DNA of 64,000 nt from Demequina sp. B12 (GTDB taxonomy: Bacteria > Actinomycetota > Actinomycetes > Actinomycetales > Demequinaceae), in contig NZ_JAPEHU010000001.1 of NCBI RefSeq assembly GCF_028823635.1, forward strand, positions 248,001 to 312,000, given 5' to 3'. A program made the translations under genes and the position numbers. Position 1 is the first letter of the stretch. Every line of letters starts with the position of its first letter. The notes beneath the pieces were generated by a model, which worked only from the letters and a program-made list of their open reading frames with translations, had not been told where the DNA came from and did not search any database. This document shows, in pieces, positions 1 to 64,000 of the stretch.

Positions 1-41
1 GGCCACGCCGGAGGGCGGCACGTGAACGTGCACAGTCCGGC

Positions 42-53
42 TAACGTGGAGAT
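42..53 (+). promoter_or_regulatory. Leaderless-type -10 box for the phosphotransferase gene
   Basis: TAACGT lies at 42-47 and ends six bases before the ATG at 54. This is the spacing expected if transcription starts on the start codon. No -35 box is clear. The same TANNNT arrangement recurs before several genes in the window. Confidence 0.5.
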
Positions 54-974
54 ATGACGTTGATGGCAACACCGGCAGCTGAGGTGCACGTAGACGACAC
101 GCTCGTGCGCTCACTGCTCGCTGCCCAACATCCCGACCTCGCCGACCTCACCCTGGGCCCACGAGTCGAAGGCTGGGACAACATCACGTACCGCCTTGGC
201 GACACCCTCGCCGTGCGCCTCCCCCGCCGCGAAATGGGCGCCCGCATCGCCACCACCGAACTGGACTGGCTCCCGCGCATCGGCTCCCAATGGACCTTCC
301 CCGCTCCGGTGCCCCAACGCATCGGGCAGCCCACCGACGCCTACCCATGGCGCTGGTCCGTCGTGCCGTGGATCCAAGGCGACATGGCGTACGACGCCCC
401 GCTGAACGTTGACGGCGCACGCGACCTGGGCCATGCGCTCGCCCAAGTCCACACCACCGCGCCTAGCGACGCCCCACTCAACCCCGTCCGATCGCGCACC
501 CTCCGCGAACGCGCCGAAACCTTCGACCACCGGCTCCGCCTCATCGAAGCCGACCACCCCATGCGGACCGCGACGCTCAGAGAAGCGTTCAGAGCGGCAC
601 TGGAAGCGGCATCGGCCCCCTCCACATGGACCCACCTGGACCTCCACGGCGAAAACGTCCTCACACGCCACGGCCGCCTGGCCGGAATCCTGGACTGGGG
701 AGACGCCGCCGTCGGGTCACCCGCCACAGACCTGGGCCAAGCGTCAGTGCTGGTGGGACGCGAACACGTCATGCCGATGCTCGACGCGTACGCCGGAACA
801 GCAGACCGTTCCGTCGCGACCTTCATCGCAAGCGCTGCGGGACGGCTCGCCATCCGTGCGGAAGCCCTGAACTATGCGGTCACACTCGCGGCGATGGAAG
901 ACCAGCGGTATCGCAACCCCGGCTTGCGGGCTTTGCAGGGCCTAAGCCAGCGGAGCAGTCGCACCCTGAGCTAG
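54..974 (+). CDS. Aminoglycoside phosphotransferase (APH) family kinase
   Basis: A 306-residue protein of the APH/choline-kinase-like fold, which transfers phosphate from ATP to a small hydroxylated substrate. The catalytic loop HLDLHGENVL (Brenner motif) is near residue 195 and is followed by ILDWGDA, the metal-binding DFG equivalent. The substrate cannot be read from sequence; many actinobacterial members act on sugars or antibiotics without giving resistance. The start at 54 is favoured by a TANNNT box six bases upstream (leaderless). The ATG at 63 would be better placed behind GGAG at 49-52. The GNAT gene follows after 9 bp but has its own putative promoter. Confidence 0.85.
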   Translation: MTLMATPAAEVHVDDTLVRSLLAAQHPDLADLTLGPRVEGWDNITYRLGDTLAVRLPRREMGARIATTELDWLPRIGSQWTFPAPVPQRIGQPTDAYPWRWSVVPWIQGDMAYDAPLNVDGARDLGHALAQVHTTAPSDAPLNPVRSRTLRERAETFDHRLRLIEADHPMRTATLREAFRAALEAASAPSTWTHLDLHGENVLTRHGRLAGILDWGDAAVGSPATDLGQASVLVGREHVMPMLDAYAGTADRSVATFIASAAGRLAIRAEALNYAVTLAAMEDQRYRNPGLRALQGLSQRSSRTLS

Positions 975-983
975 CGTGGGGCT
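972..983 (+). promoter_or_regulatory. Leaderless-type -10 box for the GNAT gene
   Basis: TAGCGT at 972-977 is followed by six bases and the ATG at 984. It overlaps the stop codon of the upstream gene, so the acetyltransferase may be transcribed independently as a leaderless mRNA. Confidence 0.45.
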
Positions 984-1550
984 ATGGAATCGACCTTTGC
1001 CCCTCTCGAGACGGAACGCCTCACGTTGCGCACCATGACGCTCGACGATGCGGAGGATCTCGCAGAGCGCCGGTCCGACACCACGACCGCTCAATACCAG
1101 GCATGGCGCGCACCGTACTCCGTGGACAGGGCACGTGAACTCATCGCAGAAATCACGTCCAGGCCAGGGCCGATGCCGGGGCACTGGTACCAGCTCGCCG
1201 TGGTGCGTAAGCGTGACGGGAAGGTCCTGGGGGACGTGGCCGTCCACCTGTCACCCAATGGCAAGACCGCCGAAGTGGGCTTCACCCTGCACCCGTGGGC
1301 GCGCGGTCACCACTACGCGACCGAGGCCACCGCTCGGCTCGTGGACTATGCCGTTTTTGACCTGAACGTGCATCGTGTCGAAGCAACCACGCACCCGCAC
1401 AACATTGCGTCGGTCCGGGTGTTGGAGCGCATCGGCTTCCTTGCCGAAGGTGTGCGGCGCGAGGCGTACTGGGTGGATGACGAGGTCAGCGACGACGCCA
1501 TCTACGGACTGCTGGCTCGTGAGTGGCGTGCGCGCCGCGCCCAGGACTGA
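984..1550 (+). CDS. GNAT N-acetyltransferase, RimJ/RimL type
   Basis: A 188-residue protein of the Acetyltransf_3 class. It opens with LETERLTLRTMTLDDAEDL, the usual N-terminal strand of RimJ/RimL-like enzymes. The acetyl-CoA binding loop is degenerate, around PWARGHHYATEA (residues about 108-119). The C-terminal signature HNIASVRVLERIGFLAEG is clear. Family members acetylate protein N-termini or small amines using acetyl-CoA; the substrate here is unknown. It stands alone between the phosphotransferase and the K+/H+ antiporter genes. Confidence 0.88.
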   Translation: MESTFAPLETERLTLRTMTLDDAEDLAERRSDTTTAQYQAWRAPYSVDRARELIAEITSRPGPMPGHWYQLAVVRKRDGKVLGDVAVHLSPNGKTAEVGFTLHPWARGHHYATEATARLVDYAVFDLNVHRVEATTHPHNIASVRVLERIGFLAEGVRREAYWVDDEVSDDAIYGLLAREWRARRAQD

Positions 1551-1610
1551 CCCCACCTCCCCGCGCGTCTCCGGTGCTTCCCCGGCGCACCCCACGCCGC
1601 ACCTCCCCGC

Positions 1611-1666
1611 CAAATGGCTCCATTTGGTTGTTTTAGTGCGCTAAGACAACCAAATGGAGCCATTTG
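1611..1666. repeat. 56-bp palindromic element, copy A
   Basis: Two 26-base arms starting CAAATGGCTCCATTTGG are inverted around a four-base centre, with one G-T mismatch. Each arm end is itself a near palindrome (CAAATGG, two bases, CCATTTG). It is notably AT-richer than its surroundings. An element of the same length with the same outer 17 bases is at 10149-10204. It lies 60 bp after the GNAT stop and could act as a terminator or a protein-binding site. Confidence 0.8.
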
Positions 1667-1698
1667 AGGGAGGGGGGAAGCATGGAAGACTGTCAGGC

Positions 1699-2178
1699 AT
1701 GGACATCTATGAGACACCGCTACCTGGCATTGGCGTCCGGTACGAGTTTCAGGCCGAAAGCGGCGACCACGTAGGCGTGGTGGTCCGCAGAGACGGCAAG
1801 CGCGACTTTGCGCTCTACGACCGGGAGGACCCGGACTCATGCCGTGGCACCGTCGAACTGTCCGAGGGCGATGCCGCGAAACTTGCTGAACTCATGGGCG
1901 GCACTTCCATCACCGCACGCCTGGCGTCGCTACGCCATCACGTCGAAGGGCTCGCGATCGAGTGGATCACCATGCCGTCGGCAGGCGGCTTGACCCACAA
2001 GACCATCGCGGACGGCCACATCCGTACGGAAACTGCGGCCTCTGTGGTCGCGGTGATCCGCAATGACGAAGGCATCCCCGGCCCGGGCCCGGACTTCACG
2101 TTCGAGCCCGGCGACACGGTGCTCGTCATGGGCAGCACCGAGTCGGTCTCTGCGGCCACCAAGATCCTGACGGGCTGA
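1699..2178 (+). CDS. khtT: KhtT-like regulatory subunit of a K+/H+ antiporter
   Basis: A 159-residue soluble protein. The N-terminal half (MDIYETPLPGIGVRYEF) matches the KhtT family, and the C-terminal half (about 75-155) is an RCK_C/TrkA-C domain ending in FEPGDTVLVMGSTESV. KhtT binds the cytosolic face of the KhtU antiporter and gates K+/H+ exchange in response to pH and cyclic di-AMP in Bacillus. The antiporter gene starts 4 bp downstream, which supports the assignment. The start was placed at the ATG at 1699, where family similarity begins; upstream in-frame codons run into the palindromic element. Confidence 0.87.
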   Translation: MDIYETPLPGIGVRYEFQAESGDHVGVVVRRDGKRDFALYDREDPDSCRGTVELSEGDAAKLAELMGGTSITARLASLRHHVEGLAIEWITMPSAGGLTHKTIADGHIRTETAASVVAVIRNDEGIPGPGPDFTFEPGDTVLVMGSTESVSAATKILTG

Positions 2179-2182
2179 CCTC

Positions 2183-3412
2183 ATGCTGCCGCTGCCATTC
2201 GAGGTACTCCCCGAACCCGAACCCAGCCACGCCGGCGAGGTGCTCATTGAGTTGGGCATCATTCTGCTGGTGCTCGCTGGGTTGGGGCGCTTGGCGGCGC
2301 GCATCGGCATCCCCTCCATTCCGCTGTACCTGGCGGCGGGGGTCCTCATGGGCGAAGGCGGCATCATCCCCGTCTCCGCAGGGGAAGAGTTCTTGGAGGT
2401 CGGCGCCGAGATCGGCGTTGTGCTGTTGCTGTTGCTGTTGGGGCTCGAGTACTCGCCTCAAGACCTACGCAACGGCCTGAAATCGAACTGGGTTGCTGGC
2501 CTGGTCGATGGGCTCGCGAACGGTGTGCCTGGCTTTGCAGTGGGTCTGATGTTGGGGTGGTCGCCCACGGCGTCGCTGCTGCTGGCGGGCGTCACGTATA
2601 TCTCGTCCTCCGGCATCATTGCGCGCCTGCTGGATGACTTTGATCGTGTGGCGAACCGCGAAACACCAGTGATCTTGTCCCTGCTGGTGATGGAGGACAT
2701 CGTGATGGCGGTGTTCCTACCCATCACCGGTGTCCTGCTGGTGGGCGCCACTCTCCTGCAGGGCGCGATCGCTGCGGCCATTGCGTTGTCCCTGGTGGCG
2801 TTGGCGTTTGTGGTGTCGATGCGTTACTCGGAGCGGGTGTCTTCGATGGTGCATTCGCATTCACGCGAGCTGCTGCTGCTGAGCGTGTTGGGCCTGACGT
2901 TCCTGGTGGCGGGCCTGGCCGATGCCGTGCAGGTGTCCGCTGCGGTGGGCGCCTTCCTCTTGGGCTTGACGCTGTCGGGGCAGGTCGCGGATGACGTGCG
3001 TGGTTTGCTTCCGCCGTTGCGTGACGTGTTCGGTGGGATGTTCTTTGTGTTCTTTGGCATCACCATCAACCCGTTGGACCTGATTCCTGTGCTGCTGCCG
3101 GCGTTGGGCTTGGCCCTCATCACTGCGGTCACCAAAACGGGAACCGGCATCTTTGCGGCGAGGCGCAACGGCATCGGCCCTAAGGGTCAGTGGCGTACGG
3201 GCTTGTCGTTGATTCCTCGCGGTGAGTTTTCGATCGTGATCGCTGGCCTGGGTGTGGCTGCGGGCATTGAGCCACAGTTGGGTCCTTTCGCTGCCGCGTA
3301 TGTGTTGATCTTGGCGATTGTGGGGTCGCTTGCGATGCGGTTCGCGGACAAGATTCCGATGCCGCCGTGGTTGAAGCCCCAACGCCGCACGGGAACCCGG
3401 CATCCGGTGTAG
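2183..3412 (+). CDS. khtU: KhtU-like CPA2 family cation/proton antiporter
   Basis: A 409-residue polytopic membrane protein with about 12 hydrophobic segments, of the Na+/H+ exchanger (CPA2, KefB/KhtU) family. Family features include LLLLLLGLEYSP after the third segment, and ISSSGIIARLLDD and LVMEDIVMAVFLP in the core. It ends shortly after the last helix and has no fused RCK domain, consistent with control by the separate KhtT-like protein encoded 4 bp upstream. The expected role is K+ efflux coupled to proton entry. The pair almost certainly forms one operon. Confidence 0.88.
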   Translation: MLPLPFEVLPEPEPSHAGEVLIELGIILLVLAGLGRLAARIGIPSIPLYLAAGVLMGEGGIIPVSAGEEFLEVGAEIGVVLLLLLLGLEYSPQDLRNGLKSNWVAGLVDGLANGVPGFAVGLMLGWSPTASLLLAGVTYISSSGIIARLLDDFDRVANRETPVILSLLVMEDIVMAVFLPITGVLLVGATLLQGAIAAAIALSLVALAFVVSMRYSERVSSMVHSHSRELLLLSVLGLTFLVAGLADAVQVSAAVGAFLLGLTLSGQVADDVRGLLPPLRDVFGGMFFVFFGITINPLDLIPVLLPALGLALITAVTKTGTGIFAARRNGIGPKGQWRTGLSLIPRGEFSIVIAGLGVAAGIEPQLGPFAAAYVLILAIVGSLAMRFADKIPMPPWLKPQRRTGTRHPV

Positions 3413-3741
3413 CCGGACCCCCGGTTGGGGCCGCCGCGGTGCGGAGATTTCTTGACCATCGGAGGGCATCCTCCGACGATTCGCCAAGACGCCGCAACCG
3501 TGTCTTTACCAGTGCTTTCCCGTCAAGAAAATTCTTGGAAAACTGGTCATTTCCACCCTGATTCGTGTGTGAACATTGATGCCGTCACCCCATCTGAGCG
3601 GGTGATGCGCCGGCTACGTCGCGCAGGTGGCGTAGCAAGTGGCCGAGTCCCCGTCGGTCGCCGTCCCCACCCAGGACAAGCAGGTCGCGCCTGCCCCTTG
3701 CTCAAGGACATCTCTCGAGTTCTTGTCAAGGAAGTTGTGCT
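3413..3741. other. Intergenic region with two small palindromes before the MFS gene
   Basis: This 329-bp gap has no convincing gene. It holds a 7-bp hairpin at 3459-3476 (TCGGAGG/CCTCCGA) and an AT-rich palindrome at 3524-3537 (CAAGAAAATTCTTG). The palindrome sits in the only AT-rich stretch of the gap and could be an operator. A good ribosome binding site, AAGGAAG, is at 3727-3733. No promoter can be assigned with confidence. Confidence 0.45.
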
Positions 3742-5409
3742 GTGTTGTCGCGTTACCGCGAGATTCTCTCGCTGCCTGGTGCCCGTGCGTTCGCGATCTG
3801 GGGTTTGGTCGCTCGTCTTCAGATGGGCATGACTGGTCTTGCCACGTTCCTGCTGGTGCAGATGGAGTATGGCTCCTATGCCGCGGGCGGTGTGATGCTC
3901 GCCGCCATTTCCGTGTCGTATGTGGTGATTGCTCCGCAGGTGGCGCGGCTGGTGGACGCGCATGGTCAGGCCAAGGTGTTGCGGTGGGGCTACGCGATTG
4001 CGATTGCGGGGCGCATCGGCATGCTGGTCGCTGTCTTTGCGGGCGCACCGTTGTGGGCGCTGGTGCTGATTGCCCCCACGTTTGCGGCGGGTGGTTCGCA
4101 GTCCACATTGACGCGTGCCCGCTGGACCCACGCAGTGAAGAACGACCGCCAGTTGTCCACGGCGTTCTCGTTTGAGTCCTCGATGGAGCAGCTGCTGTGG
4201 ATTGGTGGCCCTGCCGTGTCGACGGTGTTGGCGGTGTCGGTGGCGTCGTGGCTGCCGTCGGTGATCGCGTTGGTGTCGCTGGCCGTGGGCGGCTACGTGT
4301 TCTTGGCACTGAAGGCCACTGAGCCTCCTGTGCGTCGCAATAGCGCCGATGCTGGCTTGGCTGAGGCTGCGCTGTCTGTCACTCCGGCGACGGCTGGCGC
4401 TGGCGCGGCGTTGCCCACCGTTGACGCGTCTACGGTGCGTCGGGTGCGCCGCTACCGCAACCCGTTTGCTTCTAACTTGCTGCTGACGACTCCCAGCATT
4501 GCGATTGCGGCGCTGATCTTCTTGACGCAGGGCGCGATGTTCGCGTCGATCGATGCCGCGGTGGTGGCGTTTGCTGAAGCCTCGCATGCGAAGGAGATGG
4601 CTGGCATTGTGCTGGGCGTGTGGTCGGTGGGTTCGCTGGTGGGCGGCCTTGCGTATGGCGTGATGGCTTGGCGCCGGTCGTTGGCTACTCGCCTGCTGGT
4701 GGGTGTGTTCGCCACGGGTGCCTTCGCGACCATGCTGATGTTTGCGCCGTCGCTGATGCTGCTGGGTCTGCTGCTGTTCGGTATGGGTCTGTTCATTGCG
4801 CCGAACATGGTGATTGGTGACTCGATCGTGCACCGGTCGATCTCCCGGGACCGCATGACGGAGGGTATGGCGTGGACCCGTACCGGCATCGACTTGGGTG
4901 TCGCGGTGGGTGCCTGGGGTGCGGGCGTCGCTATTGATGCCGGTGGTGCGTCTGCTGGGTTTGGCGTCACGGCGCTCGCTGGCTTGACGGGAGTGGTGAC
5001 GGCTTTGGCGGCATGGCGCTACTTGGCCAAGCGCACCCCGCGTTCGCAGCCGGTTACTGTGCACGTGGTGGTTCCTGGGGAAGTGGCCGATGCTCCGTTG
5101 ACGGTGGAGCCTGCTGGCACTTTGTCCACGGTGGAGGCGTTGGAGATGCGCCAGCTGGTGGACGATGCGGTGCGCATGCTGGATGCTGCTCCGACGGCGG
5201 TGGATCCCGTGACCACGGCTCCGGCGGAGCCGTTGGCGTTGACGTCTCCGCTGGAAGTTGTCGCGGCGGCGCAGGCGGCTGTGAGCGCGGCCGGTGACGC
5301 TGTTGATGCGGCGGCCGATGCGCTGGCTGATGTGGCCGAGCACAGCACGCAGGCATGGGAAAGCCAAGCACCGGAGGCGCCGCCAGCGCCTCACCGTGCC
5401 GCACAATAG
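3742..5409 (+). CDS. Major facilitator superfamily transporter
   Basis: A 555-residue membrane protein with about 12 hydrophobic segments in the first 430 residues, typical of MFS drug/metabolite transporters. The N-terminal helices contain LATFLLVQMEYGSYAAGG. The last 110 or so residues form an unusual Ala/Val/Asp-rich hydrophilic tail, predicted to be cytoplasmic and low-complexity. The GTG start at 3742 is preceded by AAGGAAG. The substrate is unknown. The acetyltransferase that follows starts 4 bp after the stop and may be co-transcribed, which would fit an efflux-plus-modification pair, but this is inference. Confidence 0.85.
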   Translation: MLSRYREILSLPGARAFAIWGLVARLQMGMTGLATFLLVQMEYGSYAAGGVMLAAISVSYVVIAPQVARLVDAHGQAKVLRWGYAIAIAGRIGMLVAVFAGAPLWALVLIAPTFAAGGSQSTLTRARWTHAVKNDRQLSTAFSFESSMEQLLWIGGPAVSTVLAVSVASWLPSVIALVSLAVGGYVFLALKATEPPVRRNSADAGLAEAALSVTPATAGAGAALPTVDASTVRRVRRYRNPFASNLLLTTPSIAIAALIFLTQGAMFASIDAAVVAFAEASHAKEMAGIVLGVWSVGSLVGGLAYGVMAWRRSLATRLLVGVFATGAFATMLMFAPSLMLLGLLLFGMGLFIAPNMVIGDSIVHRSISRDRMTEGMAWTRTGIDLGVAVGAWGAGVAIDAGGASAGFGVTALAGLTGVVTALAAWRYLAKRTPRSQPVTVHVVVPGEVADAPLTVEPAGTLSTVEALEMRQLVDDAVRMLDAAPTAVDPVTTAPAEPLALTSPLEVVAAAQAAVSAAGDAVDAAADALADVAEHSTQAWESQAPEAPPAPHRAAQ

Positions 5410-5413
5410 TGAC

Positions 5414-5920
5414 GTGACCGCCAGTGAACTCGTGATCCGTCCCGCCACGCCCGCGGATGCCGGTGCCATCGCCGCTCTGTACAACCCATACGTACGCGAC
5501 ACCGTCATCACCTTCGAGTACGACGAGGTCACGGCGGACACGATGGCAGCACGCATTCAAGCAGTGCTCGACATGGACCTCCCGTACCTGGTGGCGGAGG
5601 ATGAGGGTGCGATCGTCGGCTACGCCTATGCGTCCCCGTACCGCCCGCGGGCGGCGTACCTCCACTCGGTGGAAACCACGATTTACCTGGGCCATGAGGC
5701 TCGCGGGCGCGGACTTGGTCGCACGCTTTACAGTGCGCTCTTGGACGCCTTGCGCGCATCCCACGCTCATACCGCAATCTCGCTGATCGCCCTCCCGAAC
5801 GACGCCTCCGTGGGACTCCACATGGCCTTGGGGTTCCGTGAAGTCGGCTACCTGGCCGAGGCCGGACGCAAGTTCGACCGGTGGATCGACGTGGGCTACT
5901 ACCAGCTCAGCGTTTCTTAA
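5414..5920 (+). CDS. GNAT acetyltransferase, phosphinothricin N-acetyltransferase type
   Basis: A 168-residue GNAT enzyme close to the phosphinothricin/methionine sulfoximine acetyltransferase (Pat/MnaT, YwnH) group. It has the N-terminal IRPATPADAGAIAALYNPYV, a YAYASPYRPRAAY core, the acetyl-CoA loop HEARGRGLGRTLYSALL, and LMALPN-like IALPNDASVGLHMALGF. Such enzymes acetylate methionine sulfoximine or phosphinothricin-like amines. The GTG at 5414 was chosen because similarity begins at VTASELVIRPA and the MFS gene ends 4 bp earlier. Confidence 0.86.
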   Translation: MTASELVIRPATPADAGAIAALYNPYVRDTVITFEYDEVTADTMAARIQAVLDMDLPYLVAEDEGAIVGYAYASPYRPRAAYLHSVETTIYLGHEARGRGLGRTLYSALLDALRASHAHTAISLIALPNDASVGLHMALGFREVGYLAEAGRKFDRWIDVGYYQLSVS

Positions 5921-6067
5921 GGCTCCGCGTGCCGCGCGGCATCACCCCAGGCAACACACGGTTGCCAGGCGATGTGATGTGCGCCACACTAGGCGTGTTG
6001 TCCCTGCATCATGAGGGGATGTGGATGACAACCGCGAGCGGCACGGCCGCTGAGGGAGGGGTCCGCG

Positions 6068-6556
6068 ATGAGGGAAGCGGTTCCGGAGCAAGAGTGGTGT
6101 CGTAGCGAGCGCGAACTGCCGCACCAGAGCGCGCAGCCTGCGGGCGCGATGCTGAAGGGCGCGTCCGCAGGTTTCACGCTCCCTGAACTTCTGGTGGTGG
6201 TCGTCATCATCGGAGTTCTCGCGGCGATCGCTGTTCCGTTGTACCTAGACCAGCAAAGCAAAGCGAATGACTCTGTCGTGGAGTCCGATGCCATCAACCT
6301 GGGCAAACTGGTGTCTGCAGCCTGGATTGAAGGCGACGTCGGCTCGGTGACGGCATCAGCAGACGGCTACGCCATCGACGGCGTGGACGTGCTTTCCCGG
6401 TCTCCGGGAGTCGAGTTCGTGACGTATGTGGGCGGCACTGCCGAGAGTTGGTGTGTCCAACTGCGCCACCCGAACGGCAAGGACAACGCCAGCCCCGGCG
6501 TGCGCTTCGATTCCAACGACGGGTATGTCTCCGGCGCCGCCTGCGCCACCCCGTAG
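6068..6556 (+). CDS. Type IV pilin-like protein with N-methylation motif
   Basis: A 162-residue protein with a class III signal: a hydrophilic 35-residue leader ending in G, then FTLPELLVVVVIIGVLAAIA, which contains the conserved Glu at +5 and one hydrophobic helix. A prepilin peptidase would cut at G|F, leaving a 127-residue pseudopilin or minor pilin. Two Cys (about 130 and 158) could form the C-terminal disulfide loop. The start at 6068 follows a purine-rich site at 6052-6061; an ATG at 6149 would give a short, more standard leader. No other pilus gene is in the window, so it is an orphan here. Confidence 0.82.
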   Translation: MREAVPEQEWCRSERELPHQSAQPAGAMLKGASAGFTLPELLVVVVIIGVLAAIAVPLYLDQQSKANDSVVESDAINLGKLVSAAWIEGDVGSVTASADGYAIDGVDVLSRSPGVEFVTYVGGTAESWCVQLRHPNGKDNASPGVRFDSNDGYVSGAACATP

Positions 6557-6650
6557 GGCCGCCTGCACCACCCCGTAGGTTCCTGCGCGTGCGACCCACC
6601 CCGCATCGCGGACACCCGCTGTGACGCCACACACGGTGACCTCACACAGT

Positions 6651-6681
6651 GCTGGCCGCGCCCCACAAGGACGCGGCCAGC
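6651..6681. terminator. Hairpin between convergent pilin and DUF4242 genes
   Basis: A perfect 10-bp stem, GCTGGCCGCG/CGCGGCCAGC, with an 11-base loop. It lies between two convergent genes. There is no clear U-run on either side, so it is a probable bidirectional terminator of the actinobacterial type. Confidence 0.55.
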
Positions 6682-6709
6682 TCTCCCTCCCCGCCCCAGC
6701 GGGGATCCC

Positions 6710-6961
6710 TCAACTGTGTTCTGAGACCTCGTAGATCTCATCGGGCATGGCGCCGTGCGCTTCACGGTGCACTGCCATCGGGGCTTCCGCGTCGGCCGCC
6801 TCAGACAGGCAGAAGACTTTGCCGGCTTCCTCGTCAACCCAGTACTTGATGAACGACACCCCATGGGTGTGTTGATGCGCGAGATCCTTCTCGTGCAGAC
6901 CGGCCACGTCCTGTGCGGACACGCCTCCGTCGATGTTGTGGACGTCCATGTAGAGCGCCAT
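6710..6961 (-). CDS. DUF4242 family small protein
   Basis: An 83-residue protein with the DUF4242 pattern: MDVHNIDGGVSAQDVAG at the start, then GVSFIKYWVDEEAGKVFCLSEA and the conserved AVHREAHG before the C-terminal DEIYEV. The family includes the nickel-binding Streptomyces protein SCO4226, but most members lack a known role. The His, Cys and second His residues that could bind a metal are present. It is preceded by a GGGAGGG ribosome binding site and looks monocistronic, facing the pilin gene. Confidence 0.85.
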   Translation of the reverse strand: MALYMDVHNIDGGVSAQDVAGLHEKDLAHQHTHGVSFIKYWVDEEAGKVFCLSEAADAEAPMAVHREAHGAMPDEIYEVSEHS

Positions 6962-7118
6962 GCGCCCTCCCTATGATGTGGGCGTCCCGCCCTCCCCGGA
7001 CGGGGTGGGTCCGCCATCGAACCCACCATTCGACGCTACGCCCGCTGGCCTGGCATTGCAGGACGAAACCCGTCATCTGTTGTTTTACCAGTAAGGACCT
7101 TGCGGCTCCCCTTGCACA

Positions 7119-7164
7119 ACAGAAGAGCCGATGCCTGGGTTTCCCCTGGCATCGGCCCTTCTGT
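7119..7164 (-). terminator. metE terminator built from inverted GCCGATGC motifs
   Basis: A 17-bp stem with one mismatch and a 12-base loop lies 22 bp downstream of metE. The inner nine bases of the arms are GCCGATGCC and GGCATCGGC, the overrepresented motif described in the findings, placed head to head. Confidence 0.75.
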
Positions 7165-7185
7165 AGCGCGTGACGCGCCCTAGGT

Positions 7186-9513
7186 TTACGCGGAGCGCAC
7201 AGCCTTGGTGGCGTCCAGCATGTTCTTCAGCGACGCGTTGGTCTCGTCGTAACCGCGGGTCTTCAAACCGCAGTCAGGGTTGACCCACAGCTGCTTGCCG
7301 GGGATCGAGGCCTTAGCGAGCGACAGGAGCTCGGTGACTTCGTCGGTCGAGGGCACGCGGGGCGAGTGAATGTCCCACACACCGGGGCCAATTTGACGCT
7401 CGTAGCCGTGGTCCTTGATCGCGGGCAGCACTTCCATGCGGGAGCGTGCAGCCTCGATCGAGGTGACGTCGGCGTTCAGGCCGTCGATCGCGTCGATCAC
7501 TTCACCGAACTCGGAGTAGCACAGGTGAGTGTGGACCTGAGTGTCGTCCTGCGCGCCGGAGGTGGCCAGGCGGAACGACTTCACGGACCAGTCCAGGTAC
7601 GCGGGCTGGTCGGCCTTCTTCAGGGGCAGCAGTTCGCGCAGTGCGGGCTCGTCGACCTGAATGATGCCAATGCCGGCGTCCTCGAGGTCTTTGATCTCTC
7701 CACGCAGGGCCAGGCCCACCTGGAAGGCGGTGTCGCCCAGGGGCTGGTCGTCACGGACGAACGACCACGCGAGGATCGTGACAGGACCGGTGAGCATGCC
7801 CTTGACGGGCTTGTCGGACAGCGACTGGGCGTACTTGGCCCAGGTCACGGTCATGGCCTCGGAACGTGCCACGTCGCCCCACAGGATCGACGGGCGGGTG
7901 CAACGCGAACCGTACGACTGGACCCAGCCGTTCTTGGTGACGTCGAAGCCCTCGAGGAGCTCAGCGAAGTACTGCACCATGTCGTTGCGCTCGGCCTCAC
8001 CGTGGACCAGGACGTCCAGTCCCAGGTCTTCCTGCAGCTTCACGACGGACGCGATTTCGTCCTTCATGGCCTGCTCGTAGTCCGCGTCGGACAGCTGACC
8101 CTTGGCCCACGCGGCACGTGCCTTGCGGATTTCCGGGGTCTGGGGGAACGAGCCGATGGTGGTGGTGGCAAGTTCCGGCAGGTTGAAGCGGGCGTCCTGC
8201 GCGGCGGCACGCACCGAGTATGCGGTGCGCTCGAAGTCGCCTTCCTTCACTGCGGCCAGAGCGTCGCGCACGTCGGCACGGTTGGTGCCGGGGTGCTCGG
8301 CGCGCGCCTTAAGTGCGGCGCGAGCCTCACCCAGGGCGCCGGCAACAGCCTGGTCGCCCTGGCTCAGCGCGGTCGACAGGGTCACGATCTCGGAGACCTT
8401 CTCGTCTGCGAAGGCGAGCCAGCTCAGGAGTTCCTCACCCAAGTGCTCTTCACCCTGCAGGGTGTGGGGCACGTGGAACAGCGAGGTGGACGATGCGATG
8501 GTGACGTTGGCGCCCAACGCGACCACTTCATCGGCCTTGCGCAGTGCCTCGTCGAGGTCGGTGCGCCAGATGTTGTGGCCGTCGACCACACCAGCGACGA
8601 TCGTGGCGCCCTTGAGGTCCACGCCCTGGGGCACGGAACCGCGCACCAGGTCGATGCCGATGGCGTCCACGGCGGTGTTCTTCAGCACCGGCAGGGCGTC
8701 GTCGAGCGAGTTGTACGGAGCGGCGACGAACAGTGCGGGACGGGACTCCGCGGCGACCAGGGCACGGTAGACCTTGGTGGTGTTCGCGAGAACCTCGGCA
8801 CGGTCGGCGTCGATGTCGGCGACCAGGATCGGCTCGTCGATCTGAACCCACTCCACACCGGCAGCCTTGAACGCAGCCAGGAGCTCGATGTAGACGGGCA
8901 GCAGGTCGTCGAGGCGATCGATGGGCTGGTAGCCCTCGGGGGCCTCGTCCGCGGCCTTCGACAGGTACAGGAACGTCAGGGGGCCGGTGATGACCGGGCG
9001 GGTGACGTAGCCGGCTTCCTTGGCTTCGATGAACTCGTCAACCCAGCGGGTCGAGTTCAGCGAGAACTCGGTGTTGGGGCCGATCTCGGGGACCAGGTAG
9101 TGGTAGTTCGAGTCGAACCACTTGGTCATTTCGAGCGGAGCCTTGTCACCCTGACCGCGGGCGATCGTCGAGTAGCCGGCCAGGTCCACGCCACCGTTAG
9201 CGTCGCGCAGGTCCGCGAAACGGGCGGGGATCGCGCCGAAGGTCACGGCGGCATCGAGCACGTGGTCGTAGAACGAGAAGTTGGACGGGATGGAGCTGTC
9301 CTCGCGGCCCAGGCCCAGCGCGGCGAGGCGGTCGCGGTTGGCGGCACGCAGATCCGCGGCGACCTTTTCCAGGTCCGCCTCGGTGGAGTTGCCCTTCCAG
9401 AACGACTCAAGTGCCCGCTTGAGCTCACGCATTCGGCCGATGCGCGGGTATCCAAGAATGGTGCCACCGGGGAAGGCGGGCGCAGGGGCAGAGGACTGAG
9501 TGAATTCAGACAT
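7186..9513 (-). CDS. metE: Cobalamin-independent methionine synthase
   Basis: A 775-residue enzyme (5-methyltetrahydropteroyltriglutamate-homocysteine S-methyltransferase) of full family length. It makes methionine from homocysteine in the cytoplasm without vitamin B12. The N-terminal half begins ILGYPRIGRMRELKRALE. The C-terminal catalytic half holds TTTIGSFPQTPEIRKAR and the zinc ligands in HTHLCYSEF and NPDCGLKTR. A ribosome binding site, GAGGAA, precedes the start. Upstream there is only room for a short leader of about 80 nt, with a possible -10 TAGACT near 9597-9602, so a cobalamin riboswitch is unlikely. metF, which supplies the methyl donor, lies nearby on the same strand but in a separate unit. 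Confidence 0.97.
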   Translation of the reverse strand: MSEFTQSSAPAPAFPGGTILGYPRIGRMRELKRALESFWKGNSTEADLEKVAADLRAANRDRLAALGLGREDSSIPSNFSFYDHVLDAAVTFGAIPARFADLRDANGGVDLAGYSTIARGQGDKAPLEMTKWFDSNYHYLVPEIGPNTEFSLNSTRWVDEFIEAKEAGYVTRPVITGPLTFLYLSKAADEAPEGYQPIDRLDDLLPVYIELLAAFKAAGVEWVQIDEPILVADIDADRAEVLANTTKVYRALVAAESRPALFVAAPYNSLDDALPVLKNTAVDAIGIDLVRGSVPQGVDLKGATIVAGVVDGHNIWRTDLDEALRKADEVVALGANVTIASSTSLFHVPHTLQGEEHLGEELLSWLAFADEKVSEIVTLSTALSQGDQAVAGALGEARAALKARAEHPGTNRADVRDALAAVKEGDFERTAYSVRAAAQDARFNLPELATTTIGSFPQTPEIRKARAAWAKGQLSDADYEQAMKDEIASVVKLQEDLGLDVLVHGEAERNDMVQYFAELLEGFDVTKNGWVQSYGSRCTRPSILWGDVARSEAMTVTWAKYAQSLSDKPVKGMLTGPVTILAWSFVRDDQPLGDTAFQVGLALRGEIKDLEDAGIGIIQVDEPALRELLPLKKADQPAYLDWSVKSFRLATSGAQDDTQVHTHLCYSEFGEVIDAIDGLNADVTSIEAARSRMEVLPAIKDHGYERQIGPGVWDIHSPRVPSTDEVTELLSLAKASIPGKQLWVNPDCGLKTRGYDETNASLKNMLDATKAVRSA

Positions 9514-9680
9514 GGTTCCTCATTGGAGGTTTGGGGTGCGCGGCGGGCTCGCCATTGCGCTTGGTCGACGCGCGTCTACGCAGCGCCGAGGGGTGCGATT
9601 CGCGAGTCTAGCGTCAGGATGTCCGTTTGGCTACCACAGGTTTGGCAGTTGGGCACCTACCAGCGTGCGAGCATGGGGGC

Positions 9681-10106
9681 ATGGCTGAAGAGATCACGAA
9701 GAAGCAGGTCACTCTGGTGCGCGAGGCGGAGGGTGTCTATGTGGCACGCAACGCGGAAGGCGCCGAGTACCGCTTTGGGTACAACGTCGAGGGTGCGTTG
9801 AGTGCGGTCGACCTGCTGCTGGCGGCGATCGCTGGCTGTTCGGCCACGGATCTGGACATGATGACGTCGCGCCGTGCCGAGCCGGAGCACTTCACCGCGA
9901 CAGTGAACGCCGACAAGGTGGGCGGCTCCACGCCCGCGATCTTGCGCGACATCGATGTGGCGTTTGACGTGGCGTTCCCGGAGGGTGCCGATGGCGACAA
10001 GGCTCGCGCCCGCATTGCCGCAGCCCTGAAGGCTGCTGAGGAGAAGACCTGCACGGTGTCCCGCACCGTGGTGCACGGCGCAGAGGTCACCCTCCGCGAG
10101 GTCTAA
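9681..10106 (+). CDS. OsmC/Ohr family protein
   Basis: A 141-residue protein with the OsmC fold: GVYVARNAEGAEYRFG, then ALSAVDLLLAAIAGCSATDL, where the conserved peroxidatic Cys follows a helix start, and a second Cys in EKTCTVSRTV. Both redox Cys positions are therefore present, which is consistent with thiol-dependent reduction of organic hydroperoxides. It is closer to the general OsmC-like group than to Ohr. The start was placed at the ATG at 9681, just before family similarity begins; earlier in-frame starts would add unrelated residues. It is transcribed divergently from metE. Confidence 0.85.
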   Translation: MAEEITKKQVTLVREAEGVYVARNAEGAEYRFGYNVEGALSAVDLLLAAIAGCSATDLDMMTSRRAEPEHFTATVNADKVGGSTPAILRDIDVAFDVAFPEGADGDKARARIAAALKAAEEKTCTVSRTVVHGAEVTLREV

Positions 10107-10148
10107 CCCCAAGCATCGGCCCGTACCCACCACCGTCCCCCCTTCCGT

Positions 10149-10204
10149 CAAATGGCTCCATTTGGCTGTTATAGCTAGCTAAAACCACCAAATGGAGCCA
10201 TTTG
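10149..10204. repeat. 56-bp palindromic element, copy B
   Basis: Same length as copy A (1611-1666) and identical in the outer 17 bases of both arms (CAAATGGCTCCATTTGG and its complement). The inner part has diverged, with three arm mismatches and the centre CTAG. Flanking CCGT/ACGG extends the stem by four pairs. It lies between the convergent OsmC and metF genes, a position that suits a bidirectional terminator. Confidence 0.8.
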
Positions 10205-10236
10205 ACGGGGAGAGTTGCGCGGGGTGACGGGGAGAG

Positions 10237-11130
10237 TTACGCGGGGTGATCGCGCAGCGGCAACTCCCGCACCAAGTCCAACGCAGCCTCATGCTTGTTG
10301 AACGTGATGACATGGATCCCCGGTGCACCGGCATCCAGCAGTCCACATGACAGGCGCGCGGCGTGCGCGACACCTGCGGCGCGTGCGGCGGCGTTGTCTT
10401 CCGCAGCTTCCAAGTCCGCGATGATCTCCACCGGGGTAGCGACGCCAGTGATCTGTGCGGCGCGGTGCGCACGCTGCACGGTCGCCAGCGGCATCACCTC
10501 CGGGATGATCGGAATGGTGATGCCCTCCGCAACGGCGTCCTCAACGAGCGATGTGTACTGCGCGATGTCGTAGAAAACCTGAGTGATCGCGAAGTCTGCG
10601 CCCGCGTCCTGCTTGGACCGCAACACTTCGAGACCCTGGTCACGCCATTGAGGCATGACGTGCTGGGCGGGAAAGGCCGCGACACCGATGGACAGGTTGT
10701 CGATGCCGTGCGCGCCAGCAACCTCACGCAGCAAGGTGACGAGCTCGTAGGCGTAACGCAGGCCGTCAGGATGGGGATGCCAGTTGGCTTGGCCAGCAGG
10801 CGGGTCGCCGCGCAGGGCAAGGAAGTCGAGCACGCCTTCTTCGAGGTACTCCTCGATGACCTGGATCACTTCTGCGCGGGACTGGTCCACGCAGGTGAGG
10901 TGCGCCAGCGGCGGGATGGTGTGGGACTCGGCGAGCTTCTGCACCACGCCGCGGGAGGTGTCGCGGGTCGCTCCGGCAGCGCCGTAGGTGATGGAGATGA
11001 AGTCAGGATCCGTGTCTGCGAGCGTGCGCATGGTTGCTTCGAGGGTCGACTCGGCCGCAGGCGTGCGGGGAGGGAACAGCTCGTAGCTAAGAGTGGGCTT
11101 GTGCGCACTCAGGAGTTCACGGATCGTCAT
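10237..11130 (-). CDS. metF: Methylenetetrahydrofolate reductase
   Basis: A 297-residue flavoenzyme that reduces 5,10-methylenetetrahydrofolate to 5-methyltetrahydrofolate, the methyl donor used by MetE. Family motifs are SYELFPPRTPAAE at the N-terminus, FISITYGAAGATRD, HLTCVDQSRAEV, FLALRGDPPAG and DFAITQVFYD. The start was set at the ATG at 11130 (MTIRELLSAHKPT), where similarity begins. A TATTGT box ten bases upstream would give a nearly leaderless mRNA. Its 3' end faces the OsmC gene across the palindromic element. Confidence 0.95.
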   Translation of the reverse strand: MTIRELLSAHKPTLSYELFPPRTPAAESTLEATMRTLADTDPDFISITYGAAGATRDTSRGVVQKLAESHTIPPLAHLTCVDQSRAEVIQVIEEYLEEGVLDFLALRGDPPAGQANWHPHPDGLRYAYELVTLLREVAGAHGIDNLSIGVAAFPAQHVMPQWRDQGLEVLRSKQDAGADFAITQVFYDIAQYTSLVEDAVAEGITIPIIPEVMPLATVQRAHRAAQITGVATPVEIIADLEAAEDNAAARAAGVAHAARLSCGLLDAGAPGIHVITFNKHEAALDLVRELPLRDHPA

Positions 11131-11276
11131 AGCGGTCGCCACAATAGCGGACAAGTGGTCGGGTTCGGGAGGGCCGATGCGCAACTTCCTTCCCCAGGAC
11201 GCTCTCGCCTCGCATGCCTTCCACCAGGTGCGGCGCCAGATGGTGCCATGTCACTGGGCTCGCGCACACTGGAGCC

Positions 11277-11852
11277 ATGATCACCGAAACAAACGACCTA
11301 GTGCGGTGCTTTGGTGCGGGAGACGACCTGTACGAGCGCTATCACGATCACGAATGGGGCCACCAGGTTCACGGGGAGGCGGAACTGTTTGAACGACTCA
11401 CGCTAGAAGGGTTTCAGTCTGGCTTGTCCTGGCTGACGATCCTGCGCAAGCGGGAGGGATTCCGGGCGGCCTTCGCGAACTTTGACCCCACGACAGTCGC
11501 AGGCTTCACGGATGCCGACGTCGAGCGCCTCATGAACGATGCCGCCATTGTGCGCAACCGCCGCAAGATTGAAGCCGCGATCACGAACGCCCGCGCGCTG
11601 GTTGAGCTTCACCGCAACGGCGAAACCCTCGACAAGGTGATCTGGTCGCACACTCCCGGCCCCCGTCCCGGACCACCGGCGGACTGGACAGAGGTGCCAG
11701 CCTCAACCGAGGAGTCCAAGGCCCTCGCCAAGGAACTCAAACGCCGAGGGTTCGCGTTCGTGGGCCCCACCACCATGTACGCGTTGATGCAGGCAATCGG
11801 CATGGTTGACGACCACATTGCTGGATGCGTCGCAGCACGCAGCGACGCCTAG
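11277..11852 (+). CDS. tag: DNA-3-methyladenine glycosylase I
   Basis: A 191-residue base-excision repair enzyme that removes 3-methyladenine from alkylated DNA. The N-terminus has RCFGAGDDLYERYHDHEWG and the body has LTLEGFQSGLSWLTILRKR. The Tag zinc ligands appear conserved: Cys and His near the N-terminus and HIAGC near the C-terminus. The common CPW variant at the first Cys is CF here. The ATG at 11277 is preceded six bases upstream by CACACT, a weak -10, so it may be leaderless. It faces mutT, another DNA-damage gene, tail to tail. Confidence 0.93.
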   Translation: MITETNDLVRCFGAGDDLYERYHDHEWGHQVHGEAELFERLTLEGFQSGLSWLTILRKREGFRAAFANFDPTTVAGFTDADVERLMNDAAIVRNRRKIEAAITNARALVELHRNGETLDKVIWSHTPGPRPGPPADWTEVPASTEESKALAKELKRRGFAFVGPTTMYALMQAIGMVDDHIAGCVAARSDA

Positions 11853-11886
11853 GAGTGCCGCTGAGCGGGGGCCGATGCCGTGAGGT

Positions 11887-12399
11887 CTAGCAATACGCCT
11901 TGCGGTGGCGTTCGCGTGCGTCCTCCAGGAGCGCCTCGACGATGCGCTTGTCAGCGGGCAGCCACGCCACGTCACGCCACCCACCGGGCTCAAGCGTGCG
12001 CAGCAAGTCGTGGTCTTCCAAAGGCCGGGGCTCCACGAGCGCACCATCCGCGCCCGGCATGATGGTCGCCCACCACACGCGCATCACCAGACGGTCCACG
12101 TCTGCGTCACCGGGACGAAGCATCCACACCGGCTCATCGCCACACTGGTCCTCGACCCCGCGACCGTCATCCGGTCCTACGAGTTCGTCGCCAATCTCGA
12201 TCTCGACGCCCAGTTCCTCGCGCAGTTCACGACGCAAAGCCTGCTCGGGGCTCTCCCCCCGCTCCACTTTGCCGCCGGGGAACTCCCACAGTCCCGCCAG
12301 CGCAGACGGGGCAGTTCGCCGCGCCGCAAGAAGTGTCCGCGGGGCCCCAAGATCATCCGTAATAGCCGCTGCCACTACGAGCCGCGTCGACACACCCAC
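11887..12399 (-). CDS. mutT: MutT-type Nudix hydrolase (8-oxo-dGTP diphosphatase)
   Basis: A 170-residue Nudix protein. The Nudix box is complete, running from GGKVERGESPEQALRRELR through EELGVE at about residues 42-66, and it binds the Mg2+ that drives diphosphate hydrolysis. The preceding LLAARRTAPSALAGLWEFP is typical of MutT enzymes that sanitise oxidised dGTP. The GTG start lies 8 bp after the gcvH stop, so it is probably the last gene of a gcvT-gcvH-mutT operon. Confidence 0.88.
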   Translation of the reverse strand: MGVSTRLVVAAAITDDLGAPRTLLAARRTAPSALAGLWEFPGGKVERGESPEQALRRELREELGVEIEIGDELVGPDDGRGVEDQCGDEPVWMLRPGDADVDRLVMRVWWATIMPGADGALVEPRPLEDHDLLRTLEPGGWRDVAWLPADKRIVEALLEDARERHRKAYC

Positions 12400-12407
12400 C
12401 GCGAGAC

Positions 12408-12791
12408 CTACTCAGTCTTGTCCGCGTACTCGTCCGGATCCATCAAGTCCTGCGCGGACTCGCTGAGCTCGACCTTGAAGATCCAGCCCTCGCCATACAC
12501 GTCAGAGTTGATGAGGTCTGGAGCGTTCTCCAACTGCGGGTTAACCTCCGTCACAGCGCCAGTCACCGGCGAATACAGCTCGGAGACAGCCTTCGTGGAC
12601 TCAAGTTCACCGCACACGTCCCCGGCCTTGACCTCGTCACCTACGGAAGGTGCCTCGACATAGACCACATCACCCAGAGCATCGGCCGCATAATCCGTGA
12701 TGCCCACCGTGACTACGGAGCCAGGAGATACGTCGCCACGCACCCACTCGTGCTCCTCCGAGTACAGCAAGTTGTCAGGAATCTCCGCCAT
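12408..12791 (-). CDS. gcvH: Glycine cleavage system H protein
   Basis: A 127-residue lipoyl carrier that shuttles the aminomethyl group between GcvP, GcvT and the dihydrolipoyl dehydrogenase. The lipoylated Lys is in the canonical ELESTKAVSE. The N-terminal LLYSEEHEWVR is diagnostic. The ATG at 12791 is preceded by AAAGGTGG at the right distance; a GTG three codons upstream falls inside that site and is unlikely to be used. It lies 42 bp downstream of gcvT in the same operon. Confidence 0.96.
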   Translation of the reverse strand: MAEIPDNLLYSEEHEWVRGDVSPGSVVTVGITDYAADALGDVVYVEAPSVGDEVKAGDVCGELESTKAVSELYSPVTGAVTEVNPQLENAPDLINSDVYGEGWIFKVELSESAQDLMDPDEYADKTE

Positions 12792-12833
12792 TGGTGCCAC
12801 CTTTCGACGCTGGAGGAACTCTCACCTTTGAGG

Positions 12834-13967
12834 CTACGCGCCCCGTCGGTAGAACGGTAGCGCGATTACGCGCATGGGTTCACGCCTGCCACGCACATCG
12901 GCCGCTAGCTCCGTGCCCGGCTCCGCGTGAGAACGCGCCACATACGCCATGGCCACGGGCTTCCCCAGCGTTGGCGACGGCAGTCCTGACGTCACCACGC
13001 CCACCGTCGCACCATCTGCGTCGACCACGGTGTACCCCGCACGAGCAGCACGTCGGCCCTCACCCACCAGGCCTACCAAGACCTCGGCGGTCCCGGACCC
13101 CTTCACAGCGGCCAACGTGTCGCGGCCCACAAAGTCGCCACGTTCCGGACCGTCTGCCCGGCCAAAGTTCACGACCCGGCCCAAGCCCGCCTCGAAGGGA
13201 CTACGGTCACGCGACAGCTCATTGCCGTACAGCGGCATGCCCGCTTCCAAACGCAACGAGTCGCGTGACGCCAGCCCACACGGCACCAGGCCGGCATCCG
13301 CGCCATGCGCCACCGCAAGGTCCCACACATCTGCCGCGAGGTCAGCGGGCACGAACAGCTCGAAACCGTCTTCCCCGGTGTATCCCGTACGGGCGACAAA
13401 GGCATGCATCCCACCGTGCAACAGGACGTTCGCGGCCGTGTAGTACTTGAGCGCGGGCGGATCTTCAGCACCGATCTCACACATCGCCGTCACAATGTCG
13501 ACAGCGCGGGGACCTTGCACCGCAATCAGTGCAATAGCAGCGGTTTCGTCTGCAACCTCAGCATCGAAACCCCCCGCCGCAATGCGGGCCCGCAACTCTT
13601 CTACGACCGTCTCGCGGTTGGAGGCGTTGGCGACCACCATGAAGTGTTCCCAGTCGCGGCGGTACACCACCAGGTCATCGAGGACTCCACCCTGAGGTGT
13701 GCAGATCATCGTGTACTTCGCGGCCCACAGCTTCATGCGGCTCATGTGCCCCACGAGCGCATAGTCCAGGGCCGCTGCAGCGTCAGGACCGGTGACCATC
13801 AGCTCGCCCATGTGGGACAAGTCAAAGAGCCCCGCCGCCGTGCGCACAGCGTGGTGTTCAGCCACATCAGAGGTGTACCGCAACGGCATCTGCCATCCGG
13901 CAAAGTCGACGATCGTGGCACCTAGTTCACGGTGCTTGTCCAGCAGGGGCGTGCTCAGTTCGCTCAC
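12834..13967 (-). CDS. gcvT: Glycine cleavage system T protein (aminomethyltransferase)
   Basis: A 377-residue folate-dependent enzyme that takes the aminomethyl group from GcvH and releases ammonia and methylene-tetrahydrofolate. Motifs include [37 protein letters not shown] and [12 protein letters not shown]. The GTG start is preceded by TAGGTT six bases upstream (13974-13979), so the mRNA is probably leaderless. It heads gcvT-gcvH-mutT. The partner gcvP is 16 kb away on the same strand, beyond the kinase operon. Confidence 0.96.
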
Positions 13968-13979
13968 GGCACCAACCTA
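13968..13979 (-). promoter_or_regulatory. Leaderless-type -10 box for gcvT
   Basis: TAGGTT on the minus strand (13974-13979) is followed by six bases and the GTG start. Only 37 bp separate gcvT from the preceding gene, which leaves no room for a glycine riboswitch. Confidence 0.45.
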
Positions 13980-14004
13980 CGCGACGTGTCGCGGATTCTC
14001 GTGC

Positions 14005-14865
14005 CTACCCGCCGACGCCGGCTACCGCAATCACGATCACGATGCCCGCCGTCATCACCACTGCGGTGACCGCTGCGACGACCGCCACGATGAGGGTGCG
14101 TTTGCGACGCTGCGCGACCCGGCGACGGGCGGCCTCTTCTGGGGAGGACACCACATCCGCGGCGCCCGGTCCGGCTGCACCCGGGGCGCCCGCCTGAGAG
14201 CCAAACCCTGCCGGGAGTGCGCTCGACACGGCGGGAGCCTGTCGGGCCTGGTAAGGAGCCTCTTTGTCGCCTGGGGCGACGCTCGGTGCTGCGACGGTGT
14301 TTGCCGTTGGCAGCGAGTAGCCGGGCGGGAGCGCCGAGCGGGTCCGTGGGGAGCGAGTGGGGCGGGGATGGACCGGCGCCGTCGGGGTGGAATCGGGCCG
14401 GGGCGGCGCACTCGCCGGAGGCAACGCCGAGGTTCCAAGTGCGCGGCGAGACGACATGACCGTGGAGTCATCGTTGTCGCTGGGCGCGACCGGAGTGGCG
14501 CTTGCGCGGCGAGACGACATGACGGTCGAGTCGTCGTCTGCCTGCAGACGCGAACTGCGGCGGGCAGACATCACTGTGTGGTCGTTGTCCGCATCATCCT
14601 GGGAGCCGGGTGCGGGAGTGCCGGTGGCAGCAGCACGCCGCGTCGACATGACCGTGTGGTCGTCGTCCTGCGCGCCAGCAGCACGCCTGGTCGACATGAC
14701 TGTGTGGTCGTCGTCCTGCGCGCCAGCGGCACGCCTGGTGGAGATCACGGTCGCATCGTCCAGGTCGGGGTTGTGGTGCTCGTGAGCCGTCCGGCGCGTG
14801 GACATCACCGTGTGGTCGTCGTCGAGGTGGTCGTCGTCGAGGTGCTCGTCAGGGGTCGATGTCAT
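14005..14865 (-). CDS. Tail-anchored protein with seven DDDxTVMSxRR repeats
   Basis: A 286-residue protein of no family I recognise. Residues 10-141 carry seven copies of an acidic-x-T-V-(M/I)-S-x-R-R motif, with Thr at 19, 39, 55, 71, 97, 114 and 135. Repeats 3 and 4 lie in an almost exact 48-bp tandem duplication (about 14642-14737). A Pro/Ala-rich linker follows, then a basic stretch ([10 protein letters not shown]) and one hydrophobic helix at about 256-286, which places the repeats in the cytoplasm. The ATG overlaps the PP2C stop by 4 bp. Acidic residues before Thr and hydrophobic ones after it resemble actinobacterial Ser/Thr kinase sites, so this may be a multi-site phospho-acceptor. 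That function is inference. Confidence 0.8.
14642..14737 (-). repeat. Two 48-bp tandem repeats inside the repeat-protein gene
   Basis: Two nearly identical 48-bp units, differing at about two positions, each encode 16 residues containing [16 protein letters not shown]. Near identity at the DNA level suggests recent expansion by slippage or unequal exchange, while the other five protein repeats have diverged. Confidence 0.75.
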
Positions 14866-15686
14866 CGGTCCACCTGCCGACGAGAACTCGCGACCGTGTC
14901 GTCGTCTTCCCACTGCTCACCGAACAGGGTCCAGGGGCTGACGTCCACACCGGGTGGCGTGACGGCGGTCAGGACGTCGGCGACCACCACGGTGACGTTG
15001 TCGTTCGTGGTGAGCGCTAGCGCCGTGTCCACCAGTCGGCTGGCGGCTTCCTGTGGCGTTCCCGCGTATGCGGCAGTGAGGCCGATGCGGCGGTCGTCCA
15101 CGACCTTGGTGAGGCCGTCGCTCGCGATCACCAGGCGGGCTCCGGGGCTGACAGGAACGAGCCACGAGTCAAAGTCCGGAAGGCCGTCCCCGATGGCGCG
15201 GGTGACGATGTTGCGGTCTGGGTGGCGTTCCGCTTCGGCCGCGGTGATGCGGCCCGCATCGACGAGGTCTTGAACGTGGGAATGGTCGCGAGTGACCTGG
15301 TAGGCAACGTCACCGTCGATCACGTAGGTCCGCGAGTCGCCCACGTTGATGACCATCCACCAGGGTGCGCCAGCGTGCTCGACGGCGATGGCGCCGGTCA
15401 CGGTAGTCCCGGACTCGCCGCCCACGGAACGTGAGACTTCCAGCACCGCCGCTTGGGACTTCACCACAGCATCGGCTACCTGCTCCGGGCTCACGGTGGG
15501 GAGGTCTGCCAGTTCAGAAAACACGTCGATCACGGCAGCGGAGGCCGCAGCGCCGGCGTGATGACCGCCCATGCCGTCAGCGACGATGTGGACGGCGCCT
15601 CGGGACAAGAAGGCGTCCTCGTTGCGGGCGCGTGGACCTTGGTCGGTGGCCCCCGCCCCAGCCGACCACGGTGCCGCCTGGGTCAT
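14862..15686 (-). CDS. PP2C-family protein phosphatase
   Basis: A 274-residue PPM/PP2C Ser/Thr phosphatase. The metal-binding motifs are [31 protein letters not shown] and SDGLTKVV, with Asp residues in place for two Mn2+/Mg2+ ions. There is no transmembrane helix, unlike the second PP2C at 52-53 kb. The last 16 residues carry one copy of the repeat found in the next gene ([10 protein letters not shown]). The start overlaps the FHA gene stop by 4 bp. PP2C enzymes in this cluster type are expected to reverse the action of the operon kinase. Confidence 0.92.
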
Positions 15687-17815
15687 CCGCGGCCCTCGTC
15701 CTGGCTGATGGTCGCTTCCAAGTCTCCCAGGATCAACACGCCTTCGACGCGCGCGAGGGTGCCCACGACCACTTCCGATTCGCGGCCGGCGTCGTCACGC
15801 AGGTAGGTGCCGTTCGTCGAGCCGAGGTCGGTGACGTGCCAGGCACCCTCCAGCAACTGCAAGGTGGCGTGCTTTTTCGACATCGTTCGGGTTTCGTCGA
15901 CGATGCCGAGCACCCCGGTGTTGTTGGCGCTCTTGCGTCCCAAGGTGATGACGTCTCCGACGAGCGCATAGGACTCACCGCCGTCGACGTGCAAGCTCCA
16001 CGAGGTGCGCCGGCGGCTCGCGATCACGGTGTGGTCGTCGTCGGATTCCTCAACGCTGGGTTGACTCTGCGGGGCAGACGAGGCGATCGGGGCGACGACG
16101 ACCGGTGCCGGAGGCACCGGCGAGGCAGGTGCGGCGGTTGAGCGGCGCAGCTCCGGGATGGGCTGGGTTGCGGGGTCAGGCTCGGGAGCCGATGCTGCGG
16201 CTGGCTCAGGTGCGGACGCCTGGACGGGAGCCGGCGGCACATCGGCGACGGGCTCGGGCGCTGGGGGTGCAGGAGGGGCAGGCGGTGCCACGGGCTCGGG
16301 CGGCGTTGACGCGACGGGCTCGGGTGCCGAGGGTGCAGGCGCTGGAGGAGCAGGCGCTGGGGGTGCCGGCGGAACATCCGGCACTTCCTGTGCGACGGGC
16401 GCGGCAGGCGCGTCCGTGGCAGGCTCCTGCGCGGCCTGGGCGCGGGCCTGAACGAGCCAGTCAGGCTCGGGCGCGGAGTCGTGCACGGGGACGGCGTACG
16501 GCGACACCGGGGGTGCTGACGGTGCCGGAGGTGCAGGCGGGGCCTCGGGCGCCGATGCCTCCGCTACTGGCGCTGGCGGGTCCGCGATGGGAGGGGCCGG
16601 AGCCACGGGTGGCGCTGGAGGGGCAGGTGGCGTGGGTGGGGTCGAGTCTTGCGCCGCGGGCGGCGCAGCCGGCGCGGGCGCAGAACCAGCCCATCCCGGA
16701 GGCATCCCGATGACGGAGTTGTCCTGAGGAGCCGGGGTGGACGGTGCGGACGCTGGGGGCGCGGGAGGAACGTCGACTGGCGGTGCGGGGACCGCATCCA
16801 CCGGGGGTGGAGGCACATCAGCCCCTGTCGCGGGCAAACCGGCAGGCGGGGGCGGGACGTGGGCACCAGTGACAGGAGCACCGGTGGGCGGACCAGCGGG
16901 CGCCGGAGGAACCTGCGGGCTGGGGGCCGACGGAGTCGCGATCACAGTCTCGTCCCCAGGCTCGACCTCCGCGCGGGCCCAACCCCACGCAGGCGCAGCG
17001 GCAGGTTCCTCAGACGCGGGCGGCGCAGGCGGCGCCGGCGGGGCGGGCTGCGGTGGGTTGTCCGAGCGGAACCAGGACTGCGACATGTCTGTCTCCTCAG
17101 TGGCGGCGGCCGTGTCGTGTGAAGGTGCGGAAAGTTCAGGGGACGCGGGGCCCGTCATGGGCGAAGGCGCGTGTGGGGGGACGGAAGGTGCGGAGGGCGC
17201 GGAGTTCTCCACGGACGGAACGGCGGGGGCTCCTGGCGCGGAAGCAACGGCAGCGGGCTCCTGCGCGGCAACGGGCTCATGCGCAGCAAAGGGAGCCGGA
17301 GCGACCCCTGCGCGGGCAGCAGCGCGAGCGGCCGCATCGGTCCTCCCCGTCATCCCGTACGGCCCCCAGCCCAGGATGGAGGCCCACACCGGCGGGCAAA
17401 TCGCGGCGATCCAGGTCAGCGCAGCGGGGGCGTGAACGCGCAGCTCAATCGTGCCGGCGCCGTAGATCCACAGCACCCACCCCACGGTGGCGCTCGTCAC
17501 GAACACCAGGAGTCCAACGACAACAAGTGCACGCTGCCACGGCTCGCCGCTGTCGGCGTGGAGCGCGATCATCCACCCGCCCACGTATGCGGGAAGCGCA
17601 CCCGTGGCGGACAGACCGCGGGCAAGTCCCACAGCAATGGTGGACATTCGTGCTGCACGAGCAGCCTCGATCCATCGCAGGACCGGAACAAAAACCAGGG
17701 CTCCGTTGCCGCCGATCTTGCCAAGCAAGGCACGCAAAGCAAGCCCCATCCACACCAGGTGAACGAGACTCGCACCAGCGATGACGCTGAGAAGAACGAC
17801 GAGAGTCATCCTCAC
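15683..17815 (-). CDS. Membrane protein with Pro/Ala-rich linker and C-terminal FHA domain
   Basis: A 710-residue protein with three parts. The first 165 residues contain four or five hydrophobic segments. Residues about 170-590 are a very Pro/Ala-rich, probably disordered linker. Residues about 604-710 form an FHA domain with LGRKS, MSKKHA and LGSTNGTYL, the phospho-Thr binding signature. Directly before the FHA domain is one copy of the operon repeat (DDDHTVIASRR, about 592-602), and a weaker copy (GDETVIAT) lies in the linker. An FHA domain next to its own possible phospho-site suggests GarA/OdhI-like intramolecular binding; this is inference. The gene overlaps both neighbours by 4 bp. Confidence 0.87.
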   Translation of the reverse strand: MRMTLVVLLSVIAGASLVHLVWMGLALRALLGKIGGNGALVFVPVLRWIEAARAARMSTIAVGLARGLSATGALPAYVGGWMIALHADSGEPWQRALVVVGLLVFVTSATVGWVLWIYGAGTIELRVHAPAALTWIAAICPPVWASILGWGPYGMTGRTDAAARAAARAGVAPAPFAAHEPVAAQEPAAVASAPGAPAVPSVENSAPSAPSVPPHAPSPMTGPASPELSAPSHDTAAATEETDMSQSWFRSDNPPQPAPPAPPAPPASEEPAAAPAWGWARAEVEPGDETVIATPSAPSPQVPPAPAGPPTGAPVTGAHVPPPPAGLPATGADVPPPPVDAVPAPPVDVPPAPPASAPSTPAPQDNSVIGMPPGWAGSAPAPAAPPAAQDSTPPTPPAPPAPPVAPAPPIADPPAPVAEASAPEAPPAPPAPSAPPVSPYAVPVHDSAPEPDWLVQARAQAAQEPATDAPAAPVAQEVPDVPPAPPAPAPPAPAPSAPEPVASTPPEPVAPPAPPAPPAPEPVADVPPAPVQASAPEPAAASAPEPDPATQPIPELRRSTAAPASPVPPAPVVVAPIASSAPQSQPSVEESDDDHTVIASRRRTSWSLHVDGGESYALVGDVITLGRKSANNTGVLGIVDETRTMSKKHATLQLLEGAWHVTDLGSTNGTYLRDDAGRESEVVVGTLARVEGVLILGDLEATISQDEGRG

Positions 17816-20388
17816 TTCTTGCCCTTACCTCTGCCTTGACGTGTTCGAGTCCGGCCGCGCCTCAGTCGCGTACCCGTCGCTCCAGTGTGGTCGCTTCTCC
17901 AATGGACTCGCTGGAGGTCGCTCGGCGCGGCCTCAGGCTCACTCGTGGCAGACGTCGATCTCCACAGCGATCGCAACGACAAGCGCATCCGTACACGGGC
18001 CCACCAACGCCGGTCGCGCAGCCACGTGGAGCGCTCTTCATCGACGAGCGTCCAGAAGTGGTCGGCCTCGTCCTGCGCCACTGCCACAGCACCAAAGGTC
18101 GCTTTGTCTGTCAGACGCGCGATCTCCGGACCGTGCGCGGAACCATACGCGGCGGCAACCTCATGGCGGGTGGCCAATGGCATCGCAGCCAAGCCTGCAT
18201 CGGCGGCCGAATCAAGGTACTCGTCCCACCCGCCGTGAATGGAGTCCTGCGGCTCACCACTACGGCGGCGACTACGACGGATGGCCTTCCAGATCAGAAT
18301 CGCCAGGAACGGACCCAGCAGTATGAGAAGGCCCACCATGCTGGCACCCACGACGCGCAAGACCGGAATCAGTGCAGACTCACCGGCCTCTTCCTCGACG
18401 GTCGACGACGAAGAGTCGTCGGAGGTTCCGCGTTGCGTGGACGGCGGGACGATCGCTTCTGCGTGACGCGGGTCAAGCGGAGACGCAAACTCGGGATCCG
18501 TCTGTGCCGACACATCGGGTGACACCACATTGGTGTGCTGCGGGGTGACGTCTGCCGCAACCCACACACCGTCCTGGCCTTGGACTTCTACCCATGCGGA
18601 CATGTTTTGACCACGGCACTCGCCCGCGTCACATGCCGGGGCTGCGTAGCCTTCAGCGTCGGTCGTTTCCAGACGCGTCCCCATCACGACGCGCACGGGA
18701 TATCCCATGTCGGAAGCAATCAAGGCGACCGCGGTGGCAAGTTGCTCGTCATCGGCGGCATAGGCGACGAGTTGCGCCTCCGAGGCCCCTTCACCAGCGG
18801 CGACGGCCTGCTCGTTCAGGGCGGTGAACATGCGGTCCATGTGATCGTAGGAATGCCCCGACGGCGCCGCCATGAAGGCGTAGTCACCCAAGGCCTGCTG
18901 CCAGGCAGCGACCTCGTCGCCTTCCATCAGCGCGTGGCTCAGATAGGTGCGCTCGCGCAGCGTCGTGATGAGCTGGGCGAGACCTTCGCCATCCTTCGTA
19001 ACGCCCTGGTTCGCCACCCAGTCGCGCAGGGACTCAGGAATGAACGAGGAGTTCACTGAGCCTTTGCCCGGGGGCGGTCCCATCTGCGAGACCGCAACAC
19101 CGGGAGTGACATAGCCACTGACCTCGTAACCGTCTCCGGTAGCAAGCCCGCCATCGATTCCGATGACGCCCGTGTCCGCGGCCATGTCGTAATAGAAGCT
19201 GTCCACCAGTTGGGATCGACGCGCGCCGTCGAAAGTGATGGATTCCAGTTCGCCCACGAGTGGCACCCAGATGCCGTCGCCCGCGCCCACCGACACGGTC
19301 ACCGCTGCGTGCGAGGCACCGTTTTGCCCATCCAGCCGTGCGGGGACACGTTCAAAGCGCGCTTCCTGGCCGTCTGGCGCGGAGGCCGAGAAGGTCTCGC
19401 CGTCGTAGTACGACAGCGACGCAATCCTGATGCGCTCCGGCTCACCGTCGTCAACGGCCACGGTAAAGAGCACCTCGTCGTAGACCTCGTCGGTGAAGAA
19501 CGTTCGGAAAGCCGAAAGGGGCGAGGCTGCGGATTCCACGGTCAGTCGCGGGTCTACGGCGGATCGCGCCACTTCACGCGGGGTGTGCGCGGCGATCGGT
19601 CCGGCGGCGAGCAATGCCACTGCGACGCTTGCAGTCACCATCGCCGCCACCGCAGCCGTGCCGGCCAAGACTCGGGAGTGCGGTGCTTGTGCCAGGCGCG
19701 CTGTTCCCGCGTCCTGGGCATGGGTGATCGCAGCCTTACGGGCGGCGGCAGCCCTCCACGAGAACCAGGCCAGGATCACCAGGAACTGGGCCAAGCCCAC
19801 CACAAACTCGTGATTGATGACCACCCCAAACGGCGCCACAGCCAAAGGCTCGGAACGCACGGCAGGGCCCAATCCAATGGCCGCCACTTGGAGGCCGCCC
19901 AGCACCACTGCGCCCCAGCCCCACTTGGGTGACCGCAACGCGAGCCACGTGGCACCCGCCGAGGCAATCAAGAACAACGCGAACACGGGCACGAGCGTGG
20001 CGCGGTACTCGCCTAGCGGTACCGGAAGGGTGACGATGTCTTTCCACCCCAGAACGGGGCCCCTCACCAGCTCGAGCGCGGCACCCAGGGCGGAGTCAAC
20101 GCCGCTCGTGGCACCGGGCACCACCAACGTCAGCCCCACCACCACATACAGGGCCGCCACGATGAGGGCAACGGTGCCGCCGCGACGGCCCCAACGGTCC
20201 ACCACGAACGCTGTCCCCGCACCACCGAAGACAGCGATCAGCATCACCAGCAGGTAGCGCTGTGATCCGTACACGCTCGCCAGCGTCCACGCCGCCACCG
20301 CAGCGCCCGCAATCACGAACAGGGTGTTGATGAGTGCGGGAGCGAAGCTCAGCGTGGCGGCGCTAGCCCGGCGAGGTCGGCGCGTCAT
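17812..20388 (-). CDS. Transglutaminase-like membrane protein lacking catalytic Cys and His
   Basis: An 858-residue protein resembling the TgpA/DUF3488 type: about six or seven N-terminal membrane segments, an extracytoplasmic region with a transglutaminase-like core (about 480-650), a membrane helix near 670-697 and a 150-residue cytoplasmic tail rich in Arg at its end. In the core, the place normally held by Cys reads ADDEQLATA (about 547), and the usual His-Ala-Trp reads SAWVEV (about 597). Only the Asp of AADVTPQ (about 613) remains of the triad. The protein is therefore probably not a transglutaminase or protease and may bind peptides or act as a scaffold. It matches the tgm position of PFNA clusters. 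Confidence 0.85.
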   Translation of the reverse strand: MTRRPRRASAATLSFAPALINTLFVIAGAAVAAWTLASVYGSQRYLLVMLIAVFGGAGTAFVVDRWGRRGGTVALIVAALYVVVGLTLVVPGATSGVDSALGAALELVRGPVLGWKDIVTLPVPLGEYRATLVPVFALFLIASAGATWLALRSPKWGWGAVVLGGLQVAAIGLGPAVRSEPLAVAPFGVVINHEFVVGLAQFLVILAWFSWRAAAARKAAITHAQDAGTARLAQAPHSRVLAGTAAVAAMVTASVAVALLAAGPIAAHTPREVARSAVDPRLTVESAASPLSAFRTFFTDEVYDEVLFTVAVDDGEPERIRIASLSYYDGETFSASAPDGQEARFERVPARLDGQNGASHAAVTVSVGAGDGIWVPLVGELESITFDGARRSQLVDSFYYDMAADTGVIGIDGGLATGDGYEVSGYVTPGVAVSQMGPPPGKGSVNSSFIPESLRDWVANQGVTKDGEGLAQLITTLRERTYLSHALMEGDEVAAWQQALGDYAFMAAPSGHSYDHMDRMFTALNEQAVAAGEGASEAQLVAYAADDEQLATAVALIASDMGYPVRVVMGTRLETTDAEGYAAPACDAGECRGQNMSAWVEVQGQDGVWVAADVTPQHTNVVSPDVSAQTDPEFASPLDPRHAEAIVPPSTQRGTSDDSSSSTVEEEAGESALIPVLRVVGASMVGLLILLGPFLAILIWKAIRRSRRRSGEPQDSIHGGWDEYLDSAADAGLAAMPLATRHEVAAAYGSAHGPEIARLTDKATFGAVAVAQDEADHFWTLVDEERSTWLRDRRWWARVRMRLSLRSLWRSTSATSEPEAAPSDLQRVHWRSDHTGATGTRLRRGRTRTRQGRGKGKK

Positions 20389-21779
20389 GAGGCCGCTCCC
20401 TTGGCAAGCAACTGGCGCAAGTCATCCAGGATGCCCAGGCTGAGCACGCGGGTGCGGCCCACGGCATGCATCGACGGTTCTGACTCGGGGTCACACACCA
20501 CCGCGGCAACGCCTACGTCAACCGGGAACGCCAGGGCCGATGCGGACAGTTCCGGCAGGCTGGCATGGGAACCCGTGACGATGAAGGCCAAGGACGTGTC
20601 CGCAGACACCTCGACCAACATGCGGCTCAAAATGGGGATGCTCACCACGCTGGGGCTGCGGTCCACCCCGGAAAGATCATCGAGAAGCCTGCGCGGGCTC
20701 GTGACGGCAAGTCGCTCCAGCGACCGGACGGACGCACGCGCAAACTCTGGCACCTCACCGGACACCACGACCTCAACATCGCGGCCATCACGAATAGCGC
20801 GCACGGCGAGAGACCCGGCCGCACTCACGGCCATCTCGAACTCTGCTTCGTTGGCGTAACTCTCGTCTGCCAGGTCCAACAGGATGGAGATCGTGGACCG
20901 GCGCGTCTCTTCAAACTGACGCACCATCAGGGTTCCGGTCTTTGCCGTGGACTTCCAGTGAATGTGCCGCTGAGCGTCACCCCTGGCGTACTCGCGGACG
21001 GCGTGGAAGTTGATGTCTTCCGAGGTAATGGTGCGGGTGGTCCGCCCTTCGAGATCGCGCACAAACCCCATCGAGGTGGACGGGACGCTGATCGTCTTGG
21101 GGTGGATGTACAACGTCTGCACGTCAGCCCAGTGGAAGGTGCGCTGCAGCAGTTTCAGCGGGTCGGCACGCGTGGTGGTCGCCGGCCCCACATCGACGAT
21201 TCCACGCTTTGCTGCCGGCAACAGGATGGGTTCCTTGTGAACGTGGCCCTTGCGCAGCAACGGAACGTGAAAGTCGATCAGACCTTCGCCCACCGGCACG
21301 TCCACCTGACCAGGCAACGCCACCCTGGTGCGCTGGTTACGCACCACGATCTCTGCCCGCGCATCGTCCCCCGCCACGACGGCGTCTTGCAGCAACGCAA
21401 AGTCAACTTCGTACGGCTCCCGCCCCAGGAGGAACGGCAGCGCAATCACCAGCAGCGTGAGCCCCACAAACGCGCCCACCAGGAACTCGCCCCACCCCAG
21501 AGTGAGGCCGGCGATCAGGCCCGCGATCGTCCACACGATCACGACCCATCCCGCCGGAGTGGTGACCGACCGCACCGTGCCCCACGCTGCATCGCTGCGG
21601 GCACGGACCACACGCCCAGTCCGCAAGCTCCACAGGCCAAGCGCCACCCACCGGCCGTGCGTCTCTTCCGCATACTGCGTGCGGGTGCGCGTCGACGCCC
21701 GGGTGTGGCCGGTGGAGGTCCGGCTGGTCCGGGTATGGCTGCGGGTGTCGGCGCGGCGCCGTGGAGGGGCCTGGGTCAT
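20385..21779 (-). CDS. DUF58 domain-containing membrane protein
   Basis: A 464-residue protein. After a basic N-terminal region rich in Arg/Thr come two hydrophobic segments (about 78-120), then a soluble part with the DUF58 signature REYARGDAQRHIHWKSTAK followed by GTLMVRQFEE. DUF58 proteins have a von Willebrand factor A-like fold and almost always accompany MoxR ATPases, as here, where moxR lies 4 bp upstream. They are thought to present clients to the ATPase, but no biochemical role is settled. Confidence 0.9.
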   Translation of the reverse strand: MTQAPPRRRADTRSHTRTSRTSTGHTRASTRTRTQYAEETHGRWVALGLWSLRTGRVVRARSDAAWGTVRSVTTPAGWVVIVWTIAGLIAGLTLGWGEFLVGAFVGLTLLVIALPFLLGREPYEVDFALLQDAVVAGDDARAEIVVRNQRTRVALPGQVDVPVGEGLIDFHVPLLRKGHVHKEPILLPAAKRGIVDVGPATTTRADPLKLLQRTFHWADVQTLYIHPKTISVPSTSMGFVRDLEGRTTRTITSEDINFHAVREYARGDAQRHIHWKSTAKTGTLMVRQFEETRRSTISILLDLADESYANEAEFEMAVSAAGSLAVRAIRDGRDVEVVVSGEVPEFARASVRSLERLAVTSPRRLLDDLSGVDRSPSVVSIPILSRMLVEVSADTSLAFIVTGSHASLPELSASALAFPVDVGVAAVVCDPESEPSMHAVGRTRVLSLGILDDLRQLLAKGAAS

Positions 21780-21783
21780 GGGC

Positions 21784-22749
21784 TTACTTCAGGTCCTGCT
21801 GCGACGGCGGAACCGTGTCGAGGAGAATCTGACCGATAACTGCAGTGGCGGTCACGCCGTCGAACTCAGCTTCGGGGTCCAGGATGATGCGGTGGGCCAG
21901 CACGGCCTCCGCGAGAGTCTTGACATCGTCCGGCGTCACGTAGGTGCGACCGTGAGCGAGAGCCCAGGTACGAGCACCCCGGGACAAGGCAATGGCACCA
22001 CGAACGGAGACACCTAGGCGCACCTGCGTGGCGTTACGTGTGGCATCGACGATGCGGGCGATGTAGTCCAGGATCAGCGGGCTGGCGTGGACCTCGCGCG
22101 ACAACGCGGTCATGGCGCCGATGGTCTGGAGCTCCGCGATCTGGGGGACCGTGACCTTGACGGGACGCCCAGCATCGAGGATCTGCAGGGTGGCACCGTG
22201 GTCGGGGTAGCCCAGCGAGGTGCGCATCATGAAACGGTCCAACTGCGCCTCGGGAAGTGCATACGTTCCGGCCTGCTCGACCGGGTTTTGGGTGGCGACC
22301 ACCATGAACGGCGAGCCGGCGGCGCGGGTCTTCCCGTCAACCGTCACGGACCCCTCTTCCATGACTTCCAGCAGCGAAGACTGGGTCTTGGGCGAGGCAC
22401 GGTTGATTTCGTCGGCGAGCACCACGTTGGCGAACACAGGGCCCGCGTGGAACTCAAACGTGCCCTTGGCCTGGTCGAACACCGTGATACCGGTCACGTC
22501 TCCAGGCAGCAGGTCCGGCGTGAACTGGATGCGGGTGGACGTGCCCTTGATGGTCTGGGCGAGCGCACGCGCGAGTGAGGTCTTGCCGGTGCCGGGGACG
22601 TCTTCCAACAGCAGGTGGCCTTCGGAGATCATCGCGGTGAACGCGAGCTCCACCACGTGGCGCTTGCCCAGGACGGCGCGTTCCACGTTGTCGGACAGTG
22701 CGGAGAAGGTGGTGGCAAACCAGGTGGCCTGCTCGTCGGTGACGGTCAT
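21784..22749 (-). CDS. MoxR-family AAA+ ATPase
   Basis: A 321-residue cytoplasmic AAA+ ATPase. It has Walker A in EDVPGTGKTSLARALAQ, Walker B in NVVLADEINRASPKTQSSLLE, sensor 1 in VVATQNPVEQAGTYALPEAQ and the C-terminal ASPLILDYIARIVDATR lid. MoxR ATPases work as chaperones that assemble or activate partner proteins, usually with a DUF58/VWA partner encoded alongside. Here it is flanked by the giant surface protein (25 bp upstream) and DUF58 (4 bp downstream). Confidence 0.95.
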   Translation of the reverse strand: MTVTDEQATWFATTFSALSDNVERAVLGKRHVVELAFTAMISEGHLLLEDVPGTGKTSLARALAQTIKGTSTRIQFTPDLLPGDVTGITVFDQAKGTFEFHAGPVFANVVLADEINRASPKTQSSLLEVMEEGSVTVDGKTRAAGSPFMVVATQNPVEQAGTYALPEAQLDRFMMRTSLGYPDHGATLQILDAGRPVKVTVPQIAELQTIGAMTALSREVHASPLILDYIARIVDATRNATQVRLGVSVRGAIALSRGARTWALAHGRTYVTPDDVKTLAEAVLAHRIILDPEAEFDGVTATAVIGQILLDTVPPSQQDLK

Positions 22750-22774
22750 GAGTGCTCCTTCAGGGCTGGGTGGG

Positions 22775-25700
22775 TCATGGTGCCACCGTGGGGGTAGGGC
22801 TGGGCGTGGGGGTCACCACTGGCGCGGGTTCGTCGACCAGGTCGCCGCACGACTTCCGGGAGGATTCCCAACTGCGAATCCCGGATAGTGCGCCAGTGAA
22901 GGTGACTTCAATCGAGGCATAGTTGCGGTTCCATAGCTCCACGCCCTGGGTGTTGCTCCAGCTGTCCTCCCACCAGGTCACGGCGGTGGTGTAGTCGCCA
23001 GGTTGTGCGGCGACCGTGACGTTGACGCTTTCGTTTGCCACCGAGCACGACACGAACGTCACCTCGGTGGGGTAGGAACGCGTGGTGTCCGCGGGCCCCA
23101 CTGCGGTCGAGGAATCGGAGCAGGGCGCGTCCGTCCCCAGGAACGTGGGGCAGTACACCGCACGAATACTTGGCACGTTTCCGTAGGCGTTGGCAAGCGA
23201 GAAGCTGCTCTGCGGGGGTGCGCCCTCATGGCTATAGCGCAGTTCGAAGCCGCGCGGCGCGGACTGCACACTGGGCGCGCTCCACGACGTCTCGCAGCGG
23301 GCAGAGTTGCTCGGCTCACAGCGGTTGCTCACGCCGTAGCCGTTGTTGACCGCGGGAGCGCCAGGATCTTGGTACGTGTACACGCCGGTGATGGCCTGGC
23401 TAGAGGTGCCGTAGCCCTTGCTACCTACGCGACTCTCTGCGCACAGGTTGTACGTGTAGAGGCGGTTCGACTCGACAGTGACGGTGACGCTGGCGGAACC
23501 GCCGTTCGCGCGCGTGTTCGGCGTGCAGTGCTGGCCGTCCGCAGCAATCCCAATGTAGGTTTCCGAGCCTGTGCCGGCACTCGCCACCTGAGCCGTGAAC
23601 GTGACCTGCTGGCCGTCCGTACTGGCCTTCCACGAGGGACTCGTGACAAGCGGGCCGCCGACTCCGTTCGCCTGGAACGAGAGCGTCTCGCCGGACTCGC
23701 TGCTGGCCCCAACCGGGGGCAACTCGTGCCGGGTCACCGGGGTGACCGTCACCGTCTGTGGAGTGTTCGACCCCACCAGATAGCCATTCACGGTGACGTT
23801 TCCACGGCCTGACACCTGAACGGTGCGCTGCTCTCCGCTGGCGCTGGTGAGTTGTAGCGAGCGCGTGGAGGGGTCGGAAACTCTGAGGACAAGGTCCGCA
23901 CGTAGCCCCTCGCCACCGGTGACCGACGGGGCGGTAGACACCAGCGCGGGCTGCGCGGGTGGCGCGTAGGCCCAGGCCGTCGCGGAGGCAGAACCCTTCG
24001 ACTTTCCGACCGAGTTCACCGCGACCACGGAATACTGAGTCTTCTCACCGTTGGACAGCCCGGTGATCTGAGAACACGCGCCGCTCGCGGTGCAAGTCGC
24101 CACCTCAGTACCGCCAGCAGTCACGCTAAAGCCAGTAATGGCGGGGTAGGCCGATGCGGCAGCACCGGGGTCCACGCCAAGAGTGATGCTGCCGTCGCCA
24201 TACGCGGTTTGGGTGAGTGCGGCAGGCGTGCCGGGGAAGCCCTGCAGGTCAACCGTCACAGACCCGAGACGTTCACCAGAGCTGAGACGCTTCTGGGCGT
24301 CACGCACCACGAACGATGCCGAGCACTTGGCGCCGGCAGTGTCACCTGTCCACGACGCCCGCACTGCGGTGTCGGAGGCGATGTCGAAACTCACGCCCGA
24401 ACAGGTGCCGTCGCTGCTCACCGACACCAGTTCCAGTTGTGTCTCCGGCAGCGGGTTGACCTCGCCAGAGCCACCAATGACGTCGATGGTGCAGGAGGAG
24501 CCATCGGCTTGCGAGCAGGTTTGCGTGACAGTCGCACCCTTCGGAAGGGTCGACGGCGCCGGCCCCACCTCAAGTGCAAGGCTGACGGGCGGCGTTTCGG
24601 GATCTGACGTCAAGGTCACGGTGATGTTCTCGGTGTTGCCCGGAGGAGCATCGGACGCCGCCTTCAGCGTCAGAACCGTGCCGCTACGGGACACCGTGAA
24701 CCATTCACCCGCTTCAGTGATGCCGAACTCGACGGGCCGGCCCGGTGCGCCGTCAGGCCAACTGACCATGCCGGCCAAGTCGAAGGTTGCTTCCTCTCCA
24801 GGAGAAACTTCGAGGGCCGCTCCCGCAAGCGTCGGCACGGGGATCTCAGGAATGATGATGACGGGCACGGGAAGAGTCGTCGGCTCATCCTGACCGTCAA
24901 CCAACACCGGCACTGCACACGTGTCCGTGTAGGGCTCGCCCTCGCCAGCGCTGTACGTCAGGCGAGTACCACCCGCTGACGTACAGACACCTTGCGCGCG
25001 GCTACCGGACGCGGCCACGGCATCGGCGTCAATCGTGAATGACGTTTCTGGTGGCAACGCGATCAGGTCTGCCATGTCGAACGTGATGGACTCGTTCTCG
25101 TTGACCTCGGGAACGGTGAAGTTCTCCTTCAGCGCCACGATGATCTCCCGGTCGCCGGGCACACGGAGGAACCCGTAGGAGACCACTTCTTCCCCCGCGA
25201 AATTCACGCCGCTCACCTGGAACGGCACCAATCGCGCCGAGTCCGGCAGCGGGCCAGAGATGCTGCGGCCAGAGACGGTCAGGTCCTCTTGAGAACCCCA
25301 CAACGACAGCGTCAGACCCGCAGGATCACCTGCACCCCAGGCCACCTTGTCCGCCAGGACGTCAACGCCGTCCGCGAACTGCTCGCGCGTGTCCGCAGTC
25401 AGCACCGTGTCCGTGATGATGGGGACGTCCGCGATGGGTTCGCGAACAGCCTTGAGAATGATGCGGCCAATGGACGTCGAGCCCTGACTGTTGGCCACGG
25501 TGTAGACGAACGCCAACGTGCCCGGCTCCGTACCCACGGTGAACTGGATCCTGTCGCCGTCGGGCTTGCCGACGTGTGCGGCAAGCGCGTCGTACTCGTC
25601 GGTGCCGCGCTTGGCATCAGGCACCACGCTCACCAGCTGGAGTTCACCGCCGGACAGGTCGATATCGTTCGCGGTGGGGGTGATGACGACGCGACGGTCC

Positions 25701-28700
25701 TCGCCCACCTGCGCTTGGACGTAGTCGGTGTACGTCACGGGGCGGGGGTCCAGTTCGGCAGCCAAGACACCGACGGTCGCCGTTGCCGTTGCGGTCGCAC
25801 CGCGCGCATCCTCAACGGAGAACGTGAACGCCACCTGGCCAGAGAACCCAGCATCCGCCGTGTACACCAGCGAGCGGCCGTCAGCTGAAACGCGCGCAGC
25901 ACCCGTGCTGGGCTGGGTCTCAATGGCCTTCAACGAGACCCGGTCACCGTCGGGATCCGTGCCCGTGCCGTCAAAGGGCAGCCGCACTTCTTGACCGGCT
26001 GCCACACGGCCCGCAAGCGGTTGCGGCGTAGGCGGCTGATTGGTCTCGTTCGCCAATACGGTCACCACCACGGAAGCCTTGTCCGACTGCGTGGGATAGC
26101 CCAGCACGTACGCCGAATAGTCAATCGTGTAGACGCCCGGGGTTTGCGGCGCGAGGTAGCGCACCAGAGTGCCTGCAGGGAAGGCCAGGCCGCCGCCGTC
26201 AGCGAGTTCCACGGAATCGGCGTCGAGGGCGATCACGTTGCCCGCCGGGCCCACGTCGTTGGCCAGCACCTTGATGTCCGCCTGAGTTCCTGCACGCACG
26301 GTGATGGAGTCGTCGACCGCCAGCGGGGTAGCAGGCACGTCAGTGCCGAGCAAGATCACGGTGATCTCGCCGCGCACGGTGGACTCTGGCCGTCCAGAAC
26401 CGTCAGAAACGGTGTAGCTCACCGTGCCGAGCGTGCCCGGCTGTCCCGTCTCCGTGTCACCAGACAAACGCAGAGCCGAGTGGCCCACGATGTCCGCAGA
26501 CAACTGGGCGCCATCGGCCGGAGTGGTGTGCAGGTCGCTCAGCAGCAAGACGTTGCGGCCCGGGTCTGTCACGGCGGCCAGGACATCGACCGTCACGTCC
26601 TCATGAGTACGCACGAATGCGGTGAGCGGCGCAGTGGTGAGCTGCGAATCCTCAGGGTCGATCACAGTGATGCGGGCCATACCGCGCCCGTCGGAAATGC
26701 CGTCGTTGACGGTGAAGTCGACCAGGAACGATCCTGGCTCCTCACTCGAGAACGTGAAGCCCACCAGTCCCTGCGCGGTGGCCACCACCGCATCAGAGTC
26801 AGTACCTGCGGAGGCCTCTGTCACGGTGAGTGGGCCGCGAGCGCCGGTCACCCGCTCAGCGAGTTCCACGGTCGCTTGAACCCCGGTGGTGACGGTGACG
26901 GCGAGGTCTTCAACCCGCAGTTCGGGCTCCCCCACCACGGCGACGGTGAGGTCCTTGTCGTTGGACGCTCCAAACGCATCGGCCACTTCCACGGTGATGG
27001 GTACGGAACCGGTCTCCGTGGTCGAGGGGTTGGTGTGCTGGAACACCAGTTGACCTTCGGGGGACGGCGCGGTGACACCGACGGACGATGAGGTGTGTGC
27101 GGAGGCAAGGTAGATGGGGTCACCTTCGGGGTCGACCCACCCGGTGAGGACGTCCACGTTGACGGTGCCGCCAGGGTTGACCTGCGGTGAGGGCCAGTCG
27201 ACCTGGCAGTCGTCGACGCCGCACCATTGAGGCGGGGAGTTCTCGGACTCGTCCTTAATGGTGATCGTGACAGTCGCGGGCTCCGATTCGAGTCCGTCGT
27301 CTGCGGTGCCGTCGGTGATGGCGTAGGTCAGCGTGGCAGTGCCGGTGGCGTTGTCGGCGACGTCGACCACTACCAGCTGTGAGTCGTCTGCGACGTGTGC
27401 GGTGCCGAAGGCCTCGTCGAGACCCGTGAGGGAGGCGGGGTCCACGGCAAGGACGTCTCCGTTGGCGTCGTGGTCGTTGAGGAGGACCGGCAACGCTACT
27501 TGGCGTCCCGCGCGCGCTCCGAAGGCGTCGTCTTGGGCGATGGGGGCGCGAGGCTCGGTGACTTCTGTGGCGACTTCGCGGTCGTCAGCGGCCTGCTGGA
27601 CCTCGTCGTCGATTTCCCACTGCTGGGACGAACCGATCAGGCGGCCGGAGGGGACGTCCCACACCCAGCCAGTACGGGCTTCGTTCAACACCAGGCGGGA
27701 TCCGTTGGACCGCAGCACCGGCACGACACGTTCACCCAAGGTGGCCTCGCCGTACGACAGTTGGACGGGGCTCTCGCCACTCATCCATAGTTCGCCAGGA
27801 CCGTTCTCTGGGCCGAGCCAGGCGGCAACCATGCCGGCACCATCGGGCGATTCGGTGGGGCGGGCCGGCGTGCCGCGTGACAAGTCTGTGGGACCTACCA
27901 GGTAGGACGCGCTGGTGCCATCGATTGCAGCAGAGACGATGCCGTAGTCATCTGCGATGAGCACCTCGTCACGTGCGCTGCTTGCCTTCTGAAGCAGGGC
28001 GTCCTCGGCGGCACCCGTCGCGAGGGGCTCAGCGAGGTCTTGGATCCACAGGCGGGCCGTGTCTTCGTCGTACAGCACCCAGGTGTCACCTACCCAGGTG
28101 ATCTGTACACCTTCCGTTTCGGGGCCTTCGGGCAGGGCCGATGTCGCAAGCACCTCGCCCGTTACTACGTTGCCTGTCAGCACGGCACGGCGCTCAGGCG
28201 AGTATGCGCCCACGATTCCGGACGTCGACACGGACACGGTGGCGGCACGGAACTGGGGACGTTCCTCACCTTCCTCGACTTCCACGTCCGCGAACGGGTC
28301 AAAGCCGCGTGGGCTGGTCGCGGAACCGGTCGCCATGTCTCCGGCGAACACCTGCCCGGTATCGGTCAGGTACGCCACATACGTGCCGGTGCTGACGACC
28401 GCATCGGTTCCCGTGGGGGTCGCGACCGTCGCTTCTGGGGCTTCCGCGGAGATGTCGAACGGCATTGCCGCGTCCACCTGGGTCACGGAGCCCAGGTTGT
28501 TGGAGAAGACCAGCAGGTCACCGCCGTTTTGCACCAGGTCGCTGGGAGCTGCGACGCCCTTGACGGTGTCGAGTTCACCCACGGTCGTGTTGACGCGGGC
28601 GAACCGCTGTCCGGTGCCGGTTTGGAGGGCCCACACTGACGGACTGTCCGGTGTCACTTCCCGCTCGTCAAAACCGGGCGCAACAAACACCCCCACCAGG

Positions 28701-28792
28701 ATGGCGGCCACCAAGGCCCCCACGCCGATGCGACGGACCACCCGCCACCGAGCCGCCGTGGCACGCCCCAACCCCGTCTCCACTGCGCTCAT
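22775..28792 (-). CDS. Giant surface protein with Ig-like and fibronectin type III domains
   Basis: A protein of about 2005 residues, anchored by one N-terminal helix (about 25-43) with the rest outside the cell. Residues about 60-380 look like a WD/propeller-type region. A long array of Ig/cadherin-like units follows, marked by PIAQDDAFGARAG with LPVLLNDHDANGD, and by AVDDSITVRAGTQADIKVLANDV. A fibronectin type III-like unit lies at about 1500-1600 (FSVTAGGTEVATC, then YSVVAVNSVGKSKG). The C-terminus is Cys-containing and ends in a Pro/Thr tail; no LPxTG signal is present. The ATG at 28792 lies just after the kinase stop. It corresponds to the fn3 gene of PFNA clusters and could supply the extracellular sensor that the kinase lacks. 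Confidence 0.88.
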   Translation of the reverse strand: MSAVETGLGRATAARWRVVRRIGVGALVAAILVGVFVAPGFDEREVTPDSPSVWALQTGTGQRFARVNTTVGELDTVKGVAAPSDLVQNGGDLLVFSNNLGSVTQVDAAMPFDISAEAPEATVATPTGTDAVVSTGTYVAYLTDTGQVFAGDMATGSATSPRGFDPFADVEVEEGEERPQFRAATVSVSTSGIVGAYSPERRAVLTGNVVTGEVLATSALPEGPETEGVQITWVGDTWVLYDEDTARLWIQDLAEPLATGAAEDALLQKASSARDEVLIADDYGIVSAAIDGTSASYLVGPTDLSRGTPARPTESPDGAGMVAAWLGPENGPGELWMSGESPVQLSYGEATLGERVVPVLRSNGSRLVLNEARTGWVWDVPSGRLIGSSQQWEIDDEVQQAADDREVATEVTEPRAPIAQDDAFGARAGRQVALPVLLNDHDANGDVLAVDPASLTGLDEAFGTAHVADDSQLVVVDVADNATGTATLTYAITDGTADDGLESEPATVTITIKDESENSPPQWCGVDDCQVDWPSPQVNPGGTVNVDVLTGWVDPEGDPIYLASAHTSSSVGVTAPSPEGQLVFQHTNPSTTETGSVPITVEVADAFGASNDKDLTVAVVGEPELRVEDLAVTVTTGVQATVELAERVTGARGPLTVTEASAGTDSDAVVATAQGLVGFTFSSEEPGSFLVDFTVNDGISDGRGMARITVIDPEDSQLTTAPLTAFVRTHEDVTVDVLAAVTDPGRNVLLLSDLHTTPADGAQLSADIVGHSALRLSGDTETGQPGTLGTVSYTVSDGSGRPESTVRGEITVILLGTDVPATPLAVDDSITVRAGTQADIKVLANDVGPAGNVIALDADSVELADGGGLAFPAGTLVRYLAPQTPGVYTIDYSAYVLGYPTQSDKASVVVTVLANETNQPPTPQPLAGRVAAGQEVRLPFDGTGTDPDGDRVSLKAIETQPSTGAARVSADGRSLVYTADAGFSGQVAFTFSVEDARGATATATATVGVLAAELDPRPVTYTDYVQAQVGEDRRVVITPTANDIDLSGGELQLVSVVPDAKRGTDEYDALAAHVGKPDGDRIQFTVGTEPGTLAFVYTVANSQGSTSIGRIILKAVREPIADVPIITDTVLTADTREQFADGVDVLADKVAWGAGDPAGLTLSLWGSQEDLTVSGRSISGPLPDSARLVPFQVSGVNFAGEEVVSYGFLRVPGDREIIVALKENFTVPEVNENESITFDMADLIALPPETSFTIDADAVAASGSRAQGVCTSAGGTRLTYSAGEGEPYTDTCAVPVLVDGQDEPTTLPVPVIIIPEIPVPTLAGAALEVSPGEEATFDLAGMVSWPDGAPGRPVEFGITEAGEWFTVSRSGTVLTLKAASDAPPGNTENITVTLTSDPETPPVSLALEVGPAPSTLPKGATVTQTCSQADGSSCTIDVIGGSGEVNPLPETQLELVSVSSDGTCSGVSFDIASDTAVRASWTGDTAGAKCSASFVVRDAQKRLSSGERLGSVTVDLQGFPGTPAALTQTAYGDGSITLGVDPGAAASAYPAITGFSVTAGGTEVATCTASGACSQITGLSNGEKTQYSVVAVNSVGKSKGSASATAWAYAPPAQPALVSTAPSVTGGEGLRADLVLRVSDPSTRSLQLTSASGEQRTVQVSGRGNVTVNGYLVGSNTPQTVTVTPVTRHELPPVGASSESGETLSFQANGVGGPLVTSPSWKASTDGQQVTFTAQVASAGTGSETYIGIAADGQHCTPNTRANGGSASVTVTVESNRLYTYNLCAESRVGSKGYGTSSQAITGVYTYQDPGAPAVNNGYGVSNRCEPSNSARCETSWSAPSVQSAPRGFELRYSHEGAPPQSSFSLANAYGNVPSIRAVYCPTFLGTDAPCSDSSTAVGPADTTRSYPTEVTFVSCSVANESVNVTVAAQPGDYTTAVTWWEDSWSNTQGVELWNRNYASIEVTFTGALSGIRSWESSRKSCGDLVDEPAPVVTPTPSPTPTVAP

Positions 28793-28796
28793 CGCG

Positions 28797-29909
28797 TTAC
28801 GCCCCCACCACAACCAGGATTGTCACGACCACGCCCACCACGGCTGCACCGCCGATCGCGGCACCCACCGCGATTGAGCGTCCTACCTTGCCGGCTCGTC
28901 GTGCCCGCATGGTGCTGGTGCCTGCCCGTGTATGAGCGTCTGCGTCGCGCCGCAGACGTTGCGATTGGACTGGCACCGTGGAACGCACTGCCTGGCGCTG
29001 CTCACCCGCCTCCGGCATCGGCACCGCTGACTGGGACCACTCATCTTTGGGGATCTCCAGCGCGGTCACCGGCAATCCCATTTCCATCTCCACCTGTTGG
29101 AGTGCGTGGCCGAAGGCTTGCGCTGTGGGGTAGCGGTCTCCCGGGAGTTTGCGCATGCCGCCCTCAAGGGCACGCTGCAACACGTCGGGGACATCGGACC
29201 TGTCAATGTCCACATACTTGGCTTTGCCGATGCGCTTGATCAGGTCTGCGTCATTGCGACGCTGCCCAGGGATGTCGAATGGGCTGTGCTGGGCCAGCAG
29301 CGTGTACACGGTCGCCGCGAGCGCCCACACTTCCGTGGCCACGCTGCCCGACGTCTTGTGGTCCACCACTTCTGGCGCGCTCCACGGTGGCGACATGGCA
29401 ATGACGTCGTCTTCGCCTTGCTCTAGGGCCGATGCCACACCAAAGTCGCTCAGCACAGGGTGGCCAAACGAGGTCAAGAGAATGTTGGACGGCTTGATGT
29501 CACGGTGCAGGAGGCCGGCGCGGTGGGCGGTCTCGATGGCCGATGCGATCTTGATTCCGATCGACAGCACTTCCGCGACTGGCATGCGCTCGTTGCGGTA
29601 CCGGTTGGTGAGCGAGGCCGGGCAGTATTCGGACACCAAGAATGGCCGGCCGTCAGCAGAGACCCCCGCTTGGTACACGGTGAGGATGCTGGGGTGGGCG
29701 CTCAACTGCGCCATGACGTCCGCTTCCGACGCGAGTGCGGCGGCCGCAGCTTCGTCTTCGATACGGCTCAAGAGGACTTTGACGGCGACCAAACGTCGCG
29801 GCATGTCCTGCTGAAACAGGAACACGTCGGCAAAACCACCTGACCCTAACGGACGCACATACGTGTATCCAGGCAGTACAGGTGGGCTCAGTGCTTGGCG
29901 TTTCGCCAT
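28797..29909 (-). CDS. Membrane-anchored Ser/Thr protein kinase (Pkb2-like)
   Basis: A 370-residue eukaryotic-like kinase. The kinase domain fills about residues 12-280: the glycine loop GSGGFADVF, VAVKVLLSR with the ATP-binding Lys, HRDIKPSNILL (catalytic loop), SDFGVASAL (metal site) and WSAPEV. A basic juxtamembrane linker leads to one helix at the extreme C-terminus (about 345-368), so there is no extracellular domain, in contrast to PASTA kinases. It heads the operon, with a ribosome binding site GGAGG upstream. In bifidobacteria the equivalent gene is pkb2 of the PFNA cluster. Confidence 0.93.
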   Translation of the reverse strand: MAKRQALSPPVLPGYTYVRPLGSGGFADVFLFQQDMPRRLVAVKVLLSRIEDEAAAAALASEADVMAQLSAHPSILTVYQAGVSADGRPFLVSEYCPASLTNRYRNERMPVAEVLSIGIKIASAIETAHRAGLLHRDIKPSNILLTSFGHPVLSDFGVASALEQGEDDVIAMSPPWSAPEVVDHKTSGSVATEVWALAATVYTLLAQHSPFDIPGQRRNDADLIKRIGKAKYVDIDRSDVPDVLQRALEGGMRKLPGDRYPTAQAFGHALQQVEMEMGLPVTALEIPKDEWSQSAVPMPEAGEQRQAVRSTVPVQSQRLRRDADAHTRAGTSTMRARRAGKVGRSIAVGAAIGGAAVVGVVVTILVVVGA

Positions 29910-29980
29910 TGTCCTACCCCCCTCCTACCGCAGCTTTCGAGGGCAACCTCTGCCCATCAACAAACGGTAGGAACGGGGTT

Positions 29981-30009
29981 ACTCTAGCGGACCCCCGGGC
30001 GCAGGTGAA
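29981..30009 (-). promoter_or_regulatory. Putative promoter of the kinase/fn3 operon
   Basis: On the minus strand TTCACC (30004-30009) and TAGAGT (29981-29986) are separated by 17 bases, a good match to a housekeeping promoter. Transcription would start near 29974, giving a leader of about 65 nt before the kinase ATG. All eight downstream genes overlap or nearly abut, so this may drive the whole 16-kb operon. Confidence 0.5.
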
Positions 30010-30056
30010 CAGTCCCACGCACGTGTGAGAGATTGCACTCCGCGCGGCTGACGGGA

Positions 30057-32921
30057 CTAATCAGCGATGTCTTCCAACGGCGGGCACGCGCACACCAGAT
30101 TGCGGTCGCCGTGAGCATTGTCGATGCGAGACACCGGCGGGAAGTACTTGTCCTGACGTAGCCCCGGCACCGGGAACGCGGCCTGTTCACGTCCGTACGC
30201 GCGCTCCCATACATCGGCGGCGACAGCATCGGCGGTGTGGGGGGCGTGCCTCAACGCGGTGTCCTCTGCCGCGATGTCTCCGCGTTCCACGGCAGCGATC
30301 TCTTCGCGGATCACCTTCATGGCTTCGATGAAGCGTTCCAGCTCGGTGACGTCTTCACTTTCCGTGGGTTCCACCATGAGCGTGCCGGGGACGGGGAAGG
30401 ACATGGTGGGCGCGTGAATGCCGAAGTCGATGAGGCGCTTCGCGATGTCCTCCGCCGTGATGCCCGTGACTTTGGTGAGGGGGCGGACGTCGAGGATGCA
30501 TTCGTGAGCGACCAGACCGTTTTGACCGCGGTACAGCACAGGGAAGTCGTCGGCGAGGCGAGTGGCCACATAGTTGGCGGCGAGGACCGCGACCTTGGTG
30601 GCGCGGCCCAGTCCCTCGTGACCCATGAGTGCAATGTAAGCCCAGGTAATAGGCAGGATTCCGGCAGAGCCGAACGGTGCCGCGGACACGGGTGAGCCAC
30701 GGCGAGCCAACTCCGCGGGCCGCTGGATGGTCTGGCGCAGGGCAGGCAGGTAAGGAACCAGGTGGTCAGCGACTGCAACAGGGCCCACGCCCGGACCGCC
30801 GCCGCCGTGGGGAATGCAGAAGGTCTTGTGCAGGTTCAGGTGCGACACGTCGCCGCCAAAGTGACCGGGCTTCGCGAGTCCCACCAAGGCGTTGAGGTTT
30901 GCGCCATCGATGTAGACCTGGCCTCCCGCATCGTGGACGGCACCACACACATCCTTGACGCGCTCCTCGTACACGCCGTGCGTCGACGGATAGGTGAGCA
31001 TGATGCACGCCACCTGTCCCTCGTACTTCTCGAGCTTTGCTTGCAGGTCGTCGGGGTCGATGCCGCCGTCCTCAGCGGTCGCGACCATCACCACACGCAG
31101 TCCAGCAAGGACCGCGGAGGACGCATTGGTGCCGTGAGCCGATGCCGGGATGAGGCACACGTCGCGGGCTTCCCCGCCGTTGTCCTTCAGGTAGGAGCGG
31201 ATCGCCAACAGGCCTGCATACTCACCTTGGGAGCCAGCATTGGGCTGAACGGAAACGGCGGCGTAGCCCGTGATGTCCGCCAGCCATTCTTCGAGTTGCG
31301 CGATCATGTCGCGGTAGCCGGCGGTTTGGTCGGAGGGCGCGAACGGGTGGATGCGCGCGAACCCTGGCCAGCTGATGGGGGCCATCTCTACGGCTGCGTT
31401 CAGTTTCATGGTGCACGAACCCAAAGGAATCATCGTGCGGTCCAAGCTCAGGTCCCGGTCCGCGAGACGGCGCATGTAGCGCATGAGCGACGTCTCGGAG
31501 CGGTGCTGGTGGAAGATCGGATGGGTCAGGTAGTCGCTGCTTCGACGCAACGACAACGGGATTGCGACGCGCGGCGCGCTGTACACACTGTGGCGCTTGC
31601 GGGCCGTCACGGCCTCCACCACCACGTCCAAGATGTCCAGGCTCGTGACCTCGTCGCAGGCAATGCCAACATGGTCGGCGTCAATCCGGCGCAGGTTGAT
31701 GCCTTCGGCTGCGGCGCGCGCAATCACGGAGTCCGCGCCACCGGGCGCCTTCACGACGACTGTGTCGAAGAAGTGCTCGTGGAGCACGTCGACTCCTGCG
31801 GCCGCGAGCGCATCGGCCAGGGTCACGGCGGTGGAGTGCACCTTGGTGGCGATGTCGCGCAAACCGTCCGGGCCGTGGTGGATGGCGTAGAAGCCGGCCA
31901 CGACGGCGAGGAGTGCTTGTGCGGTGCAGATGTTGGAGGTGGCCCGGTCGCGGCGGATGTGCTGTTCGCGGGTTTGCAGGGTGAGGCGGTAGGCGGGACG
32001 TCCGTCGGCGTCAACGCTCACACCTACAAGGCGGCCGGGGAGTTGCCGTTCGAGCCCTTCGCGCACGGACATGAATGCGGCGTGCGGGCCGCCAAAGAAC
32101 AACGGCACTCCGAAGCGTTGCGCAGACCCGACCGCGATGTCGGCACCAATCTCTCCGGGCGCCTTGATCATGGTGAGGGACAGCAGGTCTGCCGCAACGG
32201 TGACGAGCCCACCAGCGCCGTGTGCGGATGCGATGACGTCCTGAATCTCCCGCAGCACACCGGTGTTGCCGGGCTGCTGGAGCACCAAGCCGATGAGGTC
32301 GTCTGGCGCGGTCCACTCGGCGTCGATGACCTGGACCTCGAGGCGCAACCCGATTGCTTCTGCGCGGGCGGTGACCACGTCGATGGTTTGCGGAAGGCAT
32401 TCGGCGTCCAGCACGATCACGCCGCCCTCGCGGCCCTTGACGGCTCGGCGCATCAGCAGCACGGCCTCTGCGACGGCGGTTGCTTCGTCGAGGAGCGATG
32501 CTCCCGCGATCGGCAATGCGGTGAGGTCCGCGACCATGGTCTGGAAGTTCAGCATCGCTTCAAGGCGACCTTGCGAGATTTCCGCCTGATACGGCGTATA
32601 CGCCGTGTACCAGGCGGGGTTCTCGATGACGTTGCGGCGGATCACCATGGGGGTGATGGTGTCGAAGTAGCCCTGGCCAATCATCTGAATGTTGACCCGG
32701 TTGCGTTGCGCAAGCGTCTGGAGTGCGTTGAGGGTGTCGTTCTCCGTGAGCGGTTCCGGCAGCACAAGGACATCGTCCTGGCGGATCGCCGCCGGGATAG
32801 CGGCCTCGGCAAGATCGTCGAGGGAGTGGTAGCCCACGACCTCAAGCATGGTGTCCACGGCATCGTGGTTCGGGCCGATGTGTCTTTCAGCAAACGCGCT
32901 CACGCGCCCATTGTGTCGCAT
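30057..32921 (-). CDS. gcvP: Glycine dehydrogenase (aminomethyl-transferring), P protein
   Basis: A 954-residue fused P protein, which decarboxylates glycine with pyridoxal phosphate and passes the aminomethyl group to GcvH. The N-terminal [17 protein letters not shown] is diagnostic, and the PLP-binding Lys lies in [16 protein letters not shown]. The length equals that of single-chain P proteins. The ATG at 32921 has GAGG five bases upstream; a GTG at 32903 is an alternative that lacks such a site. It is monocistronic, between the secreted nucleotidase and the kinase operon, while gcvT-gcvH lie 16 kb away on the same strand. Confidence 0.97.
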
Positions 32922-32991
32922 CGGCCCTCGTCACGACAGGGTGGAGCGCCGCACTGTGACACTTTCGCCGTCGGGCGGTGGTAACCCCCGG

Positions 32992-33025
32992 TCCCCCGTG
33001 CCCGCCCTTGGCCGGGCACGGGGGA
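32992..33025 (-). terminator. Hairpin terminator after the 5'-nucleotidase gene
   Basis: A perfect 13-bp stem (TCCCCCGTGCCCG with its complement) and an 8-base loop lie 15 bp past the stop of the nucleotidase gene. There is no long U-run. Confidence 0.7.
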
Positions 33026-33039
33026 GTCGAGCGGTCGGA

Positions 33040-35340
33040 CTAGTCAGCCAGGCAGGACTGTCCGTTGAGGGTGAGGTTGGTCGGTTCGGTGGCGCCATCG
33101 GTAGTCATACCGATGAACCCAAACGACACGGAACTGCGCCCCTCCAGGACGGGATCCCAGTGAGGGTGGTCGACCGTGACGGAGGCACCGTCTTGAGCGA
33201 CCACACCGTTCCACAGGTGGTGGATGCGCTCGTCACCGGCGAACGTCCACCCCACGGTCCAGTCCTCCACATCCGCCTTGGCGTCGTTGTCGACCGTCAC
33301 GTCCGCGAGGAAGTATCCAGGCCACGCCTCCTCGATGTCGACGTCGATGGTGCACGTGGGCTTGGGGGCAACGGTGACGGGGATCTGGACGGTGGTGCCC
33401 GTCTGCTTGCCCGTGAGCGTGATGACCGATTCGCCTTCCGCGCTCTTAGGCACGGTGAAGGAAATGGTGGCCGTCCCGTGCTCGTCGTAGCTGTCCGTGG
33501 GCAACACATTCGTGACGGTGGCATTGCCCCGCTTCTTGCCAGCAATCTCCACGGACAGTTTCTTGTCCACCACGCCGTCTGGGTCAGTCATCATGAGCGA
33601 CCCCACATCGAACGTCACGTCCTGTCCCACCGTGAGGGTGGGAGGAAGGTTCGTGACTGACACGGCGTGCTGGCGGTAGTCGACGTCAAGCGATCCGTGG
33701 ACCTCGAGGTAGTCGACCATCGCCTCCAGGTCAACGCGGCCAGTGTCAGCCACGTTCGCACCTTCAGTGAAGGTGGCGAAGTTGTCGCCACCGGCGGCAA
33801 GGAACGAGTTCATCGCAACGCGGTAGGTGGCGCCAAGGTCGAGTTGTTCGCCATCGAGCCACATGGACAGGATGCGTTCACCGGCTGGCGCGGTGGGATC
33901 GTACGTGTACTCGAAGCCCCCCGAGGTTCCTAGCCGCAGGAACGGACGCGACTGCCCTGCGGGCTGCCACTGCTCTTCGAGCACCTGCGCAATTTGGGCG
34001 CCCGTGAGGTCCATCGCCACCAATGTGTTCGCGAACGGCTGCACCACGGCGGCCTGCTTGTACGTCACTGCCGAGGGGTAGTTCGCGCGGTCACCCTGCG
34101 CCAAGCCCAACATGTCCTCACGCAATCCACCAGGGTTCATGAACGCAATCTGTGCTCCATGGGACTGCGTCGCCCACAACTGCACGTTCGCGACAGCGTT
34201 ACCCAACGTGGATTCTGCTCCACGGGTGGAGCCGGGGTTCTGACCGTCCTGGCGGGCCCGGTACAACGGGTTCTCCAGCGCGCCCAGTTCCACCGCGCCC
34301 AACACATCGGCTTCCGCCGCGGCCGCCTCCACCAGTGCCGCGATCTCCGGCACTGCGGGGTACACCGGCTCGGAGGCACCTGCCTCGAACAGATCAACAA
34401 TGCTGGTGTCGACGTCGGCCAGCGTGCCGTCGGCATCGAACGCGAACAGCAGCCGGTTCACGTTCATGCCGTACTGCCCTGCCGACACGACTGGGCGTTC
34501 GGTCACAGCGCGGCCCGCCCATTCCGGTACCGGCACTGCGTGGTCGTACGCCTGATGGGTGTGGCCTGAGATGACGGCGTCGATGCTGGGGTCTAGGTCC
34601 GCAAGCATCGCACCAAAGTCGTTGCTGGTGTCCACCGCGTCGGCATAGCTCGTGGTGGGAGCGCCCTCGTGAACCAGGAGCACGATCAGTTCGGCACCGC
34701 CAGCTTCGAGTTCCGCTGCGGACCGGTTGGCGGCAACGGCCTCGTTTTCGAAGGACAGCCCCTCAATCCCGGAAGGCGTGACAAGCGCGGGAGTTTCGTC
34801 GGTGACAGCACCGATGAAGCCGATGTCGACCGCTCCGGCACCGTCGCCGAAGGTCTGGATCCAGGTTTCGGGCAGCGCAGGGTCGCCGTTGAGGAAGCGC
34901 ACGTTCGCGCCCAGGTACTCCCAGGTCGCCATGGGCATCACCCGGTCGCGCAAGTCCGCGAAGCCACGATCGAACTCGTGATTGCCTACCGCTGACACGT
35001 CGAGCCCGGCAGCGCTGAGCGCCGCGACCGTGGGGACGTCATCTGCGATGAACGACTCAAAGGTGGAGGCGCCGATGAGGTCACCGGCGGCCGCAAACAC
35101 GGAGTTCGGGTATTCGGCTTCCAGAGCGTCGACCGCTCCAGCAAGAGACGCGGCACCGGCATAACCGCTGAACGCATCCGGCAGGATGCGGCCGTGGAAG
35201 TCATTGATCCCCAGAATCTGGACCGTGGTTCCGCCCTCTGGCTCCACCACATCGGCCTGTGCTGGCACTGCCACCGCAGTGACGGCCAGCGCGCCGAGTG
35301 CGGCAACGGTGCCCACCCCTGCGCGTGTCGATTTCGTCAT
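33040..35340 (-). CDS. Secreted 5'-nucleotidase/UshA-like phosphoesterase with C-terminal CBM2-like module
   Basis: A 766-residue exported enzyme. The signal peptide (about 1-29) ends VAVPAQA. The metallophosphatase domain has INDFHGRI, AAGDLIGAS, VGNHEFDRG and ISGHTHQ, the two-metal ligands. The 5'-nucleotidase C-terminal domain follows at about 350-530. An Ig-like spacer (about 560-655) leads to residues 661-766, which match family 2 carbohydrate-binding modules: Cys663 and Cys763 at the ends and Trp residues in EAWPGYF, DWTVGWTF, LWNG and HWDP. Such enzymes release phosphate from extracellular nucleotides. The binding module would tether it to cellulose or chitin. The start has AAAGGAGAG upstream. 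Confidence 0.9.
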   Translation of the reverse strand: MTKSTRAGVGTVAALGALAVTAVAVPAQADVVEPEGGTTVQILGINDFHGRILPDAFSGYAGAASLAGAVDALEAEYPNSVFAAAGDLIGASTFESFIADDVPTVAALSAAGLDVSAVGNHEFDRGFADLRDRVMPMATWEYLGANVRFLNGDPALPETWIQTFGDGAGAVDIGFIGAVTDETPALVTPSGIEGLSFENEAVAANRSAAELEAGGAELIVLLVHEGAPTTSYADAVDTSNDFGAMLADLDPSIDAVISGHTHQAYDHAVPVPEWAGRAVTERPVVSAGQYGMNVNRLLFAFDADGTLADVDTSIVDLFEAGASEPVYPAVPEIAALVEAAAAEADVLGAVELGALENPLYRARQDGQNPGSTRGAESTLGNAVANVQLWATQSHGAQIAFMNPGGLREDMLGLAQGDRANYPSAVTYKQAAVVQPFANTLVAMDLTGAQIAQVLEEQWQPAGQSRPFLRLGTSGGFEYTYDPTAPAGERILSMWLDGEQLDLGATYRVAMNSFLAAGGDNFATFTEGANVADTGRVDLEAMVDYLEVHGSLDVDYRQHAVSVTNLPPTLTVGQDVTFDVGSLMMTDPDGVVDKKLSVEIAGKKRGNATVTNVLPTDSYDEHGTATISFTVPKSAEGESVITLTGKQTGTTVQIPVTVAPKPTCTIDVDIEEAWPGYFLADVTVDNDAKADVEDWTVGWTFAGDERIHHLWNGVVAQDGASVTVDHPHWDPVLEGRSSVSFGFIGMTTDGATEPTNLTLNGQSCLAD

Positions 35341-35515
35341 GTTCTCTCCTTTACATGGGGGTTTGTCTACCCACAGCCGAACCTATGGCCTCCCAGCCGT
35401 TCTCGCATCCGGGAACGCTCAACGTTCACTGCCCCCTCATCCGCTGGACACCCAGGGCATATGCAACGATGGGGGTCTAGCCAAGCGGCGTTGTCGAGCA
35501 ATCACGGAGGTGGGC

Positions 35516-35824
35516 GTGGAGGACCTGGTCCCCTGGGCAGTTGGACTGTTGACCGGAACCACGGCGGCACGAGTCCACCCCGTGGTGAACCCCGGCTGGG
35601 TCCTCGCCACGATCGCCGGTCTGCTTGGCGGCTGGATAGGCGCCCTGTGGTGGGGTCCCGCGTTCACCACCCTGCTCGGGGGCCATGCTCTCGCCGGCGA
35701 TATTGCTGGCGCGGCCATCGGCGGCATGGTGGGCGCGGCATTGACTGGCCTAGCGCTGACCGTGTGGCGCGTGATGGATGCCCGTCAACGGCGACGCGAC
35801 AGCGGACCGCTTTCCGTCAAGTAG
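35516..35824 (+). CDS. Small hydrophobic membrane protein of unknown function
   Basis: A 102-residue protein, mostly hydrophobic, with two or three Gly/Ala-rich membrane segments (LATIAGLLGGWIGALWW and DIAGAAIGGMVGAALTGLAL) and a basic C-terminus. The pattern recalls transglycosylase-associated/GlsB-like small membrane proteins, but the match is not firm. The GTG start is preceded by GGAGGTG. It lies 59 bp before the glycosyltransferase gene, which has its own -10 box. Confidence 0.6.
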   Translation: MEDLVPWAVGLLTGTTAARVHPVVNPGWVLATIAGLLGGWIGALWWGPAFTTLLGGHALAGDIAGAAIGGMVGAALTGLALTVWRVMDARQRRRDSGPLSVK

Positions 35825-35870
35825 CGCCAGCCTGACCGCACGTCAGTTCGTGCGGGGAGAACGCTCTCAC

Positions 35871-35883
35871 TACTGTGGTCTCC
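35871..35883 (+). promoter_or_regulatory. Leaderless-type -10 box for the polysaccharide operon
   Basis: TACTGT at 35871-35876 is followed by seven bases and the ATG at 35884. The glycosyltransferase lacks a clear ribosome binding site, which supports a leaderless start. Confidence 0.5.
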
Positions 35884-36894
35884 ATGAAGCTCGTCGTCCA
35901 AGTGCCCTGCCTCAATGAAGAAGCGACACTGCCCACAGTCCTGGCATCAATCCCGCGAGACATCGACGGGGTCGACGAGATCGAACTGTTGGTCATCGAT
36001 GACGGCTCCACGGACCGCACCGGGGAAATCGCCCTCGAACACGGCGCCCATGTGCTCCGGCACGCCCGCCCGATGGGTTTGGCGCAATCGTTCAGGGACG
36101 GCGTTGACTACGCACTGAGCCGTGGTGCCGACATCGTGGTGAACACGGACGGAGACAACCAGTATCCGCAGGAACGGATCGGGGACCTGGTCGCCCCCAT
36201 CGTGCGGGGGGAGGCGGAGATCGTGATTGGGGACCGCCAAACCCACAAGATTGAGCATTTCTCTGCGTTCAAGAAGTCGATGCAACGGTTCGGTTCGTGG
36301 GTGGTGAACAAGGCCGCTGGGACGGACTTACCTGATGCAGCGTCCGGGTTCCGTGCCTACTCCCGGTACTCGCTGTACAAACTGAACGTCATCACTAAGT
36401 TCAGCTACTGCATGGAAACCATCATTCAAGCCGGCAACAAGCGCCTGGCGATCGCTTCCGTCCCCGTGGACACCAACCCCAAGACCCGTGAGAGCCGCCT
36501 GTTCAAGAACAGTTTTGAGCACATGCTCAAGTCCGGGCAGGCGATCTTGCGGTCCTACGTGATGTTCCGTCCCTGGACACTGTTTGCGTGGCTCAGCGCT
36601 GTGTTCGGAGTCATCGGACTCATTCCGTTCGTGCGCTTCCTCATTTTGCGCCTCATGGGCAACGAGGGCGACCACTATCAGTCGTTGCTCCTGGGCACCA
36701 TCCTGCTCGTGGGAGCGTTCTTGTCTGTAGCGCTGGGGGTGTTGTCGGACCTCCTGCGCACCAACCGCACGTTGCAGGAGCAAGCAATCGAGCAACTCAA
36801 CACACAACGGTTCGGCCCCGCGAGCCCGGCCGCGATGCGCGACACTGTGACGGCGCCTCCGACCGTACGTACGTCACCTCAGGGACAGGAATAG
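35884..36894 (+). CDS. Family 2 glycosyltransferase (DPM1-like) with C-terminal membrane helices
   Basis: A 336-residue GT-A enzyme. The N-terminus QVPCLNEEATLPTVL is followed by VIDDGSTDRTGE and the metal site NTDGDNQYPQ, as in dolichyl/undecaprenyl phosphate sugar transferases. FRAYSRYSLYKLN is also typical of that group. Two hydrophobic helices (about 225-255 and 268-290) anchor it to the membrane. It likely loads a sugar onto a lipid carrier or a growing glycan. It begins a four-gene operon with a nitroreductase-like protein, a membrane protein and a pyruvyltransferase. Confidence 0.87.
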   Translation: MKLVVQVPCLNEEATLPTVLASIPRDIDGVDEIELLVIDDGSTDRTGEIALEHGAHVLRHARPMGLAQSFRDGVDYALSRGADIVVNTDGDNQYPQERIGDLVAPIVRGEAEIVIGDRQTHKIEHFSAFKKSMQRFGSWVVNKAAGTDLPDAASGFRAYSRYSLYKLNVITKFSYCMETIIQAGNKRLAIASVPVDTNPKTRESRLFKNSFEHMLKSGQAILRSYVMFRPWTLFAWLSAVFGVIGLIPFVRFLILRLMGNEGDHYQSLLLGTILLVGAFLSVALGVLSDLLRTNRTLQEQAIEQLNTQRFGPASPAAMRDTVTAPPTVRTSPQGQE

Positions 36895-36897
36895 CCG

Positions 36898-37986
36898 ATG
36901 CTCGGAAAACTCAAGCGGGTAGCGAAGAACGCGCTGGCGAACCCCACGATTCGCAAGACGTACAACGGTGCCAACCGTGCCGTGTTGGAGGTTGCAGGGT
37001 CCAGCCGCGTGGGCGCAACGCTGTACTCGATTCCGGGGTTCTTCACGCACAACCGTGAGCAGTATGCAGTGCTGTCCGGACGGCGCGCCTACTACAAGAA
37101 CTTGGGCCGCCACCGCGCCAACCATGTGGAGCTGCGCCGCAACGTTCACCGTCTCGAAAAGGGCATCTTGATGCAGCCCCGGCGGGACGTCTTCGCCTTG
37201 GACTACATCGAGGAAACGGTCGAGTTCTACGAGATCGCGACCCAACGCCCTGCCGGTTTCAGCAACCTGGACGCGGGGGAGATGCAGTGGGCGCATGACG
37301 TACTTGCGGAGTACTTCACCATCGTCGACTCCTCCGATGAAACCGTGGCCCACGCAAAGGCGCGGTTCTCCGCAATCCCCCCGTATGGCGCGCCCAGCGA
37401 TGTTCACCCGTACGCCCAGAAGTCGCTCAAGCGCACCACCATCACCTACGACCAGATGCTCGAGCTAGCGCAGTCGCGTCGGTCGATCCGCTGGTTCGAA
37501 GACAAGCCCGTGCCACGCGAGCTGATCGACAAGGCACTGCTGGTGGCCCGGCAGTCGCCTTCCGCATGCAACCGCCTGCCGTACGAGTTCGAGGTCTTTG
37601 ACAACCCCGAGCAGGTGCAGGAGATCGCAGGCATTCCGTTTGGTGCTGCGGGCTACTCGCACCAGATTCCTACGGTGATCGTCGTCAAGGGTGACTTGTC
37701 GAACTACTTCTCTCCCCGCGACCGGCACGTGCCGTACATTGACGCCTCGCTCGCCACCATGGGTTTCATCTACGCGCTAGAAACCCTGGGCCTGTCGAGC
37801 TCCGTCATCAACTGGCCGGACTTTGAGCCGCTGGAAGCAAAGATGGCCAAGGCGTTGGACTTGAAGCCTCACCAGCGCGTGATCATGTTGCTCGCGGTGG
37901 GATACCCGGACCCAGAAGCACTCGTCGCATACTCGCAGAAGAAAGACATCGCCAACCTGCGCACTTTCCATGGCCTCGAGCGATAG
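36898..37986 (+). CDS. Nitroreductase-family flavoprotein in a polysaccharide operon
   Basis: A 362-residue protein. The C-terminal half (about 185-350) is a nitroreductase fold: QSRRSIRWFEDKPVPRELI and ARQSPSACNRLPYEF form the FMN phosphate and ring contacts, and GFIYALETLGLSSSVINW the dimer helix. The N-terminal 180 residues are an extension absent from ordinary nitroreductases, with LRRNVHRLEKGILM, and resemble no domain I can name. Its place between a glycosyltransferase and a polysaccharide pyruvyltransferase argues for a role in glycan modification or precursor chemistry, not in xenobiotic reduction. It starts 3 bp after the GT2 stop. Confidence 0.82.
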   Translation: MLGKLKRVAKNALANPTIRKTYNGANRAVLEVAGSSRVGATLYSIPGFFTHNREQYAVLSGRRAYYKNLGRHRANHVELRRNVHRLEKGILMQPRRDVFALDYIEETVEFYEIATQRPAGFSNLDAGEMQWAHDVLAEYFTIVDSSDETVAHAKARFSAIPPYGAPSDVHPYAQKSLKRTTITYDQMLELAQSRRSIRWFEDKPVPRELIDKALLVARQSPSACNRLPYEFEVFDNPEQVQEIAGIPFGAAGYSHQIPTVIVVKGDLSNYFSPRDRHVPYIDASLATMGFIYALETLGLSSSVINWPDFEPLEAKMAKALDLKPHQRVIMLLAVGYPDPEALVAYSQKKDIANLRTFHGLER

Positions 37987-38956
37987 CGACAGTTCGGTCG
38001 CACCGCGCCGGCCGCTACGGGTGCGCGTTATCCGTGGCACGGTCGCTACGGCGATCATTGCGACGGTGGCGTGGTTCTTTGGGCGCACGCTCGCGGACAA
38101 CTGGGAGTCCCTGCAGGCGCAGGACTTGTCCTTGGGGTGGTGGGCCGTCGGCGTCACTGTCACCTTTGTGGCTGCTGTCGCCGTGTCGGGACTGCTGTGG
38201 GCGGGGGTGCTTCATGCGCTCACTGGCACCCGCATCGGCCCTGCGGAAGCAGTTCAAGCGCATTATCGTGCTTGGTTGTTGAAGTACATTCCGGGCCAAG
38301 TGGGCTTTGTCATGTCCAAGGTGGTGTGGGGGCGGACACGCGGGCTTTCTCGCCTGAAGGTCCTGCTGTCCGTGGTGTACGAGAACGCCTTCTTGTTGTT
38401 GGGATCTACGATTCCGACGCTCGCGATTCTGGTGTTCGCCAGGGGTGGAGCCGATGCCGTGTCCACGACCGTGTGGATCGCTGCGGCGGCGATGATTCCA
38501 CTCGCGGCGGCGATGCATCCCGCGGTGTTGAGCCGAGTCCTTACCGTGCTGGGCAAACGCACGGTGAAGCGCAGTGTGCCGGCCAGCGAACTGTTGTCGA
38601 CAGGGACTGCGGTGAAGTTCCAACTGGCTTTTCTCACGCCCCGCATCATCAACGGCGTCGGCGTGGTGTGGATCGCGGTGGCGTTGGTGGAGGCGCCCGC
38701 AAGTTCCTGGATTCCGTTGGCCGCCGCCTACGCCCTTGCGGGGGCTGTGGGAATCATGGCGGTGTTTGTGCCGTCCGGCTTGGGTGTGCGCGAGTCTGTG
38801 TTTGTGCTGTTTGCGGCGCCGTACCTGGGTGCCGATGTCGCGATTGTGGTGGCACTCGTGGCCCGTGTGCTCGCGACGTTCGCGGATGTCATCATTGCTT
38901 GTATCTACGGAGTGCTTGCTGCGGGGGCGCGGCGTACCCGGTCAACGCCTGCTTAG
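37970..38956 (+). CDS. LPG-synthase-type integral membrane protein
   Basis: A 328-residue polytopic protein with about eight hydrophobic segments, of the lysylphosphatidylglycerol synthase TM/UPF0104 family. Family features are HYRAWLLKYIPGQVGFVMSK and GIMAVFVPSGLGVRESVFVL. Members without the soluble transferase domain are found in glycan clusters and are proposed to move lipids or lipid-linked sugars across the membrane. The start overlaps the nitroreductase gene by 17 bp. The position before the pyruvyltransferase supports a glycan export or lipid-handling role. Confidence 0.82.
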   Translation: MASSDSDSSVAPRRPLRVRVIRGTVATAIIATVAWFFGRTLADNWESLQAQDLSLGWWAVGVTVTFVAAVAVSGLLWAGVLHALTGTRIGPAEAVQAHYRAWLLKYIPGQVGFVMSKVVWGRTRGLSRLKVLLSVVYENAFLLLGSTIPTLAILVFARGGADAVSTTVWIAAAAMIPLAAAMHPAVLSRVLTVLGKRTVKRSVPASELLSTGTAVKFQLAFLTPRIINGVGVVWIAVALVEAPASSWIPLAAAYALAGAVGIMAVFVPSGLGVRESVFVLFAAPYLGADVAIVVALVARVLATFADVIIACIYGVLAAGARRTRSTPA

Positions 38957-38971
38957 GGTGAAGGAGTTCAC

Positions 38972-40219
38972 ATGAAGTCTGTTGCGATTATCGGTTCTGC
39001 TTTTGCGGGTAACAAGGGTGCTGCCGCCATGTTGGAAAGTGCCGTGACGCACCTGACGCAGCGGCATCCGGACATCTCGATCACGCATTTGAGCATGTAC
39101 CCGCGTACGGATGACGAACTGAACCCCTACGCCAACGTGCACGTGATGGATGCCTCTCCCCTGCGTCTGGGCGTGCTGATTAACTCGGGAGCGCTGGCGT
39201 GGCGGCTGGCCCCGTTCTTGCGCGACACCATCCGCCGGGCCGTCCCGGAGGTGGGGGCCATCGCGGATGCCGACGTACTCCTGGACCAGGGCGGCATCAC
39301 GTTTGTTGATGGGCGTGAGAAGTACCTGATCTACAACGTGGCTTCGATCCTTCCCGCGCTCAACACCAAGACTCCGGTGGTGAAGTGTGCGCAAGCGTTG
39401 GGGCCTTTTGAGAGCCCGGTGAACCGGTGGGCCGCCACCACGTTCTTGCCCAAGATGGCGGCGATCGTGTCGCGTGGCGCCAAGACCCAGGAACATCTGG
39501 ATGGGTTGGGCTTGGCGAACACCACTGCGGGTGCGGATTTGGCGTTCACGCTGGAGGTCACGGCGGAAGACGTGGAATCAGCCGATGCTGTGGCCGGCAC
39601 GTTCTTTGACGGCGGCGACGTGGTGGGGGTGTCCCCGTCGCAGGTGTTGCGTGCGGCGGCTGAGGCCCGTGGCGAGGATTACGTGGGGGATGTGGCCGCG
39701 CAGATTGACTTCGTCACCGAGGAGCTGGGGCGCCCGGTGTACCTGGTGGCGCATTCGACGCGTTCGCGCGACGACAAGTTGCACAACAACGACCTGCCGG
39801 TGTGTCGCGCGATTCTTGCGCGGGTGCGCTCGCCCCACCGTGTGTTCTTCCCTGATGGCGAACTGTCGAGCCAGGTGCTGCGGTCGCTGATTGGGCGCTG
39901 CGACCTGTTCGTGGCGTCACGCTTCCACGCGATGGTGTCATCACTGGCGATGGGTGTTCCCACGCTGGTGTTGGGCTGGTCGCATAAGTACCGCGAGGTG
40001 CTGGACATGTTCGGCCTGGCGGACTGGGCAACGTCGGCATCGGACCTGGATCAGACTGCCTTTGAGCAGCGTGTTCGCGACCTGGACGGCCAGGCTGACG
40101 GCGTACGTGAAGCTATCGCTGCAGCCCTTCCCGGCGTGAAGGCAAAGGCCTTGGGCCAGTTGGATGTCATCGAGTTGGCCGCAGCCTCGTCGCGCCGGAG
40201 CGATTATTCCCACAGGTGA
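38972..40219 (+). CDS. Polysaccharide pyruvyl transferase family protein
   Basis: A 415-residue enzyme of the CsaB/WcaK-like pyruvyltransferase family, which moves a pyruvate ketal from phosphoenolpyruvate to a sugar of a surface polymer. It starts VAIIGSAFAGNKGAAAMLES, with DVLLDQGGITFVDG in the first half and the C-terminal FVASRFHAMVSSLAMGVPTLVLGWSHKY typical of the family. A strong ribosome binding site, GAAGGAG, precedes the ATG. As last gene of the operon it likely caps the surface glycan with pyruvate, giving the acidic group that S-layer-type SLH domains can bind in other bacteria. Confidence 0.88.
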   Translation: MKSVAIIGSAFAGNKGAAAMLESAVTHLTQRHPDISITHLSMYPRTDDELNPYANVHVMDASPLRLGVLINSGALAWRLAPFLRDTIRRAVPEVGAIADADVLLDQGGITFVDGREKYLIYNVASILPALNTKTPVVKCAQALGPFESPVNRWAATTFLPKMAAIVSRGAKTQEHLDGLGLANTTAGADLAFTLEVTAEDVESADAVAGTFFDGGDVVGVSPSQVLRAAAEARGEDYVGDVAAQIDFVTEELGRPVYLVAHSTRSRDDKLHNNDLPVCRAILARVRSPHRVFFPDGELSSQVLRSLIGRCDLFVASRFHAMVSSLAMGVPTLVLGWSHKYREVLDMFGLADWATSASDLDQTAFEQRVRDLDGQADGVREAIAAALPGVKAKALGQLDVIELAAASSRRSDYSHR

Positions 40220-40230
40220 GAATTATCACG
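40215..40230. promoter_or_regulatory. Possible GlxR/CRP-type operator before the dehydrogenase gene
   Basis: GGTGAGAATTATCACG is a near palindrome matching the CRP/GlxR half sites GTGA and TCAC with six bases between. The outer T/A and the central TA of the actinobacterial consensus are not conserved. It overlaps the stop of the pyruvyltransferase gene and lies 125 bp before the dehydrogenase start. Confidence 0.35.
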
Positions 40231-40354
40231 TTTTACGCACACGCAGTCCTGTGACCGCGCTCAGCCATGCCTAAGGTCCTGGGGTCCCCACCCGTTCCCC
40301 AGTGGCTCGGTTCCACCCGAACCGCGCTGCGCGTGCTGAGCAAGGAGGCTCACC

Positions 40355-41458
40355 ATGTCCATGAAGGCTGTTGTGCTGCACGGCAAAGAAGACCTGCGCA
40401 TCGAGACTGTCGCCATCCCCACCCCCGGCCCCGGCCAGGTCCTCATCCGCAACGGCTATGCCGGTATTTGCGGCTCCGACCTGCACGCCATCTTCGCGCC
40501 TGAGGCCCTGGGCCTCAGCGCCACCGAACCGCATTCCGTCACCGGTTCCACCCTTCCCCAGATCCTCGGCCACGAGTTCGCCGGCACCATCGAAGCCGTC
40601 GGTGAAGGCGTTGACATCGAGGTCGGCGTGCGCGCCGCGATCTACCCCACCTACGCCTGCGGCGAATGCCCCGCCTGCCGTAAGGGCCGGGAGAACGCCT
40701 GTGCACGCATCGGCTTCCATGGCCTCAGCTCCGACGGCGGCGGCATGGCCGAGTTCACCGTGGTGGACGCCTACCGCATTCACCCGCTCCCCGATGGCGT
40801 CGACGTCAAGATGGGTGCCCTGGTAGAGCCCATGTCGGTCGCCTGGCACGCCACCACCCGCGGCGAGGTGACCGCAAACTCAACCGCGCTGATCGTGGGC
40901 GCCGGCCCCATTGGCATTGGCGTCTACTTCGCCCTCAAGGCGCAGGGCCTGACCCGTGTCCTCGTGTCCGAACCCAGCGCGGAACGCCGGGCACTCCTCA
41001 CGAACCTGGGCGCCGCCGTCGTTGACCCCGTCAACGAGGACCTCCAGGCACGCGTGGCCGAACTCACCGGTGGCCACGGTGTGGATGTGGCCTTCGATGC
41101 CGCGGGCGCACCCGTAGCGTTCCAGTCCACGCTGCCCCTCCTGGCCCCCGCAGGACGCCTGGTCGTGGTCGCCCTCTACGAGCGCACCGTCGACCTTCAA
41201 CCCAGCCTGCTGGCACTCGGCGAACGCGACATCGTGGGCACCATGGCCTACCTGCCAGAAGACTTCGACGCAGTGATTCAGGCCATGGCCAGTGGCGTCT
41301 ACGACTTCACCGGCTGGGTCGAAACCATCGGGGTAGACGACATCCACTCGGCTGTCGAGCGCCTGCGCTCGGGAGCCGGCGCAAAGATCCTGGTGAGCGC
41401 AGAAGCCTCCCGCGACACCACCACCGCCGCACAGGAGAACCTCGCAACCGTCGGGTAA
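40355..41458 (+). CDS. Zinc-dependent medium-chain dehydrogenase, (R,R)-butanediol dehydrogenase-like
   Basis: A 367-residue MDR alcohol dehydrogenase. The catalytic zinc ligands are in YAGICGSDLH (Cys) and GHEFAG (His-Glu). The four structural-zinc Cys occur in ACGECPACRKGRENAC. The NAD-binding motif is VGAGPIGIGV. The order and spacing fit the 2,3-butanediol/sorbitol dehydrogenase group, which interconverts acetoin and butanediol with NAD(H); other polyols are possible. A strong ribosome binding site, AAGGAGG, selects the ATG at 40355. It is monocistronic, ended by a terminator. Confidence 0.87.
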   Translation: MSMKAVVLHGKEDLRIETVAIPTPGPGQVLIRNGYAGICGSDLHAIFAPEALGLSATEPHSVTGSTLPQILGHEFAGTIEAVGEGVDIEVGVRAAIYPTYACGECPACRKGRENACARIGFHGLSSDGGGMAEFTVVDAYRIHPLPDGVDVKMGALVEPMSVAWHATTRGEVTANSTALIVGAGPIGIGVYFALKAQGLTRVLVSEPSAERRALLTNLGAAVVDPVNEDLQARVAELTGGHGVDVAFDAAGAPVAFQSTLPLLAPAGRLVVVALYERTVDLQPSLLALGERDIVGTMAYLPEDFDAVIQAMASGVYDFTGWVETIGVDDIHSAVERLRSGAGAKILVSAEASRDTTTAAQENLATVG

Positions 41459-41475
41459 ACACCTGGTAAATGTCA

Positions 41476-41514
41476 GCATCGGCCCTTCACGTGACACACG
41501 TGGGGGGCCGATGC
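41476..41514 (+). terminator. Terminator after the dehydrogenase gene, built from inverted GCATCGGCC motifs
   Basis: A 17-bp stem with two G-U pairs and a 5-base loop. The outer nine bases are GCATCGGCC and GGCCGATGC, the overrepresented window motif in inverted orientation. It stands 17 bp after the stop. Confidence 0.75.
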
Positions 41515-41609
41515 GCGTTGTGGGATATGCGACACGCGCGGGCTTACGCACGTGGGACCCAAGGCCCTGCGGAAGTGGCGTGGCAACGCTAACTTTGTAG
41601 GGAACGGAC

Positions 41610-44111
41610 TTGCACCTCAAGTCCCTGAAGTCAACGAGGTCGCCAGCTGTGAACCCCACGTCTGCCATTCCCGCCATTGCCGCCCGCGAACGCTCACCCG
41701 AGTCGTTCACTCGCGAGTTCCTCCGTGAACTCACCTTCACCCAAGGTGTGTCACTAGACCGCGCCTCAGCGAACGACAAATACCAGGCACTCGCCCGCAC
41801 CGTACGGGCCTACTTGACGACCGACTGGCTCGAAACCATCGCGCACGACAAACTCAGCCAAGACAAAGGCGTTGCCTACCTGTCTGCCGAGTACCTCATG
41901 GGCCGCCAACTCGACAACAACCTGCTGAGCGCTGACCTCGAGGGGCTCGCCCGCCAGTCGCTCGAAAGCTTGGGGCTGAGTCTTGACGACCTCCGCGACG
42001 TCGAAGTGGAGCCCGGACTCGGCAACGGCGGCTTGGGCCGGCTTGCCGCCTGCTTCATTGACTCGATGGCAACCGAAGGCATCCCGTCCATCGGTTACGG
42101 CATTCGCTACGAGTACGGCATCTTCAAGCAGACGTTCGAAGACGGCCACCAAGTGGAACACGCCGACAACTGGCTCCGCCTGGGCTCCCCCTGGGAGATG
42201 GCGCACCCCGAACTTGAAGTCGAAGTGGGCTTTGGTGGCCACGTCGAGACCGTGACGGACGACGACGGCCGCGAGCGCCGCCGGTGGATTCCCGAATCAA
42301 AGGTCGTGGGCCTGCCGTACACCTACATGGTTCCCGGCTACCGCAATCAGCGCGTGAACACGCTCCGGCTCTGGAGCGCCCGCGCCACGCAAGCCTTTGA
42401 CCTGAAGATCTTTAACTCGGGCGACTTCGAAGACGCCGTGCGGGCGCAGACTCGCGCGGAGACGATCTCCCAAGTCCTGTACCCCGAAGACTCCACCCCC
42501 CAGGGCAAGGAGCTACGCCTCCAACAGCAGTACTTCTTTGTGGCGTGCTCGCTGCGCGACTACATCGACAACATCCTTGGCCCCGAGGCTGACGTGTCGG
42601 AACTGCCCAACCGGGTCACCTTCCAGCTCAACGACACCCACCCCGTCATTGCGGTGCCAGAACTGATGCGCATCCTGGTCGACGAACGCGGCTGGGAATG
42701 GGCCGATGCGTGGGCCCTGACGCAGAAGACCTTCGCCTACACCTGCCACACCCTGCTGCCTGAAGCGCTGGAAGTGTGGCCGGTGGAACTTCTGGGCCGC
42801 CTGCTCCCCCGCCACCTCGAGATCATCTACCGGATCAACGACGAGTTCCTGGCGCAGGTCCGTGAACAGTACCCGCACGAACCGTTGCGGGTACGCCACA
42901 TGTCGATCATTCAGGAAGAGCCCTTCCGTGCCGTCCGCATGGCGTACCTGGCCACCGTGGCCGGGTTCAAGGTCAACGGTGTTGCCGAACTGCATTCGCA
43001 GCTGCTTGCGGACAAGGTCCTCGCAGACTTTGCCGACATGTACCCGCAGAAGTTCACCAATGTCACCAACGGTGTGACGCCGCGACGCTTTGTGCGGCTT
43101 GCGAATCCGGCCTTGTCTGGCCTCATCACCGAGGCAATCGGTGACGGCTGGGTGGCGGACCTGGACCGGTTGCGTGCACTTGAGCCATTGGCAGACGACC
43201 CTGAGTTCCGCCGCCGCTATGCCGAGATTAAGCGCGCCAACCGCGGTCGTTTTGCTGACGTGCTCGCCGCGCGTGACGGCATCCAGATTTCGCCTGACGC
43301 GATGGTCGACGCCATGGTGAAGCGTCTGCACGAGTACAAGCGTCAGTCGCTCAAGCTGCTCCACATTGTGTCGCTGTACGAGCAGATCAAGTCTGGGAAG
43401 CGGCCGCTGGATTCCGTCACCCCGCGTACCTTTGTCTTTGGCGCAAAAGCGGCGCCCGGATATGTGCGAGCCAAGCAGACCATTGCACTCATCAACCACG
43501 TGGGCGCCACCATCAACAACGACCCGTCTCTCGAAGGCCGCCTGAAGATCGCGTTCCCCGCCAACTACAACGTGACCCTGGCAGAGAAACTGATCCCAGC
43601 ATCGGACCTCTCCGAGCAGATCTCCCTGGCAGGTAAGGAAGCCTCCGGCACGGGCAACATGAAGTTCGCGCTCAACGGTGCCCTCACCATCGGAACCGAC
43701 GACGGCGCCAACATCGAAATCCGCGAACTGGTGGGCGACGACAACTTCTTCCTGTTCGGCATGACCGAACCAGAAGTCGCCGCGCTACAAACCTCCGGAT
43801 ACGACCCGGAGAAGTACTACGCGGAAGACGACGACCTCCGTGCCGCGTTGGACCTGATCGCCTCCGGCCACTTCACGGACGGCCAGACCGACGGATTCGT
43901 GGGCGCCGTGGTCGCCAGCCTCATCGAACGCGACCGCTTCATGGCACTCGCTGACTACCGTTCCTACGTGGACGCTCAACAGCGCGTCGAGGACGCGTAC
44001 GCAGACCAGGATGGCTGGACCCGCTCCGCGATCCTCAACACGGCCCGCACCGGATTCTTCAGCTCCGACCGCTCCATGCGGGACTACACCCAGCGCATCT
44101 GGAAGGCGTAA
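41610..44111 (+). CDS. glgP: Glycogen/alpha-glucan phosphorylase
   Basis: An 833-residue cytoplasmic enzyme that releases glucose 1-phosphate from glycogen or maltodextrin. It shows the full GT35 pattern: YLSAEYLMGRQLDNNL, EVEPGLGNGGLGRLAACF, NDTHPVIAVPELMRI, VTNGVTPRRF and the pyridoxal-phosphate Lys in GTGNMKFALNGALTIGTDDG. Two starts are possible: TTG at 41610, with GGGAAC upstream, or GTG at 41649 (820 residues), just before similarity begins. No other glycogen gene lies nearby. Confidence 0.95.
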   Translation: MHLKSLKSTRSPAVNPTSAIPAIAARERSPESFTREFLRELTFTQGVSLDRASANDKYQALARTVRAYLTTDWLETIAHDKLSQDKGVAYLSAEYLMGRQLDNNLLSADLEGLARQSLESLGLSLDDLRDVEVEPGLGNGGLGRLAACFIDSMATEGIPSIGYGIRYEYGIFKQTFEDGHQVEHADNWLRLGSPWEMAHPELEVEVGFGGHVETVTDDDGRERRRWIPESKVVGLPYTYMVPGYRNQRVNTLRLWSARATQAFDLKIFNSGDFEDAVRAQTRAETISQVLYPEDSTPQGKELRLQQQYFFVACSLRDYIDNILGPEADVSELPNRVTFQLNDTHPVIAVPELMRILVDERGWEWADAWALTQKTFAYTCHTLLPEALEVWPVELLGRLLPRHLEIIYRINDEFLAQVREQYPHEPLRVRHMSIIQEEPFRAVRMAYLATVAGFKVNGVAELHSQLLADKVLADFADMYPQKFTNVTNGVTPRRFVRLANPALSGLITEAIGDGWVADLDRLRALEPLADDPEFRRRYAEIKRANRGRFADVLAARDGIQISPDAMVDAMVKRLHEYKRQSLKLLHIVSLYEQIKSGKRPLDSVTPRTFVFGAKAAPGYVRAKQTIALINHVGATINNDPSLEGRLKIAFPANYNVTLAEKLIPASDLSEQISLAGKEASGTGNMKFALNGALTIGTDDGANIEIRELVGDDNFFLFGMTEPEVAALQTSGYDPEKYYAEDDDLRAALDLIASGHFTDGQTDGFVGAVVASLIERDRFMALADYRSYVDAQQRVEDAYADQDGWTRSAILNTARTGFFSSDRSMRDYTQRIWKA

Positions 44112-44131
44112 CGCTCTCAGAGTTGTCGCGC

Positions 44132-44137
44132 TACAGT
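44132..44137 (+). promoter_or_regulatory. Putative -10 box upstream of the TPP riboswitch
   Basis: TACAGT lies about seven bases before the first base of the riboswitch, so the aptamer would begin near the 5' end of the transcript. No good -35 box is seen. Confidence 0.4.
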
Positions 44138-44144
44138 GGACAAC

Positions 44145-44239
44145 GCCAACGCGGGGAGCTCGGGTCAGCCGAGCTGAGAGGACAGCCGTCATGCGCTGTC
44201 GACCCGAGAACTTGACCTGGGTAATGCCAGCGTAAGGAC
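44145..44239 (+). ncRNA. TPP riboswitch (THI element)
   Basis: The conserved thiamine pyrophosphate aptamer parts are present in order: GCGGGGAGC (P1/P2 start), GCTGAGAGGA (44172-44181, pyrimidine-binding arm), CGACCCGAGAACTTGACCTG and GGTAATGCCAGCGTAAGGA (44220-44238). Binding of TPP should lower expression of the thiamine-precursor uptake genes downstream. A further 166 nt separate it from the first gene and contain two potential hairpins (about 44239-44297 and 44310-44353) that may form the expression platform. Confidence 0.93.
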
Positions 44240-44405
44240 GTGTCATACGGGCACGGCGTTGGGTGAGGTCGCGTACCCGCGTGCCCCTGCCATGACGCCT
44301 ACCCGCAGGCTGTGGCGTGCGCGGGACCCCTTGGGCAGCCACGTGCTCCACAGCAGTGTCTTCATGCTGTCTGGACCCCAGGTCCTTTGCTCCAAGGAGT
44401 CCAGC
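44240..44405 (+). other. Long leader between TPP aptamer and first gene
   Basis: This stretch holds two imperfect hairpins: GGGCACG paired with CGTGCCC (about 44247-44288) and CTGTGG paired with CCACAG (44310-44353). It ends in the ribosome binding site AAGGAG before the ATG at 44406. No convincing gene is seen. A role as terminator/antiterminator is plausible. Confidence 0.45.
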
Positions 44406-44699
44406 ATGATCGCAGAAATCCAAGTACTACCGCGCCCCATCATCAAGACGGAACAGTGCTTCAAGCACGTGGACGCCGCCATCGCCGCCATCAGCGCCTC
44501 CGGCCTCAAGTACGAGGTGGGCGCCATGGGCACCACGATCGAAGGAACCCCGGACCAGATCTGGCCACTCCTGCGCACCGTGCATGAAGCAACCCTGCAC
44601 TCCGGTGCTGAAGGCTGCATGTCCATCATGAAAGTCTCCGGCGCTGCCGACGACAACGGGCCCAGCGTTCACGACCTCGTGGACAAGCACCGCCCATGA
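44406..44699 (+). CDS. Thiamine-binding protein, YkoF/MTH1187 family
   Basis: A 97-residue protein of the MTH1187/YkoF-like fold: IAEIQVLPRPI at the start, then ISASGLKYEVGAMGTTIEG. In Bacillus, YkoF binds the pyrimidine (HMP) moiety of thiamine and is encoded with the ThiXYZ transporter for base-degraded thiamine products. Here it has a single MTH1187-type domain. The riboswitch upstream and the overlapping transporter gene downstream (4 bp) fit that role. AAGGAG precedes the ATG. Confidence 0.9.
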   Translation: MIAEIQVLPRPIIKTEQCFKHVDAAIAAISASGLKYEVGAMGTTIEGTPDQIWPLLRTVHEATLHSGAEGCMSIMKVSGAADDNGPSVHDLVDKHRP

Positions 44700-45463
44700 C
44701 TCGTGGACGCCTACGCGCCACCGCCATCGGCATGGTCACGATGGTGGCGCTGTTGGTGGTGTGGGAGTTCGCCGTCCAGGCCTCGGGCCTTCCCGAGTTT
44801 GTGCTGCCCGCCCCTTCCCAGGTGGCAGCAACAGCGGTCGACACTGCGCCACTCCTGGGCGAACACATCGCCACCACCGCTACGGAGGCGGTGTTGGGCC
44901 TTGCGGTGGGCGTGTTCGTGGGATGGGCAATGGCGGTGCTGATCGCCACGCTGCCCACGACTGGTCACATCGCGCAACCGATGGTGTTGCTCAGCCAAAC
45001 CATTCCGACCGTGGTGCTTGCGCCGCTGATGATCCTGTGGACCGGGTATGGGCTCGCATCCAAGGTGATCTTGGTGGCGTTGACGGTGTTCTTCCCCGTG
45101 CTGATTTCCGCTGCGGCGGCGATCAGGGAGGTGGATGCCGATCATGCGGACATGGTGGCCGGGCTGGGAGGCACGCGCCGCCATCAGCTGTGGCTCGTAC
45201 GCCTGCCTGCCTCCATCCCGGGCGCCCTGTCCGGGCTCCGCATTGCCGCCACGTACGCCGTGGGCGCGGCCGTGGTCTCCGAGTACCTAGCCGGAGAGTC
45301 CGGCCTGGGCGTCTTCATCCAACGGTCCCGCAAGGCGTACGCCGTCGACCAAATCTTCGTCGGGATCGTCCTCATTGCCGCACTGGCGGGCCTGTTCGTG
45401 CTCGTCATCGTGGCGCTACGCCGCGCTGTCACGCCTTGGCAAACCGCGCCCGCGCGCCTCTAA
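44696..45463 (+). CDS. thiX: ABC transporter permease for thiamine pyrimidine precursor
   Basis: A 255-residue membrane protein with about six hydrophobic segments, of the SsuC/TauC-like permease family. The cytoplasmic EAA loop is ADMVAGLGGTRRHQLWLVRLPASIPGALSGLR, which contacts the ATPase. The TPP riboswitch, the YkoF-like protein and the HMP-type binding protein identify it as the ThiX component of a formyl-aminopyrimidine importer. The start overlaps the upstream gene by 4 bp. Confidence 0.9.
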   Translation: MTRGRLRATAIGMVTMVALLVVWEFAVQASGLPEFVLPAPSQVAATAVDTAPLLGEHIATTATEAVLGLAVGVFVGWAMAVLIATLPTTGHIAQPMVLLSQTIPTVVLAPLMILWTGYGLASKVILVALTVFFPVLISAAAAIREVDADHADMVAGLGGTRRHQLWLVRLPASIPGALSGLRIAATYAVGAAVVSEYLAGESGLGVFIQRSRKAYAVDQIFVGIVLIAALAGLFVLVIVALRRAVTPWQTAPARL

Positions 45464-45495
45464 CCCGCTTCTTTCAACTGTTTAAGGAACCCCTC

Positions 45496-46527
45496 ATGAC
45501 TTTCTCTCCCTCCACCCGTCACGCTGCCGTTGCCGTCACCGCGGCATCGGCCCTCACCTTGACGGCCTGCTCCGGGACGGCCGATGCCGACCCCACCTCC
45601 GCCGCCGCCCAGGCTTTGACGCCGGTGACAGTGGTGCTGGACTGGACTCCGAACACCAACCATTCCGGCGTGTATGTGGCGCTCGACAAGGGTTGGTATG
45701 AGGAGGCCGGCCTGGACGTCACCGTCATTGAGCCGGGCGAAACCGATGGCCTGCAACTCGTAGCGGCCGGGCAGGCTGACTTCGCGTTCTCCCACGCCCA
45801 GGGCCTGCTCCCCGCGCGTGCCGCAGGGGCCGATGTCGTGTCCGTCGCCGCCATCATTCACGACAACACCTCGTCATTCTTGTCGCTCGCAGAGGACGGC
45901 ATCGAACGGCCCAAAGACCTGGAAGGCAAAGTCTTCGGCACCTGGGGCGATGAGCTGGGCATGACGATCATCAACGAACTGGTGGCCTGCGACGGCGGCG
46001 ATCCGGAGCTGGTGGAGTTCACACCGCTGGCCAGCTCCGACTTCCGTTTGGGTCTCACCCAAGACCAGTACGACGCTGCCTGGGTGTTCGACGCCTGGGA
46101 CACGATTCGTTTGGGCGAGGTCGACGGTCTGGACGTCAACACCCTGGCATTCCGTGACTGGATGGAGTGCATCCCCAACTGGTACACGCCCATGCTCGCC
46201 GCCAACGGTGCCAACATCGCGGACGACCCCGACACCGTCGCCTCGTTCATGGACGTGACGGCCCGTGGGTTCCGCCACTCCATGGAAACTCCGTCAGATG
46301 CCTCGGACGCACTGATGGAAGCGGCCCCCGAACTTGAGGAGCCGTTGGTGGTCGCGAGCGCCGAATGGCTCGCCAACCAGTACGCCCCCACGCCCGAACA
46401 GTGGGGCGTGCAGCACGGCGACGAGTGGGAGCGTTTCACGACCTGGATGGTGGACAAGGGCCTGTTGGAAGACGCCAGCATGCTCGACGGTGCTTGGACC
46501 AACGAGTTCGTGGCCGATGAATCATGA
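45496..46527 (+). CDS. thiY: Substrate-binding lipoprotein for thiamine pyrimidine precursor
   Basis: A 343-residue NMT1/THI5-like binding protein. The signal peptide ends in a lipobox, LTAC, so it is a lipoprotein attached to the outer face of the membrane. The N-terminal core VTVVLDWTPNTNHSGVYVA is the signature of the HMP/formyl-aminopyrimidine binding group. ThiY proteins bind N-formyl-4-amino-5-aminomethyl-2-methylpyrimidine for salvage into thiamine. It is preceded by AAGGAA and overlaps the ATPase gene by 4 bp. Confidence 0.92.
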   Translation: MTFSPSTRHAAVAVTAASALTLTACSGTADADPTSAAAQALTPVTVVLDWTPNTNHSGVYVALDKGWYEEAGLDVTVIEPGETDGLQLVAAGQADFAFSHAQGLLPARAAGADVVSVAAIIHDNTSSFLSLAEDGIERPKDLEGKVFGTWGDELGMTIINELVACDGGDPELVEFTPLASSDFRLGLTQDQYDAAWVFDAWDTIRLGEVDGLDVNTLAFRDWMECIPNWYTPMLAANGANIADDPDTVASFMDVTARGFRHSMETPSDASDALMEAAPELEEPLVVASAEWLANQYAPTPEQWGVQHGDEWERFTTWMVDKGLLEDASMLDGAWTNEFVADES

Positions 46528-47339
46528 CCGGCGAACCCGTTCTTGAGCAGGCACGGAGGGCCGATGCCGGGGAGACGTCCGTAGCGTTGGGCGCCGCTGT
46601 CAGTGTGCGGGAGTTCTCGGTGACTTTTGCGGGCACCCAGCGTGGCACCCACCCGGTTCACGTGTTGGATGACGTGACCCTTGAGGTGGCCGACCGCGAG
46701 TTCGTTGCGATCCTGGGCCCTTCCGGCTGCGGCAAATCCACGCTGCTGCGTGCCATGGGTTCACTGCTGGATGAGCGCGCCACCACTGAGGGCACTGCGC
46801 AGGCACGTGGTGCGACAGCGTGGATGCCTCAGCGTGACTGTCTGTTGCCGTGGCGTCGTGCCATGGCGAACGCCATGGTGGGTGCGATTGCCGCAGGAGT
46901 GCCACGCGAGCGGGCCGCCGCTCGCGCTGCAAGGTTGTTTGAGGACTTTGGGCTGGCCGGGTTCGAGACTGCGTGGCCGCATCAACTGTCCGGTGGGATG
47001 CGGCAGCGCCTCGCGTTGTTGCGGACCTGCCTGTCGGAACGGCCGGTGCTGCTGTTGGACGAGCCGTTTGGAGCGCTTGATCCCGTGACCAGGCGCCGCA
47101 TGAACCAGTGGCTTGCCTCCATGGAGTTGACCGACTGGATTGGCGAGGACAGCGAAGAACCACGCGCCGTGGTGCTGGTCACCCACGACGTGGACGAGGC
47201 GATTGCCCTGGCAGACCGCATTGTGGTGCTGTCCGGACGCCCTGGGCGCATCGTGTGGGAAGTCACCGCGCAACACCGCGAGGACAAGCCTCACCAGCGC
47301 TTCGATCGAGACCAGCTCCTCGCAGCCCTCGATCACTAG
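46524..47339 (+). CDS. thiZ: ABC transporter ATP-binding protein for thiamine precursor
   Basis: A 271-residue ABC ATPase with Walker A (LGPSGCGKSTLLRAMG), a Q-loop (WMPQRDCLLPWRR), the signature LSGGMRQRLALLRTCL, Walker B (VLLLDEPFGALDP) and the switch His (VLVTHDVDEAIAL). It belongs to the nitrate/taurine/pyrimidine importer group and energises the ThiX permease. It is the last gene of the riboswitch operon and converges on the S4 gene with an 10-bp gap. Confidence 0.93.
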   Translation: MTGEPVLEQARRADAGETSVALGAAVSVREFSVTFAGTQRGTHPVHVLDDVTLEVADREFVAILGPSGCGKSTLLRAMGSLLDERATTEGTAQARGATAWMPQRDCLLPWRRAMANAMVGAIAAGVPRERAAARAARLFEDFGLAGFETAWPHQLSGGMRQRLALLRTCLSERPVLLLDEPFGALDPVTRRRMNQWLASMELTDWIGEDSEEPRAVVLVTHDVDEAIALADRIVVLSGRPGRIVWEVTAQHREDKPHQRFDRDQLLAALDH

Positions 47340-47349
47340 CGCTCAGCAC

Positions 47350-47754
47350 CTAGGAGCGGCGGCCGCGCAGCCGGTCCAGTTCGCGCCGTTCCTTCTTGGT
47401 GGGACGTCCGGTTCCGCGATCACGCACACCGATCGCAGCCGGGCGTTCCACCTTGGGCGGAGGCGGCGGACTGTGATCCACGTACGCTTGCGCCGCCACG
47501 GACGCCCCCACACGTTTCACCAACAACTGCCGTGCCTCAACGATCTTGAGGGCGGCAGGACCATTCGGATGAGGAACCGTCACCTCAACCCGGTCGCCCA
47601 CCTTCACTGGGGTCGATGGCTTGGCCTTCTCCCCGTTGACGCGCACACGCCCACCCTTGCACGCCGCCGTGGCCTGAGACCGGGTCTTCGCTAACCGCAC
47701 AGCCCACACCCACGCATCGGCTCTCACGGAGGAGCGTTCAGGAGCGGGTGTCAT
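47350..47754 (-). CDS. S4 domain RNA-binding protein, Hsp15/HslR-like
   Basis: A 134-residue protein. An S4 domain at about 11-75 contains RADAWVWAVRLAKTRSQATAAC, GGRVRVNGEKAKPSTPVKVGD and RVEVTV. A Pro-rich linker and a basic tail (RGTGRPTKKERRELDRLRG) follow, as in Hsp15 (YrfH), which binds stalled 50S subunits carrying peptidyl-tRNA. The role is inferred from the family. It is convergent with thiZ. Confidence 0.88.
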   Translation of the reverse strand: MTPAPERSSVRADAWVWAVRLAKTRSQATAACKGGRVRVNGEKAKPSTPVKVGDRVEVTVPHPNGPAALKIVEARQLLVKRVGASVAAQAYVDHSPPPPPKVERPAAIGVRDRGTGRPTKKERRELDRLRGRRS

Positions 47755-47800
47755 GGTCTTAGGCTACGCGCGCATCCCACGCAGTCGGCATCAGCAGACG

Positions 47801-47813
47801 TAGCCTGGAATGC
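47801..47813 (+). promoter_or_regulatory. Leaderless-type -10 box for the YgjV-family gene
   Basis: TAGCCT at 47801-47806 is followed by seven bases and the ATG at 47814. No ribosome binding site is seen between them. Confidence 0.45.
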
Positions 47814-48446
47814 ATGCAAACCATCCTGGAAATCATCGGGTGGGTCGGATCACTGTTGATCGTCGCCTCACTCATGCAAGCCCGCGTGTTGCGGTTTAGG
47901 TGGATGAACTTCATCGGTGCAGTCATCGCCACCGCATACAACGCGGCCGTGGGGGTCTGGCCGTTCGCCTTCATGAACTTCGCGATCGCCGTGATCGACA
48001 TCTACTGGCTGCGTCGCCTCTACGCCGAACGCCACGACGACGCCACCTACCAAGCCCTCGCCGTGAGCACAGATGACGCGTTCGTACGCCAACTCTTGGC
48101 CACCCACGAGCGCGACATCAGCGAGCATCGGCCCGACTTTGACGCCCTCCCCCTCGACGGCCACACCCGCCGCACCTTCCTGGTGGTCCGTGGCGACGAA
48201 GCCGTGGGCGTGGTCGCCATTGCGGATCGCGGTGACGGAGTAGGAGAAGTGGAACTTGACTGGGTGAAGGAACGCTTCCGCGACTTCACCCCAGGAGAGT
48301 TCGTCTACCGGGAATCCGGGGTACTGGCCGATGCTGGCTTCAGCCGTCTGGAACTGCCCGTCGCGGACGGTCAAGACGAGGCGTACCTGACGCGCGTGGG
48401 CTTCACCCGTGACGGCGGCCAGTGGGTGCGGGAACCCAGCGCATGA
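47814..48446 (+). CDS. YgjV-family inner membrane protein with C-terminal GNAT-like domain
   Basis: A 210-residue protein. Residues 1-70 hold three hydrophobic segments with the YgjV pattern (IGWVGSLLIVASLM, MNFIGAVIATAYN, MNFAIAVIDIYWLRRLY). The rest is soluble, and the order of features (DIYWLRRLY, then FLVVRGDEAVGVVAIADRG and a LPVADGQDEAYLTRVGFTRDG end) suggests a small acetyltransferase-like fold. This recurs in other actinobacterial YgjV proteins as I recall them. Function is unknown. It overlaps the YchJ gene by 4 bp. Confidence 0.75.
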   Translation: MQTILEIIGWVGSLLIVASLMQARVLRFRWMNFIGAVIATAYNAAVGVWPFAFMNFAIAVIDIYWLRRLYAERHDDATYQALAVSTDDAFVRQLLATHERDISEHRPDFDALPLDGHTRRTFLVVRGDEAVGVVAIADRGDGVGEVELDWVKERFRDFTPGEFVYRESGVLADAGFSRLELPVADGQDEAYLTRVGFTRDGGQWVREPSA

Positions 48447-48841
48447 CCTCTTCCCCCGGTTCCGGTCCCGCATGTCCGTGTGGCTCCGGCGAGACGTACA
48501 GCGCCTGCTGCCGCCCCTACCTCCGGCGCGAAGCCGAGGCCCCCACCGCGGAAGCGCTCATGCGGTCCCGGTACACCGCATATGTGCGCCGTGACGCCGC
48601 CTACCTCGAGCACACCTGGCACCCGCAGACCTATGTTCCTGTGGGAGACCTCAGATCACCGGTGTGGCGCGGGCTCTCCGTGGGGGCTGTCGAGGACGGA
48701 AAACCGGGCGATTCGCATGGAGTTGTGGAATTCACAGCACACTTTGAGGATGACGCCGGCCACGCCGGAAACATGCGGGAGACCAGCAGGTTTGTGTTCG
48801 AACAGGGCCGCTGGCTGTACCTCGACGGGGACGTCAGCTAG
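48443..48841 (+). CDS. YchJ-family protein with SEC-C zinc motif
   Basis: A 132-residue protein of the UPF0225/YchJ family. The N-terminal SEC-C motif CPCGSGETYSACC binds zinc, and AEALMRSRYTAYVRRDAAYLEHTWHP is the conserved NTF2-like core. Its role is unknown; SEC-C motifs mediate protein contacts, for example with SecB or ribosomes. The ATG at 48443 overlaps the stop of the upstream gene, so the two are co-transcribed. Confidence 0.9.
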   Translation: MTSSPGSGPACPCGSGETYSACCRPYLRREAEAPTAEALMRSRYTAYVRRDAAYLEHTWHPQTYVPVGDLRSPVWRGLSVGAVEDGKPGDSHGVVEFTAHFEDDAGHAGNMRETSRFVFEQGRWLYLDGDVS

Positions 48842-48892
48842 GCCTCACAGGCCAAATCTTTACCTGACGTGCATGAACCGTTCACTTTTCGG

Positions 48893-48906
48893 TAAGAATA
48901 GATGCC
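48893..48906 (+). promoter_or_regulatory. Leaderless-type -10 box for the phosphate transporter
   Basis: TAAGAAT (48893-48899) ends seven bases before the GTG start at 48907. A single GTTCAC lies at 48880-48885, but no second direct repeat follows, so a PHO box is not claimed. Confidence 0.4.
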
Positions 48907-50268
48907 GTGACTGAACCCTTGCTCCTGGTTCTTGTCGTCGCGACTGCGTTGGCATTCGACTTCACCAACGGCTTCCATGACACCGGAAACGCCATGGCTA
49001 CGTCGATCGCTACGCGGGCACTCAAACCTAAGCAGGCGGTGCTTCTTTCGGCCTCGCTGAACTTGGTGGGTGCCTTCCTGTCGCTGACGGTGGCTGCCAC
49101 TATTGCTACCGGCATCATCGATGCCAACATCGTGACCCTTGAGGTGGTCCTTGCCGGCCTTGTAGGCGGCATTGTGTGGAACCTCATCACCTGGCTCTTT
49201 GGCATACCTTCAAGTAGCTCCCACGCCCTCATCGGTGGTGTGGTCGGTGCCGCCCTCGCGGCCGCGGGCTCTCAAGGTGTGCTGTGGACTGGCCTGACCG
49301 CGAAGGTCCTGATTCCCGCTCTGGTGGCGCCCATCGTGGCGATCCTGGTGGGCACCATCGGTACCTGGTTGGTGGCTCGTTTCACGCGCGACGTGGAACA
49401 GGAGCAGAACGACAAGATGTTCCGTTGGGGTCAGATCGGCTCCGCTTCGCTTGTGTCGCTCGCCCACGGAACCAACGACGCCCAGAAGTCCATGGGAATC
49501 ATCCTGCTGGCCCTCATCGCCGCCGGTGCCGTTCCGCAAGACTCCGGAGTGCCGTTCTGGGTCATCCTGTCCTGTGCGCTTGCCATGGCCATCGGTACCT
49601 ACACCGGTGGATGGCGCGTGATCCGCACGCTCGGTAAGGGCCTGGTGGAGCTGGAATCACGCCAGGGCATGGCCGCAGAGACCTCCTCCGCCGCAGTGAT
49701 CCTGCTGTCCAGCCACTTCGGCTACTCGCTGTCCACCACCCACGTCGCCACCGGTTCGATCTTGGGTTCGGGTGTGGGCATGAAGGGCGCATCGGTCCGC
49801 TGGTCTGTTGCCGGCCGCATGTTCCTTGCCTGGATGATCACCGTGCCCGCCGCCGCACTCGTGGGTGCAGCGTGCCTGTGGCTTGACCTGCTCATCGGCG
49901 GCACCGCTGGTTCGTACGTGGTGTTCGGTCTGCTGCTGGTGGTCTCCGGCGGAATCTTCGCTTGGTCCCGCCGCAAGCCCGTCAACCACTCCAACGTGAA
50001 CGACGACTGGGACCCCGCCGCAGAGTCCGAGTCCTTCGTCGCCGAGTCCGTGGCAAGCCACACCCCCCAGGCCATGACCGTCAAGAAGAAGCGCCTACGC
50101 AAGGCCAAGAAGGCGCTCCGCAAGCGCGAACAGGCTGAAGCTGCGGAACTCGCCGCCTATGAGGCGGAGTTGGCTCAGAGCGCCGATGCTGACACCAGTT
50201 CCGCTTCCGACGTGGACCCCGACTCGGTGGGGGCACCGGTGGTGTCCAAGCGCAAGGATGAGGAGTAG
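48907..50268 (+). CDS. pit: Pit-family inorganic phosphate transporter
   Basis: A 453-residue membrane protein with about ten hydrophobic segments. The two PHO4 signatures are present as inverted halves: ALAFDFTNGFHDTGNAMAT near the start and VSLAHGTNDAQKSMGIIL in the middle, with GIPSSSSHALIGGVVGAAL and STTHVATGSILGSGVG completing each half. Pit carriers take up metal-phosphate with protons at low affinity. The C-terminal 100 residues are a charged, Lys/Arg- and Glu-rich cytoplasmic tail (KKKRLRKAKKALRKREQ). A small membrane protein follows 3 bp later. Confidence 0.95.
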   Translation: MTEPLLLVLVVATALAFDFTNGFHDTGNAMATSIATRALKPKQAVLLSASLNLVGAFLSLTVAATIATGIIDANIVTLEVVLAGLVGGIVWNLITWLFGIPSSSSHALIGGVVGAALAAAGSQGVLWTGLTAKVLIPALVAPIVAILVGTIGTWLVARFTRDVEQEQNDKMFRWGQIGSASLVSLAHGTNDAQKSMGIILLALIAAGAVPQDSGVPFWVILSCALAMAIGTYTGGWRVIRTLGKGLVELESRQGMAAETSSAAVILLSSHFGYSLSTTHVATGSILGSGVGMKGASVRWSVAGRMFLAWMITVPAAALVGAACLWLDLLIGGTAGSYVVFGLLLVVSGGIFAWSRRKPVNHSNVNDDWDPAAESESFVAESVASHTPQAMTVKKKRLRKAKKALRKREQAEAAELAAYEAELAQSADADTSSASDVDPDSVGAPVVSKRKDEE

Positions 50269-50271
50269 ACC

Positions 50272-50508
50272 ATGAACGAGTTCGTTGAATGGCAGTCCCT
50301 CGCCAACGTCGTCATCTTTGGCATCCTGGTGGGCGCTGGCCTGCCGGCCCTGTTCGCTCTGGGAGTCCGCATCATCGCTGGCCCCGGCGCCCGTGACGAG
50401 GCTGGCCGGGTCTCCACTGGTCGCCTCATCGCCGGATGGACGTGCTTTGGCGTCACCATCATCGCGATCCTGGGCGCGGTTGCCTACATCGCCGCTGGCG
50501 GTCACTAA
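50272..50508 (+). CDS. Small membrane protein associated with the Pit transporter
   Basis: A 78-residue protein with two hydrophobic segments (VVIFGILVGAGLPALFALGVRII and GWTCFGVTIIAILGAVAYIAAG) joined by a charged loop, GPGARDEAGRVSTGR. Similar small proteins commonly follow pit in actinobacteria, but no function is established. It begins 3 bp after pit and ends before a terminator, so the two genes form one operon. Confidence 0.8.
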   Translation: MNEFVEWQSLANVVIFGILVGAGLPALFALGVRIIAGPGARDEAGRVSTGRLIAGWTCFGVTIIAILGAVAYIAAGGH

Positions 50509-50528
50509 ACCTGCAGCCTGAACCTTCT

Positions 50529-50561
50529 CGAAGGCCCTGAGCGTCATACTCGGGGCCTTCG
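50529..50561 (+). terminator. Terminator of the pit operon
   Basis: A 13-bp stem (CGAAGGCCCTGAG with CTCGGGGCCTTCG, one G-U pair) and a 7-base loop, followed by TGCTTTCC. It stands 20 bp after the last gene. Confidence 0.8.
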
Positions 50562-50602
50562 TGCTTTCCTGGCGCTGGGCGGCATGCGCTGTGCAAGCCG
50601 TC

Positions 50603-50683
50603 CCAAAGTGACTGACCCAACCGCGCTACGAGCGCGACACGCTGGCGAGCCACGCATCGGCCACCGAATCTCAGTCACTTTGG
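50603..50683. repeat. 81-bp element with 13-bp terminal inverted repeats
   Basis: CCAAAGTGACTGA at 50603-50615 is repeated exactly inverted at 50671-50683. The 55 bases between contain a short stem (GCGC/GCGC) and one GCATCGGCC motif. The element sits between two terminators in a gene-free stretch. It has no coding capacity and its nature is unclear. Confidence 0.55.
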
Positions 50684-50786
50684 AACACGCGCGCCATTCA
50701 GTCGCAGGTGGGCCGGAGCGAGGCCACACCCAGCAACCAGCACCACGCACCACGCGGCGCCGGCACCCACAGCGCCCCAGAAACGC

Positions 50787-50816
50787 AGAAGGCCCCCGGT
50801 TTCCCGGGGGCCTTCT
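50787..50816 (-). terminator. Terminator after tRNA-Leu
   Basis: A perfect 13-bp stem, AGAAGGCCCCCGG with its complement, and a 4-base loop, 8 bp beyond the 3' end of the tRNA on the minus strand. Confidence 0.8.
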
Positions 50817-50823
50817 GATCACG

Positions 50824-50907
50824 TGCGCGAGGGGGGAGTTGAACCCCCACGCCCTTTCGGGCACACGGACCTGAACCGTGCGCGTCTGCCTATTCCGCCA
50901 CTCGCGC
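50824..50907 (-). tRNA. tRNA-Leu (anticodon CAG)
   Basis: A cloverleaf reads on the minus strand. The acceptor stem is GCGCGAG/CTCGCGC, the D-arm has GTGGCGGAATAGGCAGACGC, the anticodon arm is CACGG-TTCAGGT-CCGTG with anticodon CAG, and the long class II variable arm is TGCCCGAAAGGGCGT. The T-arm has GGGGG-TTCAACT-CCCCC. The long variable arm confirms leucine. CCA is not encoded (ACGT follows the stem). Confidence 0.95.
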
Positions 50908-50942
50908 GTGCCGGGCAACTTTAGCACGACTTGAGGGCACTA

Positions 50943-50955
50943 TACGATTCTCACT
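50943..50955 (+). promoter_or_regulatory. Leaderless-type promoter of the fhaA-pknB locus
   Basis: TACGAT (50943-50948) stands seven bases before the ATG at 50956. TTTAGC at 50920-50925 is 17 bases upstream and may be the -35 box. No ribosome binding site is present, so a leaderless transcript is likely. Confidence 0.55.
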
Positions 50956-51663
50956 ATGGGAGTCCTAGATCGCTTCGAGAAAGGCGTGGAGAACGTCGTC
51001 CAAGGGGCGTTCGCGCGGACCTTCAAGTCTGGCGTGAAGCCTGTGGAGCTTGCGAGCGCTGTGCGCCGCGAGTGTGACGCACGCGCAGCCGCTGTGGACC
51101 GTAGCCGTACGGTCGCACCTAATGAGTACGCCATCTCTTTGTCCCCCACGGACTTCGACACGATCGAACAGTGGGGTGATGAGGCGCTTGCGCGTGAGAT
51201 TGAGGATTCGGTCCGTGATCATGCGAGCCGTCAGCGTTACTCGTTTGTGGGTGCGGTGAAGGTGGAGTTCACGCAGGATGAGTCACTCAATACGGGCAGG
51301 CTTGCGGTGACGAGCCGGTCAACGCGGGGGCCGGTGGCTCCTGCGACGGAGCGGGATCACCGGTCGCGGTATCCGCTGCTGGACATTGATGGCATGCGCT
51401 ATCACCTGACGGGGGACATGACGGTGATTGGTCGTGGTCAGGAAGCGGACATTGTGGTGGATGACACGGGGGTGTCTCGTCAACATTGTCGGTTCGAAGT
51501 GACGGACCACGGCACGATTCTGACTGACCTGGGCTCAACCAATGGCACGATGGTGGAGGACCAGCGCATCAACGAAGTCACGCTGCTTGATGGCAACGCG
51601 ATTACGGTGGGGCGCACGACCATCATGTACTGGGACGGCGTACCAGCGGACGAGGATGACTAG
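50956..51663 (+). CDS. fhaA: FhaA: DUF3662 and FHA domain protein
   Basis: A 235-residue cytoplasmic protein. The N-terminal DUF3662 domain (about 1-115) starts MGVLDRFEKGVENVVQGAFART. A short linker leads to an FHA domain (about 140-230) with GRGQEADIVV, GVSRQHCRFEV and LGSTNGTMV, which bind phospho-Thr. In mycobacteria FhaA binds the phosphorylated pseudokinase domain of the flippase MviN and regulates peptidoglycan synthesis. It is the first gene of the conserved locus and lies 3 bp before fhaB. Confidence 0.95.
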   Translation: MGVLDRFEKGVENVVQGAFARTFKSGVKPVELASAVRRECDARAAAVDRSRTVAPNEYAISLSPTDFDTIEQWGDEALAREIEDSVRDHASRQRYSFVGAVKVEFTQDESLNTGRLAVTSRSTRGPVAPATERDHRSRYPLLDIDGMRYHLTGDMTVIGRGQEADIVVDDTGVSRQHCRFEVTDHGTILTDLGSTNGTMVEDQRINEVTLLDGNAITVGRTTIMYWDGVPADEDD

Positions 51664-51666
51664 CCC

Positions 51667-52185
51667 ATGAGCGAACTCTCGATCACTCTCCTCCGTTTTG
51701 GCTTCCTGATTCTGTTGTGGGCATTGGTGCTTGCGGCGATTGGGGTGCTGCGCGCGGACCTGTATGGGACGCGGGTGACAACGCGAGGTCGTGGTCGGGA
51801 GCGGCGTAAGCCGGATAACCGTGCCAACAAGGTGGCGGCTCCTTCTAGGGCCGCCACTGGCATTCGTACGGGCTCGATTTCGACGTCGTCGGCTGCGGTG
51901 GGGCATTTGGCGGTGGTGTCGGGTCCGTTGAAGGGCACCACGATTCCGTTGGGGACGGCGCCGATTCTGATTGGGCGGAGTCCTACGTGCACGTTGGTCA
52001 TTGATGACGACTACTGCTCCGCTAAGCATTGCCGGATCTTCCCTGAGGACGATGGCTGGAGGATTGAGGACTTGGGTTCCACGAATGGCACCTTCCTAGA
52101 CAATCAGCGGGTGGGGGATCCGATGCCGTTTAAGCGGGGCGATCAGGTGCGGCTGGGTGCGACGACGCTGGAACTGAGGAGCTGA
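51667..52185 (+). CDS. fhaB: FhaB/FipA: membrane-anchored FHA protein
   Basis: A 172-residue protein. One N-terminal helix (LLRFGFLILLWALVLAAIGVL) is followed by a basic linker and an FHA domain at about 80-170 with LIGRSPTC, CSAKHCRIF and LGSTNGTFL. In mycobacteria the equivalent FipA is a kinase substrate that links division proteins. It precedes pstP by 1 bp; the ribosome binding site of pstP, GAGGAG, lies within the end of this gene. Confidence 0.93.
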   Translation: MSELSITLLRFGFLILLWALVLAAIGVLRADLYGTRVTTRGRGRERRKPDNRANKVAAPSRAATGIRTGSISTSSAAVGHLAVVSGPLKGTTIPLGTAPILIGRSPTCTLVIDDDYCSAKHCRIFPEDDGWRIEDLGSTNGTFLDNQRVGDPMPFKRGDQVRLGATTLELRS

Positions 52186-52186
52186 C

Positions 52187-53527
52187 GTGTTCCTCTCTTT
52201 GCACTTTGCGGCCCGGTCTGATGTGGGTTTGGTGCGGTCCAACAACCAGGACAGTGCGTATGCGGGTCCGCATTTGTTGGTGGTGGCTGATGGCATGGGT
52301 GGTGCTGCGGGTGGCGATATTGCGTCGTCGATTGCGGTGGGCCGTCTGGCTGCTCTTGATGGTGAGTCGCATGGGCCGGATGAGGCGCTTGATGAGTTGA
52401 AGGAAGCGATCGCGGATGCGCATGCGCAGATTGTGCAGCGCGCGGCGAATGATCCGGAGTTGTCGGGGCTTGGCACCACGGTGACGGCGTTGTTGCGTGC
52501 GGGGTCGACGTTGTCGATGGCTCACATTGGTGACTCGCGCGGCTATTTGATGCGTGACGGGATTTTGGATCAGGTCACGGCGGATCACACGTTTGTGCAG
52601 CACCTCATTGATACGGGCCGGTTGAGTGCGGCCGATGCTGAGCATCACCCCAAGCGGTCCATGTTGCTGCGGGTGTTGGGTGATGTGGATGCTGATGTGC
52701 CGGTGGATATTTCGGTGCGGGAGACGCGTCCGGGGGATCGGTGGCTGTTGTGTTCTGATGGGTTGTCGGGTGTGGTGAGCCGCGACACGTTGGAGCACAC
52801 GTTGGCGGAGGTGTCGGATCCGGGGGATTGCGCCGATGCTTTGGTGTCGTTGGCTTTGGCTGCGGGGGCTCCGGACAATGTGACGTGCATTGTGGCCGAT
52901 GTGGTGGATATTGATGCGTCGGATGGTGTGGGTCCGTCGACGGCTTCACAGATTGTGGGTTCTGTGGCGCGGGATCGTCACCGTCCTACTGCGGGGGGTA
53001 ACTCTGCGGCGGGGAAGGCTGCCCGGTTGTCGGCCCGTGAGGAAGTCGAAGAAGACGAGGAGCCTTCTCGAGGTTCGAGCACGTGGTTGAAGGTTCGGCC
53101 GTGGATGTTGCCGATCAGTGCGCTGCTGGTAGTGGTCGTGGGTGCGTGGGGTGCGTATCTGTGGACGCAGAAGCAGTATTACGTGGGTTCTGATGGCATT
53201 GATGTGGCGATCTATCAGGGCATCCCGCAGGATCTTCCGCTCGTGGATTTGCACACGATGCTGGAGAACACGAACGTGCCGGTCGCGAGTTTGGCGCCGT
53301 ATCAGCAGCAGCGTGTGGAGAGCACGATTAGGGCGGCCAGCTTAGAGGAGGCTCGCGCCATCGTGGAGGCGCTGGACAGCAGTAACGCGGGGGAGCCCAT
53401 CACCACTCCGGAGCCGTCGTCCTCTGCCTCCCCTGACGCGTCGGCTGATCCCGACGCATCCGCTGATCCCTCGACGAGCCCCACCACGGGTGCTGACGCT
53501 ACCGACGCATCGGCTGGGGACGCGTAA
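52187..53527 (+). CDS. pstP: PstP-type membrane PP2C phosphatase
   Basis: A 446-residue PP2C enzyme. The catalytic domain (about 1-240) has SDVGLVRSNNQDSAY, VVADGMGGAAGG, HIGDSRGYLMRDG, SDGLSGVV and GAPDNVTCIV, the metal-binding Asp set of PPM phosphatases. One membrane helix at about 305-325 (WMLPISALLVVVVGAWGAYLW) is followed by an extracellular domain of about 100 residues ending in a Ser/Asp/Ala-rich tail. PstP dephosphorylates PknA, PknB and their targets. It lies between fhaB and rodA, as in other actinobacteria. Confidence 0.95.
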   Translation: MFLSLHFAARSDVGLVRSNNQDSAYAGPHLLVVADGMGGAAGGDIASSIAVGRLAALDGESHGPDEALDELKEAIADAHAQIVQRAANDPELSGLGTTVTALLRAGSTLSMAHIGDSRGYLMRDGILDQVTADHTFVQHLIDTGRLSAADAEHHPKRSMLLRVLGDVDADVPVDISVRETRPGDRWLLCSDGLSGVVSRDTLEHTLAEVSDPGDCADALVSLALAAGAPDNVTCIVADVVDIDASDGVGPSTASQIVGSVARDRHRPTAGGNSAAGKAARLSAREEVEEDEEPSRGSSTWLKVRPWMLPISALLVVVVGAWGAYLWTQKQYYVGSDGIDVAIYQGIPQDLPLVDLHTMLENTNVPVASLAPYQQQRVESTIRAASLEEARAIVEALDSSNAGEPITTPEPSSSASPDASADPDASADPSTSPTTGADATDASAGDA

Positions 53528-54856
53528 GTGGCTACTGTTTCCGAGATCAGCGTGCGCGCTGGGCGCCGCTCTGAACTCGCGCTCATGGGTATGGCGTGGG
53601 TCATCATTGTGCTGGCACGCGCGCTGGTGGACTACAACGCGGCTTATCTTGAGCTAGACGCCATCGCGTTCTATGGCCTGGGTGCCGCCGTGTTGATGAT
53701 TGCCGCGCATTTTGTGCTGGATCGCGTGGCGCCTAACGCTGATCCGGTGATGCTGCCTGCGGTGTTCACGTTGAACGGTGTGGGCATTGCGGAGATTCAC
53801 CGGATCGACTTGGCGGAGGGCACGGGTTTCGCGACCGCTCAGATCACGTGGGCGGCGTTGGGTGTCGCCACGATGATCGCGGTGCTGCTGCTGTTGCGTG
53901 ACCACCGCAAGCTTCGCCGGTACACGTACACCGCCGGTGTGGTGGGCCTCATTTTGTACATGCTGCCGTTGGTGCCTGGTTTGGGTATCACCATCAATGG
54001 CGCACGCATCTGGATTTCCGCGTTGGGTTATTCGATGCAGCCGGGCGAGTTCGCGAAGATCGCGCTGGTGGTGTTTTTTGCGGGCTACCTGGTGACGAAC
54101 CGTGACACGTTGGCGTTGGCGGGTCCCAAGTTCTTAGGGCTGCGCTTCCCCCGTCCCCGAGACATGGGACCGCTGTTGCTGGTGTGGGCGGCCGCGATGT
54201 TGATCATGGTTTACGAGCGTGACCTGGGCGCATCGTTGCTGTTCTTTGGGATCTTCCTGGGCATGTTGTACGTCGCGACTCAGCGTCTCAGCTGGGTGTT
54301 GACCGGTATGGGTTTGTTTGCGGTGGGTGGCACCATGGCGGCGCTCACGATTCCTCACGTGCGGTCTAGGTTCGATGCCTGGTTGCATGCGTTGGATGCG
54401 GACACGTATTCGTCGGGCACGTCGGAGCAATTGGTGCGCGGCCTGTTCGGAATGGCATCTGGGGGGCTGTTTGGTACTGGTTTGGGTGAGGGCCGCCCGG
54501 ATTTGGTGCCGTATGCGGAGTCTGACTTCATCATCGCGTCGTTGGGTGAGGAGTTGGGGCTCACCGGCTTGATGGCGATTTTGACGCTATACCTGATCAT
54601 TGTGCAGCGTGCGTTCCGCGCCTCGATTGGGGTGCGGGATGGGTTCGGCAAGCTGCTTGCCTCGGGTCTGGGTTTCGCGATGGCGATTCAGGTCTTCATT
54701 GTGGTGGGTGGCGTGACGCGGGTGATTCCGTTGACAGGCCTCACAGCGCCGTTCCTCGCGTATGGAGGTTCGTCGTTGCTGGCGAACTGGATTGTGATCG
54801 CTTTGTTGTTGCGTGTGTCTGACATGGCCCGACGACCGTCCGAGGAGGTGGCGTAA
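53528..54856 (+). CDS. rodA: RodA/FtsW-family peptidoglycan glycosyltransferase
   Basis: A 442-residue SEDS protein with about 12 membrane segments. Landmarks are GARIWISALGYSMQPGEFAKIALVVFFAGYL, the long extracellular loop, LPYAESDFIIASLGEELGL and the C-terminal PLTGLTAPFLAYGGSSLLANW. SEDS enzymes polymerise lipid II and work with a class B PBP, here the next gene. The GTG start abuts the pstP stop and pbpA follows directly. Confidence 0.95.
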   Translation: MATVSEISVRAGRRSELALMGMAWVIIVLARALVDYNAAYLELDAIAFYGLGAAVLMIAAHFVLDRVAPNADPVMLPAVFTLNGVGIAEIHRIDLAEGTGFATAQITWAALGVATMIAVLLLLRDHRKLRRYTYTAGVVGLILYMLPLVPGLGITINGARIWISALGYSMQPGEFAKIALVVFFAGYLVTNRDTLALAGPKFLGLRFPRPRDMGPLLLVWAAAMLIMVYERDLGASLLFFGIFLGMLYVATQRLSWVLTGMGLFAVGGTMAALTIPHVRSRFDAWLHALDADTYSSGTSEQLVRGLFGMASGGLFGTGLGEGRPDLVPYAESDFIIASLGEELGLTGLMAILTLYLIIVQRAFRASIGVRDGFGKLLASGLGFAMAIQVFIVVGGVTRVIPLTGLTAPFLAYGGSSLLANWIVIALLLRVSDMARRPSEEVA

Positions 54857-56326
54857 ATGAATGAACCGGTACGCCGCCTGAGCATTGTGGTGTTGACGCT
54901 GGTGTTGATGCTGATGATGTCCGCCTCATTCATTCAGGTCATCAATGCGTCTGACCTCAATCAGGATCCGCGTAACGTGCGTACGTTGTACCGCCAGTAT
55001 GGGAACTTCCGTGGCCCGTTTGTGGTGGATGGTGAGTCGATTGTGTGGTCGGCTCCAGTGGATGATCCGTACAACTACCAGCGCACTTATGCTGACGGTG
55101 CTTTGTATGCGCCGGCGACGGGCTTCTACTCGATTGTGTATGGCCGGACTGCGTTGGAGCAGACGGAGAATGAGTTGTTGAACGGGACGGCGGATTCGCT
55201 GTTCTGGACGCGGTTGGGCAACTTGTTTGCTGGTGAGCAGCAGCAGGGCGCGTCGATTGAGTTGACGTTGAAGGCGTCGATGCAGCGGGTGGCGACGGAG
55301 CAGTTGGGTGATCAGCGTGGCGCCGTGGTGGCGTTGGACCCGCGCACGGGACAGATTTTGGCGATGGTGACGAGCCCGTCGTATGACCCGGCGTTGTTGG
55401 CGGGTCACGACACTGCCGAGGTGAACGCGAACTATCAGGAGTTGTTGAACCGCGAGGATGGGCCGCTGATTAACAGGGCCATTGCGGGTGACACCTATCC
55501 GCCTGGGTCCACGTTCAAGCTGATTGATGCGGCGGCAGCGTTGGAGGCCGGCTATGACGCGGACACTGAACTTTATGCGCCGCAGGAACTGGATTTGCCG
55601 GGCACGTCCAGGACTATCGGGAACTACGGGGGTGCGGCGTGTTCTTCGAATGACTCGATGACGTTGGCCGATGCTCTCCGGATTTCTTGCAACACGGCTT
55701 TTGCGGATCTGGGTATGGATTTGCAGTGGTCGGTGGTGCAGCGCAAGGCGGAGGACTTTGGGTGGACGGACGGCATCACGGTGCCGTTGACGGTGACGAA
55801 GTCTCGCCTGCCGGAGAACCCGAATGAGGCTCAAACGGCGATGAGCGCATTGGGTCAGTACGACGTTCGTGCGACTCCGTTGCAGATGGCGATGGTTGCT
55901 GCAGGCATCGCGAATGATGGCGTGCTGATGAAGCCCTATCTTGTGGACACGGTGCGTGCTTCTGATCTGACGGTGGTGGATGTCACGTCACCGGAGATTT
56001 ACAAGGAAGCGATGACTCGTTCGGATGCGAACACTCTCACGGAGATGATGGTGGGCGTGGTCGACAACGGTACGGGTACTGCGGCTCGCATCAATGGCGT
56101 CGAGGTTGCCGGTAAGACGGGCACGGCTGAAACTGGTCAGGACACGTCCCCTCACGCGTGGTTTGTGTCGTTTGCGCCTGCTGACGATCCGGTGGTGGCC
56201 TTGGCGGTGATCGTCGAGAACGGCGGTTCGGTCGGTGACGAGGCCACGGGTGGAGCGGTAGCCGCTCCGATTGCGAAGGCCGTGATGGAGGAAGCGATCC
56301 GGCTGGAACGGGAGGGTGACCTGTGA
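54857..56326 (+). CDS. pbpA: Class B penicillin-binding protein, PbpA
   Basis: A 489-residue transpeptidase with one N-terminal signal anchor (about 7-29) and an extracellular catalytic domain. The three active-site motifs are SxxK in PPGSTFKLID (about 213), SxN in RISCNTAFADL (about 276) and KTG in VAGKTGTAETG (about 420). It crosslinks peptidoglycan made by the RodA encoded just upstream. The stop overlaps the kinase start by 4 bp. Confidence 0.95.
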   Translation: MNEPVRRLSIVVLTLVLMLMMSASFIQVINASDLNQDPRNVRTLYRQYGNFRGPFVVDGESIVWSAPVDDPYNYQRTYADGALYAPATGFYSIVYGRTALEQTENELLNGTADSLFWTRLGNLFAGEQQQGASIELTLKASMQRVATEQLGDQRGAVVALDPRTGQILAMVTSPSYDPALLAGHDTAEVNANYQELLNREDGPLINRAIAGDTYPPGSTFKLIDAAAALEAGYDADTELYAPQELDLPGTSRTIGNYGGAACSSNDSMTLADALRISCNTAFADLGMDLQWSVVQRKAEDFGWTDGITVPLTVTKSRLPENPNEAQTAMSALGQYDVRATPLQMAMVAAGIANDGVLMKPYLVDTVRASDLTVVDVTSPEIYKEAMTRSDANTLTEMMVGVVDNGTGTAARINGVEVAGKTGTAETGQDTSPHAWFVSFAPADDPVVALAVIVENGGSVGDEATGGAVAAPIAKAVMEEAIRLEREGDL

Positions 56327-57264
56327 GCATTCATTCGGGCACCACCTTGGGCGGACGCTATGTGTTGCGTTCCCTGCTTGCTGTGGGCGGCATGGGCGAG
56401 GTGTGGCGTGGCGAGGACTCGGACTTGGGCCGTCCTGTTGCGGTGAAGGTGTTGAAGCCCGATGCCGCGTCCAATGACACTTTCCTCAAGCGGTTCCGTA
56501 ATGAGGCCCGCAATGCGGCTGGGCTGGTGCACGACAACATTGCGCAGGTTTTTGACTACGGCGATCAGGACCGCACCGCGTATCTGGTGATGGAACTGGT
56601 CGAGGGCGAACCGTTGTCCACAGTCATCGAACGCGAGAAGACTCTTCCCGAGCGCCGCATCGGCACGCTGCTCGCGCAAACCGCGCGCGGCCTGCAGGTG
56701 GCTCACGATGCTGGCATCATGCATCGAGATGTGAAGCCCGGGAACCTCATCGTGCGTGAAGGCGACAGGGTCAAGATCACTGACTTTGGGGTGTCCCGCA
56801 GCCACGACCAAACCACCCTCACCCAAACCGGAATGGTGATGGGGACCGCCCAGTACCTAGCGCCGGAGATGGCGTTGGGTAAGCCCGCAACCCCGGCATC
56901 GGACCTTTACGCGTTGGGAATCATTGCGTACGAATGTGTAGTGGGGAAGCGCCCGTTCACCGCCGCGACAGCGGTGGACATCGCGATTGCTCACGTCAAT
57001 GAGGACGTGCCACCGCTGCCGGACACCGTCTCCCCCGCAATGGCGGAACTCATCATGGACCTGCTGGAGAAGAACCCCCGCAAGCGTCCCCGCTCGGCTA
57101 AGGGTCTCGCGGAACGCATCGAGGCGCTGGACCTGCCTGACGGTGCTGTTCCCATCGTGGTGCCAGCGGACCCCGAACCTACGCGCACCCCGGCGCGCAA
57201 GATGCCCCCGAGCATCGCCCCCAAATCGTTTCGACCCCGTCCCGATGTTCCACGAGGACGGTAG
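56323..57264 (+). CDS. pknA: PknA-type Ser/Thr kinase lacking a membrane helix
   Basis: A 313-residue kinase. The domain covers about residues 10-270: VGGMGEVWRG (glycine loop), PVAVKVLKPD (ATP-binding Lys), IMHRDVKPGNLIV at about 132-144, KITDFGVSRS, and the activation segment ending MGTAQYLAPE. Its place before pknB identifies it as PknA. Mycobacterial PknA has a membrane helix and short tail, but here the protein stops after a Pro/Arg-rich tail and no hydrophobic segment is seen, so it is probably cytoplasmic. Confidence 0.92.
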   Translation: MSIHSGTTLGGRYVLRSLLAVGGMGEVWRGEDSDLGRPVAVKVLKPDAASNDTFLKRFRNEARNAAGLVHDNIAQVFDYGDQDRTAYLVMELVEGEPLSTVIEREKTLPERRIGTLLAQTARGLQVAHDAGIMHRDVKPGNLIVREGDRVKITDFGVSRSHDQTTLTQTGMVMGTAQYLAPEMALGKPATPASDLYALGIIAYECVVGKRPFTAATAVDIAIAHVNEDVPPLPDTVSPAMAELIMDLLEKNPRKRPRSAKGLAERIEALDLPDGAVPIVVPADPEPTRTPARKMPPSIAPKSFRPRPDVPRGR

Positions 57265-57353
57265 CTAGACCATGACCAAAGACAGCCAAATCTACGCAAG
57301 TGCAACAATGTCACCCGAGACACGCACATGTGACGTGGAAGACTGAAGGACAT

Positions 57354-59546
57354 ATGAACGACCAAGCGAAGATCCTGGGCGGCCGTTACGAGATCGGCGA
57401 CCTCATCGGACGCGGCGGCATGGCCGAAGTGCACATCGGCTATGACACTCGCCTCGGCCGTACTGTCGCCATCAAGATTCTGCGCGCTGACCTTGCGCGC
57501 GACCCGTCCTTCCAGACGCGGTTCCGGCGTGAGGCGCAGGCGGCTGCGGGTCTGAACCACCCCGCGATCGTCGCCGTGTATGACACCGGTGAGGAACACA
57601 CCACCGGCCCTGATGGGAACCCGCAGGCCGTGCCGTACATCGTCATGGAGTACGTCGAGGGTCACACCGTCCGTGACATCCTTAAGGGCGATGTAGCGGC
57701 GCCCATCGACGAGGCCGTGGAGATCGCGTCCGGCGTGCTGACGGCGCTCGACTATGCGCACCACGCTGGGCTGGTCCACCGGGATATCAAGCCTGCGAAC
57801 GTGATGTTGACTCCCACGGGCGCCGTGAAGGTCATGGACTTTGGTATTGCGCGCGCATTGGCCGATGCTGGCAACACGGTGACGCAAACCCAGGCAGTCG
57901 TGGGAACAGCCCAGTACCTGTCGCCTGAGCAGGCGCGCGGCGAGACTGTGGATGCTCGCTCCGATCTGTACTCCACGGGCTGCTTGCTGTTTGAACTGTT
58001 GACGGGCCGTCCTCCGTTTATTGGTGACTCCCCCGTCTCAGTGGCTTACCAGCACGTGCGTGAAGAGCCGCCAGCACCGTCGCAGTTCGCGTCCGATGTG
58101 CCGCGCCAGCTGGACCAGGTGGTGCTGCGGTCGCTCGCGAAGAACCGTGATGCCCGCTACTCGACGGCGCAGGAGTTCCTGTCCGACTTGCGTGCCGTCT
58201 TGGGTGGCGGAACGGTCAGCCCGTCCACGGGTGCAGTTGCGGTCGGTGGCGTCGCTGCCGGAGCCGCAGCAGGCGCTGTTGCGGGAGCGGCTATGGCCGG
58301 CGGGATGACGCCGGAAGAGATCGCGGAGCAGCCTACTCAGGCAATGCCCGTGACCCCTGGCCCCGAAACAAACGCGACGGAAGTGATGTCTCCCAGCCAG
58401 CAACAGGCGTGGGGTGACGTCATGGGTGGCGGTGCCGCAGGTGGTTCCGTGCCACCACCGCAGACCTCCTCTGTGCCCGTCACGGGTGAGCATGACTTGG
58501 TCGATGAGGACGCCGAGCGTAAGCGCAAGATCATTTTGTGGTCGTCGCTTGGTGGCGCTGCACTGTTGGCCATCATCATTGTGCTGTGGATTTTGCTGTC
58601 CGGGGGCGAGGAGCCTGCGGAAAGCACCACGGTGTCCGTGCCTAACGTGGTGGGGCTGGAAGAGGCTGAGGCGGTAGCCCAGATCGAGGATCTGGGCTTG
58701 GTCGCTGAAGTGACCTACGCCGCGAGCACGGATGTCGAGGCAGGGTTTGTCGTCAGCACGGACCCGGAGCCGAACACTGAACTGGAAATCCCAGCCAGCG
58801 GCCAGGCCTTGGCACTTGCTGCGGGGCAGAACCTCGCTGCAACGGAAGCCCCTGCTGAGGCGCCCACGGTCACACTGACCGTGTCCTCCGGCCCCGATGC
58901 TCTTGAGGTTCCGTCCGTGCGCGGCAAGACTCAGGAAGCGGCGCGTCTCGCGATCGAGGAAGCTGGCCTGCGGGTCGGTGACGTTCAGACGGTGGACGAT
59001 CCCGACATGGAGAAGGGCCGCGTTGTCGAGACCGACCCTGCGGAGGGCGAGAGTGTCGCACCCGACACTGCCATCACGCTCTATGTGGCGTCCGGTGAGG
59101 TTGAACTGCCGGACCTGGTGGGCATGGATGAGGACCGCGCGCGGGCCGAACTCCAAGGCCTGGGTCTGATCCCGTCGATTACTGACGTGGAGGATGACTC
59201 CGTGGATGAGGGCACTGTGCTGTCGCAGAGCCCGAACCCCGGCACGGTGGAGCAGGGCAGCACGGTGGAGCTTGACGTCGCGGTGAAGCCGTCGCTGGTG
59301 ACGATCCCGGATGTCACGGGACGTAGCCAAGCTGAGGCTGAACGCGAACTGGGCACGCTGGGGTTGAGCTTCAACTACGGCACCCCGCAGTTCTCGAACA
59401 ACATTCCTGCGGGTGCAGTGATCTCACAGAACCCGAACCCTGGAACACAGGTGGCGCCGGACACGGTTGTGACCTTGGTGTTGTCGCAGGGACCGGATAC
59501 TGAGCCGGAGCCGGAGCCAGAACCTACGGTGACCGCAACGCCGTAA
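57354..59546 (+). CDS. pknB: PknB-type Ser/Thr kinase with four PASTA domains
   Basis: A 730-residue sensor kinase. The kinase domain (about 8-275) has GRGGMAEVHIG, VAIKILRADL, HRDIKPANVML (about 141) and VMDFGIARA. An Ala/Gly-rich juxtamembrane segment leads to one helix at about 391-415. Four PASTA units (about 428-725), each starting VPNVVGL, VPSVRGK, LPDLVGM or IPDVTGR, lie outside and bind peptidoglycan fragments and lipid II in homologues. A Glu/Pro tail ends the protein. The ATG at 57354 follows GAAGGA; 89 bp separate it from pknA. Confidence 0.97.
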   Translation: MNDQAKILGGRYEIGDLIGRGGMAEVHIGYDTRLGRTVAIKILRADLARDPSFQTRFRREAQAAAGLNHPAIVAVYDTGEEHTTGPDGNPQAVPYIVMEYVEGHTVRDILKGDVAAPIDEAVEIASGVLTALDYAHHAGLVHRDIKPANVMLTPTGAVKVMDFGIARALADAGNTVTQTQAVVGTAQYLSPEQARGETVDARSDLYSTGCLLFELLTGRPPFIGDSPVSVAYQHVREEPPAPSQFASDVPRQLDQVVLRSLAKNRDARYSTAQEFLSDLRAVLGGGTVSPSTGAVAVGGVAAGAAAGAVAGAAMAGGMTPEEIAEQPTQAMPVTPGPETNATEVMSPSQQQAWGDVMGGGAAGGSVPPPQTSSVPVTGEHDLVDEDAERKRKIILWSSLGGAALLAIIIVLWILLSGGEEPAESTTVSVPNVVGLEEAEAVAQIEDLGLVAEVTYAASTDVEAGFVVSTDPEPNTELEIPASGQALALAAGQNLAATEAPAEAPTVTLTVSSGPDALEVPSVRGKTQEAARLAIEEAGLRVGDVQTVDDPDMEKGRVVETDPAEGESVAPDTAITLYVASGEVELPDLVGMDEDRARAELQGLGLIPSITDVEDDSVDEGTVLSQSPNPGTVEQGSTVELDVAVKPSLVTIPDVTGRSQAEAERELGTLGLSFNYGTPQFSNNIPAGAVISQNPNPGTQVAPDTVVTLVLSQGPDTEPEPEPEPTVTATP

Positions 59547-59565
59547 TGGCGAAGTGAAACACACA

Positions 59566-59605
59566 GGGCCGGTGCCGCGAGCAATCTCGCAGCACCGGCC
59601 CTTTC
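59566..59605 (+). terminator. Strong terminator of the fhaA-pknB locus
   Basis: A 16-bp stem (GGGCCGGTGCCGCGAG and its complement, one mismatch) closes on a CAAT loop and is followed by TTTCGCTT. It stands 19 bp after pknB. Confidence 0.85.
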
Positions 59606-59675
59606 GCTTGTCCCAGCGGTGTGTCACGGTTCGTGGCGGCTTTGTCTCACAGCACGTGAGCGGACGGCCTCAGTC

Positions 59676-60371
59676 TCATGGGAGGTGGTTCTGTCCAAAG
59701 TCACCAGGATGATGGCCGATGCGCTTGTTCGCCTTACGCCCCGTGGGAGCGGCCTGCCAAGAACGCGGCTTAGTCTCATACAACTCGTGACGCTGATTCA
59801 CCCAACGGGTATACCAATTGTAAAGACGGTTCCGGTCTGGGGGCTTGTTGTTCAAGTTCAAAGCAGTGGGCTGGTACACCCCTTTGTACGCACTAATAAT
59901 CCCAATGTTGCCCACCTGAAGTGGATCCAATGGCTCATACTGAAGGCCTTGGTCCAGCAAAAACCGCGCGTTCTTGATATCGATCCGACCATTGCTTCTC
60001 CAGCAGACCCACTGCAACGTAGGGTCATGCGCAAGATACATGTCAGCCAAATAGATGCCAGTCAACTCCCACAACCGATACAACCGGTCAGGCAACGGCG
60101 GATTATGCTTCAACGCCAACTCCTCAGGAGTCGGCCAATACAACCACAACGGACGCCAATCCATGCCGTCATCCTGATCCGACAGCCCAAACTCGATCGA
60201 CCAGTCACTCAAGTCATTCAGGCTTTGCGCCGACCCATCCAGCTCCGGCCCCCCAGTTCTCGCCATCAGGTCACGCAACTGCTGACGACGCTCAGGAACC
60301 GTCGTCAGAAACTGCTCAAACGCAGCATCCGCCGCATCCCACGACTCGTGAAAATCAGGCCTCAACTTCAT
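59676..60371 (-). CDS. Unknown protein, downstream copy of a tandem paralogue pair
   Basis: A 231-residue protein that I do not recognise. It is rich in Trp, Asp and aromatic residues and has no signal or membrane helix, so it is probably cytoplasmic. It is a close paralogue of the gene upstream: both start MKLRPDFHESWDA, share WSIEFGLSDQDDGMDW, LYRLWELTGIY and WVCWR, and both end HPGDFGQNHLP. The ATG overlaps the stop of the upstream copy by 4 bp, so the two are translationally coupled. Compact acidic proteins in tandem copies sometimes serve as immunity proteins, but nothing here shows a toxin. Confidence 0.75.
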   Translation of the reverse strand: MKLRPDFHESWDAADAAFEQFLTTVPERRQQLRDLMARTGGPELDGSAQSLNDLSDWSIEFGLSDQDDGMDWRPLWLYWPTPEELALKHNPPLPDRLYRLWELTGIYLADMYLAHDPTLQWVCWRSNGRIDIKNARFLLDQGLQYEPLDPLQVGNIGIISAYKGVYQPTALNLNNKPPDRNRLYNWYTRWVNQRHELYETKPRSWQAAPTGRKANKRIGHHPGDFGQNHLP

Positions 60372-61051
60372 GGCAGGTGGTTCTGTCCAAAGTCACCAGG
60401 ATGACGGCCGATGCGCTTGTTCGCACGTCTACCGGTGGGAGCGGCCTGCCAAGAACGTGACTTGGTCTCATACAACTCGTGACGCTGGTTCACCCAACGG
60501 CTAAACCAGTCATAGAGCTGGTTGGGATTGGGGTGGGCTAAATCCGGGCGCAACTCCCGTTGGCTGATGGTGCGAATAACTCCGACGTTTCCCAGTGTGA
60601 GGGGATCCAACGGCTCGTGCAGAAGGCCTTGGTCGAGGATGAACCGGGCGTTCTTGATATCAATGCGGTGACTGCCGCGCCAGCAGACCCATTGAAGGCT
60701 GGGGTCCTGTGCGAGGCACATGTCTGCGAAGTAGATCCCCGTGAGCTCCCAGAGTCGGTAAACCTTGTCTGGCACTGGGATCGTGCGCTTTTGGGCTTGT
60801 TCCTCTGGCGTCATGCGGTAAAGCCACAGTGGCCACCAATCCATGCCGTCGTCCTGATCAGACAGCCCAAACTCGATCGACCAGTCGTTGAGCAGTTGCA
60901 AACTAGCGGGGGTCCCGTCGAGCTCAGGACCGCCAGTACTAGCCATGAGTTCCCTCAACTGTTCGCGCCGTTCAGGGATAGACGCGATGAACTGATCGAA
61001 CTTAGCGTCCACCGCATCCCACGACTCATGAAAATCAGGCCTCAACTTCAT
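60368..61051 (-). CDS. Unknown protein, upstream copy of a tandem paralogue pair
   Basis: A 227-residue paralogue of the gene at 59676-60371, with the same start, centre and end motifs and most divergence in the middle (residues about 150-190). The ATG at 61051 was chosen because the paralogue starts at the same residue and TAATCT lies seven bases upstream, as for leaderless genes. DNA identity is highest at the two ends of each copy, which suggests a recent duplication or gene conversion. No known domain was recognised. Confidence 0.75.
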   Translation of the reverse strand: MKLRPDFHESWDAVDAKFDQFIASIPERREQLRELMASTGGPELDGTPASLQLLNDWSIEFGLSDQDDGMDWWPLWLYRMTPEEQAQKRTIPVPDKVYRLWELTGIYFADMCLAQDPSLQWVCWRGSHRIDIKNARFILDQGLLHEPLDPLTLGNVGVIRTISQRELRPDLAHPNPNQLYDWFSRWVNQRHELYETKSRSWQAAPTGRRANKRIGRHPGDFGQNHLP

Positions 61052-61064
61052 GGCAGATAGATTA
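61052..61064 (-). promoter_or_regulatory. Leaderless-type -10 box for the paralogue pair
   Basis: On the minus strand TAATCT (61059-61064) is followed by seven bases and the ATG at 61051. No ribosome binding site is evident. Confidence 0.5.
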
Positions 61065-61157
61065 CTCAGTCGACTTTCTTCGCCTCTAGGGGACTCAAAC
61101 AAAGCCTCACGGCGGTCGGACCCACCGACACCAAAGCACAGATGCAGTCTCAGTGCG

Positions 61158-62060
61158 CTACGCCCAGCCGTTCCAGATCACGATCAGCAGTACGGTGACA
61201 ACGAATCCCACAGGTTGGTTGAGCCACAGGAATGTCTTCCAGCCGCGGTTTGCGGCCTCGCACGTGTCGTCGGTGACATTCCAGAAGCGTGCGGTGGACG
61301 CCACATACGCCAACGGAAGCGCGGCGGCGATGGCACCGGGCCAGGGGAGCGTCAGCAGCACTGCGGACGCGACTACATACAGCGCAACTGCGACCCTCAC
61401 TGTGGCGCGAGCACCAATGACGGTCGCAACGGAGCCGATCCCTCCGGCACGATCCGCACGGACATCTTGCACGGCGCCAAAGGCGTGGCTCGCCATGCCC
61501 CACAGGATGAACGCCACCCACGCGGGCCATACGCTGGCCCCGTCGAGCGGCTGTCCCGTCAACACCAGGGCATACAGCAACGGTCCTGCAAAATGTAGCG
61601 CCGAGGTCAACGAGTCAAGGAACGGCTTCTCTTTGAACCGTAGGCCCGGCGCGGAGTAGGCCACCACGCCGAACACCACCAACACCAGGGTCACAGCGGC
61701 CCACGCGTCTCCGGCGAACAGCAGCCACACCATGAACGGCACCACGGTGATGACGCACGCGATGAGGATGGCGCGGTGAATGCGAGCCGCTGCAGTGCGG
61801 TCCCGCACCACATCGCCCTCGATGCCGCCCTTGCGGGGGTTGGCCAGGTCGGACTCGTAGTCGAACACGTCATTGATGCCGTACATCAGCAGGTTGTAGG
61901 GAATCAAGAAAAACAGGGTGCCCACGATGAGTGTCGCGTCCACGTCCCGAGTCACCATCAGGTAGCCCGCAGCAAACGGGTATGCGGTGTTGATCCAGCT
62001 CACGGGCCGGGAAGACCGCACTATGGCGGCCAGGGTCGCGGTGGTGCGGGTATCGCTCAT
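61158..62060 (-). CDS. crtEb: UbiA-family prenyltransferase, lycopene elongase type
   Basis: A 300-residue membrane protein with about eight hydrophobic segments and the two Asp-rich motifs of UbiA enzymes: NDVFDYESD (about 63-71) and DVRADRAGG (about 195-203). Its place after two small lycopene cyclase genes matches CrtEb of Corynebacterium, which adds two C5 prenyl units to lycopene to give the C50 skeleton flavuxanthin. The start overlaps the crtYf stop by 4 bp. Confidence 0.92.
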   Translation of the reverse strand: MSDTRTTATLAAIVRSSRPVSWINTAYPFAAGYLMVTRDVDATLIVGTLFFLIPYNLLMYGINDVFDYESDLANPRKGGIEGDVVRDRTAAARIHRAILIACVITVVPFMVWLLFAGDAWAAVTLVLVVFGVVAYSAPGLRFKEKPFLDSLTSALHFAGPLLYALVLTGQPLDGASVWPAWVAFILWGMASHAFGAVQDVRADRAGGIGSVATVIGARATVRVAVALYVVASAVLLTLPWPGAIAAALPLAYVASTARFWNVTDDTCEAANRGWKTFLWLNQPVGFVVTVLLIVIWNGWA

Positions 62061-62392
62061 GCGTCGGCTCGCTTGGGGTCAGGGCTCTGGTGCGACCGGC
62101 GCACGCCGGGGATTCGTGCGGCCAGAATCCACAGTGTGGGCACCACGATGACCGCGCCGATGGCGTAAGCCAGGTCTTCGACCGGGGCGATGGGCATGCG
62201 GACGCCCCAGATCAGGTCCTCGTCGTAGCCGACGATCCCGAGCCCCACAATCACGTTGTCGAACACCACGGTCAGGACCACCAGCACCACCAGAGTCCAC
62301 ACCAATGGCCCTAACGCGACCCGTCTCAACACTGGCAGGCACGCCACCACCAGCAACGCCAGCACCACGGCCGACAGGATCACATACGTCAT
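62057..62392 (-). CDS. crtYf: C50 carotenoid cyclase subunit, CrtYf-like
   Basis: A 111-residue membrane protein with three hydrophobic segments of the lycopene cyclase domain family. GYDEDLIWGVRMPIAPVEDLAYAIGAVIVV contains the PxEE/PxED-type motif (PVED) seen in heterodimeric cyclases. With CrtYe it forms an epsilon- or gamma-type cyclase for C50 carotenoids such as decaprenoxanthin or sarcinaxanthin; which ring it makes cannot be told. The gene overlaps both neighbours by 4 bp. Confidence 0.9.
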   Translation of the reverse strand: MTYVILSAVVLALLVVACLPVLRRVALGPLVWTLVVLVVLTVVFDNVIVGLGIVGYDEDLIWGVRMPIAPVEDLAYAIGAVIVVPTLWILAARIPGVRRSHQSPDPKRADA

Positions 62393-62703
62393 GCGGTCTC
62401 CCTACGCCGTGCAAACGCCCGCCACAACAACAAGGTTTGATACGTCAACAACGTCAGGAAGAACACTTCCTCCACAGGAACCTCGGGCGCGATAGTCAGG
62501 CCGGACAAATACTCGGTGTCACCAATGAAGAAAATCCCCAACCCCACGCCAATGAAGTCCCACACCAGAAACACCACCACGGAAAGCGCGAGCGTCACCA
62601 CGGTCCTCACTGGCTCAGCGAACAGCGCCACCCGGTAACGCCAGTCCAGAGTCCCCAATCCGGCCAGGCTCACCACCAGGCCCGCAAGGTACGCCCACTG
62701 CAT
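62389..62703 (-). CDS. crtYe: C50 carotenoid cyclase subunit, CrtYe-like
   Basis: A 104-residue membrane protein with three hydrophobic segments. It contains WDFIGVGLGIFFIGDTEYLSG and PEVPVEEVFFLTLLTYQTLL, the PVEE motif of the lycopene cyclase domain. The ATG at 62703 was chosen because upstream in-frame codons overlap crtI. It pairs with CrtYf to cyclise the C50 intermediate. It lies 16 bp after crtI. Confidence 0.9.
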   Translation of the reverse strand: MQWAYLAGLVVSLAGLGTLDWRYRVALFAEPVRTVVTLALSVVVFLVWDFIGVGLGIFFIGDTEYLSGLTIAPEVPVEEVFFLTLLTYQTLLLWRAFARRRETA

Positions 62704-62719
62704 CAGCGCACGCCCGCCA

Positions 62720-64000
62720 TCACACGGTTTCCGTCTGTGCGGCAAGGTCACGTGCCAGCGCGCCCCATGCATCGGTCCTACGCGAACGGGCCAGGTACCC
62801 GTGCGGCAGCGGCGTGTTGAGCGGCGATGGCCCTGTGGCACCCAGCAGCCGCTTGGCCACCAACTCTGCAGAGATCAAACAAATCGGCACTCCAATGCCC
62901 GGCGCAGTCGACGCCCCCGCGTACAGCAGGTTCGACACCTTGCTTGACACGTTGGACGGGCGGAACATCGCGGACTGCCGCAGGCTGTGTTCCAGGCCCA
63001 ACGCACCCCCACGCCACGCATTCAGCTCGGTCGCAAAATAATGCGGGTTCAACACCTTCTTGATGGACGTGCGTGCAGGCAGGTCCGGAATCTGCGCCCA
63101 CTCGCCCACCTGAGTGAGATACCGGCCGATGCTCGCGTCCAGGTTGGCGCGGGAACGGGCCGTGGCACCCAACGACGGGTCGGAGGGGAACGGCACCAGC
63201 ATCACCAGGTTTTCGTGGCCTGGGGGAGCGGTCGTGGGATCAGTGGCGGTGGTGCGTGACAGGTAGATGGACGCGGGATCAGGAACCGTGAGGTCATCCA
63301 TGATGGCCGTGAAGTTGGACTCCCAGTCACGCGTAAACAGCAGCGTGTGATGAGCAAGTTCTGGCAGCTCACCTTCCACTCCCGCCATCACCAACAACGC
63401 ACTCACACCAGGTCGCTTATGCCGCCACGTCCGCTCCGGCCGCGACTGGAACTGTGGCTCCAACAAGGCTGTCTCCGTGTGATGCATGTCTGCCCCAGAG
63501 ACCACCGCGGCAGCATCCACCACAGTCCCGTCCGCCAGTTCCACACCCGTCGCACGGCCACGGTCCACCCGAATCCGCGTCACCGTTGCCCCGGTACGGA
63601 TCTCGACGCCCTCATCCTGCGCCACCCGCGCAAGGGCCTCCACGACCGCATACAGGCCGCCCTTGGGATAGCTGACGCCCTCATCCAAATCCAGGTGACT
63701 CATGAGGGAGAACAACGCTGGCAACCGTTCCGGTGCGGACCCCAAGAACACCGCGTGGAAGCCCAAGACCTGACGCAAACGCGGATCCGCCACAGACTTC
63801 TCAATGGACCCCTGCAACGATTGGGTGAGAAGCCCCGCCAGTTCAGGCAGCCGGCGCACCGTCTGCGCATCCAGCGACCGCGTAGGCCGCTCGAACGTCG
63901 TATACAAGAACTTGTCCAATGCCAGCCGGTAACGATCCCCCGCACGCGCCGCATACGCCCGCATTGCCGCGCCATCACCAGGACTCAACGCATCAAACGC
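62720..64000 (-). CDS. crtI: Phytoene desaturase CrtI (5' end beyond the window)
   Basis: The C-terminal 426 residues of a CrtI-type FAD-dependent desaturase; the reading frame stays open to the edge of the window. Landmarks are YPKGGLYAVVEALARVAQDEG, AAVVSGADMHHTE, NPHYFATELNAWRGGALGLEHSLRQSAMFRPSN and the C-terminal FAD signature YAGASTAPGIGVPICLISAELV. It converts phytoene to lycopene, the substrate of the elongase and cyclase genes downstream. The phytoene synthase and GGPP synthase genes would be expected just outside the window. Confidence 0.95.
   Translation of the reverse strand, partial: AFDALSPGDGAAMRAYAARAGDRYRLALDKFLYTTFERPTRSLDAQTVRRLPELAGLLTQSLQGSIEKSVADPRLRQVLGFHAVFLGSAPERLPALFSLMSHLDLDEGVSYPKGGLYAVVEALARVAQDEGVEIRTGATVTRIRVDRGRATGVELADGTVVDAAAVVSGADMHHTETALLEPQFQSRPERTWRHKRPGVSALLVMAGVEGELPELAHHTLLFTRDWESNFTAIMDDLTVPDPASIYLSRTTATDPTTAPPGHENLVMLVPFPSDPSLGATARSRANLDASIGRYLTQVGEWAQIPDLPARTSIKKVLNPHYFATELNAWRGGALGLEHSLRQSAMFRPSNVSSKVSNLLYAGASTAPGIGVPICLISAELVAKRLLGATGPSPLNTPLPHGYLARSRRTDAWGALARDLAAQTETV

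Follow-up and report, generated by a model that had tools for sequence, protein, structure and literature searches.

A membrane-anchored array of repeated threonine motifs is a candidate phosphothreonine docking hub in a PFNA-like gene cluster of Demequina

The stretch of Demequina sp. B12 DNA analyzed here (64,000 nucleotides, hereafter called the window) carries a run of genes in the order kinase, Ig-repeat giant, MoxR, DUF58, transglutaminase, FHA, PP2C, and array, which is flanked by gcvP-like and gcvT-like genes (Table 1). The gcvP-, gcvT-, and gcvH-like names are presumptive assignments from the sequences, and orthologues of the gcvP-like and gcvT-like genes occupy the same position in relatives. 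All genes of the run share one orientation, and 4-base overlaps link DUF58 to transglutaminase, transglutaminase to FHA, FHA to PP2C, and PP2C to array. This arrangement agrees with the proposal made in a first-pass annotation of this DNA that the kinase, FHA, and PP2C genes form one operon.

Matches to PF00069, PF07726, PF01882, and PF01841 all lie within this co-oriented run, and thus the kinase-MoxR-DUF58-transglutaminase combination by which PFNA clusters are recognized is present. The large protein of the window contains no fn3 domain in a Pfam search at E 0.001, which assigns it Big_9 and cadherin-like domains. However, the large genes of family f4 loci, which are bifidobacterial-type by gene order only, hold the same cluster position and have 25-27% identity to the window or L056 query. 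This suggests that the large protein of the window is homologous to that of the f4 loci. Because fn3 is missing, yet position and identity point to homology, we use the term “PFNA-like” for the cluster throughout this report.

Table 1. Genes of the PFNA-like cluster and its flanks (positions in the window)
Feature	Coordinates	Strand	Description
gcvH-like gene	12408..12800		after gcvT-like gene
gcvT-like gene	12834..13967	(-)	downstream flank of cluster; ORF
Tail-anchored array protein (TAP)	14005..14865	(-)	286 aa, ATG start; seven motifs, linker, C-terminal helix
PP2C-type phosphatase	14862..15686	(-)	274 aa; one motif copy at extreme C-terminus
FHA protein	15683..17815	(-)	710 aa; N-terminal membrane part, Pro/Ala linker, motif, C-terminal FHA domain
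Membrane transglutaminase-like protein (TGM)	17812..20388	(-)	858 aa; PF01841 3.7e-06
DUF58 protein	20385..21779	(-)	464 aa; PF01882 1.5e-11
MoxR-type AAA ATPase	21784..22749	(-)	321 aa; PF07726 2.6e-61
Very large protein	22775..28792	(-)	about 2005 aa, start chosen at first in-frame ATG; N-terminal membrane segment, Ig-like (Big_9) repeats
Ser/Thr kinase	28797..29909	(-)	370 aa; C-terminal membrane helix 350-368; DFG+1 = Val
gcvP-like gene	30057..32921	(-)	upstream flank of cluster; ORF

The array protein is encoded on the minus strand, which the first-pass annotation had not specified, and contains seven DDxTV(M/I)SxRR motifs centered on Thr 19, 39, 55, 71, 97, 114, and 135, exactly as the first-pass annotation had listed them. 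By comparison, 500 composition-preserving shuffles of the same protein yielded a mean of 0.19 motifs and a maximum of 2. Hydropathy analysis gives a single hydrophobic segment at residues 259-277 of 286, preceded by a very basic stretch, and this coincides with the C-terminal membrane helix proposed previously. The earlier view that the protein belongs to no described family is likewise borne out by searches of Pfam-A and NCBIfam (0 families at E 0.001), and the array proteins of three relatives also match 0 Pfam families (E 0.01). Moreover, the accessible portions of open-licence PMC papers yielded no description of an array like this one.

Comparison of the seven repeats in all 21 pairs revealed 87 synonymous and 40 non-synonymous codon differences, and the 16 pairs for which both values could be computed have a mean dN of 0.157 and a mean dS of 1.49. 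Because the codon differences are mostly silent, the repeats do not look like a fresh duplication, and their repetition appears to have been kept at the protein level. To judge from these codon comparisons, the array repeats are under purifying constraint.

Copies of the motif in the PP2C tail and ahead of the FHA domain were overlooked in the first-pass annotation. The PP2C copy begins at about residue 261 of a protein in which hydropathy analysis detects no membrane segment. In the FHA protein, the motif DDDHTVIASRRR starts at about residue 593, just N-terminal of the FHA domain (in longer context, SDDDHTVIASRRR), and a weaker copy, GDETVIATPSAP, is located in the linker at about residue 288. 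This linker is rich in Pro and Ala and spans ~430 residues (by eye), and it follows N-terminal membrane segments that include at least residues 3-21 and 97-115 (hydropathy). The Ig-repeat protein has one loose match without the arginines at about residue 809 (GEITVILLGTDV), and a motif scan of the TGM, DUF58, MoxR, and kinase proteins listed nothing.

On a genome scale, a broad DNA pattern produced 11 matches in the genome of origin (7 in the cluster and 4 elsewhere), compared with 4 for a reversed control. The pattern DDxTx[VILM][SA]xRR gave 49 matches among 44 Demequina genomes, distributed over 21 of the 44, whereas the reversed pattern gave 1. Thirty-nine of these 49 matches fall at FHA/PP2C/array loci, including 5 (in G315 and G316) that were assigned by spacing only, and the other 10 fall elsewhere.

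The FHA domain adjoining the flank motif is identified by PF00498 at 34.2 bits (cut-off 20.7) and is modeled by AlphaFold2 with a mean pLDDT of 87.1. Its best fold matches are the MDC1 FHA domain (including complexes with the N-terminal phosphopeptide of MDC1 itself), DgcB, ArnA, GarA, OdhI, and FhaA, and VIA-align superimposes the model on MDC1 FHA with Z 14.3 and rmsd 2.4 over 99 residues. Structural matches are nearly all FHA domains, and the motif segment is barely covered by them. A sequence comparison with solved chains puts an Arabidopsis FHA protein first, with OdhI and GarA next and TB39.8 (FhaA) also among the matches; against the OdhI model, the FHA protein scores 23.5 of 200 bits, below the cut-off. 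The Gly-Arg, Ser-Lys-x-His, and Ser-Thr-Asn-Gly columns are invariant in a 19-row FHA alignment, and we take them to hold the phosphate-binding Arg, Ser, and Asn. In the model, the segment that carries the flank motif is undocked, with pLDDT 55-66, and about nine residues separate the flank Thr from the first strand. A structure alignment was made with 25 of 35 rows: eight were dropped for size, and L170 and L175 were omitted because their flank looked frame-shifted.

The first-pass annotation had suggested a search for similar arrays next to PFNA-type clusters, and such arrays were found in other Demequina, in family f19, and in Leucobacter. Specifically, arrays lie beside homologous clusters at 28 of the 36 loci in our main set, at 9 of 12 family-f19 loci, at 2 of 2 further Demequina loci, and at 4 of 6 Leucobacter loci. 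The last figure comes from a scan that covered only loci with a PP2C gene, and thus took in neither the other two Leucobacter loci nor any from Microbacterium. Arrays of relatives follow the PP2C or FHA gene, and the number of strict motifs in them ranges from 0 to 7. In the window and the 28 loci, 2-7 motifs per array were counted versus shuffle means of 0.09-0.32; for 7 of these 29 arrays, the observed count was attained in one or more of the 500 shuffles (17 for L043, 6 for L072, and 1 each for five others). The sequences used for relatives are partly stop-to-stop frames, some of which start upstream of the true start. One repeat at L039 carries Ala in place of Thr (DDSAQLATRR).

No array was seen at the remaining 8 of the 36 loci (L044, L046, L060, L063, L065, L067, L069, and L070), which were left out of the motif counts. 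The f19 loci that lack an array are L109, L112 (only FHA of the cluster genes), and L142, whereas L105 was counted as an array despite 0 strict motifs. A scan for at least 3 copies revealed no array in 20 other loci, 7 of them bifidobacterial-type, and none on the cluster strand of 10 family-f11 loci; a possible array at L127 is on the other strand and is uncounted. Given its absence from these 20 loci and 10 family-f11 loci, the array appears to be an accessory rather than a core component. Absence of the repeat from all homologous operons, together with neutral drift, had been named in the first-pass annotation as an outcome that would refute the phospho-acceptor reading. What we observe are arrays in several lineages and codon-level constraint on the repeats.

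The Thr motif preceding the FHA domain has a wider distribution than the array. A strict pattern detects it at 47 of 50 PFNA-context loci versus 2.2 expected after shuffling, a count that is somewhat favored by the choice of loci, because the queries whose FHA matches defined these loci contained the flank motif. The same choice means that any arrays without an FHA neighbor would be missed. In 45 of the 47 loci, the flank Thr is 29-31 residues from the conserved Gly-Arg. The three misses (L123, L127, and L129, all from family f11) have an acidic-Thr element with no Arg or Lys at +5. The PP2C tail motif is weaker, being present in 24 of 33 tails when a loose pattern is used.

At several Demequina loci (L060, L063, L065, L178, L044, and L046), FHA alone or FHA with PP2C occupies the gcvP-gcvT site, as though the other cluster genes had disappeared, and the flank Thr motif is kept. 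Among these, L060, L063, L065, and L178 have a gcv-linked FHA gene with no adjoining PP2C gene or array found, and gcvT comes immediately after the FHA gene at the first three; L148 and L149 repeat L044 and L046. Genomes G001, G028, G032, and G034 have, at another site, a second cluster that is more nearly complete. L067 and L171 show another arrangement, with a stretch that by eye is hydrophobic at the end of the PP2C and a pair of Thr motifs in the FHA flank (DATIMSPVDDDATVLSAR and similar). Inspection of L067, which shares its contig with L176, showed no array protein next to the PP2C gene.

The motifs are highly selective for their central residue. Among 44 arrays, 157 motifs are Thr-centered versus 4 that are Ser-centered, and Ser (627) and Thr (582) are about equally common in these arrays overall. 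When the Arg requirement was dropped, position +5 proved to be Arg in 106 of 117 Thr-centered motifs and in 0 of 10 Ser-centered ones, with Lys in none. FHA domains are described, in the part of the source available to us, as having high specificity for phosphothreonine (PMC3146460), and so this exclusivity for Thr is what an FHA partner would impose.

Position +3 is reported to be crucial for FHA recognition in the portion of the DgcB study that is accessible (PMC6733907). Of 94 motifs in gcv-linked Demequina arrays, 87 have Ser or Ala at this position, and Val occupies it in 16 of 21, 26 of 35, and 4 of 7 motifs of the other three array groups. The +3 class is the same in the FHA flank and in the array majority for 39 of the 41 scorable clusters among the 44 (26 small and 13 aliphatic), the FHA motif having been assigned manually in the window, L037, and L107. 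Two clusters are discordant (L043 and L066), the Leucobacter arrays of L162 and L174 are ties that fall in neither class, and L105 has no strict motif. The agreement has a Fisher value of 6e-9 that ignores descent, and on the FHA tree the +3 class changes 3 times, leaving 2 independent supported pairs, of which about 1 agrees and 0 oppose. A phylogeny-aware covariation test was set aside, as it has no power with 2 such pairs. Because the agreement is confounded by descent and lies mostly between deep lineages, we regard it as suggestive only.

Some further sequence details concern these positions. In Demequina genomes G001 and G028, the two FHA proteins differ at +3, with Ser in the gcv-linked protein and Val in that of the second cluster. 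FHA flank and array often have different residues at position +1 (Val or Gln against Arg). The residue after STNG was considered as one that might track the +3 class, and this idea was dropped after several contradictions were noted by eye.

The first-pass annotation had stated that the motif fits the preference of PknB-type kinases, and this claim survives only in part. The available text on Mycobacterium tuberculosis PknA lists acidic residues at -1 and -3 to -6, Pro at -1 and +2, Leu or Val at +3, and Lys or Arg at +4 (PMC7164672), a pattern that the array motif fits only in part. The operon kinase reaches 129.9 of the 450 bits set for the PknB_PASTA_kin model, and its activation segment (DFGVASALEQGEDDVIAMSPPWSAPE) is atypical in having three Ser and no Thr. 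Given this segment and a score so far below the PknB-PASTA cut-off, a PknB-type preference is not simply transferable to this kinase. The operon kinase has Val after DFG (Table 1), and beta-branched residues in this position are reported to go with a Thr preference among yeast and human enzymes (PMC3898841).

An RSTVPVxSxR-like segment is conserved ahead of the kinase membrane helix, with Thr replaced by His in one Demequina clade. It was evaluated as a copy of the motif within the kinase itself and was not counted, since the conserved RSTVPV segment is not acidic but basic and that clade has replaced its Thr by His. The genome contains five other kinase matches. Two of these lie inside the window (~56371-58172) and are alternative writers for the motif, and a further FHA match in the window (~51379-51600) is an alternative reader.

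We propose, with a probability of roughly 0.6, that the array protein acts within the PFNA-like kinase/phosphatase module as a docking hub, which would be tethered to the membrane and multivalent in phosphothreonine. The scheme that we infer comprises phosphorylation, a particular kinase, FHA binding, clustering, and phosphatase feedback. A Ser/Thr kinase, most simply the tail-anchored enzyme of the operon, would phosphorylate the Thr of each D-D-x-T-V-x-S-x-R-R motif, and each phosphothreonine would then be a ligand for the FHA domain of the operon’s FHA protein. Because a motif copy lies directly before the FHA domain, phosphorylated FHA proteins might also bind one another via their own flank motifs. 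The seven array sites could in this way gather several FHA proteins, along with associates of their membrane parts, into one cluster. With one motif copy on its tail, PP2C could likewise be recruited, and it would shut the cluster down by dephosphorylation. Given the predicted membrane segments in the kinase and the FHA protein, the proposed partners could meet at the inner membrane face, and the output of the cluster is perhaps envelope assembly through MoxR-DUF58-transglutaminase.

This hub differs in one respect from the earlier proposal of a multi-site phospho-acceptor that concentrates FHA proteins at the membrane. The phospho-acceptor role is favored by the presence of the motif in three operon proteins, by its retention across lineages, and by its specificity for Thr and Arg. 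However, the FHA protein is itself membrane-anchored, and so the array would cluster this protein rather than recruit it to the membrane. One can also imagine a bolder version in which the components form a kinase-switched membrane condensate, where FHA proteins polymerize head to tail by way of their flank motifs, the tail-anchored array nucleates the polymer with a valency given by how many repeats it has, PP2C joins as a client and dissolves the polymer, and a +3 code insulates paralogous clusters within one cell from each other. We consider this version possible, but doubtful.

Several other explanations must be weighed against the hub, and the odds we assign to all of these readings overlap and sum to more than one. 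For example, the array might be a phosphate sink or kinase buffer. As a substrate with many sites, it would compete for the kinase with the FHA protein and PP2C and would set a threshold, with no lasting docking of FHA. A shared motif in array, FHA flank, and PP2C tail would be expected of such competitors, a variable copy number suits titration, and the kinase and its presumed substrate, both predicted to be tail-anchored, would share the membrane. Many Ser/Thr kinases accept Ser, however, and the near absence of Ser from the center of the motif (157 versus 4) is therefore not what a sink would predict, although a Thr-preferring kinase alone could also cause it. The near-fixed spacing between flank motif and FHA domain also points to the FHA domain rather than to a kinase alone, and the flank motif persists at the gcv-linked FHA loci where no PP2C or array was found (L060, L063, L065, and L178). 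We judge a sink to be unlikely. If the motif instead acted independently of phosphorylation, it might be a short linear motif that is constitutively active, or a segment patterned by charge, and its partner might be, for instance, MoxR, DUF58, the kinase, or lipid head groups. Its division into an acidic and a basic half and the lack of a docked peptide on the modeled FHA domain are compatible with this idea, and the accessible text on EssC of T7SSb states that its FHA domains lack the phosphothreonine site and presumably interact without regulation by phosphorylation (PMC11217815). However, the central Thr is nearly absolute, the phosphothreonine-site residues of the FHA domain are invariant, and the kinase and PP2C genes are linked, which together make this an improbable account of the motif.

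A different possibility is that the FHA-flank motif is the functional one, serving in cis autoinhibition, as in OdhI and GarA, or in trans dimerization, and that the array is a secondary competitor that frees the FHA domain. The system would then be a switch rather than a cluster, although this reading overlaps with the hub. In its favor, the flank motif occurs more widely than the array does (at 47 of 50 loci), a version without the arginines exists at the bifidobacterial-type loci L181 and L182, and OdhI, GarA, and DgcB are reported to bind their own tails in the portion of the source at hand (PMC6733907). In the model, however, the gap of about nine residues is by our estimate short for the motif to reach the binding site in cis. 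We hold a switch of this type to be conceivable but unlikely. Finally, neutral expansion of a functionless repeat would account for the variation in copy number across species. The codon-level constraint, the presence of arrays in several lineages, and the cluster-specific distribution of the motif argue against this view, to which we give almost no credence.

Several known systems resemble parts of the proposed hub. GarA and OdhI are soluble metabolic regulators of small size that carry a single tail motif, and we know of no array protein associated with them. Like the Demequina protein, they have the FHA fold with a Thr motif on its N-terminal side, and their own N-terminal phosphothreonine is bound, as described in the available part of the source (PMC6733907). 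The same text describes DgcB of Bdellovibrio as using its own phosphorylated N-terminal tail as an FHA ligand. An acidic residue at -2, a hydrophobic one at +2, and the weight given to +3 are further parallels with the motif described here. DgcB is coupled to a GGDEF enzyme, however, and the accessible portion mentions no separate multivalent hub (PMC6733907). In animals, phosphorylated Thr 9 of TIFA is reported to engage, head to tail, the FHA domain of a second TIFA chain and to drive condensates (PMC10865109, available in part), and structure titles indicate a complex of MDC1 with its pT4 peptide. TIFA and MDC1 thus resemble the proposed hub in multivalency and in having a Thr motif near the FHA domain as its ligand. 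In contrast, they are animal proteins that depend on eukaryotic kinases and lack a membrane array, and their kinship with the Demequina protein is limited to the FHA fold. For TIFA and DgcB, the resemblance lies in the way the hub might work and is not one of membership in the same system.

The bifidobacterial PFNA operon is described in the accessible texts as pkb2-fn3-aaa-duf58-tgm together with prpC, BLGT_RS02790 (a seventh gene whose function is unknown), and, in some species, fha (PMC8430577, PMC6803598). As in the window, genes for a kinase, a large Ig/Fn3-type protein, MoxR, DUF58, transglutaminase, PP2C, and FHA are found together. Furthermore, DWDSTVLSSSF or DWDSTVLSPSF, which lack the RR, precede the FHA domain at the bifidobacterial-type loci L181 and L182, where the PP2C ends in EDATLQTLR. 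The two cluster types differ in gene order and insertion site, and the large protein of the window has Big_9 rather than fn3 domains. In addition, an LRV_2 protein rather than an array lies between PP2C and FHA at the bifidobacterial-type loci, as identified for L181 (PF25591, E 5e-40) and as appears by eye for L180, L182, and L183. We considered whether the seventh bifidobacterial gene encodes the same array protein and rejected this idea, because the gene is LRV_2-like at the readable f4 loci (L180-L183).

Discussions of bacterial FHA proteins usually consider a single phosphothreonine partner at a time. Signaling through FHA domains and phosphothreonine is known, whereas a dedicated membrane-anchored ligand with many copies, for which our search returned no description, would be new if the candidate proposed here proves to be one. 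Because one operon supplies kinase, phosphatase, reader, and multi-copy ligand with the same motif, the ligand rules of a bacterial Thr-phosphorylation circuit might be read from sequence, and these rules are testable with a few peptides. The docking-hub reading also provides a concrete candidate function for an unannotated gene. Moreover, it offers a hint as to where ligands sit in PFNA-type operons, perhaps including those of host-associated bifidobacteria.

Coupling of a kinase, a phosphatase, and an FHA protein to a membrane machine is also seen among the type VII secretion variants T7SSc-j, several of which are reported to have kinases, PPM phosphatases, or FHA proteins. In contrast to the Demequina cluster, no repeated acidic-Thr array is mentioned for them in the accessible part of that report (PMC11217815). 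At L040 and L047, the cluster is followed not by gcvT, but by a gene with FHA and EssC/FtsK-like features (by eye), hinting at a link to type VII secretion.
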